A stretch of DNA of 64,000 nucleotides. Origin: Rhipicephalus microplus (Eukaryota; Arthropoda; Arachnida; Ixodida; Ixodidae). This document shows, piece after piece, positions 1-64,000 of this stretch. The notes beneath the pieces are model-generated. The model made no database searches, was not told where the DNA came from, and saw nothing but the letters and a program-made list of their open reading frames with translations. The stretch lies in the NCBI RefSeq assembly GCF_043290135.1, contig NC_134710.1, positions 253,786,592 to 253,850,591 on the forward strand, in the 5' to 3' direction. The translations under genes were made by a program, and so were the position numbers. The stretch's first letter is position 1. Each line of letters opens with the position of its first letter.

Positions 1-134
1 ATCTGTTTTGGATTAGTTAACAAGCTGGTTTTATATTGTTGTCACGCTGGACCTAAATAACATTTTTTTTACTTTTACGTATGGACGTAACTTCTATGGT
101 TTCTATCATTACGTCTAGACGTACCGCTGAACAC
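1..134 (+). repeat. Dispersed repeat A, copy 1 (cut by window edge)
   Basis: This stretch is closely repeated in the same orientation at about 1990-2120. Both share the phrases GTTGTCACGCTGGACCTAA, a T-run, and ACGTATGGACGTAACTTC followed by the palindromic ACGTCTAGACGT. The differences are scattered substitutions and T-run length. The copy may start before the window. I cannot assign it to a named family. Confidence 0.7.
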
Positions 135-255
135 TCCGACTATTCAAATGAAGTGCCTAAAAGGAAAAGTGCATGACGTCCCTTCCGTGCGGCGCAACAG
201 CCGTTTCTGTGTGGGGTAGGCTCGTACGCCGCGCGGCGCAGCAGTCTCTGCCTTT

Positions 256-293
256 TAAAAACGATAGTATTTCTTTGGGACCTTCAACGCAAA

Positions 294-359
<66 letters not shown>

Positions 360-955
360 CTGTCTGTCTGTCTGTCCACTCATAACAGCATCGGGTATTT
401 GAAACGGCTGACCCCATCCGCAGCGCCCACATATGTTGCTCAAGAATCAGCACTCATACTTGTGCAATGGTCGATTAAAAAGCAATTATTGCGCGTGTCT
501 GAGGCACCATAACAACACATATATATTCTGCATGTACGCCTCTTACTAGAAAAGGCATACATAAGTAATTTTAAGGACCGTAGCGCTTATCACGCTGCGC
601 TCATCATCCAACGCTTGCATGGAAACACGAGTGTTTCCAACGCTTTGCTAAAGCGAGACGGTGGTGGCACCTACCTATCACCTTGCGTTCTACACCTTAA
701 CACCTCTGAGGCGGGCGCGCACACCTGTCTAAGTGCCACGCGCTTTGTTTTTGAAAAAAAAAACTGCCAGATGGCGGTCATGTCTCTCGTGTGACGTGAC
801 TTGATGCGCTCATTCGCCTCTGCTGCACGCTCAAGGCACTCTAACGCAGCGCCTCCACATTACGATTCACCGATTTCTTGAGCAGAACATTAAATAAATG
901 TTTTGTTCACTCCCTCCACACGCAAGACTATCATGTTTCGAATGCAGATACGGGG
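256..955 (+). repeat. Dispersed repeat B, copy 1
   Basis: About 700 bp that align in the same orientation with 59456-60155. Shared landmarks in order are GGACCTTC followed by ACGCAAAAA, a simple repeat ending in (TCTG)n, CCCCATCCGCAG, ATTAAAAAGCAATTATTGCG, a block from GAAAAGGCATACATA through TTTCCAACGCTTTGCTAA, CTGCCAGATGGCG, and ATAAATGTTTTGTTCACTC. No protein motif or terminal inverted repeat is evident, so the class is unknown. A microsatellite sits at the same internal place in both copies. Confidence 0.8.
297..376 (+). repeat. Compound microsatellite (TC)n-(TG)n-(TCTG)n
   Basis: About 26 TC units run directly into TG units and then TCTG units. Short ORFs on both strands here (RERERE or SLSLSL proteins) are read-through of the repeat and are not genes. 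Confidence 0.97.
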
Positions 956-1427
956 CCATTTTTTACACAAAAGAAAAGCCATGTCTGGTCAGATAGGGAA
1001 GCAGCATTCTTACCCTGGATTGCCCAAACGGTTGCGTAATTTATTCAGAACAAACTGCGCTGATTAATGTGATTCAGGGTAATGACTTCAGCACACTGCA
1101 GTGCTCTCGCCCACCCATTATTCTGTACTATATGCAACACTTTCTGAGAGAAAAATGTAGTGACGGAGCCTTATCACCCATTATTTTATTCTTATCCTTT
1201 CGCATATAACTTCTCTTGAAAACTTAAAAAGCTGCCTGCATACAGAAGTGCATATTGAAATTATAATAAAAATACATAGCTAGAATTCACTGAACAGAAA
1301 AAAATATTAATGCTAGGAAACCAGTGAGCCCGGTCAGAGAAACTTTGTGTGCGGTCAGTTACACTGCACCAAAGTAAAAGCGAAATGAAAAAGAAAGCTC
1401 AAAATAGAACTGAAGATGCATGAAATT
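956..1427. other. AT-rich spacer, nothing recognised
   Basis: No ORF of note, no repeat partner in the window and no tRNA-like boxes. An ordinary AT-rich intergenic stretch. Confidence 0.6.
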
Positions 1428-1438
1428 TCTTGTTATGC

Positions 1439-1667
1439 AGTGGTCTAGTGGCTAAGGAACTCCGATGCTGACCCGCAGGTCACGGAATCGAATCCCGGCT
1501 GTGGCGGCTGCATTTCCGATGGAGTCAGAAATGCTGTAGGCCCATGTGCTCAGATTTGGGCGCACGTGAAAGAGCCCGAGGTGGTCGAAATTTCCGGAGC
1601 CCTCCACTACGGTGTCTGTCATAATCATATCGTGATTTCGGGACGTTAAACCTCACATATCAATCAA
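1439..1667 (+). mobile_element. Ruka-type tRNA-derived SINE, with target duplication
   Basis: A 229-bp SINE. It begins with a tRNA-like head: an A-box region around GGTCTAGTGGCTAAGG and a B-box region around ATCGAATCCCGGC. The body includes GCTGCATTTCCGATGGAG, CTGTAGGCCCATGTGCTCAG, TTTCCGGAGCCCTCCACTAC and GGACGTTAAAC, and it ends in a (TCAA)n tail. It is flanked by an 11-bp direct repeat, TCTTGTTATGC, at 1428-1438 and 1668-1678, which marks the insertion. I recognise the body as the ixodid tick SINE family called Ruka. It is transcribed by RNA polymerase III and depends on a LINE for movement. Confidence 0.93.
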
Positions 1668-1914
1668 TCTTGTTATGCCAACTGTTAATTTGAGCTCACA
1701 TTTGTCACTATCACTATCAAAAATATATTTTCTCAAGACACTTTATTATAATAAATATAGCCAACTCTGCGAGAGTCATCAAACATCCCATATTAAAGAG
1801 CCTGCGGATAGGACGACCACCAGCAGCAAGTCAGGCTGACGGGCGGCCGATTAAGAGGAGCAAAATGTTAAAACAATACATGTGCGAACAAAAGAAAAGA
1901 GAAAAAGTAAGAAA
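1668..1914. other. AT-rich spacer, nothing recognised
   Basis: Low-complexity AT-rich DNA between a SINE and a tRNA-like sequence. No coding signal seen. Confidence 0.5.
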
Positions 1915-1990
1915 TACTGCAATAAAGCTCGAACCATTGACCTCACCAGTTCTTGTTGTGCCGCTCTAACCTACTACGCCACACCTGCCA
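1915..1990 (-). mobile_element. tRNA-like sequence, probable SINE head
   Basis: Read on the minus strand it has an A-box-like TGGCGTAGTAGGTTAGAGC, a tract of anticodon-arm length, and a B-box-like GGTTCGAGCT, spaced as in a tRNA. The B box ends in T instead of C and I could not fold a clean acceptor stem. I read it as a tRNA-derived repeat fragment, not a working tRNA. It abuts repeat A copy 2. Confidence 0.4.
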
Positions 1991-2125
1991 ATCGGTTTTG
2001 GAACAATTAACCAGGCGGTTTTGTAATGTTGTCACGCTGGACCTAACTAACATTTTTTTTTTTACTTTTACGTATGGACGTAACTTCTATGGTTTCTATC
2101 GTTACGTCTAGACGTACCACTAGAA
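1990..2125 (+). repeat. Dispersed repeat A, copy 2
   Basis: Same-orientation copy of positions 1-134, with a T-run about three bases longer. Its right end runs into two nested inverted repeats (2088-2132 and 2141-2209). The family's terminus may therefore be palindromic. Confidence 0.7.
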
Positions 2126-2132
2126 ACCATAG
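2088..2132. repeat. Inverted repeat within repeat A
   Basis: The 12-base arms CTATGGTTTCTA (2088-2099) and TAGAAACCATAG (2121-2132) are perfect complements. Between them lies the self-complementary ACGTCTAGACGT (2104-2115). It could form a cruciform or hairpin. Copy 1 keeps the left arm and the inner palindrome, but its right arm has diverged. Confidence 0.8.
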
Positions 2133-2140
2133 CGGTACGT

Positions 2141-2209
2141 CTATTGGCCAGTGCACCTAAATTGACAGATTCCTTTTGAATCTGTCAATTTAGGTGCACT
2201 GGCCAATAG
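2141..2209. repeat. Perfect 32-bp palindrome (hairpin)
   Basis: Arms 2141-2172 and 2178-2209 are perfect reverse complements over 32 bases, separated by the 5-nt loop CTTTT. The arms begin CTATTGGCCAGTGCACC. The right arm overlaps the target duplication of the adjacent SINE, so the palindrome existed before the SINE landed. An RNA copy would be a fully paired 32-bp hairpin. Confidence 0.95.
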
Positions 2210-2218
2210 CAACTGTTC

Positions 2219-2458
2219 GCCCCTCTGCTGTGGTCTATTGGCTAAGGTACTCGGCTGCTGACTCGCAGGTCGCGGGATCGAATGCCAGCTCCGGCAATTG
2301 CATTTTTGATCGACGTGAACATGCTGTAGGCCTGTGTTATCAGATTTGGATGCACGTTAAAGAATCCGAGATGGTCAAAATTTTCGGAGCCCTCCACTAC
2401 GGCGTCTCTCGCGACCATATGATGAATTTGGGACGTTAAACCTCACATATAAATTAAT
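2219..2458 (+). mobile_element. Ruka SINE, 15-bp target duplication
   Basis: A diverged Ruka copy. The A-box area (GGTCTATTGGCTAAGG), B-box area (GGGATCGAATGCC) and the closing GGACGTTAAACCTCACA are present. CAATAGCAACTGTTC at 2204-2218 is repeated at 2459-2473 as the target duplication. The tail is short and degraded. Confidence 0.9.
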
Positions 2459-2533
2459 CAATAGCAACTGTTCTGCATAAGTTCACTTAAGTGCACTGTT
2501 AGGGTTACCAGCTTCACGGTATATATTTCAATC

Positions 2534-2683
2534 GGCGGCGGCTGCATTTTCGACGGTGGCGAAAATGCTCGAAGTTCATATACTTGCCCTTGAGTCAACT
2601 TTAGAAAAACCCCAGACAGTCAAAATTTTCGGCGCCCTCAATTACGGCGTTCCTCGTAATTATATGGTGGTTTAGGCACGTTA
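2534..2683 (+). mobile_element. Decayed Ruka-like SINE fragment
   Basis: Retains GGCGGCTGCATTTTCGACGG, an ACCCCAGACAGTCAAAATTTTC-like stretch, CGGCGCCCTCAATTACGG and a closing GGCACGTTA. The tRNA head is missing or unrecognisable. It ends at the AT-rich simple repeat that follows. Confidence 0.65.
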
Positions 2684-2738
2684 TTATATTATTAATAATA
2701 TTATTATTATTATTAATATTATATTATTATTATTATTC
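2681..2738. repeat. (ATT)n-rich simple repeat
   Basis: Interrupted ATT/AAT trinucleotides, directly after the decayed SINE fragment. It may be an expanded SINE tail. Confidence 0.85.
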
Positions 2739-3857
2739 ACTTCTATTTTTATTATGTTCAATTAAAATTTTGTTAACACTGATTGACGTAAGCTTTATGG
2801 TATAGTGTTTCGCATTTATCCTATCTAGGTATTTTGTTTTGAGCAATGTACACGAAATATATTGTAATGAGCCGAGCTCTTCTCGTGGGTACTCAAGCCA
2901 TCCCAACATAAAGCTACCATGGTTAATGAGCAGCTTTGTGCAACAGGTAAAGTGAAGTGTCTGGTTCATTGCTTCTTATGCGGAATATCCTTCAAGTTGA
3001 GCAAACCCCGGTAATAAAAGTCAGAAGAAATATGTGAACTTTCGACAAGTTATCAAAGCCTTTTCCGCTGATTTTATGCGCTGTATAGATCGTTAACGGT
3101 AATTGAAAGGAGCTAGAAGCTTGGCAGTGTTCTTATTACCAGCAGCTAAGCAAAAGTTTTCTAATTTTCTTTCTGTGAAAGTTTTATACCTGCCCACGGC
3201 ACACAATTACCATTATAGGGCAGTGCGAAAATTCACGTCTTTGAGCGTATAGCAACTGACGAAATTATGCGAGGAATTTTAATGCGTATGATTTACATGC
3301 GCCCCTCTCCGAGGCATTCAGGTGGGCTAGTTGATTTTTTGGTTTTTCGAAGGTAATAATTTGCGGGAAAAATACTAGCACTCGTGTAAGAAACATATAG
3401 AACACCACCAACGCAAAACACCATAGAACACCACTACACTTGTGGTGTTCTCTATGTTCCTTACTGGCACCCCTGGACCTCAAAACAGGAGCATAACGTG
3501 TAAGGTCATTATATTTTTCGACTTTCGCAACAACTATTCAATGCTGCTGTAAAAGTGAAAGGTAGGGCGGGGGGTAGGGGGGAGAGAAAATTACATTAGA
3601 TGATTGATTTGCGCCATAGGGTCATATTCGCCATGTATGACCTCGGTAAGAAGTGGTTGCGTGGCAGTTTTTGGTTTACATTTATTTACGTTGTGCGATA
3701 AGCCTGGGAAGGCATGTCGACTGTTGCGCTGCATTTGCTCCGGCTAGCAGCATTGTTTGACGGCGCTCAGTAGAAGCGTACAGCCGGATTACCCCTGACC
3801 TCACGGCACCCCGCGAAGTGCTGCAGTGCCTTAGACTGCTGAGTGTTTCGAGTTCTG
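2739..3857. other. AT-rich spacer, one short hairpin, no gene recognised
   Basis: The only structure seen is an inverted repeat: CATAGAACACCAC at 3422-3434 faces GTGGTGTTC and TCTATG at 3442-3456. An extra partial copy of the arm (AGAACACCACCA) lies just upstream at about 3399-3410. Small ORFs here have no recognisable motif. Confidence 0.5.
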
Positions 3858-3859
3858 TT

Positions 3860-4500
3860 AACTCAGGAAAATGAAACCAAAGTTCCCGTGGGTGACAAAA
3901 GGGGTAGGATTAGAAACGTTATGGTGACGACCCCCGAATGCGCCAGCACTTTCAGCCGGCGCATCAATGAGCATCTTTCGAGACCCAGCGCGGAGGGGTG
4001 ACTCCTCACATTGGTTCAGCTTCTGGCACGGCCGTGTACTGTTCGCGCGGGGACTCACTCGCTGGATTTCGTGCCGACCGGTTGTACCCCCGTGATCTCC
4101 GACGACAGCGCAGCTCTGGCCTACTGCCTCGCCCTATTTCCTGACACCGACAAGAGCTCTCGCTCAGTGGTGCCCCGTCCTCGAACTTCTGCGACCGAGT
4201 TTTTACCTCCGTATGAGGTTATCCCTGCGCCTCTCTCTCTTCTTGCTCCTCTGTCTCTCTATAACTTTAATTCCTCCCTATCTTTTTTTAATCACCCCTT
4301 ACCCCCATTCCCTGCGCAGAACTGTGGAGGTGCCCTCCGTTGAAAGAGAGGCAGTAACGGAACTGCGCTTATTTCTTCCCTTTCCCCTTTTAAAAATCAC
4401 TTATATATACTGTTCGCGCGCCTACAACTCGGCTGCACGATACGACCTCGGGTGGTGCGTCTCGGGCGCCGAGTCATGAGAGTTGGTTTCCCAACAACAA
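3860..4500. other. Pyrimidine-rich, moderately GC-rich stretch, unassigned
   Basis: A 110-codon plus-strand ORF (4011-4343) and an 88-codon plus-strand ORF (4213-4479) overlap in different frames. The first is rich in A, L, S and P and matches no family I know. The run of C and T at 4225-4320, ending CCCTGCGCAG before AACTGTGG, resembles a polypyrimidine tract with a 3' splice site. The stretch also looks like tick repeat tails. Either an exon of an unknown transcript or a retroelement tail is possible. Confidence 0.25.
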
Positions 4501-7500
4501 AAGAACCTGAGTTTCACTCGCCATATTTCGAACTCCGAATGTTTGATGATTTGATTACCTACTTTGAGGGGCTCGAAGCACCAAAAATTGTAGAATTCGA
4601 CAGCGTTCGGCATAATGACCAATAGGCTCATAAACATAACTTTATTATTGTTTCAACTTTGTTGAAAAAGGCAACCCTGCTTCTTCCTACATTTCAGTTT
4701 CGTTTTGCCGATGCCTGGCTCTTTCCTTAAGTAATTCAGACAAAACTCCCAGAGCAAAAGTTTAAATGTGATCTCTGAGGTAAGCCTGCTTATTGGGTTC
4801 TTTCAGGTGGCCACTTTAGGGATGATATGCGGCATGCAACGCCGAAATGCGTAACAGAGCGAAATGTACTTACTTCTGGCCCTTTTATATGCGATTCACT
4901 GAATAAGTTGCGACGCGAACGTCACACACAAAATTTAACTTTTCTGACTGCGCAGTTATCAATCGCATGAACTCCCGAAGAAATACTAAAAGAAAGCTGT
5001 CTTAAGCAAAGCGGGCAAAACAACTGTGCTGGTAGGGGATGATAAATTCAAGTTTATTAATTTATCTGCCTGTTGCCAATGTCTTGTTTTAATTGTAACA
5101 CTGATTTTATTATCTGCATACTTTCATATGTAATTTTGTCTATAGCGCTTAGCTATAATATATCCAGATATATACGTTGATTGTTTTCAAAACCTCTGAA
5201 AAAAGATCTCCGTCGAAGCGTTCTAGCCGGCTAACCAATCACCTGTAGTCTGTTAACAAAATAAACAACAACCTAAGCAATGTGTTTAGAAAAACTAACT
5301 TTTTATGGGTGTCTAATCTTGCCGGAACCAGACAGTATATATCATTGCTATACCACGTTCATAAAGGGGTATAGCAACGAGAAAACTAAAAAAGCAAAGG
5401 CCAAAACCGTCTGGGAGCAGGATCTCCTCATTCCTCTTTGTCGTCAAGAAACTTGGCTCTCACGTATTAGAGGGAGAAAAACAGCGAATGCAATGTGTCG
5501 CATAAGTTATTGAGGACAGAGCTCCCACCCAAAAGTGCAGCATTAGGCATCAAATTAATTAATAAATGTCTAAGCACGAGTTTTTTTACAATATTGGTGT
5601 TATTAGCAAAGAAAACAAATTATGTTCATATTTCAAACGTAACAAACACTCTGTATGGTTATGAGCTACGTCGTAACATAGCGGGAGACTATGAATTAGA
5701 AATTATGAAAACTTGTTTGATTAGTTGGTACATGCCTATTAAAACATAAAAAAAGATACGCGTGATGGTATACGTGTATTTTTCTTTCCTTTTTTATTGT
5801 TATGAAATACTCTCGTACAGTTACCTTTTAAATGTTTTCTATTGATTTTAGACTCAAATATAATGTTTAGAATTAGCTGAAAAGGATGACAAGGTACTGA
5901 AAAAAATGGCTACGCAATAGCCATAGGAATACACATATACAAATAATTTCGGTTTGTATTCACGAAGGCGTTTCTGAGAGGTGGTACAGTAAGACTGCCA
6001 AAATCTCTAAGGGTATGTCCGGGCCCCCGACTGGCGGCACTTATTCTCAGCAGCAACTTTAGCACACTAACAATTTAAAGCAACAGGTAGCTTCGACTGA
6101 CCTTTTAAGGCTTTGGGAATTTCTTCAAGTTTCTCACTCACGCATCTAACAAAACTTTGACTACGCTTTCGAGACGTTTTGCACATTGTTTTAATCTGCA
6201 TGCTCGCACTGATATGCACAATTGCCAACCCTTACCACGTACCTAAAATAAATACATCATAAAAGGGTTTTCAAACCGGGTTTCATTTGTACTCATCGGA
6301 AAGTTCGACTTTAAAAGCTTGAAAACGTGTGGCTCCGATCACTGATATCTGACCTTGCTTATTATGCACAGCATAACTTGTTACCTCGTCAGCCACTGAT
6401 AGTTACGTCGAATGACAACCTGACTGCAGAATAATAGAAATTATATTTTCCGCCCTTCATGAAATTCACATGGTTAAGTATAACCTTGATGTGGGAATTT
6501 TCATGCTTTTTTTTCAAGTCCTCTTTCGCAAAGCAGTTTGCACATCTCTGTCGTGTTGAATCCCACTCATGAGACGTAATCGATTCCAAGAAATAGTCAG
6601 GCAATCGATCGTAAACAGACGCGTAACTCTACGTGGGCAGCAATGCACACATTTTCGGCAAAATTGGTATCTTCTCAAAAGGGAAAGGCCATTACTTCCA
6701 AAGAGGGCCTTGCGCCACCGAAATCCCCACCATGCGTGTAGAACGTGGACGTGCAGGCGAGGCAGCAGGCTCGAGTGCGCAGTGTGCGGATAAAAAATAA
6801 AAAAGCTGTTGCGCAGTTTATACCGGTGGTCGCTGCAAACCCCAACGCGACGACCATCCAATCAATGCTTTATGTGATGGGGCTTCGCGCTTAGAACTTA
6901 AAAACTTGGCCAGCAGTTGGCGTATATATTTTCCATCGATACATTTATTTATATTTCTTTCTTTTCGCTCGTTATTATTGGCTTTGGCCTTATCGTTAGT
7001 ATATTGTGCTGTGAGTAATAAAAAAGGGGTGAGGAAACCACGCAGTTACTTTTTTTTAGGGAAGCAATTTTTTTACGCAATTTGAGGTTTTTATATATTT
7101 CGCCTTTCATTATTAGCTCGGATAAGACACACGACTCGCACAAGACATGCACCACCGTTATCACACTGTAGTTCATCAAAATTAAGAATGCCACATGGCT
7201 AAAAATGTGATAGAGGACAAATAAAAACAGAACGCAAACTGCTGTGCAAAGTGTCCAATAGGTGAATTTCAGCAACATACGGCACTGAATTCCTTTCTTC
7301 CTTTTTTGATTTGCACGCTCTCCATAAATGTATCGTCTCCGAATTCATCCCAAACACGGATCAAGGGACGTTGGGTCAGTGATAACATTATAATCTAGGG
7401 ATTCACTTTACTTGATGCTATCGAATATTTATCTTTGCCTTCTGCTGATCGGCTGATGCTTTGCGTAACGTACACTCAAACCACCGACGACGCGCTAAAC

Positions 7501-8389
7501 GCATCGGAAGGGGTTATCACATCGTTATGCATTATTTCGCCCAAGATACCTTTAGCAAGACTTGAACAATAAAAAAATAAAAGAAAAGATCGAACACCTT
7601 ACCACAGCAGACACTTCGCTACAAACGACCTCTTTTTTTGGAGTGTCTACCCGTCGGAATTCAGAGACCGCAGCGCTCTCCGGTCGACGAACAATGTCTT
7701 TGCTCGGGAGCGCACTGACAACGCACTCTGTGGTTCAGGGCCTCATGTGGAACCCCAGAAGCTTGGGTCAGTGTCAAACTGGTCAATAATTTTAAAAGCA
7801 ATCACACTACTTTTTCTCACGCATGGAGCCTCTAAGAAAAAAATGACAGTCTGAGGGATAGGATTATGAGCAAACCATTATTAAGATAACTTACAAGACG
7901 TATAAAAAGAGCGATAATTTAAGAACAAGAAATCGTAATCGTGCTTCTTTTTGTTAAAGCTTACTCGAGTCAGACAAAAGCGAGATTTCCTTCAGAAAGT
8001 TACTTGAAGTAAATGTCGCTGAGTATCTGTAACAAACATTTAAATCAACGAAAGATGAAAATAATGTGTAAAAAAGGCTCTTCGTTTCAAGATTACATCA
8101 AAGGAATAAAAAAAATGATTCTGAGCAGTATATTTTAGGTCACGGAGGAAGTGTCTATGTTGTACCGTAATCAGCATAGACACACCAAATCGAGTAGTAT
8201 ATTTACTTGCTACTAACCTGGCTCGCGGGCTTAACACTCTTTTTGTGTGAAGACCGCTTAAGTTTTGAGCGCCGCAGATAACGAGCCTTTTGGTTTGTTA
8301 TCAGCAGGTTGCCTATAACGAACCAGTTTATAACAAACCAGTTTGGTTTCCGAACAGGTAGCTCGAGAGGATTAGCTTTGATAGCACTA
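4500..8389. other. Long AT-rich stretch, no gene or repeat recognised
   Basis: Only ORFs under about 116 codons occur, for example 6514-6861 on the minus strand and 5280-5513 and 5495-5749 on the plus strand. None has a motif, signal or repeat partner that I can support. No SINE, tRNA-like boxes or terminal repeats were seen. Confidence 0.45.
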
Positions 8390-9660
8390 TCCGATATTAT
8401 AATGAGTTCTATATTGACAAAGGTGATTTTAGATTGTACTGAAGCTTTGGATGTACATAATCAATAACAATCTCTTCATGTTGACGGAGTATTTTCCGAA
8501 TCGAAACATTTAAATCAAGGCGTACCACAAGGCACAATAATGAAACCCTTGTTGCCCCGCCGTGGTGGTCTAGCGCCTCGACTGCTGACCCGCAGGTTGC
8601 GGGTTCGAATCCCTGCTGCGGCGGCTGCATTTCCGATGGAGGCGGAAATGTTGTAGGCCCATGTGCTCAGATTTGGGTGCACGTTAAAGAACCCAAGGCG
8701 GTCAAAATTTCCGGAGCCCTCCACTACGGCGTCTCTCATAATCATATGGTGGTTTGGGGACGTTAAACCCCACAAATAAATCAATCAATGAAACCCTTGT
8801 TGTTTACCATATATATATTAACAATTTAGCTGATTATCTCAAGCTCTCCAAGACTGTTTTACATGCCTATAACACTACTGTTTCCGAGTCTGATAGGTTC
8901 ATAACATGTTAAGCTAAACAATTAACTAAAAATAGTCCCTCAGTAGTGTAAGACAAATCGTTTCTTTAAAGCCTGTGAAAACATAGTGCATGTTATTGAA
9001 ATTTATTCAGAGGTTGCTGTCATGCCTACCTAAAATAACTACCAACAATTATTGAATATCTGTGACAGACTGTGCATCATTTCTTAGAATAAAACTAAAT
9101 TACAACTTGAAATTTACTCATCACATTGCATTCATTAAAACTGCTTTTGGCATAAGATTATTATTCAGAGGACAAACAGCATTTCCACCACAGGCTTTAT
9201 TATAATTATACTTTGCAATATTATTAGCCATATTACGTATGGGATAACTACATGGGGAAACACATACCTCTCATCTATTCAACATTTACAGAAAATGTCT
9301 ATTCGTATCATCACTAGTAGTTCATTGCAATTGAATGCCTGCACACTTCTGATTAATAACTTTATCTTACCAATTTCTGGTTTCTTTAAATATCATTCAA
9401 GTATTCTTTGTTTTAAATTACGCCATACCGGTCTGCTTTATGAACTTATTGATGGTAGGTTGCCTATATACTAATAATTCCCGAGGTCTTGCACACAACC
9501 TTAATTTTCTGCTTGCTCGCTCTAACACTAACTACGGTGAAATCACATCTTCACTTTCCTCACTTAAAACTTGGAATGACTTTCCACTCTCCATAAAGCT
9601 TCTAACATTTGGGCATGAATTGAAGTTTTATATTATTTGTAAATAGTTTTGTAGATAGCT
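8390..9660 (+). pseudogene. Decayed LINE reverse-transcriptase fragment (CR1/L2-like)
   Basis: Conceptual translation shows RT landmarks in order. At about 8515-8545 there is QGVPQGT followed by IMKPLL, the conserved GVPQGS box. After the SINE this continues into a hydrophobic FTIYI stretch and SKTVLHAYNTTV, where a functional enzyme has YADDT. Further on are FLRIKLNYNLKFTHH at about 9080-9120, a region resembling LQYGIxxWG at about 9235-9260, and a C-terminal part ARSNTNYG..SLKTWNDFPLSIK at about 9515-9600. Several frameshifts and stops lie between. The catalytic DD is lost, so the copy is dead. It is only the RT and C-terminal part of ORF2; no endonuclease was seen upstream. Confidence 0.75.
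8555..8786 (+). mobile_element. Ruka SINE inserted in LINE RT, 16-bp target duplication
   Basis: AATGAAACCCTTGTTG at 8539-8554 is repeated exactly at 8787-8802. The duplicated bases encode part of the RT PLL motif, so the SINE landed inside a LINE coding region. The head lost a few bases in the D-arm (GGTCTAGCGCCTCGACTGC), while the B box GGGTTCGAATCCC is perfect. Confidence 0.95.
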
Positions 9661-10265
9661 TTACTTGCTTTAATTTTAGTCATTTCTTGGAGTGTAATGT
9701 TTTGCTTATTTGATTCTTTTTATGCTACACATGTCTTGTGTTCCTTTTAATGTTTTTTCAGAAATATATCCTATATTTTTTTTCTTTTGCATCTCCTTTG
9801 TTTGCAATTTCAACCACGGTTTTCCTTTGCAGTTACTGCCTTTTGTACCCTTGTCTGCATATCTGTTTGTACCGATCATTGTAAGTAGAAGTGTAAATAG
9901 GTGAAAGGTAAACTAAACCAAAACTTAACCTTTTGCGCCGCAAATGGTACAGCTCATTGGGTATTTGTTTCAATATTTATTATTTATTGGTTAAAAACCT
10001 TAACAAACTCTAGTGACGCGTCTGTTAAATACAGAAATGTGGATTTGTTTCAGCCTACCATTCGCATGAAGCGCAAGGAGTAAAATTTGCAGATCTCACG
10101 TACCGTGGGAATCGCTGATATGCGAAGCATGAATGTGGAAGGTTAGTCTTTCACTTTAAAATCATCACATCGTTACGAGGTGCATGGATATACTACATTG
10201 TAAACATAAGCAGAAATGTTATGTGCACTCAGGCATCTCGATAAGATGCAAGTATAGTCGCGTAA
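9661..10265. other. AT-rich spacer, nothing recognised
   Basis: T-rich at 9700-9850. Short ORFs only. It leads into the tandem repeat array. Confidence 0.5.
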
Positions 10266-11300
10266 CCACGGCACCGCAAACGTTTTCAAATACCAGCCCC
10301 AGCATCGGTAGGCATGTAAATTTCGCTGTACATGACTTCCATACCATGATTAAAATGTTTGCGCCTGACATATGTGTTCGTCATCTCTTCACGTCCCGTA
10401 ATGCCAAATTTGGTATATGTGAAGCTAATGATACGGCCGGGAGCGCGCTATGAGCGTAGCGTGTGGCCATGTTTTCAATGACAAGCATGTCAAGATTATC
10501 ATATTTTGATGGGTCACTTACCTTTGTCATTCATTCAGGTCACGTAATACCAAATTTGGTATATGTGAAGCTAGCGAAATGACCGCGAGCACATCATGAG
10601 CATGGTATATAGTCATGTGCTTGAATTACACGATTGTCATGATTATCATGGTTGTACCAGTCATATACCTTCGTCATTCATTCACTTTACGTAACCCAAA
10701 ATTTAATGTATGTGAAGCTATCGAAACGGCTGTTTGCGCACTATAGCATAGCATCTAGTCATGTTTTACATGACGCGCATGTCATGATTATCATACTAGG
10801 ACCTGTCATTTCCTTGGTCATCCGTTCGCGTCACGTTATACCAAGTTTGGTATGCGTGAAGCTAGAGAAACGACCACTAGCACATCAAGAGCGTGATTTA
10901 TAATCATGTTCTTACATTATACGCATGTTATGGTTCTCATGATTGCACGTGCCTCTTATTTTTTTCGTCCATTCACGTAACGTAATAACAAATTTGGTAT
11001 ATGTGAAACTAGCAAAACGGCCGTGAGTGCATCATAAGCATGGTATGTAGTCAAGTTCTTACTTGACATACATGTCATGATTCTGCGTTAGGGTCTGTTG
11101 CTTTTGTTCGCCATGCAGTCATGTCATACCATACAAGTTTTGAAATATGTCATGTGAACGAAACCACCGCAAGAGCAGCAAGGCCACAAAATGTAAATCA
11201 TGACATGAGTGTCTTACATATAATAATTTTCATGTTATGGCTAGTCACTTAAGCACGTCATACAGTCATATTATGCAATAAAATTTTTGGAATCAATACC
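10266..11300 (+). repeat. Tandem repeat array, period about 146 bp, about six diverged units
   Basis: A phrase close to CCAAATTTGGTATATGTGAAG recurs. Equivalent GG positions are at about 10412, 10558, 10705 (AA here), 10849 and 10996, with a weaker one near 11142. Spacings are therefore 144-147 bp. Each unit also has a CGAAACGACC-like block, a CATGGTATATAGTCATGT-like block and a CATGTCATGATTATCAT-like block. Units differ by perhaps 20-30 percent. The first and last units are the most eroded. No coding capacity. Confidence 0.8.
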
Positions 11301-11342
11301 ATCAACGAAAAGGCTAGGAGAGCTTAAAGTCGTAGGCGGATG

Positions 11343-12241
<899 letters not shown>

Positions 12242-12627
12242 ATTGGCAGCAGCGCAGGCTTTCTGTTGCTAAACCAACGAATTTCACTACACAGGCGCCG
12301 AGACAGTGCATGTCGGTGATGACCACATCAAGCCGGCGGAATCATCTCTTGAAGACGACAGAGTGACACGTGCAGCTACGACGGAGTGACACGTGCTCTG
12401 ACGTGGAAGTGGTCCCTGGTGCGGCACTGCCATCGACGCTACTTAAGCGGAACCATGCCCAGCGTTCCTCACAACGGTTGGCAGCAGCGGCTTTGGCAAC
12501 AGGCTTTCTGTCGCTAAACCAACGAATTTCACTACGCAGGTTAGTTTTATTCCATTGAAACTTTCCATTGTTCATATTTGCCACTCCTGCTGCTGCCAAC
12601 CCGGTGTATTTTTTTTCCTTTTGAACC

Positions 12628-13275
12628 ATGGTCACGAATGCTGAATTGTTGCGTGAGGTTGACGCACTTCGAAAAGAGGTGGCAGAAATGCGCAAAAGCC
12701 TTGAGATGTTTAACTCACTGTACGAAAAAATGAAAGAAGTTCAGGAAGCGTTAGCTTTGGACAACAAAACTTTGAGAAAAGAAAACGAGGACCTAGCGAG
12801 AAGACTTTCTAATTCAGAGCAATACTCTCGTATCAACAACATTGAAATCAAGGGTATACCTTGCGTGCAAGGGGAGGACTGCAAAGCCATCTTGCAAAAA
12901 CTTGGGGACAAGATAGGGTGTCCAGTGACCTCTACAGACATTGACGTCGTTCACCGTGTACCCGCCAAAAAGGACAAAAACATAATAGCCCGATTTTGCG
13001 TGAGAGCAAAGAAAGCTGACTTTATCAGCAAAGCTAGGAAAGCTAGGTTTACTACGGCAGACCTTGACCTCCCACAGACCCCGGCCGTTCTAATCTATAT
13101 CAATGAACACTTGACGCCTGAAAACAAGCGCCTTTTTGCGCAGGCATTAGCTCTGAAAAAAGAAAAAAAGTGGAAGTTTCTTTGGACTGATGGTTGTCGT
13201 ATCAAGGCGAGGGAAACGGAGGACAGCCGGGTGTGTGTCATTGGAAGCACAGGGAACCTGTCGAAAATTTGCTAA
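12628..13275 (+). CDS. LINE ORF1 protein, coiled coil plus baculovirus-FP-like domain
   Basis: An intact 215-codon ORF starting at ATG in the good context ACCATGG. Residues about 5-65 form a charged heptad-rich coiled coil (LREVDALRKEVAEMRKSLEM), which in such proteins drives trimerisation. After it come YSRINNIEIKGIP (about 68-80) and VVHRVPAKK (about 107-115), then AVLIYINEHLTPENKRLF and WKFLWTDGCRIKARETEDS in the C-terminal third. I recognise this pattern from arthropod LINE ORF1 proteins that carry a domain related to baculovirus FP25K C-terminus. The role is RNA binding and particle formation for the element's own transcript. The endonuclease ORF follows 32 bp later in another frame. No break is visible, in contrast to ORF2. 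Confidence 0.85.
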   Translation: MVTNAELLREVDALRKEVAEMRKSLEMFNSLYEKMKEVQEALALDNKTLRKENEDLARRLSNSEQYSRINNIEIKGIPCVQGEDCKAILQKLGDKIGCPVTSTDIDVVHRVPAKKDKNIIARFCVRAKKADFISKARKARFTTADLDLPQTPAVLIYINEHLTPENKRLFAQALALKKEKKWKFLWTDGCRIKARETEDSRVCVIGSTGNLSKIC

Positions 13276-13307
13276 TGGGACCTAACCAAGTTTGACTTGG
13301 CTTGATA

Positions 13308-16207
13308 ATGGGTTACGTGCCTTCCGGGATAAAACATTTAGTCTCAGCTAAAAAACCAAAATTGACGTTTTTTCATCAAAATATTCGTTCACTGCCAAAC
13401 AAAATAGACGATTTCAGCTTGCTACTCGACACTTTCAGAACATCGTTTTCGGTAATAATGTTAACTGAAACTTGGTTAACGCACACATTGGACATGTTTC
13501 AGCTTCCTGGCTATCAATCGTTCCTCCGAAATCGTCGTGATAAGCGAGGGGGTGGTATCGCACTCTTTCTCAAGGAAAATATCTTGGCTGAGCTCATGGT
13601 TGAATTTACTGATATAACCGCTGATTATGAGGTGTTAACAGTGCAGAGCAGTAACATGTTCTCCGTTATGTACAGACCTCCATCTGGTGACACAACAAGA
13701 TTTTTTGTATTCCTTGAAAAGCTTTTCAGCTATTCATTAGAAGAGAAAATCAACCTGGTCTTAGGTGGTGACGTCAATATAAACACGCTTTCATCATCCC
13801 CGTTACAAAAAGATTTCCATTCACTCATCACAACTTACGGCTTTTCAAACACGATATCTTCTGCAACACGTGTGACTATCGACGGTGCATCTCTGTTAGA
13901 TGTATTCATCTCAAACATTAACATCGACTTGTTAGAGGCCGATGTTCTGTACACTGACATTACTGATCACCTAGGTATTATATTACTGGTAAATCAAATG
14001 CACTCCATTCCTAGTAAAACTACAAAGCCAGTTCTTATTCAATCTATTACCTCATCAATTCTTGAAGAATTTCGCAAAGTTATTGCCCAAGAGGCATGGA
14101 ATAGCGTTTACAGATCGAAAGATAGTGACGTTGCATACAATGCTTTTATTCGCACTTTCCAAACACTTTACCATGATCATTTTCCCAAGAAAAAAGTGGC
14201 ACGGGCATCCAGGGCACGCAAACCTTGGCTAACGCCTGAGCTTCTTCGTATGATTAAACGCAAACATGCCCTGTATGCTCAATTTGTGAAGTCTAGAGAT
14301 AAAGCCCTCCTAAGCGAATTTAAAAAATATCGAAATAGTCTAACAAGTCAGCTTAGGTCTGCAAAGAATGCCTATTTCGCAACAATGTTTAGTGACCCAG
14401 TCAATCAAAAAAGTGATGTGGTCTGGCGCAAACTGAATGCTTTGTTAAAGCCTACTTCACTTTCAGTACTTCCGGATGTTTTGAGTCACGATGGCCAAAA
14501 ACTTTCGGGAAAGGCGATACCGGATGCGTTTCATGAGTTGTTTTCATTAAAACCTCAGTTAAATAACGTTGATGGCCTCGATAACTATGCTCAGTTCCTG
14601 CCTGTAAACGCGTTTAGTAACTCTATTTCTTGCCCCAACTACACCACTGGAAATTTTTTCTTGCTTCAGTACTATTAGTAACAACCGCTCCTTGGACGCC
14701 GATGGTATCCAAATTCGCCCCATAAAGCATGTGCTTGACATCATATGCCCTGTTCTTACCCATATTTATAATTTAATATTATCTACAGGTGTATTTCTCA
14801 AACAAATGAAGATTTCACGCGTTGTTCCTGTTTACAAGCATGGTACTTAAGAAAACATTAACAATTATCGACCTATTTCAATAATCCCAGTGTTTTCAAA
14901 AGCAATGGAAAAATTAATGCATATCAGATTGTTATCATTTTTTAATCACCACAATTTGCTTCAAGATTTTCAACATGGGTTCAGGAAGCATCGCTCTACT
15001 GAAACAGCCCTCTTGACTCATAAAGAAATAATCATAGATGCATTTAGTCGTAAAAAAATGGCATTAGGCATATACGTCGATTTTTCTAAGGCATTCGCCC
15101 TAATCAGTCATTCCACCCTTCTCAGCAAATTAGAAAATTATGGTGTGCGTGGGACAGCGCATGCTCTTTCAAAACCCTACCTTTCAGAGAGGACACAATT
15201 TGTAGATGCCAACAATGAAATATCTGCAAGGAAGCCGGTCGTTGTAGGTGTGCCACAAGGAAGTATTTTAGGGGCACTTTTATTTTTGAATTATAATAAT
15301 GACATTGTACACTGCACAAACAACGCATCATTTGTCTCTTACGCCGATGACACAACAGTTTTTATTACAGAGAGCATGGAAACAGAGATGGAAGAAATGG
15401 CTAATGAAACACTGTCTGCTATAGATACCTGGGCTTCAGTGAACTTACTAAAACTAAACCCTTCAAAAACACAAGTCATTTTATATACGCCTAAATGAAA
15501 AACCTTGATAAATATTATGAGCTTATTTCTGGGCTCTCAGCAGTTAGACATGGTTTATTCTGTTAGTATTCTTGGTGTATATTTTTCACGACACCTCACG
15601 TGGAATGTACATGTTGATATTCTATACTCTAAGATGTCATCGGCCATTGGTGTTCTTGCACGTATGCGATCTCTTCTTCCCACTAAGGTCAAAATTATGA
15701 TATACAATGCACTGGTATCATCTTTGTTACAGTACTGTAGCTTAGTGTGGTGCACAACCGGTGTGATGACTGTTTTAACTGTTTTGCTGTGGAGAGGTTG
15801 AGGTGACGAATTTGCGCAAGTTGCACTTACTACAGAAAAGGGCCGTACGACATATTGCGGCTGAACACTATCTGTCCTCTACAAAACTTCTTTTTCTAAA
15901 ATATGATATTCTTCTAGTTTTCTTTTTGTACAACTACAGGCTGATGTTATGCTATAAAGAGTTTGTCAAACATTGTACCAATACCACAACACATCTTGCT
16001 AAACTTAGCGTAAATACAAGTGTTCGACTCACCAGGCACAAAAAAGTTTGAACTGTACCCACCCCAAGAACATTTTATGACAAGCAATCATTGTCCTACA
16101 GACTACCTTCTTTGTTAAATTTTTTAAACCGCGAAGATTTCGATCCTTCCTCTAAAGAAAACTGTCAGATTAGACACTTCGCCCAACTGATACATTATCC
16201 TCAATGA
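13308..16207 (+). pseudogene. LINE ORF2: AP-endonuclease plus reverse transcriptase, broken
   Basis: Starts at ATG 13308 (MGYVPSG). The endonuclease part is intact: FFHQNIRSLPNK, MLTETWL, a GGGIALF loop, SVMYRPPS, LGGDVNIN and ITDHLGI carry the expected N, E, D, N and DH residues. A linker with RKPWLTPELLRMIKRKHALY follows. The frame shifts near 14640-14690. In the new frame there is a TAA at 14848, then RT blocks NNYRPIS, FQHGFRKHRSTETAL, YVDFSKAFALISH, GVPQGSILGALLF and SYADDTTVF (catalytic DD at about 15345-15350). A TGA follows at 15496, another frameshift near 15760-15800, a TGA at 16049, and a C-terminal end at 16207. The RT active-site motif is kept, so inactivation is by frame loss and is fairly recent. 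Confidence 0.88.
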
Positions 16208-16514
16208 TACTTCTCTCAGAATTTATGCCGATTTTTTCCTTATTATTATTGCTTTTCATGTACATGCCACTTCATGACCATACATTTGAACTACTCTCTC
16301 TTTATCTTAGCACTGTTTTCATAAACTTTATGTATTACTTTTTCGTGATGTTATACCTGTATGTTTATTTCATATTTGTTGTACATGATTGACTACCATT
16401 CCTGCTGCTTTGTCAACTTGTGAACGGGGTCAGGACCTCGTCAAGCTCTTGAGCTTTTAGTCCTGTACTCCACCTTATCTAAAGGAAATAAAATGATTGA
16501 TTGATATATATGTT

Positions 16515-16563
16515 GTGTCACGCAAGATTTGGCCAGCTGGCCGCGCCGAAAATGAAGTGAGCT
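16515..16563 (+). repeat. Inverted copy of the LTR start found at 11655-11703
   Basis: TCACGCAAGATTTGGCCAGC and the following GCGCCGAAAA and GAAGTGAGC match the reverse complement of 11655-11703 with about three differences. It abuts the LINE tail. It is therefore a short LTR fragment in opposite orientation, with the LINE lying between the two copies. Confidence 0.8.
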
Positions 16564-18410
16564 AGATACCCTCAAAATCACCAAAGTTCTCTAATAAATG
16601 CTTTGCATTTTAAAAAAAATCCGTGTATTCAAGGCAAGAGTACCTACACAAAGGCTTTGAATGCACCAGACTACTGGTATTTTGCACAGAACTTCTGCAA
16701 AAGCTTCCAATGCAGTAGCAGGGCACCACCTCGAGTTCTATGCCCTCAACGTACTACACAGGTTATTACAAGTGTTATCGTACATTATTCTCGGCAGGTC
16801 TCTCGCGTTCAACTTAAAGGGCAGTTATTCGTCTATTGGGCGTCATCTAAAGGGCGTCGTCTATTGCCTAGCAAGATAACAAGTAATGGGCGGTAGAAAA
16901 GACAAGCGTTGCTAGATTACGTTCTCTAATCGCTTACGCGGCGACCGATAACGGGGGATAAGTGCAGCTTGCCCCGTGGTGGAGAACAACGTTTGATATG
17001 TTGGCAGTAGACTACGCACTGCAGGCGTGAGCAGAGAGGAATTGCAATCTAGCAGCGCCTATATACCGGCCATAACTCGTTTTTTTTTTTGGGGGGGGGG
17101 GGGGGGGGGCAAAAGATGACGCTGAAAGCGAACGTGTTTTCTTTTGATGCTGATTGATAGTGCTGTAGGCAGCCGCCGCAGAGCGCAGGCCACGCGTTCG
17201 CGTGTTCGCTTTCATAAAGGACGACAGTATACATATTATTAGATTATTGAAATGCGTGCGTTTCAGATTTGAGACATGCTTTTACGCTTTAACAACATGT
17301 AACTCGATTCACATAGGTAAATTCACCTTGACGTGGTAATAACAATAATCACCAATTAATTTCAATCAGCTGATGTGGTGCGCTGATTCAAAGACTAAAC
17401 TTCGTACTCTTTTTTTTAAACGCAGCTAGGGATTGCCTTATCTCTTATTTTTGCATATTATTGTTTTAGAAAAAAAGGTAGGTAACTTTATTGGCACTAG
17501 CTGCTCTTCTTCCCGCGTCAACAAGACTAATAAAAAATTCCAAGCACGGGAAAGACAGGCAGTGTCAAAGTTTAAAATCACCTCCTCTGTTTCGCACGCT
17601 TCCAAGCAGAGACGTGAAAAAGAATAAAGGCACGTTAGAGGATAGTTTATATACAAGTTCAAGTGTAATAAGAATATAATGTATAAAAGTTGGCTATATA
17701 ACAAGTGTATGAAAGGCGGGTGGTGGACGCATGGCGTCCACACTTTCTTAACTTATTCTTTGGGTGTTTTCAAGGTCACAAGCGTTGTACCCCAGAAAAC
17801 TTCCGGTCACCTAACGCCTTACCAGCTCCCAACGTGGAAACTGAAAGCGAGTTTCGAAGTCATTTTTGATTGCTAAAAAATGTCTCCCTTTAGTTTTTGA
17901 GACAACCGGAGCGTGCGTAAAGTGGATGTGAATATTTCAAAATTTTTATGTTGCTCAAAAAATTTATTTGAATATATTTTGTTAAATAAGAAAAAGAAAG
18001 CACAGAAAATCAGCGGACGATTTCCTAGAGCTCTCCTTACCCACCGATGCTATTTTTGCACATTGGTGGACGAAATTGGATGTCACGAAGGGGCTGTGTT
18101 TGTTTACAGTGAAAGGGGCAAAGGCACGTGATTAAGTAGAGATAGTACCAGTTGGGTGGAGGTGGAAGGAATTGCGTTGTCAAGTTGTTCTGAAAACACT
18201 TTGTGCATACCTCGGAAAATATTCTTGAAGACTTCACAGCTAGCTTTGCAACAAGCAAAGCGGAAAAAAAGCTCCGAAGAAAATGATCACGTGAGGAGAC
18301 ACAACCACTTCAGAGCAGTACTTTACGCCAGTGTAGAGTTGTACGCTTCGAAAGAAGTACTTCGGCAGTTATATAGGGAAAGAATAGGAGCAAGGATTGA
18401 TGGCCAGTAT
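16564..18410. other. Unassigned stretch with T11-G19 homopolymer run
   Basis: The only clear feature is T11 followed by G19 at 17080-17109. ORFs of 60-100 codons overlap on both strands without recognisable motifs. AT-rich around 17240-17460 and 17900-18000. Confidence 0.45.
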
Positions 18411-18640
18411 CAGTATCTGGTGTTTTACGTCCCAAAACTACGGGATGATTATGATAGATGCCGTAGTGGAGGGCTTCGGAAATTTCGACCATCTGGTGTT
18501 CTTTAACGTGCGCTGATATCACATGGTACGTGTGCCTCTAATATTTTGTCTCCATGGGAATGCGACCACCGCGGCCGGGAGTGAACGTGCGACCTGTGGG
18601 TCGGCAGCCCAGCACCCTAGCCACTGACCCACCGACGTGG
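18411..18640 (-). mobile_element. Diverged Ruka SINE (minus strand)
   Basis: Read on the plus strand it begins GTTTTACGTCCCAAAACTAC, passes GTAGTGGAGGGCTTCGGAAA and GTTCTTTAACGTGC, and ends at the tRNA head (GGTCGGCAGCCCAGCACC, then CTAGCCACTGACCC). The middle is strongly altered. No clear target duplication seen. Confidence 0.8.
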
Positions 18641-18800
18641 ACTCACGGCCATTATCTCGGCAACCTTCAGTTTGCCGATGACATTTTGTTGTTTGGGAGT
18701 CCTGGTGAATAACAGCAGCGAATGTTCCATATCTTATCAGGTTAGTGTTAAATCATGGCTTAAGACTAATGTGTAGAACTGTATGACAACATTTGTTTTT
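18641..18800 (+). pseudogene. LINE reverse-transcriptase scrap with FADD box
   Basis: Translation gives THGHYLGNLQFADDILLFGS, with the catalytic FADD at 18671-18682. This is the RT palm motif with the preceding hydrophobic strand as in RTE-like and related LINEs. The downstream frame is broken (stop right after SPGE). Less than 60 codons are recognisable. It directly adjoins the Ruka copy. Confidence 0.55.
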
Positions 18801-20455
18801 TGACGAGAAAACATGAAGTCTGAATGCCTAAAAAATCTGTGCAGCAGTGCGCAGCGAGGTCAACATGTAGCAGGAGATTCTATCAAGAGAGAAGCTTACG
18901 AAACTACGAACGGCCGCTCACCACTACTGTTGAAAATAAGTGTGTGCCGTCATTGTATTTACCCGGTTCGGAGATATAGGGGAAAAACACTAGAAAATTA
19001 GCGAAATGCGAGAAGTAGATAAGAACAGCGCGGCGCATGACCGAGTGAAAAATATGTTAGGAAGAAACCGGGACTCTGAAGTGCTGACTAGAGAGCAAAC
19101 AGATGTTGCCGATATAATAGTTTGACTACACAAAAAAGAATTGAGCTCGGCGGGCCATTTAATAGGTATAGGGCAAATAGCCGGCTGCCCATAAAATGGA
19201 CATAGTGCACGTGCCTTGGTATAAGAACAGCAGTCGAGGGTGGCAAACACACAGGCGGAGTGACGACATGAGAAAGTTTGCTGGTTTGAAATGGAATAGG
19301 TTCACGCAATACAGGTTGAGTGGCGGTCTTTAGGGGAGGAGTTGGTCCGGAAGTGAACATAAAATGAGCTGATAATGGCGTGTATGTTTTAGTAGGTTTG
19401 CTGGAAACAGTACATTGCATTAAAAGTAATATCGTCAGACCTTTCTCATCATTTGTGCATCTAATTAGTCAGTGGATGACCACTTTTACCTTCCGGTTTG
19501 CTGCTTTTTTCTTGTACCATCGCACGCTGCATGGCCCTTATTGGCTTCCTTGGTGAAGTCAACTTCGAAGTTTTCGTCGATATGTTTTAACCAGTAAAAT
19601 GTTATGATGATATCCGCTCATTTTTGAACACATCGAATGAAGAGCTGAAGGTTGAGCCATATTGAGGCCTCTTTCTAGGATACACAAAGGTGCATTTTTT
19701 GACCCCCTGAGTTTTGACGGAACATCCACGCTCATGTAGCGCTTAATATAAAACACCGTCGAGTTGTGCAAGGCGGCAGCTTTTAATGCGCCGAGTGTGA
19801 CAAAGCGCATCCTCTTTTAGTTATTACGTGCGGGTTGTCAGCTGTGTCCAGACGTGCTGAGTTCATTCGAGGTGATGAATTCTTTTAATTGTCTCTGCAA
19901 AGCTTTCCAAAATTGTCCGAAATGGGAGAAGATAAAAAGTCGAAATAACTGAGGAAGGAGCGTACCGATGCGGCTATGAAGATTGGGTCATTCGCGGCAT
20001 CTTTAGTTTGGCCTCTGTTACAGTTCGCGGAAAACAGTCTGCGGGTTACAGAGCCCCGAGGTTATCCACTCTCTTTGCGTCCAAAGGTGCGCCAGAATTA
20101 TTTACATATTTTACACCCTGTCCTTTTTTCTATTAATTTTTCTTTGCCTATGTTTTGTCAAGGCAGTTCACAGATTTACGACCACGGTAAATATAATTGC
20201 GCATGCGAAGCGGATGCAGCAGTTTCGGGACGGTTCTGCTGTGTTTCAATCTAAGTGCTTCTCAGGAGTATTTCATGTTTCTTCTCATGAGTGTGGTAGG
20301 ATGACTAAAACAGTAAAAATGAAAACAGTCAAGACACAGAAAAAAATGCGTGATATGTTTTAGGGTGAACTCGCAAAGCTAGCGAGATTTATGTGGGCAA
20401 ATATGAAAGAGCGAGCAACACTAAAACATTTTATGTAATCATCAGGTAGCAGCAC
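18801..20455. other. Unassigned, possibly decayed retroelement 3' part
   Basis: No ORF over about 110 codons with a motif. The stretch 19000-19100 reads DKNSAAHDRVKNMLGRN in one frame, which looks protein-like, but I cannot name a family. It could be the far downstream part of the RT relic. Confidence 0.3.
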
Positions 20456-20459
20456 AGAG

Positions 20460-20645
20460 AGAGAGCCGCAATAAAAAAAATTGGGAAAAGCAGGGAGGTT
20501 AACCAGAAATTGAAGCATCCCGTTTGCTACCCTGCACTAAGAAAAAGAGGAAGAAAGATGAGAAAGAAAGCGAAAAGCAAAATAAACGGGCGAAAAAGGA
20601 AAAAAAAATGAGCGGGGGGCGATAGCCTATTCAATAGGCCACTAC
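20460..20645 (+). repeat. Purine-rich sequence resembling a common tick repeat
   Basis: Contains GGGAGGTTAACCAGAAATTG and GCTACCCTGCACT followed by a long AG-rich tract. From memory this phrase is a common dispersed repeat in tick genomes. A short related phrase (GGGAGGCTGGTTAACC) occurs at about 45219. Class unknown. Confidence 0.35.
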
Positions 20646-23600
20646 CACGTTAGCGAAGAATAGTAAAGGCAGGGTTCTATTTTGATATGTGCGTGGTTTT
20701 GTCAGCTTTTTATTAGGGAGTACAATGGTTCAAGTGGTAATTTCTGCACAATTGTCAATATATTAAAATGCCTTTCACACTATTTATCAGCCGCCCATGA
20801 AATACGGTCTTGCACGTAAAATGAAAAATTCGCGAAGTTCAGTTCAGGTTAGTAACAAAATAGTTGCAACACGTAACATTCTGAACTCCTATTTTGGGCC
20901 GCGTTGTATAACAAGCGAAGTAACTTTTAAAGCGCATTCACATTATACATCTGTGCAGAGCATTTGCCTCAAAGGCGTTTCAGTGAATAGAACTGCTGCC
21001 TTTCGGCACTTTCGTTAGCTGATGGATAACAACGAAGAGGTGCTGAGAGCCACGTGCGACACTTTGTTGTTGTATTACGATAGCGATTGCAAGTTAGTAG
21101 ACTCGTGTGTTTTATCGTTACAATCATTAATCGCGGGCACAAGGAGCCGACATGGCTAGTGGCATTACGAGTATGGGCGCCCTCATGGAAAGACAAAATC
21201 ACACTTGTCTATAGAGCGGTGAAGTGCGGGTCTGTGGACGCTGTGTTTGTCTGAAGCTGCTTACTCACGTTAGTTACAAGTTTAATTCAACGCTTGAATT
21301 ACAGCTGAAGGACCTCAGCATTCAGTAGGGCTATATTATGCATCACTACGGCATTGGTGTACGCGTATTTTGGCATAAAACTGAAGCTGAAAAAGCAAGC
21401 TGGGCGCTATATAGACAAGTGTGGTTCCGTCTGTAGCATAGTTTGAAGCCTTCAGGGCATCTTCACATGAGAGACGCGAGAGATATAGGCGTGAAGTTAG
21501 ATGTCGTCAATGGCCTGCGCTCTTAATTACACCAGTATTTGCCTGACGAATCTCTGGCACAACCCAGCGAAATCTATCCGTAATTGCATGTACACGCATG
21601 CTATTAAAGTTTGGAAGTGGATGTTTACTACACTTTACACAGCCTATCCAATCAGTCTTCTTTCACGTAGTTTTCCCCAAGTTAGCCATGGCCTTCTGTG
21701 CTAAGTATGCCGGGTGATGCCGGGTGAAAGTAATACTTCTTCAAAGTATAGTATACGAGCGTCATGCACTCGTACAAGAACTGGAAATCTCAAGCCGTGT
21801 TAAGCGAGATATTCGGCTCAAAAGTGCAGAATTCAAGAACTGCAGCTCCCCCCATCCTTCCCAGGGGAAATTACTTCTGTTCGCTCTCATCTTCCTTAGA
21901 TACCAACTCGCTTTGTTTGTTCTTATATACAATCAGACAGCAGAATGAGTAGTCAGTCCCTGGAGTGCATACGAGAAAAATAAAAAGTAGGGAAAGAAGC
22001 GGAAGCTGATAAATGATGCCGAATTACATTACGTAAGCCATCGCCCGCCCTTCAAGATACATCTTATAATCATCGCACCAAATAGCCTGATTATAAAGAA
22101 TGTATAATGGCTTTTGAATTGTAGCATATATCTTTCATGACTGCTGGTGTCAGGTAACTTCGCTCGAGTCAGCCTTTATATTCAGAATATTACGTTTGTT
22201 AGGGTACCCGATATAAATAGATCTTTCGCCTTGGTCGCTCCCTTCTCAGAGCTCGAATTTCGCCCGGTGGTTGCAGGTGGCTTCCCTTTGCGTTTGCGTA
22301 TGGATGCAATACTGTCGCGTCTAATTCCGAACATTTTAGAGAACCTCCCTGCGCTGAGAATCAGAATGTGAACAATCTATCATTACCTAACTAAACCCTA
22401 GCAACAATCTAGAAGCAATCTATGAACAGCTCTCATCCTCCAGATAAGGCTTAGAAAGAACATAAAAACAACCTCACTACTTTTTAGAATCGTCCTATAG
22501 CTGTTTTACTGTTTCAAGGCTTGCGCGACCTAGTGCAAGCGTCACCATTTTTTTGCGTGTTTATATGTAGCTGTCATGATTTATTCTGTGCCATAAAAAG
22601 TTGGAGCTCGTATTGCACTGAATTATAGCATTCAACCAATTGGAACCTGTAATTTAAGAATCCTAGCCAAGAGTTTGATGGAAAACCATATGACCTTTTA
22701 TAGCCGTTCCATAAAGTTATGAATCTTGTTACTGGTTAACAAATGAAGAAATTTAGTCGTTCATTGTTCAGTGACAAGCTTGACTGTTACTGTGCGAGAA
22801 CTTACACCATCGCGCGAAGTTCGGCATGACTGAAGGAGCTTTTTACACACACCAATGGTCTGCTCTGTTTCCAATTCGGCACGTTATTCTCGCTCGGACA
22901 AACTCACGCTGCAGCTGCATACACGCTAATTATAGTTCTAGTTTTCTTTTGATAAACTTTCTTAGTTAATTGCTGCCAGGAACCCTTGTTCACTGCTAAC
23001 CTAGCCCAGACGCTCTCTGCGCAAAGTTGTCAGCTTGTTTTTCCAAACATTTTCCGCTGAGCGTTCTATGACATTTAGGGAACCCCAGGCGGCCCCGGTA
23101 GTTTTCACTACAGTACCCGGTGATCTCTACTACGGTGTCTGTGAGAGCGCACTTGCTTACTATAAAAGCTCGAAGCCTCATTTATCACAGTCCCTGTCTT
23201 GAACTACGCTGTGCTTACATTGTAGACATTTATGGGTCTTATCCCCTCTGGGTGAGCTCACGAGAGGACGTATAGAGAACTGCTCGGCCGCCAGCGCCTG
23301 TCTATCCCGTCTATTAAGCTGTCATAACTCCCACCGACAGCCGTAGACAAGCGCCACCATGGTTGCGCTGGCAAGATCACGGAACTTTTTTTTCTTTTCT
23401 TGAGCGCTTACGGGAAGAATTTTGTTTTATCGTCTCTTGAGTGAACTAGCACCGCAGTGAACTTTTGTGAGCCCTTCAAATGTATATCTATAGCGCTGTG
23501 GGAAGACCAGGACTGAAAGATAAAACAAAGAAATAACTCACAAAACTTGGCCACCCTGCTCCAAGTGTTTGATCTGAAAGACACAAAAAAAAAAACAGAT

Positions 23601-24370
23601 AAACGAAAGTACAACGCGACCATACGCGAATACCAATCAGTTTATTCTGACTGGTGCGCATGCGCAAGAACAGTACTCAAGATAGCTTTCGCCCTTCGAA
23701 ATATATCGCTTTTTCAAAACTTTAGCATAATCGCGTGCATAGAAAGAAACACATGTGGATAAAAAAAGAATTAGAATAAAATATTTACCCTTGTGCGAAT
23801 CAGATATGTAATAATTATTATTGTGTTTAGCATCATACAGACATATTTTGGCACGCCTGACACTCAATGAGAGTCGGTAAAGAGTCAGTGCAAATAGTTA
23901 AGGACATAGCATACTTCAACAGACCTGCTAAATGGACAGTGTCGCATGGTGCGCACCAAAATATGAATGACTTATAATCAGGGAGCTGAGCCAGCTGGTA
24001 CGTTTTTATTCTAAAAGAGACAGGTCTTTGTTTTCGGTGTCCTGGCTTTCTTGTTGTGTCCGTGCTTGCACGCCCTGTCTATTTTAGTATACGTGTATCC
24101 CATGATGATGACGAATCAAACTTATCTCAAAGTGATTACAACTTTAGAAGAAAAAAGATCCACCCACAGTCATCGCTGTCTCACCCAGAAATAATTTGCA
24201 TTCGTGTTCTATCCAATTACGTCCGTTGAATTTCGCGACGTCTTCTAATTTTGGGTAGTTAATATAGTTATTTTGTTGTACAGATATGCGTTTCTTTCAC
24301 TGGTTTTACGTATCGAACTTGAATTTCTGGGAAAATCTTACAAAAGTTTCGGACCTCCACAATACTAAAA
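20646..24370. other. Long stretch without recognisable genes
   Basis: Only short ORFs without motifs. A region at 23073-23155 has GGAACCCCAGGCGG and CTCTACTACGGTGTCTGTGAGA, resembling the Ruka 3' half but heavily mutated (confidence about 0.3). No other repeat partners seen. Confidence 0.45.
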
Positions 24371-24497
<127 letters not shown>

Positions 24498-24918
24498 TGC
24501 ACAATAAAAGAAGGCAAGGTAGACACGGACAAGAAGCGCACGGCTCGTTCAGGCTGGTACATGGTAAAGCAGCTTAGGAACCTCTCTAAGCTTTTATATT
24601 ATTCTGGCCTCAGAGGTGAGAAGCAAATAGATATTTTAATCAGAAAAGACATTTTTATTACATTGATTTTCTTGAGCGTCTTCAGGATCCGCTCTGATCT
24701 ACTCCGAATTGCCGCACTTAGCCACAACGGCCATTTTTATGTCATGTGTTTTGCGCAGTGCAGCTTGGTACAGGGGACCTTTCTCAACCTTTCGCAACTG
24801 CTAACGCTCTCTGACCATATTCACTGTAGTGAAACAAAGCATTAAATAAAAAGCAGACCATGTCAGTTTTATATTGCAAAACATATACGTATACCTTATT
24901 TTTTTAAAAAAGCCGGTA
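24498..24918. other. Spacer left of the LTR element, nothing recognised
   Basis: The tail of a 151-codon ORF enters from the microsatellite. It has no motif and I do not consider it a gene. Confidence 0.5.
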
Positions 24919-24923
24919 GACGT

Positions 24924-26091
24924 TGTCACACCTGTCCCGTTTATTAGGGAGGCGATCGCCGGGCTAATTCCAAGAGCCGAAGTATCGGCCCCCCCGAACC
25001 GCACCACGAAAGCGTGGACAATTTAGAAGTGGTCCTTATTGGTGCGCCAGCGGACGCCGGCTGTGGCCCAAAGAACAAGACAGAGCCGAGAGTTGATAAA
25101 CAAACAAAATTATATTCTCATTAACGGCAGATCAAAAACAATACACACGTATGCACACTCCACAATAGTTACATACAATACGTCACCAAACAAACAATGT
25201 ACTACACAGTACAATCAACCACACTTGAAACAACGGACACAGACAACAATACGCACTACAATGCAGTCGCATGCATTGAACAACCAAGACACTTAAAGAC
25301 CAACGAGATATAAAACCTATTCAGTCCAAAGTCCTTGGAACAAAAGTCTGAATGATACTCTTCCGAGAATCACTCACTCAAAGTCCAGCGTTGTTGTCGT
25401 TCCGCAGCTCTCGAAGTTCTCTTCCAGGAAACCTCCCGTCTTCAATTGGCCACTCTTCCAACTTCAACTTCTTCGCCGGAAATCCGTCGGCTTCACACAC
25501 GCAGCTGTTGCCCGCGTCTTCGCTCGATAGCGGTAAACACACACTCTTGCCTGTAGCTCGAGCCGTCCCTACGGACCACAAACTTCGCCGACTACACGGC
25601 GGACTCTCTACGCACTCAGGCGCTCACTTCCGTCTCCTCCTGTTCTGTCACTACGGGCAGAACCTTCGCCGACTACACGGCGGAATTCCTACGCGTTCTG
25701 GCGTTAACTTCCGTCACCTCCTGCTTTCTCGTCTCGGCCGCTCGATTAAATACCTTCCGCGCCACTTTCCAGAATTTTCTCGTCCTTTCGTCGGCGCGAT
25801 ACGCAGCGAAGGCTGGAGAGAGGCGAGACGGTTTGTCAGCCCTCCGCGTCGGGTGACTCAGCTCGGCGTAGCCACGCCTCCCTCGTTCTGGAAATTTCTA
25901 GCGCTTGCCCGGCCGCCGCTGTGGGGTGAGGAGGTTCGTCTGCGAAGCCGTGCTTCTGCGGGGAGAGCGCGCGCCCGGGAGCCTTGGATGTTTGCTTTCT
26001 TTTTTTTTCTTTTTACCTCGCGGCGTTTCTACCGCCCGTTGTCGCAAGGATTTGGCGGCGCGCTCTCTTTTTTAGCGCTCGTTCTGTGACA
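24924..26091 (-). repeat. 3' LTR of the LTR retrotransposon
   Basis: 1,168 bp. On the minus strand it starts TGTCACAGAACGAGCG and ends GGTGTGACA. A polyadenylation signal AATAAA lies at 24945-24940, near the end. A TATA-like GGTATTTAAT lies at about 25754-25744. An internal imperfect tandem pair is visible at about 25582-25740 (CTTCGCCGACTACACGGCGG at both starts, about 80 bp apart). A 245-codon plus-strand ORF in it is not coding because it runs antisense and is repeated only through the LTR. Confidence 0.96.
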
Positions 26092-26105
26092 CTGCCCCCC
26101 ACTTT
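26092..26105 (-). promoter_or_regulatory. Polypurine tract of the LTR element
   Basis: The minus strand reads AAAGTGGGGGGCAG directly before the 3' LTR. This is the usual primer site for plus-strand DNA synthesis. Confidence 0.85.
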
Positions 26106-26486
26106 AAGAATATTATCTCATAATATTCAAAACCACACAAACGAGCGCGAACAGTCACCACACATTCTCACAGACTGTAACACAATCCGTCGCTCATGAC
26201 ACTTCACATTCACAATATATCACTCAATACAATCGTACATTGTAGTTCAATTCCACAACACATGAAATATAGCCACAGGTACATGCCTACAACACTTCAT
26301 CACACATTCTAAACAATACAACCGTACAAAGTTCTGTCTATCCAACAATTATACAACACTATACATCACACCATCGCACAGAACACTGACTCACTCGACA
26401 TACACTTGAGACACAGGATAACAAGAATATTAACACAACATATGTCACTCAGCCCTGCCGAACACATTCTGATTCCACCTCAGCAC
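26106..26486 (-). other. Non-coding 3' internal region of the LTR element
   Basis: About 380 bp rich in A, C and CA-type words between the gag stop and the polypurine tract. No ORF. In a complete element the pol ORF would occupy this side. Confidence 0.6.
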
Positions 26487-28619
26487 CTATCTTGAGTACT
26501 TCGAACAGCGCTTGCGCCCCTTTTTGCGGTGCTCGCTCGATCTATTCTTGTGTTTCCACGTTCTTTTTCGGCGAGCCCTTTCCCACGACGATATCTGAGG
26601 CGTCGTCTCAGCCATCGTTGTCTCTTCCGACACCGTTAACGCGTCATTACATTCGACGGGTCCTGTCTGTTTATTTACCCGCTTGATAATGCCTCTACAT
26701 TTTGCCCGGCTGGCCAACTCCGTCTCCTTTATACTGTCTGTCGGTTGAGGTCGTGCCGACGTAAGTCCAGTTGCTCGGCCCGTGGACTCATTCGACACGA
26801 TCGTCTTCTCCTTCGCTGTCTCTTGCGCCGCAGCTTCACCTTGGGCTCTAGTGAGACCCGTCACGGGATGCTCCTCCACTGTATCTCGCGGCCGCTGTGT
26901 TGGCGAGGGCTCTATCTTCGGGTCTTCTCCCAAACATTCCGGATCACTTGGCCCTCGCGCCCCGTCGATGTTTCCGATGACAAGGTCATACAGGGGGGTC
27001 GTCATGCATAAAGCAGTAACCTTCCCGCTGAAGTACGGGGTTTCAACCTCAATTTCTGCTTCGGGAAGCATCCGGACCGTACGGTCAATTAGGCAAACCG
27101 GTTTCGTTCTGCCTGTCAACTCTCTTTCCCGTACCAAATTTCTTCTCACGATAACCGTGGAGCTACCGGTGTCTCTTAGAACCGTAATCTTCTTGCCTGC
27201 AATCTTTCCAGGAAGCGTTGGCATTCCCTTCGTAACACCGGTTGGCTGTTTTGACATTACAGCCCCCACAATAGGAATTTTCTCCCCATTCTTCAACTCT
27301 ACGAATCCATCGGTGACGGCATTATTATCAGATTTCGGTGCCGCTTGCACACAAGATACCTGGTGAGTTTGACTCACTCCGTTCCGACAAGCGTCTGCTT
27401 TGTGCCCAGTCTGACCACAGTTAAAACATTTTACAACCGTAGGGCTCGTAAAGATCGTTCGACAGTTTTTCGCGCGATGACCCACTCGGTTGCACAGAAA
27501 ACATCGCGGAATGCTCTCTGGTGCACGCTTCTTTTCTTCGGGAGCCAATTCCTTCGACTCATCGGGACAATCTTTCTTGACCTTGGCCAAATTAGTTCCT
27601 CCTTGCGCTTCTAAGAACTGATCAGCCAATTCAAGCATTCCTTCAAATGACTCCGCCTTCCTCTCTTTCAAATACAGCGACAGGCTTGGGTGGCAACTAG
27701 TAAGAAATTGTTCTTTAATTAGCAGCTCTCTAAGCTCATCGTACTCCTGTGCTGTCCCTGAAAGTTCAATCCATCTGTCGAAATAATGGCAAAGTCGGGC
27801 AGCATACTGCGTAGCTGTCTCACCATCAGCTGGCTTTCCTGTCCGAAATCTGTCCCGGAATCCTTCCACGGTAAATCTAAATCGCTTCAACAAAGCAGCT
27901 TTCACCTTTGCGTAGTTGGCTGCATCGGTCGGCGTCAGCCTACCGTACACACTGAGCGCTTCACCACTCAAGCAGGTACTCAAAGCAGTTGCCCATTGCT
28001 GTTCCGGCCAATTCTGGCTCCTCGCAATCGTCTCAAATCTGTGGAGGTACGCGTCTAGGTCGTCCTTCCTTTCATCAAACGCTACGAGCAGCTTGCTTGG
28101 GTTCAAGCGGAAGCCGTGATCTTCCCGTTCGCTGCTTTCAACTCTAGCTTGGACGGGAGTTTCGTTTCGCTGTTGCAAACGGAGCCGCTCGAGTTCAATT
28201 TCGTGCTGCCGCTGCCGTTCCCTTTCAGCCATCTCCGCTTCTCTTTCTTCTTTCAGCTGGCGCTCCCTCGCTTCTCTTTCTTCTCTCGCCCTTTCGGCTG
28301 CCAACTTCTCTCTCTCCAGCTCCAACTTCAATTGCTGCTCTCTTTCTTCCTTCAGCTGTCGCTCCTTTGCTTCTCTTTCTTCTCTCGCCCTTTCAGCGGC
28401 CAGCCTTTCTCTCTCCAACTCAGCTGCCTTTTCCGCTTTGGCTCTTTCGACCGCCAACCTCTCTCGTTCCAACTCAGCTGTTTTTTCTTCCTTGGCTTTC
28501 TCAGCTGCCAACCTTTCTCTCTCCACCGCCTCTTTCTCCTTCTGGCTTACCCATTTCCGTAGTTCGGCGCCGGAAAGACCCATCTTCTCACCAAGCGCAA
28601 CTAACTTTTCGAGATCCAT
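26487..28619 (-). CDS. Retrotransposon Gag-protease polyprotein
   Basis: An intact 710-residue ORF. I take ATG 28619-28617 (MDLEKLVALGEKMG); the upstream in-frame TTG is unlikely. Residues about 25-160 are an extreme charged coiled coil built of repeats of ERERLAAERAKEEK. A Gag core with a SCAN-like pattern follows (AYLHRFETIARSQNWPEQQW, ALLKRFRF, QYAARLCHYFDRWIEL). Next come two CCHC zinc knuckles: CFLCNRVGHRAKNC and CFNCGQTGHKADAC. Then an aspartic protease with ITVLRDTGSSTVIV (active D in DTGSS) and a downstream LYDLVIGNIDG. The C-terminal 140 residues are hydrophilic, ending in a basic tract (WERARRKRTWKHKN). The protein would form particles, bind RNA and cleave itself. RT must come from a relative. 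Confidence 0.92.
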   Translation of the reverse strand: MDLEKLVALGEKMGLSGAELRKWVSQKEKEAVERERLAAEKAKEEKTAELERERLAVERAKAEKAAELERERLAAERAREEREAKERQLKEEREQQLKLELEREKLAAERAREEREARERQLKEEREAEMAERERQRQHEIELERLRLQQRNETPVQARVESSEREDHGFRLNPSKLLVAFDERKDDLDAYLHRFETIARSQNWPEQQWATALSTCLSGEALSVYGRLTPTDAANYAKVKAALLKRFRFTVEGFRDRFRTGKPADGETATQYAARLCHYFDRWIELSGTAQEYDELRELLIKEQFLTSCHPSLSLYLKERKAESFEGMLELADQFLEAQGGTNLAKVKKDCPDESKELAPEEKKRAPESIPRCFLCNRVGHRAKNCRTIFTSPTVVKCFNCGQTGHKADACRNGVSQTHQVSCVQAAPKSDNNAVTDGFVELKNGEKIPIVGAVMSKQPTGVTKGMPTLPGKIAGKKITVLRDTGSSTVIVRRNLVRERELTGRTKPVCLIDRTVRMLPEAEIEVETPYFSGKVTALCMTTPLYDLVIGNIDGARGPSDPECLGEDPKIEPSPTQRPRDTVEEHPVTGLTRAQGEAAAQETAKEKTIVSNESTGRATGLTSARPQPTDSIKETELASRAKCRGIIKRVNKQTGPVECNDALTVSEETTMAETTPQISSWERARRKRTWKHKNRSSEHRKKGRKRCSKYSR

Positions 28620-28804
28620 TGTGTCTCGCAACTCGTAAATAAAACCTTGCCGCGTGCAAAAAGTATCTGCCTAAATCTGTCTATCGGAACACTCCCCTGC
28701 ACTCGTTAACGAGAACACTGAACAACACACAAAATCGTTCCGATAGCACTATCAACAACTCGAGGCTCTTTCTCACTACTCTGGACACACTGTGCACCAA
28801 AAGG
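28620..28804 (-). other. Leader between primer-binding site and gag
   Basis: About 185 bp of untranslated leader on the element's strand. No notable ORF. Confidence 0.6.
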
Positions 28805-28821
28805 TCCTGTCGCGGACGCCA
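28805..28821 (-). promoter_or_regulatory. tRNA primer-binding site of the LTR element
   Basis: The minus strand reads TGGCGTCCGCGACAGGA, starting 7 nt inside the 5' LTR. TGG pairs with the CCA end of a tRNA, and the implied discriminator base G fits a serine tRNA best, but I cannot name the tRNA with certainty. Confidence 0.75.
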
Positions 28822-28828
28822 GATTAAT

Positions 28829-29996
28829 TGTCACACCTGTCCCGTTTATTAGGGAGGCGATCGCCGGGCTAATTCCAAGAGCCGAAGTATCGGCCCCCCC
28901 GAACCGCACCACGAAAGCGTGGACAATTTAGAAGTGGTCCTTATTGGTGTGCCAGCGGACGCCGGCTGTGGCCCAAAGAACAAGACAGAGCCGAGAGTTG
29001 ATAAACAAACAAAATTATATTCTCATTAACGGCAGATCAAAAACAATACACACGTATGCACACTCCACAATAGTTACATACAATACGTCACCAAACAAAC
29101 AATGTACTACACAGTACAATCAACCACACTTGAAACAACGGACACAGACAACAATACGCACTACAATGCAGTCGCATGCATTGAACAACCAAGACACTTA
29201 AAGACCAACGAGATATAAAACCTATTCAGTCCAAAGTCCTTGGAACAAAAGTCTGAATGATACTCTTCCGAGAATCACTCACTCAAAGTCCAGCGTTGTT
29301 GTCGTTCCGCAGCTCTCGAAGTTCTCTTCCAGGAAACCTCCCGTCTTCAATTGGCCACTCTTCCAACTTCAACTTCTTCGCCGGAAATCCGTCGGCTTCA
29401 CACACGCAGCTGTTGCCCGCGTCTTCGCTCGATAGCGGTAAACACACACTCTTGCCTGTAGCTCGAGCCGTCCCTACGGACCACAAACTTCGCCGACTAC
29501 ACGGCGGACTCTCTACGCACTCAGGCGCTCACTTCCGTCTCCTCCTGTTCTGTCACTACGGGCAGAACCTTCGCCGACTACACGGCGGAATTCCTACGCG
29601 TTCTGGCGTTAACTTCCGTCACCTCCTGCTTTCTCGTCTCGGCCGCTCGATTAAATACCTTCCGCGCCACTTTCCAGAATTTTCTCGTCCTTTCGTCGGC
29701 GCGATACGCAGCGAAGGCTGGAGAGAGGCGAGACGGTTTGTCAGCCCTCCGCGTCGGGTGACTCAGCTCGGCGTAGCCACGCCTCCCTCGTTCTGGAAAT
29801 TTCTAGCGCTTGCCCGGCCGCCGCTGTGGGGTGAGGAGGTTCGTCTGCGAAGCCGTGCTTCTGCGGGGAGAGCGCGCGCCCGGGAGCCTTGGATGTTTGC
29901 TTTCTTTTTTTTTCTTTTTACCTCGCGGCGTTTCTACCGCCCGTTGTCGCAAGGATTTGGCGGCGCGCTCTCTTTTTTAGCGCTCGTTCTGTGACA
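28829..29996 (-). repeat. 5' LTR of the LTR retrotransposon
   Basis: Near-identical to 24924-26091, with one visible difference (T at 28950). It carries the same TATA-like and AATAAA positions. As the upstream LTR on the minus strand it should drive transcription toward the gag ORF. Confidence 0.96.
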
Positions 29997-30001
29997 GACG
30001 T

Positions 30002-30337
30002 GCAGTTGCAAGTAATACGCTACTGGTTTCCTTATCAAATGAAAAGTAAAGCGTCATACTTGGTTGGGACGCCACATTCCAGATGAACTGTAAACAATTT
30101 TAATGCGAACACACTTACGACGTCTTTGTGAGTTGGGTTGTGTTGCTCCTGTCACTGCGTTTCCTCAAATATTCGTTAGCGCACAAGCGATCCGTGTCTG
30201 CTTTCGTGGGTTTGCGGCGCAGACGTACGCAAAGCTGTTGAAAAGCGTGAAGTCTCTGGAGGCCTTAGAGTAATCCAAGCCGGTGCGCCCACGAATGTCG
30301 CTCGCTGACGACGCTCAGGAACTTGCATAGAGACTTT
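30002..30337. other. Spacer right of the LTR element, nothing recognised
   Basis: Short ORFs only. Continuous with the left flank before the insertion. Confidence 0.5.
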
Positions 30338-30558
30338 CCCCCGTATTCTAGAACGTCCCTTCACTCGACGCTTCACCTTTACTTAAGAAAGCCGATGGAA
30401 GCACCCTCTCTAGGCAGGGCAAGTCACTGCATATCAACGATGATGTGGTGTGATTCTCGAGCAGCACAGCGTCAATTTCAGCCGAGCAGCGGCGCAGTGC
30501 TCAACTCTGTCAAGTGAAGGCTTAAAGTCGAGTCGAGGATCATTTGTGAATACGGGGG
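30338..30558 (+). mobile_element. 221-bp MITE, copy 1, with inverted termini
   Basis: Begins CCCCCGTATTC and ends GAATACGGGGG, an 11-bp perfect terminal inverted repeat. Its interior matches the reverse complement of 47809-48029, which is also exactly 221 bp. Shared blocks are GAACGTCCCTTCACTC, AAGCCGATGGAAGC, CACTGCATAT, CGAGCAGCGG and CAGTGCTCAACT. No coding capacity, so it must be mobilised by another element's transposase. The transposon superfamily is not clear from the ends. Confidence 0.88.
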
Positions 30559-32504
30559 TTTGTTTCTCGCTCGGCACAGACCACTTGCGGCCAAGCGACG
30601 GCCACGTGCGGCTTCACGCTTCCGCTCTCCTTGGCTGCATACTGGCGCGTAAAATGCTAAACTAAAACGCGCAGGACGTCATTTATCGATAGAGGCATTG
30701 CGGTAGTCTAAATTTGTAGGTTTAAGTTTGAAATCGGCCAACTCAGTTCATCACTGTGCAAAATGAGAACCCTACGCGACATTTAGCCCATGTAATGTCG
30801 CTGTATCCTCTATTCCGGCACGTGGTGAGGAGTGAAACTTTTTTATAATATTATGTAAATTATGTAGAAAGGAACCAAAATGGGAAAGGTCTAGCTAGCA
30901 CGTCTTTCTTTTTCTTCGTTGAAGCAGGACGTGCAGCCATCTTGGTGGCCAATCTTTCCTTGTTATCCAGGCAGCTTTCTGGCAACTTTCACCGTGACTT
31001 TGACAGTGAGCAGTGCTGACACGCTACAAAACTATAAATAAGTAAAACGTGAATGAAGAACGGGTCACAAAAAGACCCACTCGTGCGTCTTTTTTTGACC
31101 CATATAAGATGTCAAAACCCTCGTCCTCTTTGGATGAAAGCATGTACCTCCTGCTAACATTCGAACAACCAAAACAATTTTCAATCACGCACGTCCCCCT
31201 TCACTTCGGTCACGTTCTAGCCAACTTCAACAAGCTGGCTGAGGCCTCTTCTACCACTTCTTATTTGACTGCATCGATACACAAGTGCTATCGATTTTAG
31301 GACTATTAGGGCAAATGTAAAGACAAAACTGAATTTGCGACATGATGGTCTTGCTGTTACACTTACGTCAGTCAGGTCCCGATACAATTTTCCACTTAGG
31401 GACCTCCTATATACTAAACACATGTAACATTCTTCTATTGGTATCAATAAAAATTCTGATTCTGAGGTGCTTTAGACATTTCTTAATCTCTTGCTAGATT
31501 TTTTGACGTATTTCTTTATTTGCTTCGTCGTTTTCACTGCTTGTACTCTTTTTTTTTCCTTTCCATATAGCCTCCAACACCTGATCTCATATCGCAGAGC
31601 TGACACGGACGATTCAGTTCAACTTATAATATCCCTCTGTTCCTATCACTGAGTTTAGATCTGTTGAACGAGAATAACGAGAGTTGAACGTAAATGTAAG
31701 ACTTGGGAGAGTCTGCATTTCAACGCCTCTTGTGAGGCTTTAAGGCCGAAGCAGTAACAATCTTGTCATACGTACTATGGCTGCTATGTTTTGGGTTGAA
31801 ATGCGGTTTTCGAAGAAGTATGGAAGCAGGAACAATATACGGAGGACGTGGGTTCTATGTCTTTATATATTCCTATATGTGTCGGATAGTAAATTCAAGA
31901 GTTATACAAGCATAGTGTAGTCAGGGAAATGTATACGTAAATAATGTTTAGGCTTTTAAACGCCAATGATAACACAATGATACATGCTAAACAGTGATGG
32001 TGGTGCACTACGTAAAGTGGAACTCCACAATAATTTTAAACACCAGAGTTTTCTTAATATACAACAAAACCTAAATCAGACGAAAATATTCGGGTGTGCT
32101 TGGCATTTCAGTCACGTAGAAATATGGAATGTGGGCGGGAGTAGAACACGTGAACAACAGCATAGCAGCGCAACACCTTGGTCGCTATGCTATCATGCCG
32201 TGCGGAGTGGCAAATTTTTAAGAAAAAAAACACCAAAGGAAAAATAGAAATGCAACCATAAGTGCCCAATGCTCTTTATGTGCTCAACGAGCTATCCCCA
32301 AATCGCTTAATATATTCGCTTTTATTCTTTGCTTACTTCTCTGAATAAAAACAAGTGGGCTGGCAACTCTAGCCGTTGTGAATCGCAGCGCATTCCGTCA
32401 AGAAATATACGCATCAGACTGCACCGCCTTTCTTCGAGTCGTCTACAAAGTGCCACTGCTGGCTAAATATTTAACCATCTTTACTTCTAACGTCGCCTCG
32501 GGTG
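30559..32504. other. Unassigned stretch, no gene recognised
   Basis: Only ORFs below 90 codons without motifs. 31070-31110 contains two copies of AAAAAGACCC or its complement around the phrase ACTCGTGCGTC, a small imperfect hairpin. AT-rich toward 31500 and 31900. Confidence 0.45.
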
Positions 32505-32559
32505 TTCACGGGACGCGTCCATGTTGACACATAAACAAGGGCGCCAGCAGCAGGTGGGA

Positions 32560-32690
32560 AACAGGGACCGAATTGCCTGGGAGGTGAAAGCACTCCAGTT
32601 ACATGCGTACGCATTTGCATTCGTGGGCACCTTTCGAGCCTAAAGTGGCTCCATTTGCATCTACCTGCGGGCAACAAGCGAGGGACCGAA
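32560..32690 (+). repeat. Dispersed repeat C, copy 1
   Basis: Matches 41046-41160 in the same orientation: GAGGTGAAAGCACTCCAGTT, CGCATTTGCATTCGTGGGC, CCTAAAGTGGCTCCATTTGC and a CAAGCGAGGGA ending. About 80 percent similar. Class unknown. Copy 2 lies immediately beyond the right edge of the Penelope-like pair. Confidence 0.7.
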
Positions 32691-33242
32691 AATGTATACG
32701 ACACGTGGACGCTGAAAACGCACAACGGCACAGGAATGCGTGAAGCGTCGGTTTGCCGATGCATGATGCGCAGTTTTTTTTTTCTTTAGCTCGTAGCGGG
32801 TGTTTTATCCATGTCGAGGTAACAAGCTTACTGACAAAGACTAGAGCGCACGCCCCGGCATCCATTTGACGGCTCCCTTCAGGGGGAATGTCACTTTTGG
32901 CTGGGCTTTTTTCGTCCCTTCGGCTTTTCCACGGCAGGCCTCAGGGGTGTCCCGACATCCTTCAGATAATAGAGCGTGCTCGACGTACAGCGGCCATCGC
33001 TGGCTAAACAGCTACCTCTCTTGTCGACTTCAGACGTCATGCGCCAGTCACGCCCATGCTCCCCCTACACCCTGCCGTTCGCTGGTTTCTTTCGCGACAC
33101 AAAATCGCTGCCATCGCTATGGAGACAAATGACCAAAGGGGGTATCGGACATTTCTCAAGGAGTTAATGGACTGCAGTGGTGTGCCCGATTGTCACCTAC
33201 CTCGCACCTGCTCCTTCCATTCAATTGCTAAGCAACAGAGAC
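32691..33242. other. Spacer, nothing recognised
   Basis: Overlapping short ORFs only, GC near 50 percent, no motifs. Confidence 0.45.
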
Positions 33243-33560
33243 CAGCGTATTAATAATAATCATCATCAGGCTGACTGCGCCTGCTGCATGGCCCCTGTCA
33301 TGTTCCGCAAATAAACCCGGTCCTGCGCTTGTTGTGGCCACGTTATACCCGTAAACGTCTTAATGTCATCTGCCCAACTAACTTGCTGTCTCCCACTCGC
33401 ACATTTGCCTTCTCTCTAAATCCCGTCTGTTATTCTCATTAACCAGCACTCATCTCGCCTGCGCACTCTATGCGCTGCGCATGTTTGTTTCTTCTTCCTG
33501 ATTTCGACTGATGTGTTTAACACCCATACGTTGCTTGACGCAGTCAGCTGTGATCCTGTA
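33243..33560 (-). pseudogene. 3' end of a LINE (RTE/craft-like) on the minus strand
   Basis: On the minus strand about 43 codons end at TGA 33268-33266: GRQQVSWADDIKTFTGITWP, then QQAQDRVYLRNMTGAMQQAQ. This is the typical C-terminal tail of a widespread arthropod LINE RT (RWxDDIxxxxG, then WxxxAxDRxxWR). A GATGATTATTATTA tail follows, as in RTE-type elements. Upstream to about 33540 the similarity continues but the frame is broken. A 5'-truncated dead insertion. Confidence 0.7.
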
Positions 33561-33687
33561 CAAGTGAAAACAGGGGAGGGGAGATTTCACGTGCAACCTT
33601 TAGCGTACAATAAGCACCTGGTTTTTTAATATTAATTTGTTTCTTAATAAGCTTTTAAAAAAACAATGCAAGGGTTCACAATGCAAG

Positions 33688-33763
33688 GCCGCTGAGATAG
33701 CTCAGTGGTTAGAGTATCGAACGCGTTCTTCGAAGGTCGTAGGTTCGATTCCTGCTCACGGCT
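33688..33763 (+). mobile_element. tRNA-like SINE head (not a functional tRNA)
   Basis: 76 nt with an A box (TAGCTCAGTGGTTAGAG), a 5-bp anticodon-type stem TCGAA/TTCGA with a 7-nt loop, and a perfect B box (GGTTCGATTCC). The loop lacks the universal U at position 33 and the acceptor stem has two mismatches. It is therefore a tRNA-derived SINE head of a family different from Ruka. The body may extend to the (TA)n at 33863. Confidence 0.6.
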
Positions 33764-33853
33764 GGTTATTTTTTCATCCACTTTTCTTTCTTCTTATTTG
33801 CATTCCATTGGTTGTAATAACTTCCCCTGTACATTCCTTGGCATTACTGTCTG

Positions 33854-33858
33854 TTATA

Positions 33859-33946
<88 letters not shown>

Positions 33947-33951
33947 TATAA
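33854..33951. repeat. (AT)n microsatellite inside a perfect inverted repeat
   Basis: (AT)40 at 33863-33942 is framed by TTATATCTCAT on the left and ATGAGATATAA on the right, so the whole 98 bp is palindromic. It marks the left edge of the Penelope-like pair. Confidence 0.93.
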
Positions 33952-33956
33952 TGAGC

Positions 33957-36383
33957 CATTATGAGTCATCCGGAAAACAGCTAAGGAACAAAGAGAACCA
34001 ACTCTTTGCTACGCGGAATTTCACTGCCGATGAAAGAGCGTCACTTGATAACTACAGGCAAGAAAAAATTCGCGAGCTCAGCGACAAAAAATATAAAAAA
34101 TTGATACGCGATAACATTTGCACAAGCGTCAGCACTCTTGATGACGCAACGTCTTCAGTGCATTTGTCCTCCGCAGAAGCTGGAAATATAGTAAATATTT
34201 CTAGTGCCACGTTATCAGCTGAAGAATTGAGCGTTCTTTCCGGTGGTTTGAACTTTTGCCCTGCCACTGGAGGATACAATGAATTCCAACTAATCAGTGA
34301 TTTACACAATTTTGAAAGAAGCATGCGTTTACGCGAATACTTTCATAATCGGCCTCCATCTATCAAAACAGCGATTTTTTCTACTAAGCACTGGACTCCC
34401 CCTTCCCAAAGGGATAAATGTCTCGATATTTACATCCGAGCAGTGCAGCGAGATGTACTCGAAGCATACAAAAAGCAATCGCCGTTTCACCGCAACCTAA
34501 GCGACAAAGAAAAACAAGCGATCCAGACCCTGGCTTCTCGAGACGACATCGTCATCAAACCGGCCGATAAAGGGGGAGCAATCGTAATAATGAATAAGGC
34601 GGATTACCTTCGTGAGGCCTACAGGCAATTAAATGACCTCACATTTTACAGACATTTGAGCTACGACCCAACCGAGGAATTCAAGACCAAAGTAAAAGAA
34701 ACTTTAAAAAAGCTTGTAAGAAAAAATAAAATTCCAGAAACTGTGCTTAAATCCTTAGTCCCCCTGAGTCCGGTAGCTGGTAGATTTTATCTGCTTCCTA
34801 AAATTCATAAACAAAATAATCCAGGCCGGCCAATAATTTCAGGAATAGGAACCATTACGGAAAGCCTGTCTCGATATGCAGACAGCCTAATTAGTTCAAT
34901 TCCTTCTAACTTTTCTTCATATGTCAAGGACACTAATCACTTTCTGCGTGACATTGTAAATATGCGTGTTCCGAGTGGGGCTCTTCTGGTCACACTAGAT
35001 GTGGTGTCACTGTACACAAATATACCCCATGCGGACGGGATTCGTTCTGTACTCCAAGCATACAATGACTTGGTAAATGACAAACCCATCGACGGTTCCA
35101 CCTTGGGCACTATTTTATCACTGATACTCGAGCTTAACAACTTTGAATTTAACGGTGAACATTATGTTCAAACCAGCGGCACCTCGATGGGCACAAAAAT
35201 AGGTCCCAATTATGCAAACATCTTCATGGGCATTCTAGAAAATAACTTTCTCGCCACTCGTGACCTTAAACCACTTTATTACAAACGCTTCATTGATGAC
35301 ATTTTCTTAATTTGGCACCATGGTGAAGTGGCATTACAATCTTTCATTGCAGACTTTAACAAAGTAGAACCATCCATCTAGTTTTCCCACTCTTATTCAC
35401 CAGTCACCATAAACTTCCTTGACGTCAATGTAGCTTTAAGCAATGGTAAACTAACGACAAACCTATACAGGAAGCCCACTGACCGACAAAGATATCTTCA
35501 TTTTAAAAGTAGCCATGTCAAACACTGCAAAACAAGTATCCCTTATAGCCAAGCTATCCGTTTTAAAAGAATTTGTTCGGACAACAGGGATTTCACTCGC
35601 AACTGTGACCAGCTCCGTAAAGCATTAACCGAACAACAATATCCTTCACAAATAATTGACGACGCTCTCCAACGAGCAAAATGTCTCGATCGGAAAGAGC
35701 TCATCAGTAAAGACAAGCGATTAGCGCCACCTTCCCGAACCAACCTCATTCTCACGCATTCTTCATCTATTCCTAACGTGTCGTATATACTCAGAAAGCA
35801 TTACAACATACTGACACAGAACGATCGGCTTAAGGACATCTTCACTGAATCACCGCGGGTTGTATATCGGAGATCAAGGAACTTGCGCGACATGGTAACT
35901 TCTTCCAAGACTAGATTCATTGCTCCCGTTGGTTGTCACCCCTGTAAAAAAACCCGATGTAAAATTTGTGCGCACATGACCACTGCAACTGTTGCTAAAA
36001 GCACGGCATCTAACTTTTCACTTAGGATTAAAGGGGACTTAAACTGCGATAGCAGCAACATCATTTACTTGCTTGAATGCTCAATCTGCCACATGCAATA
36101 CATCGGTCAAACCGAGACATCTTTTCGCATCCGTTTCAACAACCACAAATCACACGTAAACATTTTGCCACATCTTCCATTGTCCAAGCATTGTCATCTA
36201 CCAGGTCATTCGTTTGACAAGATTATGGTAACACTATTAGAATCTGGCTTTAAATCGCACCATGATCGCGAAATTCGAGAATCGTTCTTGATTCACAAGT
36301 TCAACAGTCTGTTATCCGGCATTAACGAATGCGTAGGAAAAGTGTCATGCCTTTCTACGATGCCCTTACGTCCGAAATTTTGA
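33957..36383 (+). pseudogene. Penelope-like RT plus GIY-YIG endonuclease, one in-frame stop
   Basis: A single open frame of about 809 codons, interrupted once by TAG at 35379-35381, where copy 2 has TCC. RT blocks in order: KPADKGGAIVIMNK (motif 1 region), GRFYLLPKIHK and GRPIISGIGTITE, LVTLDVVSLYTNIPH (motif A, catalytic D), SGTSMGTKIGPNYANIFMG (motif B) and YKRFIDDIFLIW (motif C, DD). The stop falls after the catalytic core. Then FLDVNV, NLYRKPTDRQRYLHF, a cysteine pair region CHPCKKTRCKICAHM, and the GIY-YIG nuclease with NIIYLLECSICHMQYIGQT, RFNNHK and an E in RESFLIHKFN. The downstream part could not be translated from this copy without readthrough. Confidence 0.93.
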
Positions 36384-36658
36384 GAAATATTTAAAGAAGC
36401 ATCCCTGACGTATAATATACTTCCTAAAGGTTATCACATATTTATACTTTTTTCATGCGTCATCCCCGTCGTCAATGGTGAATGTTAGAAATGTCTTTTA
36501 CATGCCCACAATCTTGTCTATTGTATTAGATTTTAATCGTTTGTAGTGTAGTCACGGCTGTTTAAAAGAATTTTTGTGACACTCACATGCTGATCGCACG
36601 TGTTTTGTACTGACGTGTTCATGCCTGCCCATACAAGCGGCCACATACTCGTATTTCT

Positions 36659-36704
36659 GTTAATCCTGACGAAGGCCGTGCCACGGCCGAAACGTAGAGT
36701 AAAC
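36659..36704 (+). ncRNA. Hammerhead-ribozyme-like motif in Penelope 3' region (copy 1)
   Basis: Core CTGACGA at 36666-36672, helix II GGCCGT/ACGGCC (36674-36679 with 36683-36688, loop GCC), then GAAAC at 36689-36693, followed by GTA, a permitted cleavage triplet. Helix I would pair GTTAATC (36659-36665) with GAGTAAAC (36697-36704), with one A-G mismatch and a bulge. Helix III is minimal and its ACGT is self-complementary, which suits dimeric hammerheads. Small hammerheads of this kind are known in Penelope-like elements of many eukaryotes. Confidence 0.6.
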
Positions 36705-36794
36705 AATTATCAAATTTTCGTAAGTGTGCTCCTTTATTCTTCACTATATTTGCACCGGACCCACAGAATTTCTTTTTTGAATCATTTTACCACT

Positions 36795-37967
36795 ATGGGT
36801 CCCGGAAAAGCCACTACGAAAATTGTTGACTGCAAATATCCTAAGAGTGTCACATCGACAGCCATTTTGGGTGACTCACAGACAAAATACTTATACCAGC
36901 ATTTTGATCCGCTTCATGCGGGTACACCAGCCTTCATCTCTCAGAGTGGTGCTACCATCAGTGATGTAAATTCACTATTGGACTTCGTGCCTCCGTTAAC
37001 GGAAACGCTCATCCTTCACGTTGGCAGCAATGACATCCCAAAGTGTTCCGGCAACGTGGCTTTTGCCAGGTACCGCGAGATGCTGGATATCGTAATGAAA
37101 CGGCGCCCCGCTATACGTCGAATATACGCAAGCCTGGTCCTGCCACGATCCTGCAACCGCCGTCAAGGTAGCAGAAACGAAGCCTTTGTGCAACGTTGCA
37201 ACAAGTCTGCAAGATTTTTCAACCAGCTCCTTCGGAACTTTGGCCAACGTTCAAAGCTGGTATTTCACGTCGATCATGGATTTGAATGGCTCCCGTCATC
37301 TCGCGTGCTCGCAAGTGATGGTCTCCACCCAAGTTTCGAGGGCTTTGCGCTACTTGCCTGTCACTTTCGACAGTTGTGCTTCAAAAATCCACGTGATGCG
37401 TCATCGGCTGCTTGGGAAGACTACACAAGCAGCGGAACTATTTGTAATGTGCCTCGTGCCACGAAAGCTCGTTCTCACGACAATCTTCCGTCATCTGAGA
37501 AAGTGACTGCACCCTCTGCTAGAATGCCACCAAGTGGTATCAAAGCGATAAAAATTCGCTCAGCGACAGGGCGATCAAGTGCGACGACAACAGCAAACAA
37601 CATACATGGAAGCAGGGCAGCGACAAGCAAGCCAACGACAAGGCGGCCATCGACCAGCAGGGCTTCTGAGAACAAGGCCACGGCGAGTGATGCAGTGAAT
37701 AAGCTGACACTAAGAAAAAAGACATCGCCAAGCTGTGTACCTTCAACCAACGCAACGACCAGCCTGACAACGAGAAACAAGACACCGGCAAGGACAATTA
37801 CCACGACGATGACAGACAAAGCAGTGTCTTTTTACAGGGTTACGAACAATCCAGTGAGCAGCAAGGCAACACCGGCCGCTTCTCCACCTCCCAGCGGGGC
37901 CACGTCGTCCCAGTCAAGGTACCAATTCAGAAGCAAGCGGCCTGATCCTACCCAAGCAACCGAATGA
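36795..37967 (+). CDS. SGNH/GDSL-hydrolase ORF of the Penelope-like element
   Basis: 390 residues, intact. I choose ATG 36795 (MGPGKATTK). The frame is open further upstream to 36600, but that part lies in the preceding copy's 3' UTR. All SGNH blocks are present: block I ILGDSQTKY (nucleophile S28), block II SGATISDV (G52), block III HVGSNDI (N79), block V SDGLHPS (D175, H178). The catalytic domain ends near residue 200. The last about 180 residues are low-complexity, rich in S, T, A, R and K. Similar hydrolases act as esterases and occur in ORF1 of some CR1 LINEs; their task there is unknown. The stop is TGA followed by CTA, and the RT ORF continues in the same frame, so a fusion by readthrough is possible. 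A splice-donor-like GGTAAG lies at 37983-37988. Confidence 0.88.
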   Translation: MGPGKATTKIVDCKYPKSVTSTAILGDSQTKYLYQHFDPLHAGTPAFISQSGATISDVNSLLDFVPPLTETLILHVGSNDIPKCSGNVAFARYREMLDIVMKRRPAIRRIYASLVLPRSCNRRQGSRNEAFVQRCNKSARFFNQLLRNFGQRSKLVFHVDHGFEWLPSSRVLASDGLHPSFEGFALLACHFRQLCFKNPRDASSAAWEDYTSSGTICNVPRATKARSHDNLPSSEKVTAPSARMPPSGIKAIKIRSATGRSSATTTANNIHGSRAATSKPTTRRPSTSRASENKATASDAVNKLTLRKKTSPSCVPSTNATTSLTTRNKTPARTITTTMTDKAVSFYRVTNNPVSSKATPAASPPPSGATSSQSRYQFRSKRPDPTQATE

Positions 37968-37970
37968 CTA
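37964..37970 (+). promoter_or_regulatory. TGA-CTA readthrough context between SGNH and RT ORFs
   Basis: TGA at 37965-37967 is followed at once by CTA. UGA-CUA is the best-known leaky stop context in animals and viruses. No other in-frame stop occurs until the 38336 frameshift. The first in-frame ATG (in KMYIATS, about 38080) lies downstream of the stretch FLKLRKVIEKRIRCDLHAS, which looks like conserved N-terminal RT sequence. Confidence 0.5.
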
Positions 37971-40653
37971 CCACCTAGCCGGGGTAAGACTCCCTTTGGG
38001 GATGCCTCAGTGCATTTTTTGAAGCTTAGAAAAGTGATAGAAAAGCGTATTCGCTGTGACCTCCATGCTTCCACTTTAAAGATGTATATTGCTACATCAA
38101 CAGTACCTAAGGGTTTAAGCCTTAACTTAAGACCTGCTACGTCTGAAATGACTAGCAATAATCTCTCCAGGTGGGACAACACGCTCAAAGAAGCGTCTCT
38201 GGAACTCACGCGCATTGTGACTAACCATTATGAGTCATCCGGAAAACAGCTAAGGAACAAAGAGAACCAACTCTTTGCTACGCGGAATTTCACTGCCGAT
38301 GAAAGAGCGTCACTTGATAACTACAGGCAAGAAAAAAAATTCGCGAGCTCAGCGACAAAAAATATAAAAAATTGATACGCGATAACATTTGCACAAGCGT
38401 CAGCACTGTTGATGTCGCAACGTCTTCAGTGCATTCGTCCTCCGCAGAAGCTGGAAATATAGTAAATATTTCTAGTGCCACGTTATCAGCTGAAGAATTG
38501 AGCGTTCTTTCCCGTGGTTTGAACTTTTGCCCTGCCACTGGAGGATACAATGAATTCCAACTAATCAGTGATTTACACAATTTTGAAAGAAGCATGCGTT
38601 TACGCGAATACTTTCATAATCAGCCTCCATCTATCAAAACAGCAATTTTTTCTACTAAGCACTGGACTCCCCCTTCCCAAAGGGATAAATGTCTCGATAT
38701 TTACATCCGAGCAGTGCAGCGAGATGTACTCGAAGCATACAAAAAGCAATCGCCGTTTCACCGCAACCTAAGCGACAAAGAAAAACAAGCGATCCAGACC
38801 CTGGCTTCTCGAGACGACATCGTCATCAAACCGGCCGATAAAGGGGGAGCAATCGTAATAATGAATAAGGCTGATTACCTTCGTGAGGCCTACAGGCAAT
38901 TAAATGACCTCACATTTTACAGACATTTGAGCTACTCCCAACCGAGGAATTCAAGACCAAAGTAAAAGAAACTTTAAAAAAGCTTGTAAGAAAAAATAAA
39001 ATTCCAGAAACTGTGCTTAAATCCTTAGTCCCCCTGAGTCCGGTAGCTGGTAGATTTTATCTGCTTCCTAAAATTCATAAACAAAATAATCCAGGCCGGC
39101 CAATAATTTCAGGAATAGGAACCATTACGGAAAGCCTGTCTCGATATGCAGACAGCCTAATTAGTTCAATTCCTTCTAACTTTTCTTCATATGTCAAGGA
39201 CACTAATCACTTTCTGCGTGACATTGTAAATATGCGTGTTCCGAGTGGGGCTCTTCTGGTCACACTAGATGTGGTGTCACTGTACACAAATATACCCCAT
39301 GCAGACGGGATTCGTTTTGTACTCCAAGCATACAATGACTTGGTAAATGACAAACCCATCGACGGTTCCACCTTGGGCCCTATTTTATCACTGATACTCG
39401 AGCTTAACAACTTTGAATTTAACGGTGAACATTATGTTCAAACCAGCGGCACCTCGATGGGCACAAAAATAGGTCCCAATTATGCAAACATCTTCATGGG
39501 CATTCTAGAAAATAACTTTCTCGCCACTCGTGACCTTAAACCACTTTATTACAAACGCTTCATTGATGACATTTTCTTAATTTGGCACCATGGTGAAGTG
39601 GCATTACAATCTTTTATTGCAGACTTTAACAAAGTAGAACCATCCATCTCCTTTTCCCACTCTTATTCACCAGTCACCATAAACTTCCTTGACGTCAATG
39701 TAGCTTTAAGCAATGGTAAACTAACGACAAACCTATACAGGAAGCCCACTGACCGACAAAGATATCTTCATTTTAAAAGTAGCCATGTCAAACACTGCAA
39801 AACAAGTATCTCTTATAGCCAAGCTATCCGTTTTAAAAGAATTTGTTCGGACAACAGGGATTTCACTCGCAACTGTGACCAGCTCCGTAAAGCATTAACC
39901 GAACAACAATATCCTTCACAAATAATTGACGACGCTCTCCAACGAGCAAAATGTCTCGATCGGAAAGAGCTCATCAGTAAAGACAAGCGATTAGCGCCAC
40001 CTTCCCGAACCAACCTCGTTCTCACGCATTCTTCATCTATTCCTAACGTGTCGTATATACTCAGAAAGCATTGCAACATACTGACACAGAGCGATCGGCT
40101 TAAGGACATCTTCACTGAATCACCGCGGGTTGTATATCGGAGATCAAGGAACTTGCGCGACATGGTAACTTCTTCCAAGACTAGATTCATTGCTCCCGTT
40201 GGTTGTCACCCCTGTAAAAAAACCCGATGTAAAATTTGTGCGCACATGACCACTGCAACTGTTGCTAAAAGCACGGCATCTAACTTTTCACTTAGGATTA
40301 AAGGGGACTTAAACTGCGATAGCAGCAACATCATTTACTTGCTTGAATGCTCAATCTGCCACATGCAATACATCGGTCAAACCGAGACATCTTTTCGCAT
40401 CCGTTTCAACAACCACAAAACACACGTAAACATTTTGCCACATCTTCCATTGTCCAAGCATTGTCATCTACCAGGTCATTCGTTTGACAAGATTATGGTA
40501 ACACTATTAGAATCTGGCTTTAAATCCCACCATGATCGCGAAATTCGAGAATCGTTCTTGATTCACAAGTTCAACAGTCTGTTATCCGGCATTAACGAAT
40601 GCGTAGGAAAAGTGTCATGCCTTTCTACGATGCCCTTACGTCCGAAATTTTGA
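37968..40653 (+). pseudogene. Penelope-like RT plus GIY-YIG endonuclease, two frameshifts
   Basis: Follows the SGNH stop in the same frame. The N-terminal part includes FLKLRKVIEKRIRCDLHAS and VPKGLSLNLRP, and ends at a frameshift at 38332-38339, where an A-run has eight bases against six in copy 1. A second frameshift at about 38935 replaces CGACCC with CTCCC. From 39013 to 40653 the frame is open for 546 codons and covers motif A (LDVVSLYTNIPH), motif B (SGTSMGTKIGP), motif C (FIDDIFLIW), the cysteine cluster and the GIY-YIG nuclease (IIY, QYIGQT, R, E). The damage differs from copy 1. Both shifts lie before the RT core, so neither copy encodes a complete protein. Confidence 0.92.
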
Positions 40654-40928
40654 GAAATATTTAAAGAAGCATCCCTGACGTATAATATACTTCCTAAAGG
40701 TTATCACATATTTATACTTTTTTCATGCGTCATCCCCGTCGTCAATGGTGAATGTTAGAAATGTCTTTTACATGCCCACAATCTTGTCTATTGTATTAGA
40801 TTTTAATCGTTTGTAGTGTAGTCAAAGCTGTTTAAAAGAATTTTTGTGACACTCACATGCTGATCGCACGTGTTTTGTACTGACGTGTTCATGCCTGCCC
40901 ATAAAAGCGGCCACATACTCGTATTTCT

Positions 40929-40974
40929 GTTAATCCTGACGAAGGCCGTGCCACGGCCGAAACGTAGAGTAAAC
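40929..40974 (+). ncRNA. Hammerhead-ribozyme-like motif in Penelope 3' region (copy 2)
   Basis: Identical in sequence to 36659-36704, offset 4,270 bp. Core CTGACGA at 40936-40942 and GAAAC at 40959-40963. The unchanged sequence fits selection or simply the recent duplication. Confidence 0.6.
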
Positions 40975-41014
40975 AATTATCAAATTTTCGTAAGTGTGCT
41001 CCTTTATTCTTCAC

Positions 41015-41039
41015 TATATATATATATATATATATATAT
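41015..41039. repeat. (TA)n at the right edge of the Penelope-like pair
   Basis: About 12 TA units where the copy-1 sequence would read TTTGCACC. Together with the left (AT)n it suggests insertion into a TA microsatellite. Confidence 0.9.
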
Positions 41040-41045
41040 CGTTCT

Positions 41046-41160
41046 GCTTGGGAAGTGAAAGGACGCCAGTTCCATACCTTCGCATTTGCATTCGTTGGCG
41101 CCCTTCGAACCTAAAGTGGCTCGATTTGCGAGCTACAAGCGAGAGATTGGTCTTTTTTCC
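41046..41160 (+). repeat. Dispersed repeat C, copy 2
   Basis: Same-orientation partner of 32560-32690. It begins a few bases after the (TA)n and ends before the next microsatellite. Confidence 0.7.
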
Positions 41161-41184
41161 TATTTATCTACGGCAACCAAAGAC

Positions 41185-41186
<2 letters not shown>

Positions 41187-41269
<83 letters not shown>
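41187..41269. repeat. Compound microsatellite (AT)n-(AG)n
   Basis: About 29 AT units followed by about 12 AG units. ORFs across it are artefacts. Confidence 0.97.
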
Positions 41270-41275
<6 letters not shown>

Positions 41276-42007
41276 TAAGGTATCGCTTAGTATACCCTCT
41301 GCTAGCCGACGTCGTGGACAAATAAAATTAAGACAACTGCTAAGTTGTGTTTCTTCCGTTTTATGTATACGTGTGGCCAACTAGAAAAGCTTCTTGAATA
41401 TATATATATCACTTCCCGAAGCTCTTGGCAAGGAAACTGTCAGCAAAACAGACACGAAAGAAGTGAAGAATATATTAGTGCAGCATATTAGGTGGGGTTA
41501 GCAAATTGCGAACCGCCACTACCACAAATGATGTTCGGCAACCAACAGCACAAATGGATATTTATAAGGCACTTACGATCATTGCTTTTATGGAGTATAA
41601 AATTCCACATCGTGTGGCAAAAATCTCGCAGATCCCGCACCGGGATATGAGCCCCTTTAGTTATGTATGGTCAAACTTTGTTTAGAGTCCAGCTAAAGAT
41701 TTTTATTAGAAGCGCAGTTACGTCAACGCCGTCACCAACTTTATGAGCTGCGGAGCGAGTTCCACCTGAATGGCCAATGTAGCTTTGTTTTTTTTGTTAT
41801 TTTGAAAGTGCCGCTTCTTCATGGCGATGATAATGAAAGAACGACGCACTCAAACTAGACATACTTTTGCTGTAACTCATGGAAACTTCACGTCATTCAT
41901 TGCGTTTGTCTTGGGTGCATTAGCCCGGACTGCGTACTGATATCCGCATACGATACCCTTGATTTGTGCTCCAAAACTCTTCTGTTTTTTTTTCTTGAAC
42001 GTCACAG
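41270..42007. other. Spacer, nothing recognised
   Basis: AT-rich, small ORFs only. A short (TA)5 occurs at 41400. Confidence 0.5.
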
Positions 42008-42236
42008 TTTGCCGTGCTCGTGTAGCACCTAAAGTACTCCACTGTGACGCGAAGGTCGTGTGTTTGATCCCGGCAGCGGCGTTCACATTTCGATGGAGGC
42101 GAAATGGTATAGAGACCTGTGTATTGGGTGATGTCAGTGCACTCTAAAGAACACCAGATCGTCGGAGTTTGCGGAGCCCTCTACTACACCGTCTCTGATG
42201 ATCACATCTTGGTTTCGGAACGTCAAACCCCAGAGA
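42008..42236 (+). mobile_element. Old Ruka-like SINE
   Basis: The head is reduced (GTAGCACCTAAAGTACTCC, GTGTTTGATCCCGGC). The body shows CATTTCGATGGAGGCGAAAT, GCGGAGCCCTCTACTACACC and GGAACGTCAAACCCC. Many substitutions indicate an old copy. Confidence 0.75.
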
Positions 42237-44437
42237 TTTTTATCATTCTTTAACTTCACATTGTTGTGCAAAGACACAAATACAGATACACAGAGAATCA
42301 ACTATTGCAACAAGTCTTCTTGCGCAATATTTTCTATGAAATGAATAATAAAGAACTTGTCGGCGCAACCAAGGGGAGTGTAGCTAGTTTGATACTATGC
42401 CCGTTGAAGGCGCAACCAATCGTCCAATCAGCACACACAGATGCTTACGGTATTCACAAAAAGTGTAGAGATATTTATTGCCGTTTGTAACAAAGTTTGT
42501 CAAAACAAAGCTGTTTCGTTTGTACGTGTACATTTGGACGCTTTGTCAGAGCATTTAGAACACTGGAAGGGTAGCAATGAGAAACAAAGAAACCACAGCA
42601 CGGTATAATGAGGCCTTTAAACTTTTTTTCATGAACGGAATGTTTATCGGGAAGTGCGTCATTCGCGGAAGCAGCAGTATTACTTTCGCCAACCCTTCTC
42701 AATTTACTCCCTTTTTCTTTTATATAAACAGGTATGTTGCCCTGATTTTTCGTAAACGAAATACGGGCTAATTTGATTTCAACAAGGCACTTTTTTTTTC
42801 TCAAAAAGCTTTCAAGTCCACGGTTACCGTCTGGGGAAATTCGCATTCGAATGACGTCAACAGCCTTGGCAACCGAAAAGCTTTGGGCAAACGTGCCGAG
42901 TGGGGATAAGACAGAAATGAGTGCATATTTCAGTCCTTGATGAAGAGTAAACAGTTACTTCTGCAAAAAGCGTGTGCAGGGGGATTTCTGACGCCTTTCA
43001 TCTCCCTTCGCACTGCTCGCTCTCATATTCCGCTAGGCAGAAATAAGCGAGGGCGCGCGAAATGCGCCGCGGGGATCCCCCTCGGCGCCGGCCTTTTTCT
43101 GTGTTTCACCCAGGCTGCACGCTGACGTCAAACGGCGAGCGACCTTCCACAGCTGAGGCCAGTGCGGGCACCCCCATTGGTGAAGCCGCAATCTAGCCCT
43201 TTTTGTACAAAGAGGCGGCTGTTTGGCAAGTATCGACCCACGCTGCGCGCGCACACACACTGAGAGTTCGAGCTTAGTCCTCTTTATTTCTGTTTCTTTA
43301 AATACTTCTGGCATATCTTACAGAGGAAAAAAAAAGAGGGGCGGGGGAAGAGTGACGGTCGGAAAGCAGCAAAGTGGACCTTTTTTTCTTTCTGTTCTTA
43401 ATTGGAAAGGAGCGGATTAGCGTACGCGAAATCGAAATGCACGACGGAAAAGCGACGTGAGGACCGGAAGAAGGCGACAAGTTTCGCTTTGGCGAACACC
43501 CATTTCACCTGTGCATGCCTCGCAGCACATAATCATGCGAACTGCGAATTTAATGTTTCGCTGCCGCTGTATTTTGTTTGTGGTTGTGGCCCGTCGTTTT
43601 TTAACTCTTTCTGCGTTTAGCTTTATTAATATTACTATTATTTCATACCTACCTAATTTTCCTCATTCCCCCCTAGCGTGAATTCATATTCTCCGAACAT
43701 TCAGGCAACTTTCGGACCATTTGTTCACTCACCGAAAGAGATAAAAGCCGGACCGGCCTTGAAAGTTCAGAGGATGAATGGTAAGGAGAGCTTTCAAACT
43801 CGGCAAAAAAAAAAGAAGAAGAAGACCAGCTTTGGTCCCGCTTACGAGCTGGGGTTCCTTTCAGCGGCTGCTCGACTACTGTGGTTAGTGTTCAGCTTCC
43901 ACCAGACCATTGGAAGGCTTTAAAGAGAGCGAAATTCAATTTCTTTTCTTCTTTAAAAAGGCAATTTCGAGTTTGTAAGAGCTGCAGGGCTTCTGACGAA
44001 TCTCGTATAAGTTGGACTTCTCTGCACGCCTCTGAGCAGATGGCGCACCTATTCTCGGAGGTAATGTATAAAATAATAGAGAGAAGAAAAAAAATTAAGG
44101 ACGAGTACCTTCGCAAGAAGCACTTGAGATGGCCGGCTTTGACCAAGACTATACACTGATTATTTGCCGAGTTTCCCTTGCTCACTGGATTTCATTATTT
44201 ACTAATTCACCCGAAAGGCACGGCGACTCTGCTTCTGGGCATGTTTAGTTCAAAAGTAGTTTTACTCCTGATTTTTCAATAGCAAAAATACACAATGAGT
44301 TCTACAGCATGAGCGCTGAGTGCACTTCTGTAGAATCAAGCACAAACTCTACAATCTATATGCAAGAACACTTCTACAAAAATGTTTCCGGAAAGCCCAC
44401 AGTTAAAATTTTACCACGAAAGCACAGGTTCATGCCA
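42237..44437. other. Unassigned stretch with a GC-rich block at 43020-43280
   Basis: The block around 43050-43110 is rich in CG dinucleotides (GGGCGCGCGAAATGCGCCGC) and includes GCTGACGTCA, a CRE-like site, at about 43120. This could be a CpG-rich promoter, but no ORF or start signal supports a gene. The ORFs nearby (60-123 codons) have no motifs. Confidence 0.35.
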
Positions 44438-44500
44438 TTTTCTTTCTTTCTTTCTTTCTTCCTTTCTTTCTTTTTTCTTTCTTTCTTTCTTGTTTGTTTC
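44438..44500. repeat. (TTTC)n microsatellite
   Basis: Interrupted TTTC units with one CCTT and one T6 variant. Confidence 0.95.
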
Positions 44501-45191
<691 letters not shown>

Positions 45192-45338
45192 AAGCCCACG
45201 ATCATTTCAGTTCTAAACAGGGAGGCTGGTTAACCTGGCCATAATGTGTCTATCCTAAGCAGCGCTGATCGTCGCCATGAACCGGCACATGCTCTCTCCG
45301 TTCTTTTCTTCACCATCAGGTCATTTTTTTTAGTTGTT

Positions 45339-45368
45339 TGTACAGGCTGACTCAGGTCAGCCTGTACA
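45339..45368. repeat. Perfect 13-bp hairpin
   Basis: TGTACAGGCTGAC and GTCAGCCTGTACA are separated by TCAG. No U-run follows, and nothing indicates a transcript. Confidence 0.85.
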
Positions 45369-45498
45369 GCTACCAAACAAATTAATATGTTGCCATGAAT
45401 CCAAGATTCGGTTTCTTTACTATTACACTATTTTCTATTGCTATTTCTTGCACTGAGTTTATTCATGCAGTGTTTGGTCCGCAACTGTGTAGTTGCGC

Positions 45499-45633
45499 CC
45501 CACCGCGGTGGTCTAGTAGCTAAGGTACTCGGCTGCTGACTAAATCAAATCCTGGCTGACTAAATCAATTCCCTGCTGTGGTGGCTAAATTTTCGATGCA
45601 GGCGAAAAGGCCGTAGGGTCCGTGTGGTCAGTA
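45499..45633 (+). mobile_element. Truncated, internally rearranged Ruka SINE
   Basis: The head CCGCGGTGGTCTAGTAGC is clear. The D-arm end GGCTGACTAAATCAA is then repeated (45536-45550 and 45554-45568), replacing the B box. The copy stops at CCGTGTGGTCAG, so the 3' half is missing. Confidence 0.8.
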
Positions 45634-45659
45634 GTGCAATATTATACGCGTTACAAATC

Positions 45660-45846
45660 CAGACGGAGGTGTTCCGTTCCATCGAGTCGCACCTTGTTGA
45701 CTTTTTGAGCAGTCAGGAATACCGTGACGTTCTATGTCACGTGAGCCTAATACGGACGAAGGCGTTCCGTTTCATCGAGTCACACTTGCTTGGCCCACTT
45801 GAGCCTTAACAAATGCCATGACGTTCTATGTCACATGAGCCAAGTT
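45660..45846 (+). repeat. Tandem duplication, period about 93 bp
   Basis: GTGTTCCGTTCCATCGAGTC (about 45669) and GCGTTCCGTTTCATCGAGTC (about 45762) begin two units. Both end with TGACGTTCTATGTCAC and TGAGCC. About 80 percent identical. It follows the truncated Ruka. Confidence 0.8.
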
Positions 45847-46032
45847 GTCATGCATCTGTTTTTACCTAATGGCAGAGGCAAAGGAACGGTCGGACAGAAC
45901 GTCCTAAACGAAATGAATGGATTGAAATGGGTGTGAGGCGGCATGGATTGGATTGAAATGGAAGCAATTCGCACCTTTTTAGTATCCGGCTAATTTGAGA
46001 ACATGACGTCGCAGCGGGCCTCACGCGCTTAT

Positions 46033-46700
46033 GCCTAGTTCACACTGAAACATCCGCTTTCTACAGCAACCGAAATTCCCCTGCCGCCGAAACGCAGCGT
46101 CGTTCGCACTGGACGCGCCCCGCGCCGCCTAATAGGCCATCTACTACGGGGCGAACGCGGGATGGATGCGCTGTCACCCGGTTGTTGTCGCGGCTTGCTA
46201 ACGATACTACGCTATCCGGTGGTGTATACTTCGACGATTTTCGTACGCAAGAAGCAAGAAAAGACAGTACTGCTTACTTTGCTGGCAAGTGGCTGTCTTG
46301 TAATGCACGAAGAGCAGAAAAACCACCGACGCCAGCGGCGTTGGTGGGTTTGTTTTGCTCTGCAAGACCGCAACAAGCTCCGTCACGCCAACAGCAAGCT
46401 CGGTCACCTCTTTCACGAAATACGGAGGCGAAGTAGGCACAGAGTAGGTTAAACTCCCGTTGGTTTCAACATTCAGTTACGTGCACTGCGGCATAACAAG
46501 TGAGTAGGGCTTGGCCGCCATTTTTCTAAATTCCTCGACTAGCGCTCCTATTGGTCCGTGGTGACCGATTCGGCGGCAGACGCCGCAAAAATCGGTCCGA
46601 GAGTGATCGGCGCGAAGAGGGCCCTTTCGGCAGAACTCGCCACCGCCGAACCGGATTCGGAGCACTTTCGGCGGCCGGAATGCTCAGTGTGAACGCGGCC
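46033..46700 (+). mobile_element. PIF/Harbinger-like DNA transposon fragment with inverted termini
   Basis: The left end GCCTAGTTCACACTGA and the reverse complement of the right end, GCCGCGTTCACACTGA, match at 14 of 16 bases. The flanks are CTTAT on the left and TAACG on the right; a 3-bp TTA or TAA duplication would fit Harbinger but is not exact. The interior encodes an N-terminal transposase-like fragment. At about 670 bp it is non-autonomous. Confidence 0.6.
46162..46452 (+). pseudogene. N-terminal fragment of a PIF/Harbinger-like transposase
   Basis: A 96-codon ORF from ATG 46162. Its end reads QRRWWVCFALQDRNKLRHAN and GHLFHEIR. Proteins of the PIF/Harbinger nuclease type begin with (K/R)RRWWVxxxxxxRxxxGxFxxLxxELR, so this resembles that N-terminal motif. 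The DDE nuclease part is absent. The upstream 60 residues have no motif. Confidence 0.5.
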
Positions 46701-46760
46701 TAACGCTGTGACTGAATCCTCCCTCCGTTGTCGTAGCCACCCTGTCTGTCCGTTGTCGTA

Positions 46761-47079
46761 GACAGACGAACAGACAGACAAACAGACAGGAAGGCAGGCA
46801 GGTAGACCCACAGAGTTAGATAGACATACATACAGACGAAGAAACGGAGGGATGGACAGACAGACAGACGAATAGACGGACAGCCAGCCAGCCAGACAGA
46901 CAAAAAGATAAACAGGCAGACAGAAGGACGGACGGATAGAAGAACAGACAGACACACAGCAGACAGATGGACAGACAGACAGGCAGACAGAAAAACGGAT
47001 GGTCGGAAAGACAGACATATCGACAGACAGACAGGCAGACAGACAGACGGACGGATGGAAGGATGGACGGATAGACAGG
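46761..47079. repeat. Degenerate (CAGA)n/(GACA)n satellite
   Basis: About 320 bp of variable tetranucleotides (CAGA, CAGG, CGGA, TAGA). All three minus frames are open for up to 156 codons and encode SVCLSVCLS-type proteins. These are simple-repeat artefacts. Confidence 0.95.
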
Positions 47080-47424
47080 GAATTTCACGGTTTACCGATG
47101 AAACCCTTTCAAGCTTTGCCCCACTCATCATCATTCACTGTGTGGATATGCTGCGATTTTTTTTTTTCAGGGCAGGCCCTTCATGCTTTTGAGTGAGTCA
47201 CTTAGGTCCTGCCACAGCCGAAGCCGGTTGGCGACGGTGAAGGCCGTGACCCAGCTCGATCACTTTCGCAGTGAGCTAGGGATGCTCCTCCATGAAGGCG
47301 AGCACCATCGCGCGCTGAGCCTCGGGAACGCAGAGGAGACGCTACCTGTTGATGTGCCCTCCACCATGATTCGCTCGACTGAGCCAACAGCTTCAAAAGT
47401 CACGCCATTTCACCTTAAATAGTG
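47080..47424. other. Spacer, nothing recognised
   Basis: GC about 50 percent. An ORF of 79 codons at 47183-47422 begins MLLSESLRSCHSRSRLATVK (the first codon is not ATG). No family recognised. Confidence 0.4.
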
Positions 47425-47439
47425 GTGGAGACTTGAGTA

Positions 47440-47675
47440 ATGATTGATATGTAGGGTTTAACGTCCCAAAACCACCATATGATATGAGAGACGCCGTAGT
47501 GGAGGGCTCCAGAAATTTCGACCACCTGGGGTTCTTTAACGTGACCCAAATCTGAGCACACGGGCCTACAACATTTCCGCCTCCATCGGAAATGCAGCCG
47601 CCGCAGCTGGGATTTGAACCCGTGACCTGCGGGTCAGCAGCCGAGTACGTAGCCACTAGACCACCGCGGCGGGGC
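47440..47675 (-). mobile_element. Ruka SINE, 15-bp target duplication
   Basis: GTGGAGACTTGAGTA at 47425-47439 is repeated exactly at 47676-47690. Well preserved, with a CCGCGGCGGGGC 5' end and a short (ATCA) tail. Confidence 0.95.
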
Positions 47676-47808
47676 GTGGAGACTTGAGTAGAGTAATTGC
47701 TTGAAAGAATGTATAACCTAGCGCCACCACTCACCGAAAGTGGCATAGAGTAAAACTAGGACTTCGTGAAGTAGTGACACTCTCCTCCTCCGCTCACGTT
47801 TCTCCTCA

Positions 47809-48029
47809 CCCCCGTATTCACAAACGCTCCTCGACTCGAATTTCACCCTTCACTTGGCTTAGTTGAGCACTGCACCGCTGCTCGACTAAAATTAACGCAG
47901 CGCTTTCCAAGAAACGCTACAGATTATAGAAAATATGCAGTGGCTTCATCTGCGAAGAGATGGAGCTTCCATCGGCTTTTTCATGTCAAGGTGAAGCGTG
48001 GAGTGAAGGGACGTTCTTGAATACGACGG
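47809..48029 (-). mobile_element. 221-bp MITE, copy 2
   Basis: Reverse-complement partner of 30338-30558 at roughly 75-80 percent. One terminus is CCCCCGTATTCAC; the other is altered (GAATACGACGG). Both copies are 221 bp, so the family is length-conserved. Confidence 0.85.
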
Positions 48030-50528
48030 TCAGTCTCCTCTCTTTCGCACTGGCATTACGAACATGGCGCCACCTGCATTGCTCCTGCGTAGCAGACGCC
48101 CTTTCGCGAAGAGAGCTCTTGCTCGGCGGGCAGCGCGCTAAGAGCATTCGCGCCAGTCGTCTAACTCGTCTTCAAATTATCTTAGCGAGTGTAGTATTAG
48201 CCCATATGAGCTCTATATAGTGCCAAGTGCAACGCATACTATCAGCGTCAAATGAAACCTGAACAGCGGGAAGTCTTAGCGATGGTACAGCGCGCGACGT
48301 CCACATATCACCATGGATAGGCAGGCGTGTATGCGCAGAGCAGCCGAACGCCACGCGCGTGTCGGTTAATGGTGATAACTGGACGGTGCACGCTATACAA
48401 TCGCGAATGCTTGTCGCTATTTGGATTTCTTGACGCTGATAGTACTTGTGATCAGGCCTTGATCGAGTCACTCGGCATCGCAGTGACCGGGTGTCATCTT
48501 TGTGAGCGTCACCCTTTAGTATGTTCTTAAACGTAAAAATGTGTTCGTTAGTGTGATTACCCGTTTTTACTTGGCCCATCGTTTGTTGCGTCTCCGAATA
48601 AGCTTTACATTGTAAATAACATTGCTGAAACGTTCATGTGCGGCTGCTATGGCTAATCTTTCTGTTAGCTGGCACGATTGCGCCTGAAGGGACAGTGCGG
48701 CTGTCTTTTTACTCAGCGCATTGGTGGTGCAAGCTTCACCGTGTGAAGGGTACACAATATGTGCAAAGAGCATTCACAGTGACTGTCATCCAATGAAAGC
48801 TACAACTCGCGTCAACGAGGCACGGCGATGTCACCGATGGCCTATTTTAGCGAAGTTGTTACATTCGAACAGCTATGGATGTTTCGTGAAGTGATTAGAC
48901 GCACTAATAATATTCCAGAAGTGTGCCTTGTGAACGTATCTCACATACGAACTATATCGCCTAATGAATGAGCCAGCGTATGAATGAACTAGTGTGCCAT
49001 CATACGCGTTTAGTTCGCGAGAGCGCCACTCGCGGATACAAACCTTCACACTAAATAGCAAATAAACTGTCACGCGAAACGACACGTATGTGTGAGGCTC
49101 CTAAACGATGCACGAAGTGAATGTCTCGAAGGCATGTACGCTTTGCATAGCTGCATGCCCGTGCATCGCTAGTCCCCCGGCTAATCGGTCAACGCAAAAG
49201 AGCCACAAAGAGCAATTTTCTCTGAAGTATACTAGCACGCGACAAAACCCAACGGAGAGTACCAATCTTGATTTTCGTTGTTGCACTCCAGTTTTGTTTA
49301 TTCAGAACAGCAACGCAAGTTCTCTGATGTTCCGTAATCGCAATTTCGGGCGTATTTCCGCTTACATTCTAAGCGCACAAAGCAGTACCGCAAATTCAAA
49401 TCAGTCGGCACATAATGACAAGCAGAACACGTAAGGGTGTATTGTGGGCAAAAAAAAAAAAACAACCCCTACAGAAGAGTTAATGAAACCTTAGTGAGAG
49501 ATCGCGACGTCCTGCACAATTAACTGCAACTTGTACCAGAAGGCGCAACAAACACTCTGGACAACGAACAGCGACGTCATTCTTGGGTGAAAAGTATTTC
49601 ACAGCCCAGCACGCAGAAAAAGACAAGTTCGTATCCTTCAAAACAAATGTGCTGCGCCCCAAGAAGTTCGTGCCTCCAGAGCAAAGATGGCAGTCGTGGG
49701 CGATTGTGAACAAACTAACACTGTAAGCGATCCCACGTGAAGGCATCTGGCCAATACCGACGCGGCGCCGGTCTCGGACAGGTTGGAGGAGGGGGGAAAG
49801 AAAGGAGGCGGGTGAATAACTACGTACGTCGCTACTTTATTATGTTTTAGGCAACGTTACTAGATTTTTCTTTCAGTTTGCAAATTGCGCCGCCACAGGT
49901 GTCACCTTTCCGTGCACCACCACGAGGGGGCACGCTCGTAGCTTTTTGACCAATCTGACGAGGGTCACGGTTATGCGCACGGCACCGACCACGCCGGCGA
50001 AGCAAAACAGCAGGTGCTTCTTTGTAGCGTGCAAGTATAGTGCAAGTGTGTTCCGTGGCAATCGCTATCATTGTGAGTCTCAGTGAGATCGACGACGCTC
50101 ACGCAGTTTGTGCTCCTGCTGCTGCTTACTGCGATATCATGGTGACAATTGACGTTGTGTCCCACTTGCTGTCAGCTCTGTTGCGTTATCGTGCCGGGTG
50201 TTAGCTGCATAGCTCTCATGCGTCATGTGACATTTTTTCGATGTTATAAAACATGTCTCGATGCTTTGTCACTGGTTACCGAAGCAGCTACGACTCAACG
50301 AAATCTGCGAACTTGAAAAGAACTTGAAAAGTGCAGCATTGTTTTGTTGGGCCGTTCAGTCCATGTATCATCATTCACTTGCCGAAAATTGAACTTTGTT
50401 ATTGTGACAAGAATGCATTTCTTCACGAGTGATTTCAACCACCATTTAGAAAGCAAGGAAAAGGTGGCTGTAGCAAAAAAAAAGGCACGCCTCCTGGAAC
50501 TCTGGCTCTTGCCCTTGAACAAAAGTGA
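48030..50528. other. Long stretch without recognisable genes
   Basis: The largest ORFs are 48172-48579 on the minus strand (135 codons) and 49108-49434 on the plus strand (108 codons). Neither shows a domain or signal peptide I can support. No repeats with partners in this window. Confidence 0.45.
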
Positions 50529-50542
50529 CTTCCAGTTTGTTG

Positions 50543-50595
50543 ATTGATATGTGGGGTTTAACGTTCCAAAACCACGCTATGATTATGAGAGACGC
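50543..50595 (-). mobile_element. 53-bp 5'-truncated Ruka SINE with 14-bp target duplication
   Basis: Only the 3' end of the SINE is present (plus strand ATTGATATGTGGGGTTTAAC to GAGAGACGC). CTTCCAGTTTGTTG flanks it at 50529-50542 and 50596-50609. This is a genuine insertion that was truncated during reverse transcription, not a later deletion. Confidence 0.93.
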
Positions 50596-50609
50596 CTTCC
50601 AGTTTGTTG

Positions 50610-52217
50610 TAGCGTTCAATACATTTTGTTCAGTAAGACCTTACTGAACTCATTGTATTTTGCATTTCATAGCTTTATAAGGACACGCATTTGCTGAATT
50701 CAAGTGCTTTCTTTCCTTGAAAAAAAAAACGTTCATATCGAAAATTTCAAGCACCTAGAACGAACAGGTTGTTTTTGGCTATGCACTTCCAACATCTCCG
50801 GTGGCATCAGATGAATGTGATGTGTGCCTCATCATATAACAATAACTAAAGTTATACGATTACGAGTCAAGTCGGGTTGAAGAGCTTTGAAAATTTTGGC
50901 CGCCTGTGGTTTCTCTAAGATCCACCTGAGTTCAAGTGAATAGTCCTCCAGCATTTACCCTTAAGCCCACTGCAAGGGGTTTTAAATATATACGGTGGAC
51001 TTTTAAAGAACAAAAACGCAATACGGCTAAATTAACACAATGCCCGCAAGATTCAGGCATCGCACTCGCATCTCCACCATGTGGCACCAAATTAGCCTCA
51101 CAACTGGGGCTTCAATTGCCCACTCGTAATAACCTTAGTGCACTATCACGGATAATAACTCCCGCAACACCAAATTAACCGCAATAACTCCGTTTACCAC
51201 TGTGCATAAAATCAATTACGTCGCAGCGACCGGTCAAATGGCATCGGAAGTGCCACCTAGGGAGCAGGGAACGAAAGAGACCGCGTTTCGCCGCCTCGTC
51301 TCAGCGGACTTTGCAAACTAGAGAATAACCTAGTAATGTTGGTTTTAGGGGCTTTAAAGAGGCACTCTAGCATGGGGTATTACCTAGTGCCACTACTCAC
51401 CGAAGGCAGCGCGGCAAAACGGGCAAGCGAGCTTTTCGAAGCGGCAGAGGCGGCCAGTGCGTGCGCCTGTTCAAAGTAGGCGGGTATCTCGCGCTTTTGT
51501 GCACGTGTCGCTATGACATGTCAGTGCTTCTTCTATATGTACACTAGCGCTACTACCGCGCCTCGGCTGCATGGCGTTCTGATTGGCTGTGGCAAAGCGG
51601 CGACCCTCGGCAGGCGTCGAAAAATTGCTCCGAAAGCGGTCCCCCTGCCGCCTAGTTTTTTTCCCGCTTTTGCCACCTGAACAGGAGTTTTTTCCCATTT
51701 TCCGCGTTGCCGCCTCACCACTTTGGACACCCTGCCTTTGGTGTGAACGAGCATTTAACGTGCCGCTAAATGGCGGCGTCGCCTAGCGTCATTTCAGAAC
51801 TATTACGGAAAAAATATGTTTTGATTGCACCGCATTCCATTTTCAACGTATGAAAATTAGTGTGAACACATTTTAGTAGTTAAAACAATGTTAGGTGAAC
51901 ATTCCTCAACTTGTTAGAAACACATCTCAACTTGCTATGCGGTCCCCAAGACGACGACAACATTGTGACAGAGGCCTCCATTTCCCACATTGGCTGTTCA
52001 CTTCTCCTCGTTCTTGCGATCGACGCCGACCACCCACTTTTTTACTTGATAAATGGAACGCCTCGGTCAGTATTAGGAACGCTTACGAGATTGCAGCAAG
52101 CATTCATTGGCTTATCGCTTCCCCTCGTCCTCACGACCGATGAAGACCACACACTTTCTGACGTAACGAACGCAACGCATCTGTCCGGGTTTGCAACGCG
52201 GAGAAACTTGCCCATTA
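50610..52217. other. Mostly unassigned; decayed Ruka and a Harbinger-like end
   Basis: 50876-50965 has AAATTTTGGCCGCCTGTGG and later CCTCCAGCATTTACCC, a heavily decayed minus-strand Ruka body (confidence 0.45). 51560-51763 resembles the right end of the element at 46033-46700: ATTGGCTGTGG, GGCAGGCGTCGAAAAATTG, CTCCGAAAGCGG and a closing GTGTGAACGAGCATTTAAC (confidence 0.35). The remainder has no motif. Confidence 0.4.
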
Positions 52218-52332
52218 AAGAACGTAAAAGAACCCCAGGAGGTATAAATTTCTGGAGCCCTTCACTACGGCGTCTCTCATGATTATATGGTAATTTTGGC
52301 ACGTTAAACTTAACATATCAATCAATCAACTG
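52218..52332 (+). mobile_element. 3' half of a Ruka SINE
   Basis: Starts around TTAAAGAACG, then CCCCAGGAGGTATAAATTTC, CCCTTCACTACGGCGTCTCT, GGCACGTTAAAC and an (ATCA) tail. The tRNA head is absent. Confidence 0.8.
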
Positions 52333-54853
52333 AGTAGTTGTACATAGAACAAATTTAGCAACAAGTGCCTGCGTGGTAGAGTTAAGGAAAACCTGCAACG
52401 TGTCTTCAGCGTAGTCACTGCCGATCGGTTGTCGAGGCTTCAAAGCACCCACGAGCCAAACGTTATAGCGCCGCACGCGGCCAGAAATTTACCCCTAAAT
52501 GATAAGGTGAGCCGGATATCCTTCCCTGATCACTTGAAAAATTATGCCATCTACCCAAAGTCTACGGACATTGGCTGATTTGAGCATCGTGAGCTGCATA
52601 GGTACTGCAGCTGTCACGAGATGCCGCCACATGCTCACGCACTTGCTAGGCCTCATGTTTTAAGAAGAAAAAAGAACGCTCAAGGTCATCACGCACCCCG
52701 ACGAAGAGACACCCTCCATACCCTCTGGACATCCTCATCTCTGCGTAGCTTTCAGTGCTCTCGCTGGTACAAAAGGAGAAAGAAAGCGCTCGAGGCGTGC
52801 TCCCAATTCCTCTAACTCTACGCGTACTTGAAGGATTCAAAACATTTTTGCGGCAGTTCATTCTTGAGCCGAAAATCTCTGAAGCCATTCAACGATTACA
52901 TCGAAAAGGGTTGCTGGGCCCGGTTAAAATATACATACAAACAGCGCCCGTCCCGTTATTGTTACACGTGGGTTTCCGCTTTCGGTATACCGCAGAGGCT
53001 ATGTAGAGGGCCGCCCTTTATCTGCTGGTTCTGAAAGGAACGGAGCGGCTGATGGCAGTTGCGGACGACGGAGCGAGTTCAGTCAGAAGCGGCAGCGACT
53101 GCTCGATAAGCGGAGAAAACATGACTTCTCTGATAAGTACCATGTAAAATCCGAATACTTATATCATACATAACCGTTTTAAAATACAAATACGCCTGGA
53201 GATGAAGAGCAGAGCGTCTCAACGCTGGCGTTAATTGCGGCGCACATCCAAGATCATTTTACGTCCCACGCGCTATTCCTCGTTCTTCTCAATTCCTTTG
53301 GCGTTCGCAATGTCCACTGTTTTTAACATGATATTTGCGTTAAGAAGAACAGTAGTATTGTAATTAAGACGCCAAAAGGATGAATCTTGTGTGTTCTCAA
53401 AGGACTAGTGGACGTCATGCAGGATAAGACCACTGTAGACAATTACAACTAGCTGCTCAAAGACTCCTCAAAGAAGATTAACAAACAATCGAAGTGTGGT
53501 TTCGAGCCAACGGTCACTTTCTTCATTCGCATCAAAAGTGACATCAGTGCTCTTTGCACTATCCCACATTGCATTGCATTGACTCTGTCACAAGAAGCAA
53601 AAAAAGAGAGAGTATTGGCGACAAACAAAGTTTGGAAGGCGGCAGCGGTCTCGATGACAGTCATTTATTCAGGGCAATTGCTAACGGATGGCTTGGCCCC
53701 TTCGCTCGCCGAACGCTTTCACCGGCGGAGCTGTGAGAGCACCTAGTGCGTCCGTACCCGCAAAAAAAGGCCGTAATTTATTTCGCAATAAATAACTGCC
53801 ATCGCTTGACAGCCACCACCGACCTGGCTCAGTATAAGGTGAGCAAGCTGGCTATCGGAATACTGCTCGGTTAACATGCAAAGTGCGCGGCCTCAGTGAT
53901 ACGTGTGTACAAAGCTAGGCACTTTACCAGCTCGCACATTCTTTTACCACACCTCAGCAACACACAGAGGCGGCGTGAATCGACGGCATCAGCAGCTGCG
54001 TAAAAAAAAACTGCGTAGCTATTAACAGAAATGCTGCCGTAGTAAGGTGGTATCACATTGCCAAAACGCCCAGTCACCAAAAAAAAATGAGAAAGAGCAA
54101 TGAAGGTCGATGTTATCCGCTCTGGCCATCTCACGTCTTCGATGCATTTCAAGAATCAACGCGTTTTTTCTTGCGGATCCAGGGGAGTTTCCGTGGAAAT
54201 GAGCCGTTTTGGTCGCAGCGTGTGCTTGCGTAAAGGGGGCAGTTTTTCTCGCCGCAAGCACATTAGGGAGTTTGTCAGTCCCACCATCGGTGCCAGCGAA
54301 GGGGTCGGACGCCGGTTGCCACACATCTCCGTCCGCTCCGCTGCCTCGTATTGCCCTGTCGGCAAAATCGACACGTTAGGAACGCCTGTACGCTTTCGCG
54401 TTAACGCTCACCTGGCCAAAGAACATGAACGAAGTGATTACGGAAATGTGACAGGGATTCAACGTGTTTCGTATTTCTTTGTGCGCTGCCACTATAATAG
54501 AGCAGCGTCAAAAGTCCTTCTTACGAATGCGTTTTGAAACCTTTTTCTTCTTAAGGTATTTGTTTTCTTTTCATCGTTTCTCAGTAACCTCATCTGAAGG
54601 AGCAGGTCATGCGCATATCATGGTCGACAGCTTCACTCTTCACGCTCTCTATGTTCATGACTGCCTGCTTCACCCGAAAAAGCTCTGATGTCGGAGTTAC
54701 GACCCTACAGCGCTTTTTTTATACATAGGAAAAAAATCATCGGCTTGCTGTCTCGTATTTTATCACATCTGCCAGTTCTAGCGATTGCTTTCCTGTTATG
54801 TAGCGGTTCTACGAGCCCAGAAGATGACGACGCAGTGTCTGGTGAGGGGAAAT
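52333..54853. other. Long stretch without recognisable genes
   Basis: Largest ORF: 54100-54537 on the plus strand, 145 codons (MKVDVIRSGHLTSSMHFKNQ...), rich in R, S and V, with no recognised domain. It could be an exon or chance; confidence that it is coding is about 0.15. No repeats seen. Confidence 0.4.
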
Positions 54854-54867
54854 GGCGGTAGGGAATT

Positions 54868-55110
54868 GATGATGATTGATATGTGGAGTTTAACGTTCCA
54901 AAACTACTACATGATTATGAGAGACGCTGTAGTGGAAGGCTCCGGAAATTTAGACCACCTGGGGTTCTTTAACGTGCACCCAAATTTGAGCACACGGGCC
55001 TACATCATTTCCGCCTCCATCGGAAATGCAGCCGCCGCAGCCGGAATTCGAACCCACGCCCTGCGGGTCAGCAGCCGAGTACCTTAGCCACTAGACTACC
55101 GCGGCGGGGC
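54868..55110 (-). mobile_element. Ruka SINE, 14-bp target duplication
   Basis: GGCGGTAGGGAATT at 54854-54867 and 55111-55124. Full length, moderately diverged. Confidence 0.95.
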
Positions 55111-55124
55111 GGCGGTAGGGAATT

Positions 55125-56862
55125 CGACGATATTCCGTGAAGAACTGTGTTTCGTTGTGACGCGGCTTCACTGGTTAAAACAGCTGCACGTGTTGTCACT
55201 CGGTGCAATAGGCCATGCCTTAACTTACGTAACAACGACAAGCGCTTTTGTTGCAATCAAACTACGTGCATGTTACGAAGACTAAAGGTACGCTTTGGAT
55301 CGTACACGCCTTCAAGCAATTGTGCTGAATTTAACGATGACCAAACCAGGGACGAGTGGCGTCGCCAGTCAGTGACACCCCTCGCGTTCACTAGTGTGTT
55401 TTTTTTTTTCGGGGCTCAAGTTTGCTCAATGCAAAAGTTCATATTTAGGTTTGGCTTCTGGGTCCATTCTCACAACTGCATCACAAATGAGGGGTTTCGA
55501 TAGGGCAACGCACCTTTTACTATGAATGCATGCACGTTGCCTTTGGTAAATGTGAGTGCCTCTGAAGCGCCCTCGAGAAGTACGTGGCACTGCGCTTCTG
55601 CTCTTCAAGCTGAGAATGCGAATCTCACATGCCACCGATCCATAACGACGGCGGTGAAGTGGAGGTAAATTTCGCAGTCAGAATACATTGCTGTCGGGCA
55701 TTAGGTCTACATGCTGGGCGGTAAGGTCTACTTACTGAATTTCAAATATCAGAACAGAAAAAACAAACTAAATTGCGCAGATGCTGTCACTCATACAAAA
55801 ATTTCGTTTTTAGGCGGAAAACGTAAATGTTTTTGAGGAAACTGAATGTTTTGTTTTCGGCTGAAAAAAATATATATCGAGAAAGAATAATTCAATGCTG
55901 CGGCTTAGGTAATTACAGGCAATGCATCCCGACGCAATACAAATGCACTTTGGGGTAAATAAATGTCGCTAGTTAAGTATAATAATATGACACTACGCTA
56001 AACAAAGATTTAAACACCATATTATGTTTCTGGTGACGCACACTGCGCATACATCCGCGCCGCCTCCACATCATCATTATCTAAACCAGCGTGACACACT
56101 TGCAGGCTACACTACATCTCCGATAAGCGTTAGCACCCTCGCAGCGTCACAGAAGAAATGCGTCACCATCGGTGGCTGCGAAACCAAGCTGCAAGCTTGT
56201 TAGAGGATTAAGGCTCCACTACCTCAAACGAATAGATCGTCAGAATGATTACCCGATGCTGCATTCTAGAGTTGAATAAACAGTCAATGCGTCTTTATGT
56301 TTGGATCTGTCCTTCAATAATGCACTTTTCCACAGGTTATAATAATAACTCGGCTCGGTATTTTTGAAACTGGTACTACTTACGTAAGCCGCTTTCCTTA
56401 GGCATTCGGTTTATTTTCAACTCTTCAAGTGTAATCAAATTTTATCAAACATCATCACGCACACACGCTTTCGTGCAAAAAATTGCCTGGGTGAATTCTT
56501 CTATAGAATATTTAACAAAACTTGAAATTTGGCGAGATGGTTCATATAGGTTTGGGGAACGTTACAGTGTACAACCAGACAATCACCAGAACCAGAAACA
56601 CAGTACGGGCGCTTTAAACTCGTGCGCTGATGTGACAGCGATCCCCAACTTTATGTTCCGATTACAGGAGACATGATCAATGGAAGACGCTTCTCTAGTA
56701 AACGTTCTGCAAACAACGGATTCATGGTCAAGCATGAATCCCTCATCCACCGGACGACGAGCAACCAGAACCTAATTTATGAAGTGCTCGCATGGAAAGT
56801 CAAGTCTACCGAGGGCACTGAGATTGGCTCATCTAATAAAACAGGAGAGAGTGGTTTGACCA
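55125..56862. other. AT-rich stretch without recognisable genes
   Basis: Short ORFs only. No repeat partners in the window. Confidence 0.45.
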
Positions 56863-56884
56863 ACCTACCTACCTACCTACCTAC
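56863..56884. repeat. Short (CTAC)n repeat
   Basis: Five to six CTAC/CCTA units directly before a SINE head. Confidence 0.85.
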
Positions 56885-56885
56885 T

Positions 56886-57121
56886 GCACCACGATCGTAT
56901 AGTGGCTAAGAAACTCGGCTGCTGACCCGCAGGTCGCCGGATTGAGTCCCGGCTGCGGCGGCTGCATTTTCGATGGAGGCAAAAGTGCTGTAGGCCCGTG
57001 TGCTCAGATTCGGCTGAATGGTCAAGAACCCTAGGTGGTCGAAATTTCCAGAGCCCTTCACTACGGCGTCTCTCATAGTCATATGTTGGTTTTGGGACGT
57101 TAAACCTCACAAAATCAATCA
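56886..57121 (+). mobile_element. Ruka SINE between two tetranucleotide repeats
   Basis: The head CACCACGATCGTATAGTGGC has an altered start. The B box is GGATTGAGTCCC. It ends GGACGTTAAACCTCAC. Its tail passes directly into (CTAT)5 at 57122-57143. Confidence 0.9.
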
Positions 57122-57143
57122 CTATCTATCTATCTATCTATCC
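57122..57143. repeat. Short (CTAT)n repeat at SINE tail
   Basis: About five CTAT units that may have grown from the (AATC) tail. Confidence 0.85.
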
Positions 57144-57251
57144 ACTTACGTTTGGGTGCTCTCGTGGTCACCCCCTTAAATTGGCGTGAACCAAAATTAG
57201 CATGGGAGGGTACGATGGTTTGACGAATATTACGCACTGGTCAAGACATGA

Positions 57252-57498
57252 TTTCATTGATTTGTGGGGTTTAACGTCCCAAAACCACCATTTGATTATG
57301 AGAGACGCCGTTGTGGAGGACTCCGGAAATTTTGACCACCTGGGGTTCTTTAACGTGCACCCAAATCTGAGTACATGGGCCTACAACATTTCCGCCTCCA
57401 TCAGAAATGCAGCCGCCACAGCCGGGAATCGAACCCGCGACCTGCGGGTCAGCAGCCGAGTACCTTAGCCACTAGACCACCGCGGTGGGGCGCGCTGT
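57252..57498 (-). mobile_element. Ruka SINE, 11-bp target duplication
   Basis: TCAAGACATGA at 57241-57251 and 57499-57509. A nearly consensus copy, so probably young. Confidence 0.95.
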
Positions 57499-57754
57499 TC
57501 AAGACATGAGCAATGTCTTGACCATTGTCTTGTAGGTCGTCCAACACTTGACGCCAGACAGAGGCATATACCCATGGCCGGGTATGTGCCGTTGGTATGC
57601 GGGTATGTGTCACAGGTGATTGACACTTAGTATCTACCCACGAACGACGAGAACACACATGGACAATGTTAACGCGCGAGTGTTGAGAAATACCCGACAT
57701 CTGTAGCGTCGACCCTACGAATGCAAAGAATAAATGTCAGGGTCCAAGCTGAAA

Positions 57755-58268
57755 TTAAACCGAAGCATTCTGCGAGGCAATCAATCATTTTACCAAAAAG
57801 CTACGCCAGGTCTCAAAACTACTTTTACCATAGACGCTAATATTCGTGAAACGTCAATAGTGGTTGCAGTGCTGCTTACCAATTTCGTAAACATTATATA
57901 TGTACTCCTTTGATACACCCGTCACGTCAGGTTAACGTCTATATCTATATGGAGGCGGAAATGTTGTAGGCCCGCGTGCTCAGATTTGGGTGCTCGTTAA
58001 AGAACCCCAGGTTAAACCGAAGCATTCTGCGAGGCAATCAATCATTTTACCAAAAAGCTACGCCAGGTCTCAAAACTACTTTTACCATAGACGCTAATAT
58101 TCGTGAAACGTCAATAGTGGTTGCAGTGCTGCCTACCAATTTCGTAAACATTATATATGTACTCCTTTGATACACCCGTCACGTCAGGTTAACGTCTATA
58201 TCTATATGGAGGCGGAAATGTTGTAGGCCCGCGTGCTCAGATTTGGGTGCTCGTTAAAGAACCCCAGG
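57755..58268 (+). repeat. 257-bp exact-length tandem duplication
   Basis: 57755-58011 is repeated as 58012-58268 with one visible difference (GCTTACC versus GCCTACC). Each unit starts TTAAACCGAAGCATTCTG and ends GTTAAAGAACCCCAGG. Its last about 60 bp are the front part of the truncated Ruka at 58200, so the duplication happened after that insertion. Confidence 0.97.
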
Positions 58269-58353
58269 TGGTCGAAATTTCCGGAGCCCACCACTACGGC
58301 GTCTCTCATAATCATATAGTGGTTTTTGGACGTTAAACCCCAAACATCTATCT
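58200..58353 (+). mobile_element. 5'-truncated Ruka SINE, 14-bp target duplication
   Basis: AGGTTAACGTCTAT at 58186-58199 and 58354-58367. The SINE starts in the body (TGGAGGCGGAAATG); a partial second copy of its first part is at about 57943-58011 through the tandem duplication. Confidence 0.92.
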
Positions 58354-58367
58354 AGGTTAACGTCTAT

Positions 58368-59455
58368 TGTGGTTAGTTGCCATGCGCTGAAGTTTATTTA
58401 TATAGCAGTGTCCAGGGCCGGCATCCTCGCGAGCATCAGCGCTTCATATTAGCTTCTGGTGTGGCTAATACGCATGTTCCAGTTGGCACCGTGGCGCAAG
58501 TACAAACAACTGGTTCTATAAACATCTGCAACTCTTCAACATAATTCTGTGCGTGCAAAATTTGTACATATATTTAGCGTCATTTTATGACCTGTCACTC
58601 AATAAAAAAATTGCAACACGGTCACCTTTCCTCCACATGTTTCGCATAACGTTCATTCCCAGGAACTTGAGCGCTGCCGAATTTTTTCTTTGTTGTGCAG
58701 AGGTTCAGTTTCTATTTTGGTTTTGTGGCCACACAAGGTTTCGGAACTGCTTTTCAAATAGAACGTAATGTTTGTTAGACGTCAATTCTGGCTGCAGCGC
58801 TGGGGCTATCCGATCTCATAAACAGCACAAGCATACTCCTATCATACAGCCATCACGTCGGGTTAACGGTGACTGTAGTGAAGCGCAATCCACTGAAACC
58901 CATTTATCTAGCAGAGTGCAACACCACCACCCTAGCTGGCACAAGCGCTACATATCAGTCTGCTGCTTGTGGCATTGCTAATACCTTCATTGCTATTGGC
59001 ATCGTTACGCAGCAGTAAACATGTGACTCTATAACATATGTGTGTACCTACAACATTTGTACACATCTTTACCGTGATTTTGTTAAGTTCCACTGAATAA
59101 AGAAATTACAACACATACGTTCTCTTCACATGCTTCACACAACATCTACTACCGAGGTCCGTAGGATCTGCCATTTTTTTCTAATAAATCTACCAGCTGC
59201 AAGACAGCGCTCATCTTGTGCACTATGTGTTCCTTTTGACTTCGTCCCTAGCACAGCGTAAATTATGAAATAAATAAACATGTCAGCTGTACGAAGTCTG
59301 ATGCCCAGCGCTCTCCTTTCCAATCCACTGCTTACGAAAGCGTGTTCAACACCGCTACTAGCAACGTTTATACGAGTACACTGTAACGCACTCACGTGCA
59401 ACAACGGATCACAAGTCTGCGAAAGTTACAATGCATTTCTAGTACACTAGTCGGT
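58368..59455. other. Spacer, weak internal similarity
   Basis: 58370-58640 and 58850-59115 share diverged phrases (GGTTAACG..., then TTTATxTAGCAG, ...AATAAAxAAATTxCAACAC), so this region may itself be an old duplication of about 480 bp. No genes. Confidence 0.4.
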
Positions 59456-59503
59456 TAAAGACAATATAGTCTTTCTTGGGGACCTTCGACGCAAAAAGTT
59501 TAC

Positions 59504-59541
<38 letters not shown>

Positions 59542-60155
59542 CACTCTTAACGGCACCAGGTACTTGAAGCGACCGACCCCATCCGCAGTGCCGACCCCAT
59601 CCGCAGTGCCCACCAATGTTGCTCAAGATTTAGCGTTCATACTTGTGCAAAAGTCCATTAAAAAGCAATTATTGCGCATGTCTGGTGTACCATAACAAGA
59701 CGTATACATTCTGCATGTGCGTCTTCTACTAGAAAAGGCATACATAGGTAATTTTAAGGACCGTAGCGCTTATCACGCTGCGCTGATTATGCAACGCTTG
59801 CACGAAAAGTCGAGTGTTTCCAACGCTTTGCTAAGACGGTACGGTGGTGGTACCTACCAGTCGCCTTGCGTTCTACACCTTATTACCTCTGAAACGGGCA
59901 CGCACACCCATCTCAGGGCCACGCGCATCGTTTTCCAAGAAAACTGCCAGATGGCGCTCATGTCTGATGTGTGACGCGACTTGACGCGCTTGTTTGCCTC
60001 CGCTGCGTGCTCGAGGCACTCTAACGCAACGCCACCAGAATTTCATTCACCGATTTTCTTGCACGGAACATCAAATAAATGTTTTGTTCACTCTGTCCAC
60101 ACGCAAGACTGTCGTCTTTCGACAACATTTGCAGATTAACAAGCAGATAGTGGGC
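59456..60155 (+). repeat. Dispersed repeat B, copy 2
   Basis: Same-orientation partner of 256-955, about 85 percent similar. It carries (CTGT)n at 59503-59541 where copy 1 has its compound microsatellite, and a 19-bp local duplication of GACCCCATCCGCAGTGCC. Confidence 0.8.
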
Positions 60156-61015
60156 CAAATTTTTTTTTCGCTATTTCTCTTGTAAATGGTGCACCACAAT
60201 TTACGAGCTTGTACTGCGACAATGTTTAATCAAAGAAAGTAGGGCCGACTAGATAACTTTGTGACATAAATGATGCTGAATACGAGAGGTTTAAGAGCAG
60301 TCAAAATTTCTAAACTCATAAATAAACAAAAAGCAGGTTCGGTGCGGTATTAGTCATTTTGTGTTTATTAGTTTTTATATTATTATTATTATTATTAATA
60401 TTATTATTATTGGTTTTGATATTGTAATAGTAGTATAGTGTCTATTCTGTGAGGAGAATAGAATTAAGGAGCAAAACAAGAACGAGAGTGGCACATTCTA
60501 GAGATTTCAATAAGGAAACAACATTCTATGCGGGTGAAAAGTGGGCAAAAGAAAAGAAAAAACCACAGGCGAGAGTACGCACAAAAAAAAAAGCGGGGGG
60601 GGGGAGGAACGGGCACCACGCATATCAGAGTGAAACTAACCAGATGCCCAACTTGAAGCATTTAATGTAAAAAAGAGAGTAGGGTTCTTTGAAGATAAAG
60701 CGGAAAAAAAAGGAAGAACTGTTCGTTCGGTAGGCAGGGAATCTTTGAAGCCAGCTGCATTTATGGGGTCTGAATGCTCAATTTTCTGAAGTTCACCACG
60801 CCCACGCGTTGTCGGGGTAAGAGATAAAAAGAGCGCAAGGTTTAGATCACCAGAAAGATGAATGCTTGCGCATCTATTGCCTGCAGCAGGTGAAGTCTGT
60901 GAAAAAAAAACAGAAATACTGCATTGGTCATAAACTCTAAACCATATCCCGCAGATTGTTTGATTACTCAAATCTAGAGGGAGCCAGGACAACGTAGACG
61001 TCTCTGTATCATAGC
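60156..61015. other. Spacer with (ATT)n at 60378-60412
   Basis: The ATT microsatellite and a run of nine G (about 60595-60603) are the only clear features. See the ORF at 60636-61304. Confidence 0.5.
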
Positions 61016-61304
61016 TGTCTTTTTGGAGTGGCCTTCTGCTGCACTGCTCAACAACCTCTTTCAGTCGTTTGCTCGACGTCCCCATAGCGTCTGCGTGACC
61101 ACGAGTAAAAGCGAAGCAGACGCTATGGGGACGCCAAGCAGACGAAGCAACGCAGACGTTCAACAGTGCCGCAGAAGGGCACAACAGAAAGAAAGCCACG
61201 GTAGAAAAAGACAATATGGAGGTGCGTAAGGGTGCAGTTTCCTTCCGCTTCGATCTTACCACGTCACCATCCTGCGCTGCGTGACCCGTAAGTTCGCAAC
61301 GCAC
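60636..61304 (-). other. 222-codon ORF of doubtful coding status
   Basis: The longest unexplained ORF in the window, minus strand, beginning MRCELTGHAAQDGDVVRSKR. It includes a hydrophobic stretch (TVAFFLLCPSAALLNV, residues about 36-51) that could pass for a signal anchor. No domain recognised. A large foldback (61016-61211) lies inside it. Because of this, the plus strand encodes a related peptide (PSAALLN, RPHSVC, ADAMGT occur in both directions). The length of the ORF is therefore better explained by repeat structure than by selection. Confidence 0.25.
61016..61211. repeat. Large imperfect foldback
   Basis: Arms 61016-61094 and 61116-61211. The inner 17 bp are perfect (GTCCCCATAGCGTCTGC against its complement, 61078-61094 and 61116-61132) with a 21-nt loop. 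The outer arms pair imperfectly (CTTCTGCTGCACTGCTCAAC with GTTCAACAGTGCCGCAGAAG, and TGTCTTTTT with AAAAAGACA). Confidence 0.85.
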
Positions 61305-61533
61305 CCGTTTATTTGCTTTATATTTACATGCTGAAGATTCGAGAGCAATCTATTCGTCGCTGCTTGCAGTGTTTTCTAAATTGATTCTCGAGTTTTTGGA
61401 GACATGGCTTAGTAGGCGCAAATAAACAAAGCTAACCTTCTTAAAAAAAGACAAAACATACCTGATGTCTTGTCCCCAGCGCGAAACGGCACGACGCGGT
61501 AGCTGATTTCACTATTTATTCAATGCTGTGACA

Positions 61534-61772
61534 GCCCCGCCGCGGTGGTCTAGTGGCTAAGGTACTCGGCTGCTGACCCGCAGGTCGCGGGTTCGATTCC
61601 CGGCTGCGGCGGCTGCATTTCCGATGGAGGCGGAAATGTTGTAGGCCCGTGTACTCAGATTTGGGTGCACGTTAAAGAACCCCAGGCGGTCAAAATTTCC
61701 GGAGCCCTCCACTACGGCGTCTCTCATAATCATATGGTGGTTTTGGGACGTTAAACCCCACAAATCAATCAA
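61534..61772 (+). mobile_element. Near-consensus Ruka SINE, 14-bp target duplication
   Basis: TCAATGCTGTGACA at 61520-61533 and 61773-61786. The best-preserved copy here: head CCGCGGTGGTCTAGTGGC, B box GGGTTCGATTCCC, 3' end CACAAATCAATCAATC. Suitable as the local reference for the family. Confidence 0.97.
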
Positions 61773-61786
61773 TCAATGCTGTGACA

Positions 61787-62525
61787 ACAGTGGACGAGTA
61801 GGAAGCGTGAGTTTAGATCGAAGCGGGCGGTCGCGTCTGCCCAGGTGCTGCCATGTTGGCTTATAAACCCCGCTACCTGCGCTTACGGCCACGGCCGCTT
61901 CACTGGCCCAATGCGTTGGCTTGGGCAAGTGGCTAAGAGCATAGAGTTTCTTCATAAACACTAGAGGGAACTCTGGCGCTAGTGTATATGGGAGCTGCAA
62001 CACACGGCGCTTCAGCGAGCATGGGAATGATGGGTATAGTACACACATTTGTCTAATTTTCGTACTTCTGGCCTGCTTCTGGCTCCGTGTGTGTTCGTGT
62101 GGCTTGGAGCTGTTTTTTTACGAAAACATAAAAAGCAAATGTTCACCATTTGCGTTTCACAACCTTATTCTTTTAGGCTTACAATTTGGAATCAAATCAC
62201 TAAGTTCAAAAGGCTTCGTTGTTTATTCAAAACAAAATCGTAACCAGCAATAAACGAAGCCGCAAGTACGATTCGGCACCCGCAAGTACGAAGACAAGGC
62301 AATATTGTGTACTACCCATTATTCTCATGGTCGCTGAACGATCGCAGCGCCAGAGTGCCCTCTAGTTAATTTTGGGAAACTCTATGGCTAGGAGAAGGCC
62401 AGTTTACGGTCACGTGATCAAACATGGCAGCGCGCGGGCGCTTCTGCAGAAAATCGTCTATACTCGCCCACTGCGGGCCGTGTATTCTTTGCTGTTCGAG
62501 CACCAAGTATACTTTTCGCGCTGAG
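61787..62525. other. Spacer containing an inverted pair
   Basis: 61941-61984 (ATAGAGTTTC, then CTAGAGGGAACTCTGGCGCT) and 62346-62386 (AGCGCCAGAGTGCCCTCTAG, then GAAACTCTAT) are reverse complements with a few differences, about 360 bp apart. They may be termini of a small transposon. The phrase CGCAAGTACGA occurs twice at 62261-62291. Confidence 0.6.
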
Positions 62526-62744
62526 CCCCGCCGCAGTGCTCTAGTGGCTAAGGTACTCGGCTGTTAACCCCCAGGTCGCGGGATCAAATCCCGGCTGCAT
62601 TTTCGATGAGGCGAAAATTCTGTAGGCCCGTGTGCTCAGATTTGGGTGCATATTAAAGAAGCCAAGGTGGTCGAAATTTCCGGAGCCCTCCTCTGTGGCG
62701 TGCCTCATATTCATATGGTGGTTTTGAGACGTTAAAGCCCAGAA
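62526..62744 (+). mobile_element. Ruka SINE with internal deletion
   Basis: Head GTGCTCTAGTGGCTAAGG. GGATCAAATCCCGGCTGCAT joins directly to TTTCGATGAGG, so the GGCGGCTGCA part is shortened. Ends GAGACGTTAAAGCCCAGAAA. No clear target duplication. Confidence 0.88.
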
Positions 62745-64000
62745 ATAGTGCGCTAACACTGACAGCTATGCGCAAACTATAGTCGGGCATCACACTGCTA
62801 CACAGCTGTGTTCCAATAAGCCAACATATATATACACAGCACCACGTGACTGCTGGCGGCCCGACGATAACACCTTCATCCACAATAGAGAATGAGTTAC
62901 GTGGCCCCGTCGTCATGATATATTTTGAGCAGCCTGCTCTTTTATTCGTCGGAGATATTGAGGTTTACGTTACTCTGGGTTAGGTGACTTTACTGTTTGC
63001 CTTAGATAGCCATTTGGGGAAATCTGACAGCTTCAAAAGCCCTTAAAAAGAGGCGCGCCATGCTAGGTGTGTTACGAAGAAAGCGACTGTTGACTGAGCG
63101 TGGTTCTCAACCGTAACATCGCATTTAGAATGCTCCCTTGTTTATTTATTGCACGAGATTTCTACTACCGTCGAGTTAAACGATGCTGGAACAGCGGACA
63201 GGATTGAGATATCCTGATGCACCGAAAAAAAAATAGAAGTCACTTCACTCTATTCGGAAGTTACGCTTCCCTATGAAAATATATTTTGCATAGGTGGCCC
63301 GTAAAAGGATTCTCAATCGAAAAGTAAGTTGGTGCTCTCTTTTCTTGTCGCCATCTTCTTTTCTATTTTTATGCAATTGTCTGTTTTGTGTGCTTTTCTT
63401 TCACCAGATTAAGGTCCTGCACTGTCGCGCCGACGCCTGTGCTATGCAAAATTCAGGGCACGTTTTTGGCTGCAAACTCTCTAGGGGTGTTTGAGTTCGC
63501 AAGCATTTTGTGGAGTTTGAAACTAAGCCATTAACATCCCTCGAGCATTACGTTAACGTTAAACTTCCAGAAACAACAACATCCAATGCAGGTCGGTGCT
63601 TTTGAGTCTGTACATCGAAGACGCTTAGATATATTGAAAACAAAAAAACGTGTGTTTGTCATAACTCTCCTTAAGTGAAAGGCGTACCAGCTACTCTTCG
63701 GCAAGTAAAGTACGGATGCTTTGTATGAGAGTGGCTGGCAATTTTTTACAGAACAACACTTATTTCACTTCGTTTGGAATAGCCGCTTGAATCATTCAGG
63801 TGCAAGTGGAAAAGCGGCACAATATGTGGAGTGGTTTGCACTCCAAACAAGTAAAATATTCAGCGGGGTTCTATATTCTCCAGGCTTCTGCGTGTTTCGC
63901 CGGCCTTGCAGCGCTCCGCTTGCTGGTGGTAAATGATAGCTGTACGTGGACTATCTGTACGTCAGTAGCCAGAGTATGTATCATGCAGCTTTCTGCCATT
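62745..64000. other. Right edge of window, nothing recognised
   Basis: Short ORFs without motifs and no repeats with partners in the window. Confidence 0.45.

What the first reader, a model, noticed from the sequence alone, without database searches (positions are those of the whole stretch)
36773..41014. Penelope-like element that carries its own SGNH hydrolase
Copy 2 joins an intact SGNH/GDSL-hydrolase ORF (S28, G52, N79, D175, H178 all present) to a GIY-YIG-type Penelope RT ORF in one repeat unit. SGNH domains are known to me in ORF1 of some CR1 LINEs and in giant rotifer Penelope derivatives. I do not know one in a standard GIY-YIG Penelope element. The intact frame, beside a damaged RT ORF, suggests the hydrolase was recently functional.
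Basis: partly seen in the sequence, partly recalled or inferred. Interest (0 to 1): 0.9.

Follow-up and report, generated by a model that had tools for sequence, protein, structure and literature searches.

The report
Jumping gene with a leaky stop
A tick retrotransposon of the Penelope class carries its own esterase gene, and in this and related families sampled from the same genome the gene ahead of the reverse transcriptase ends at a UGA stop placed so that ribosomes leaking past it would run straight into the reverse transcriptase, which suggests the two are sometimes made as one fusion protein, as some viruses do by stop-codon readthrough.

Summary
Window 36750-41019 is a complete Penelope-like element (PLE) behind a 5'-truncated copy (99.1% identical over 2.8 kb). 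It holds an intact 390-aa SGNH hydrolase ORF, then a reverse transcriptase (RT) ORF broken by two frameshifts. SGNH belongs to the element: it lies upstream in 26 of 30 RT N-terminus loci (the other 4 are 5'-truncated near the boundary); RT lies downstream in 14 of 14 SGNH loci fetched.

SGNH in PLEs is not new: Schneider et al. 2013 (PMC3905857).

What I did not find in print is the junction. In 14 families tabulated from this tick genome the upstream ORF (SGNH core shown in 12) ends in UGA, then C: CUA in 9, CGG in 1, the two published type II readthrough contexts. RT follows in the same frame behind an open linker (0 stops in 232 codons). In 11 of 14 no in-frame AUG precedes the conserved RT N-terminus, which is under purifying selection. 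Of all 59 other loci fetched, 49 show UGA-C at that place; three have a sense codon there.

Best reading: programmed UGA readthrough makes SGNH plus a minor SGNH-RT fusion. No 3' stem-loop was found; no protein evidence was available.

The parts
33956..36749 (+). Copy 1: 5'-truncated PLE copy (RT with one in-frame stop, then 3' region); with copy 2 it forms the partial tandem typical of PLEs
   Evidence: blastn of 32000-42000 against the window: 99.07% over 2796 columns with 38225-41019; translation
36750..41019 (+). Copy 2: complete PLE unit (leader, SGNH ORF, RT ORF, 3' region), ending in a (TA)n run
   Evidence: right flank
36795..37967 (+). SGNH hydrolase ORF1, 390 aa; esterase core about residues 1-200, low-confidence (probably disordered) tail 200-390
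37965..37967 (+). UGA stop followed by CUA (type II readthrough context); TGA in 35 of 35 own-family copies that cover it (36 examined), next codon CTA in 30 of the 35
   Evidence: context class from PMC3542737 section 14
37968..38015 (+). Open linker, 16 codons, same frame as SGNH and RT, no in-frame AUG
38016..40653 (+). RT-GIY-YIG ORF2 (N-terminal FLKLRKVIEKR...PKGL region, RT, endonuclease), interrupted by two frameshifts in this copy
36666..36693 (+). Hammerhead-ribozyme-like core, about 100 nt upstream of the SGNH start
   Evidence: pattern match; the same motif in loci of families A, B and J; no Rfam match
40936..40963 (+). Second hammerhead-like core, in the 3' region of copy 2

Best explanation
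This is a tandem, GIY-YIG-type Penelope-like retrotransposon of ticks with two ORFs in one frame. Translation starts at the SGNH AUG. Most ribosomes stop at the UGA and release an SGNH esterase with a long, probably disordered tail. A minority decode the UGA, in the leaky context UGA-C (mostly UGA-CUA, once UGA-CGG), as an amino acid, pass a 14-23-codon linker and make an SGNH-RT-endonuclease fusion. The fixed leak would give an excess of ORF1 protein over polymerase, as with retroviral Gag and Gag-Pol. Shown by sequence: the element structure, the shared frame, the UGA-C context, the open linker, the lack of an AUG before the RT N-terminus in most families, and purifying selection on both ORFs. 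Inferred: that readthrough happens, its level, the fusion protein, and the esterase's role (by analogy with ZfL2-1 ORF1p, lipid or membrane related).
For: Fourteen families tabulated at one boundary each (window plus loci): the stop is TGA in 14 of 14; the RT N-terminus is in the same frame in 14 of 14 (2.1e-7 if frames were random and families independent); +4 is C in 14 of 14 (1e-8 on the same terms). Next codon CTA in 9, CTC, CTT and CTG in one each, CGG in 1, CAT in 1. A 15th, read afterwards (L120), fits too: GAT TGA CTT, same frame, 16 codons. Linkers hold 0 stops in 232 codons (P 1.7e-5), while the +1 frame has stops in 9 of 14 and the +2 frame in 14 of 14. Over all 59 loci examined (L061 and L063-L120; many are copies of one family), 49 have TGA then C at the expected place. 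Type II readthrough is defined as UGA followed by CGG or CUA (PMC3542737 section 14); UGA-CUA alone supports 1.5% readthrough (PMC4132726 abstract, HEK-293T work). In 11 of 14 families no in-frame AUG precedes or touches the conserved F-x-x-x-R-K motif; in C and F the first comes after 182 and 208 codons. The first 40 codons after the linker show pN 0.31 against pS 0.79, pN below pS in 36 of 36 pairs of 9 families, so this largely AUG-less stretch is read in this frame; the linker itself is not conserved (pN/pS 0.91), so it is kept open rather than kept similar. RT frames of roughly 880-920 aa without stops occur at many listed loci.
Against: No protein, ribosome-profiling or reporter data were available. 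No 3' RNA structure was found: mean fold z over 9 families -0.06, -0.35 and -0.46 for three lengths, only family J strong (-2.5 to -3.9); viral type II sites often have one. Four of 14 families (five of 15) depart from CUA/CGG; in the own family 5 of 35 copies do. In A, B and K an in-frame AUG lies in or next to the linker (codons 18, 15, 8), so own initiation is possible there. The upstream ORF was shown to hold the SGNH core in 12 of 14 families; in N only its C-terminal tail was seen, resembling that of the SGNH protein P0029 (E 1e-5 to 8e-5); in M and the 15th an open frame was seen but no SGNH match. The families are related by descent, so the chance figures overstate independence, and I grouped the families and chose the table loci for intactness and diversity. 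Of the 59 loci, 10 do not fit: 6 are damaged at the boundary (L075, L077, L092, L095, L105, L106), L098 has unrelated sequence upstream, and in L076, L094 and L107 a sense codon stands where the TGA should be. Within the own family the TGA is one of 11 of 129 triplets that never vary, so its constancy there is weak evidence. SGNH and RT distances correlate only weakly (Mantel r 0.23, 880 of 9999 permutations as high).
Confidence: 0.8

Rival explanations
1. RT is translated on its own from a start downstream of the UGA (AUG in some families, a non-AUG start or reinitiation after termination in others); the shared frame is inherited and not used.
For: In-frame AUG in or next to the linker in families A, B and K. 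Translational coupling of ORF1 and ORF2 is known in some non-LTR elements (recalled, not from a call).
Against: In 11 of 14 families no AUG precedes or touches the conserved motif; in C and F the first comes after 182 and 208 codons. A reinitiation model explains neither 14 of 14 shared frames, nor 0 stops in 232 linker codons, nor the C after every UGA of the table.
Confidence: 0.12
2. The UGA is removed or skipped by splicing, so that SGNH and RT are joined at the RNA level.
For: A GTAAG lies in the own linker (37984-37988) and could act as a donor; some PLEs keep introns (recalled).
Against: Splicing would not require the linker to stay open and in frame, yet it does in 14 of 14 tabulated families without amino-acid conservation. 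No splice site was tested systematically.
Confidence: 0.05
3. SGNH and RT are separate repeats or an accidental composite in this window.
For: The RT frame of this copy is broken, and copy 1 lacks SGNH.
Against: 40 genomic places carry the same junction; 26 of 30 RT loci have SGNH and 4 are truncated; 14 of 14 SGNH loci have RT; copy 1 is simply 5'-truncated.
Confidence: 0.01

Closest known systems
SGNH-bearing Penelope-like elements noted from RepBase (Schneider et al. 2013, PMC3905857)
   Same: Penelope-like RT element with an SGNH esterase ORF1 (passages and section 12 read)
   Different: That paper concerns the ZfL2-1 esterase structure; the passages I read say nothing of how PLE ORF1 and RT are joined, and the Figure 1C legend names chordates, cnidarians and sponges, not ticks
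CR1/L2/RTEX LINEs with an ORF1 esterase (ZfL2-1; PDB 4c1b)
   Same: SGNH fold, catalytic residues and the two transposon-specific positions H191/S228, here H75/S113
   Different: Different RT class and endonuclease (recalled); here ORF1 and RT share one frame behind a UGA
Athena terminons of bdelloid rotifers (PMC5408684, passages read)
   Same: Penelope-class RT associated with a GDSL/SGNH ORF
   Different: Terminons reach 40 kb with many ORFs and Athena is called endonuclease-deficient; this unit is about 4.3 kb, two ORFs, with GIY-YIG
Type II stop-codon readthrough in alphaviruses, tobraviruses and coltiviruses (PMC3542737 section 14, passages read)
   Same: UGA-CUA or UGA-CGG in frame before the polymerase or an extension
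   Different: Those often have an extended 3' stem-loop; none detected here; here the host is a retrotransposon
Tca2 of Candida albicans, gag-UGA-pol (PMC2194720, abstract and outline read)
   Same: Retrotransposon whose ORF1 and pol are parted by a UGA that must be bypassed
   Different: LTR element, yeast, with a potential 3' pseudoknot; flanking sequence alone did not direct readthrough in S. cerevisiae
PAc, the Penelope-like element of Anolis carolinensis (PMC11167929, passages read)
   Same: GIY-YIG PLE in tandem repeats with a hammerhead motif at the pLTR-ORF junction
   Different: One ORF with its own start codon; no SGNH ORF in the passages I saw

Membership tests
Penelope-like element (GIY-YIG type) | Reverse transcriptase domain | tested here: met
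   RVT_1 above its Pfam cutoff in the window (31.4 against 29.6 bits)
Penelope-like element (GIY-YIG type) | RT falls in the PLE clade in a tree | not tested
   No RT tree was built; the PLE assignment rests on domain order, tandem structure and recall of PLE sequence motifs
Penelope-like element (GIY-YIG type) | C-terminal GIY-YIG endonuclease | tested here: met
   Below cutoff in the window (12.9 against 22.6 bits) but above it in P0033 (23.9), which is 100% identical over its aligned length to the family A element of this genome
Penelope-like element (GIY-YIG type) | Tandem or partial tandem units | tested here: met
   Truncated copy plus complete unit; family A hits spaced 4172 bp
Penelope-like element (GIY-YIG type) | Hammerhead ribozyme motif | tested here: inconclusive
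   CTGANGA-stem-GAAAC core at 36666 and 40936 (12 of 100 shuffles had as many) and in loci of families A, B, J; no Rfam match
Transposon-type SGNH esterase (CR1/L2/RTEX/PLE ORF1) | Catalytic S, G, N, D, H | tested here: met
   Present in the window protein; invariant or at least 90% conserved in 31 aligned sequences. Single copies lack one or more (e.g. the Asn in the family B copy L063)
Transposon-type SGNH esterase (CR1/L2/RTEX/PLE ORF1) | Transposon-specific residues H191 and S228 of ZfL2-1 | tested here: met
   Alignment to 4c1b, numbering anchored by me on H282 (PMC3905857): H75 and S113. H75 at least 90% conserved in 31 sequences; position 113 is S or T among families
Transposon-type SGNH esterase (CR1/L2/RTEX/PLE ORF1) | Esterase activity | not testable with these tools
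   Needs expression and assay
Type II programmed stop-codon readthrough | UGA followed by CUA or CGG, with an in-frame extension | tested here: met
   Met in the window element and in 10 of 14 tabulated families (9 CUA, 1 CGG); the other four have CUC, CUU, CUG, CAU
Type II programmed stop-codon readthrough | Extended 3' stem-loop about 8 nt after the stop (often present) | tested here: inconclusive
   No excess folding in 9 families on average; only family J strong; longer-range structure not tested
Type II programmed stop-codon readthrough | A readthrough product is made | not testable with these tools
   No expression or protein data
Athena terminon | Endonuclease-deficient, very long multi-ORF element | tested here: not met
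   Unit of about 4.3 kb with GIY-YIG in a close relative

The most novel reading that the evidence does not exclude
A whole radiation of tick Penelope-like retrotransposons expresses its polymerase only as a readthrough extension of an SGNH esterase: a Gag/Gag-Pol-like strategy built on a leaky UGA, in an element class for which my searches found no report of it.
Probability: 0.75. Interest if true: 0.8.

Novelty: new variant of a known kind. Interest (0 to 1): 0.72.

Why it matters
How PLEs make and dose their proteins is little known. If RT comes only as an SGNH-RT fusion, the esterase is physically tied to the polymerase and must be considered in PLE particle assembly, targeting and reverse transcription. 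It would also extend UGA-CUA/CGG readthrough, known from RNA viruses and a few animal genes, to a retrotransposon radiation with many apparently intact copies, and make the puzzling retrotransposon esterases directly testable. ORF prediction can miss the RT N-terminus for this reason: database protein P0033 (876 aa) begins at an internal Met, 18 codons into the 894-aa frame of family A.

Tried and rejected
Composite or accidental neighbour of two repeats: rejected by copy counts. Own AUG for the RT of this copy, lost by a small indel: considered and dropped, because most other own-family copies have the same frame there (five, L007, L011, L024, L026, L055, are one base shorter in the T-run) and 11 of 14 families have no AUG there either. 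RNA stem-loop behind the stop: no signal on average. Rfam hammerhead: no match. Within-family codon-position counts: weak, mostly private changes; shared changes in the RT N-terminus were 4, 3 and 13 at codon positions 1, 2, 3, but in the SGNH core 4, 5, 5. Congruence of SGNH and RT distances: Mantel r 0.27, 616 of 9999 with family J wrongly cut, and r 0.23, 880 of 9999 after correction; not significant. Viral-contig scan with the SGNH core: none. Search for fused gene models with an SGNH-RT query: two proteins at E 1e-30 or better, both RT only. PLE families lacking SGNH as a control: none met among the loci read, so that control is missing. ZfL2-1 (4c1b) is not among the 50 fold matches shown, which excludes nothing. 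The model is weak (pLDDT 49-63) at residues 161-180, which hold D175 and H178. Searches ended in coding errors and were rerun; family J was missed by my motif and read.
Full report
What is there. The window lies in a 3.26-Gb genome of 1202 contigs, a tick to judge by its closest named protein relatives. Copy 1 (33956-36749) and the 3' part of copy 2 (38225-41019) align at 99.07% over 2796 columns. Copy 1 is 5'-truncated; copy 2 is a complete unit, 36750-41019. In copy 2 the SGNH ORF (36795-37967, 390 aa) is intact and RT is split into three frames. Copy 1's RT is open but for one stop. Both 3' regions hold a hammerhead-like core. The element ends at a TA run.

It belongs to the element. The SGNH-RT junction (37850-38250) matched at 40 places, the window's own included, 40 scored of 82 candidates, 89-100% identity. 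A search with the RT N-terminus gave 150 scored matches of 3056 candidates. Of the top 30 taken as loci (the window's own and some near-identical pairs among them), 26 have SGNH core or tail upstream on the same strand, and 4 (L038, L044, L050, L056) break off within or a few codons before the boundary, three of them at TA runs. An SGNH search gave 150 scored of 1997 candidates; of 14 loci I fetched for diversity (four of them one family), 14 have the RT N-terminus downstream.

The junction. SGNH and RT are in one frame in the window, parted only by TGA (37965-37967) and 16 codons without a stop or an ATG. I read the boundary in other families of the same genome: 14 families by my grouping, one boundary each (for 10 of them the RT N-terminus differs pairwise by 38-61%). 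Stop TGA 14 of 14; same frame 14 of 14; C after the stop 14 of 14. Next codon: CTA in own, A, B, D, E, F, H, I, M; CTC in J; CTT in G; CTG in K; CGG in C; CAT in N. The codon before the stop is NAN in 14 of 14 (one further G copy, L112, has AGG). A 15th family, L120, read afterwards, has GAT TGA CTT and a 16-codon open linker in frame. Linkers of 14-23 codons hold 0 stops in 232 codons (P 1.7e-5 from base composition), while the +1 frame has a stop in 9 of 14 and the +2 frame in 14 of 14. An in-frame ATG precedes or touches the F-x-x-x-R-K motif only in A, B and K; in C and F the first ATG comes after 182 and 208 codons; in H, M and N none appears in the 124, 56 and 63 codons read.

How general. 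Of the 59 loci examined (L061 and L063-L120, many of them copies of one family), 49 have TGA followed by C at the expected place. L098 has a TGA but unrelated sequence upstream. L075, L077, L092, L095, L105 and L106 are damaged there. In L076, L094 and L107 a sense codon stands for the TGA and the frame runs from SGNH into RT. SGNH core upstream was shown in 12 of the 14 tabulated families; in N only its C-terminal tail, resembling that of SGNH protein P0029 (E 1e-5 to 8e-5); in M and the 15th family only an open frame with a similar tail motif, without an SGNH match in the short stretch read.

Selection. For nine families (own, A-G, J) the SGNH core has mean pS 0.78 and pN 0.27; the first 40 RT codons after the linker pS 0.79 and pN 0.31; pN is below pS in 36 of 36 pairs for both. 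The linker has pN/pS 0.91 with pN below pS in 21 of 36. Synonymous sites are thus near saturation, yet the frame, the UGA and its C persist. The stretch before the first AUG is kept as protein. The linker is kept open but not kept similar, as expected if it is merely read through.

Mechanism. Type II readthrough is UGA followed by CGG or CUA (PMC3542737, passage in section 14). UGA-CUA alone supports 1.5% readthrough and with flanks far more (PMC4132726, abstract and passages, HEK-293T work). Nine of 14 families have CUA and one has CGG. I therefore read the element as making SGNH protein plus a minor SGNH-RT-GIY-YIG fusion. Readthrough itself is inferred; no expression data were at hand. A stimulating stem-loop was not found (mean z -0.06, -0.35, -0.46).

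Against. The families are related, so the chance figures overstate the surprise, and the table loci were picked for intact boundaries. Four of 14 families lack CUA or CGG. In the own family 36 copies were examined; 35 cover the stop and all 35 have TGA, but 11 of 129 triplets nearby are as constant, and the next codon is CTA in only 30 of 35. The distance matrices of SGNH and RT agree only weakly. No SGNH-less PLE family was met that could serve as a control.

What is known. SGNH esterases in Penelope-like elements were reported in 2013 (PMC3905857, section 12), and GDSL ORFs accompany the endonuclease-deficient Athena elements of rotifers (PMC5408684, passages). A UGA between gag and pol is known in the retrotransposon Tca2, where flanking sequence alone gave no readthrough in yeast (PMC2194720, abstract). 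The characterised PLE of Anolis has an ORF with its own start codon (PMC11167929, passages). For Penelope together with readthrough, stop codon and reverse transcriptase the library returned one paper, a review on transposable elements of the human genome seen only in the listing. The listings (4 of 4; 20 of 28; 14 of 14; 8 of 8; 3 of 3; 12 of 27; 15 of 1,723; 15 of 280) show no title or abstract on readthrough in PLEs. The library holds open-licence PMC papers only, so RepBase notes and subscription papers may say otherwise.

Verdict. Observation confirmed; interpretation partly right (the host element is right, the claimed novelty is not); the unexpected part is the recurrent UGA-C junction. 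I call it a new variant of a known kind.

Noticed in passing
L062 (head-to-head pair), L015/L019, and tandem hits such as C1:29574172/29578344/29582516: Copies occur as head-to-tail tandems of constant period (4172 bp in family A) and as head-to-head inverted pairs; family A shows 34 hits of identical score over the 109-aa query, each with an 894-aa open RT frame, which suggests recent activity.
   Followed up: partly
Upstream-ORF C-termini of the 14 tabulated families: An R/P-Y-x-x-R motif lies 10-13 residues before the UGA in 12 of 14 families (not D and H), in an otherwise unconserved tail.
   Followed up: no
L063, SGNH core: The family B copy has lost the Asn of the SGNH motif (and the tick protein P0006 has Thr there), so that family's hydrolase may be inactive.
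   Followed up: no
window 24923-29994: Two identical stretches (24923-25222 and 28828-29127) and the same 245-aa ORF twice flank a minus-strand 714-aa frame with what look like zinc knuckles (motif recalled): apparently a young LTR element without an obvious pol.
   Followed up: no
window 12628-15498: Remains of a LINE by the look of the frames: a coiled-coil ORF1-like frame followed by endonuclease/RT-like frames (no family search made).
   Followed up: no
window 1437, 2227, 8554, 54873, 56891, 57253, 58124, 61542: A dispersed repeat of about 230 nt on both strands; three copies are called as tRNA-Ser (gct) by ARAGORN, so probably a tRNA-derived SINE.
   Followed up: no
L076, L094, L107: Three copies, of a family D, an own-like and a family C element, carry a sense codon in place of the UGA, so that the frame runs on from the upstream ORF into RT; L076 and L094 have other in-frame stops.
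   Followed up: partly
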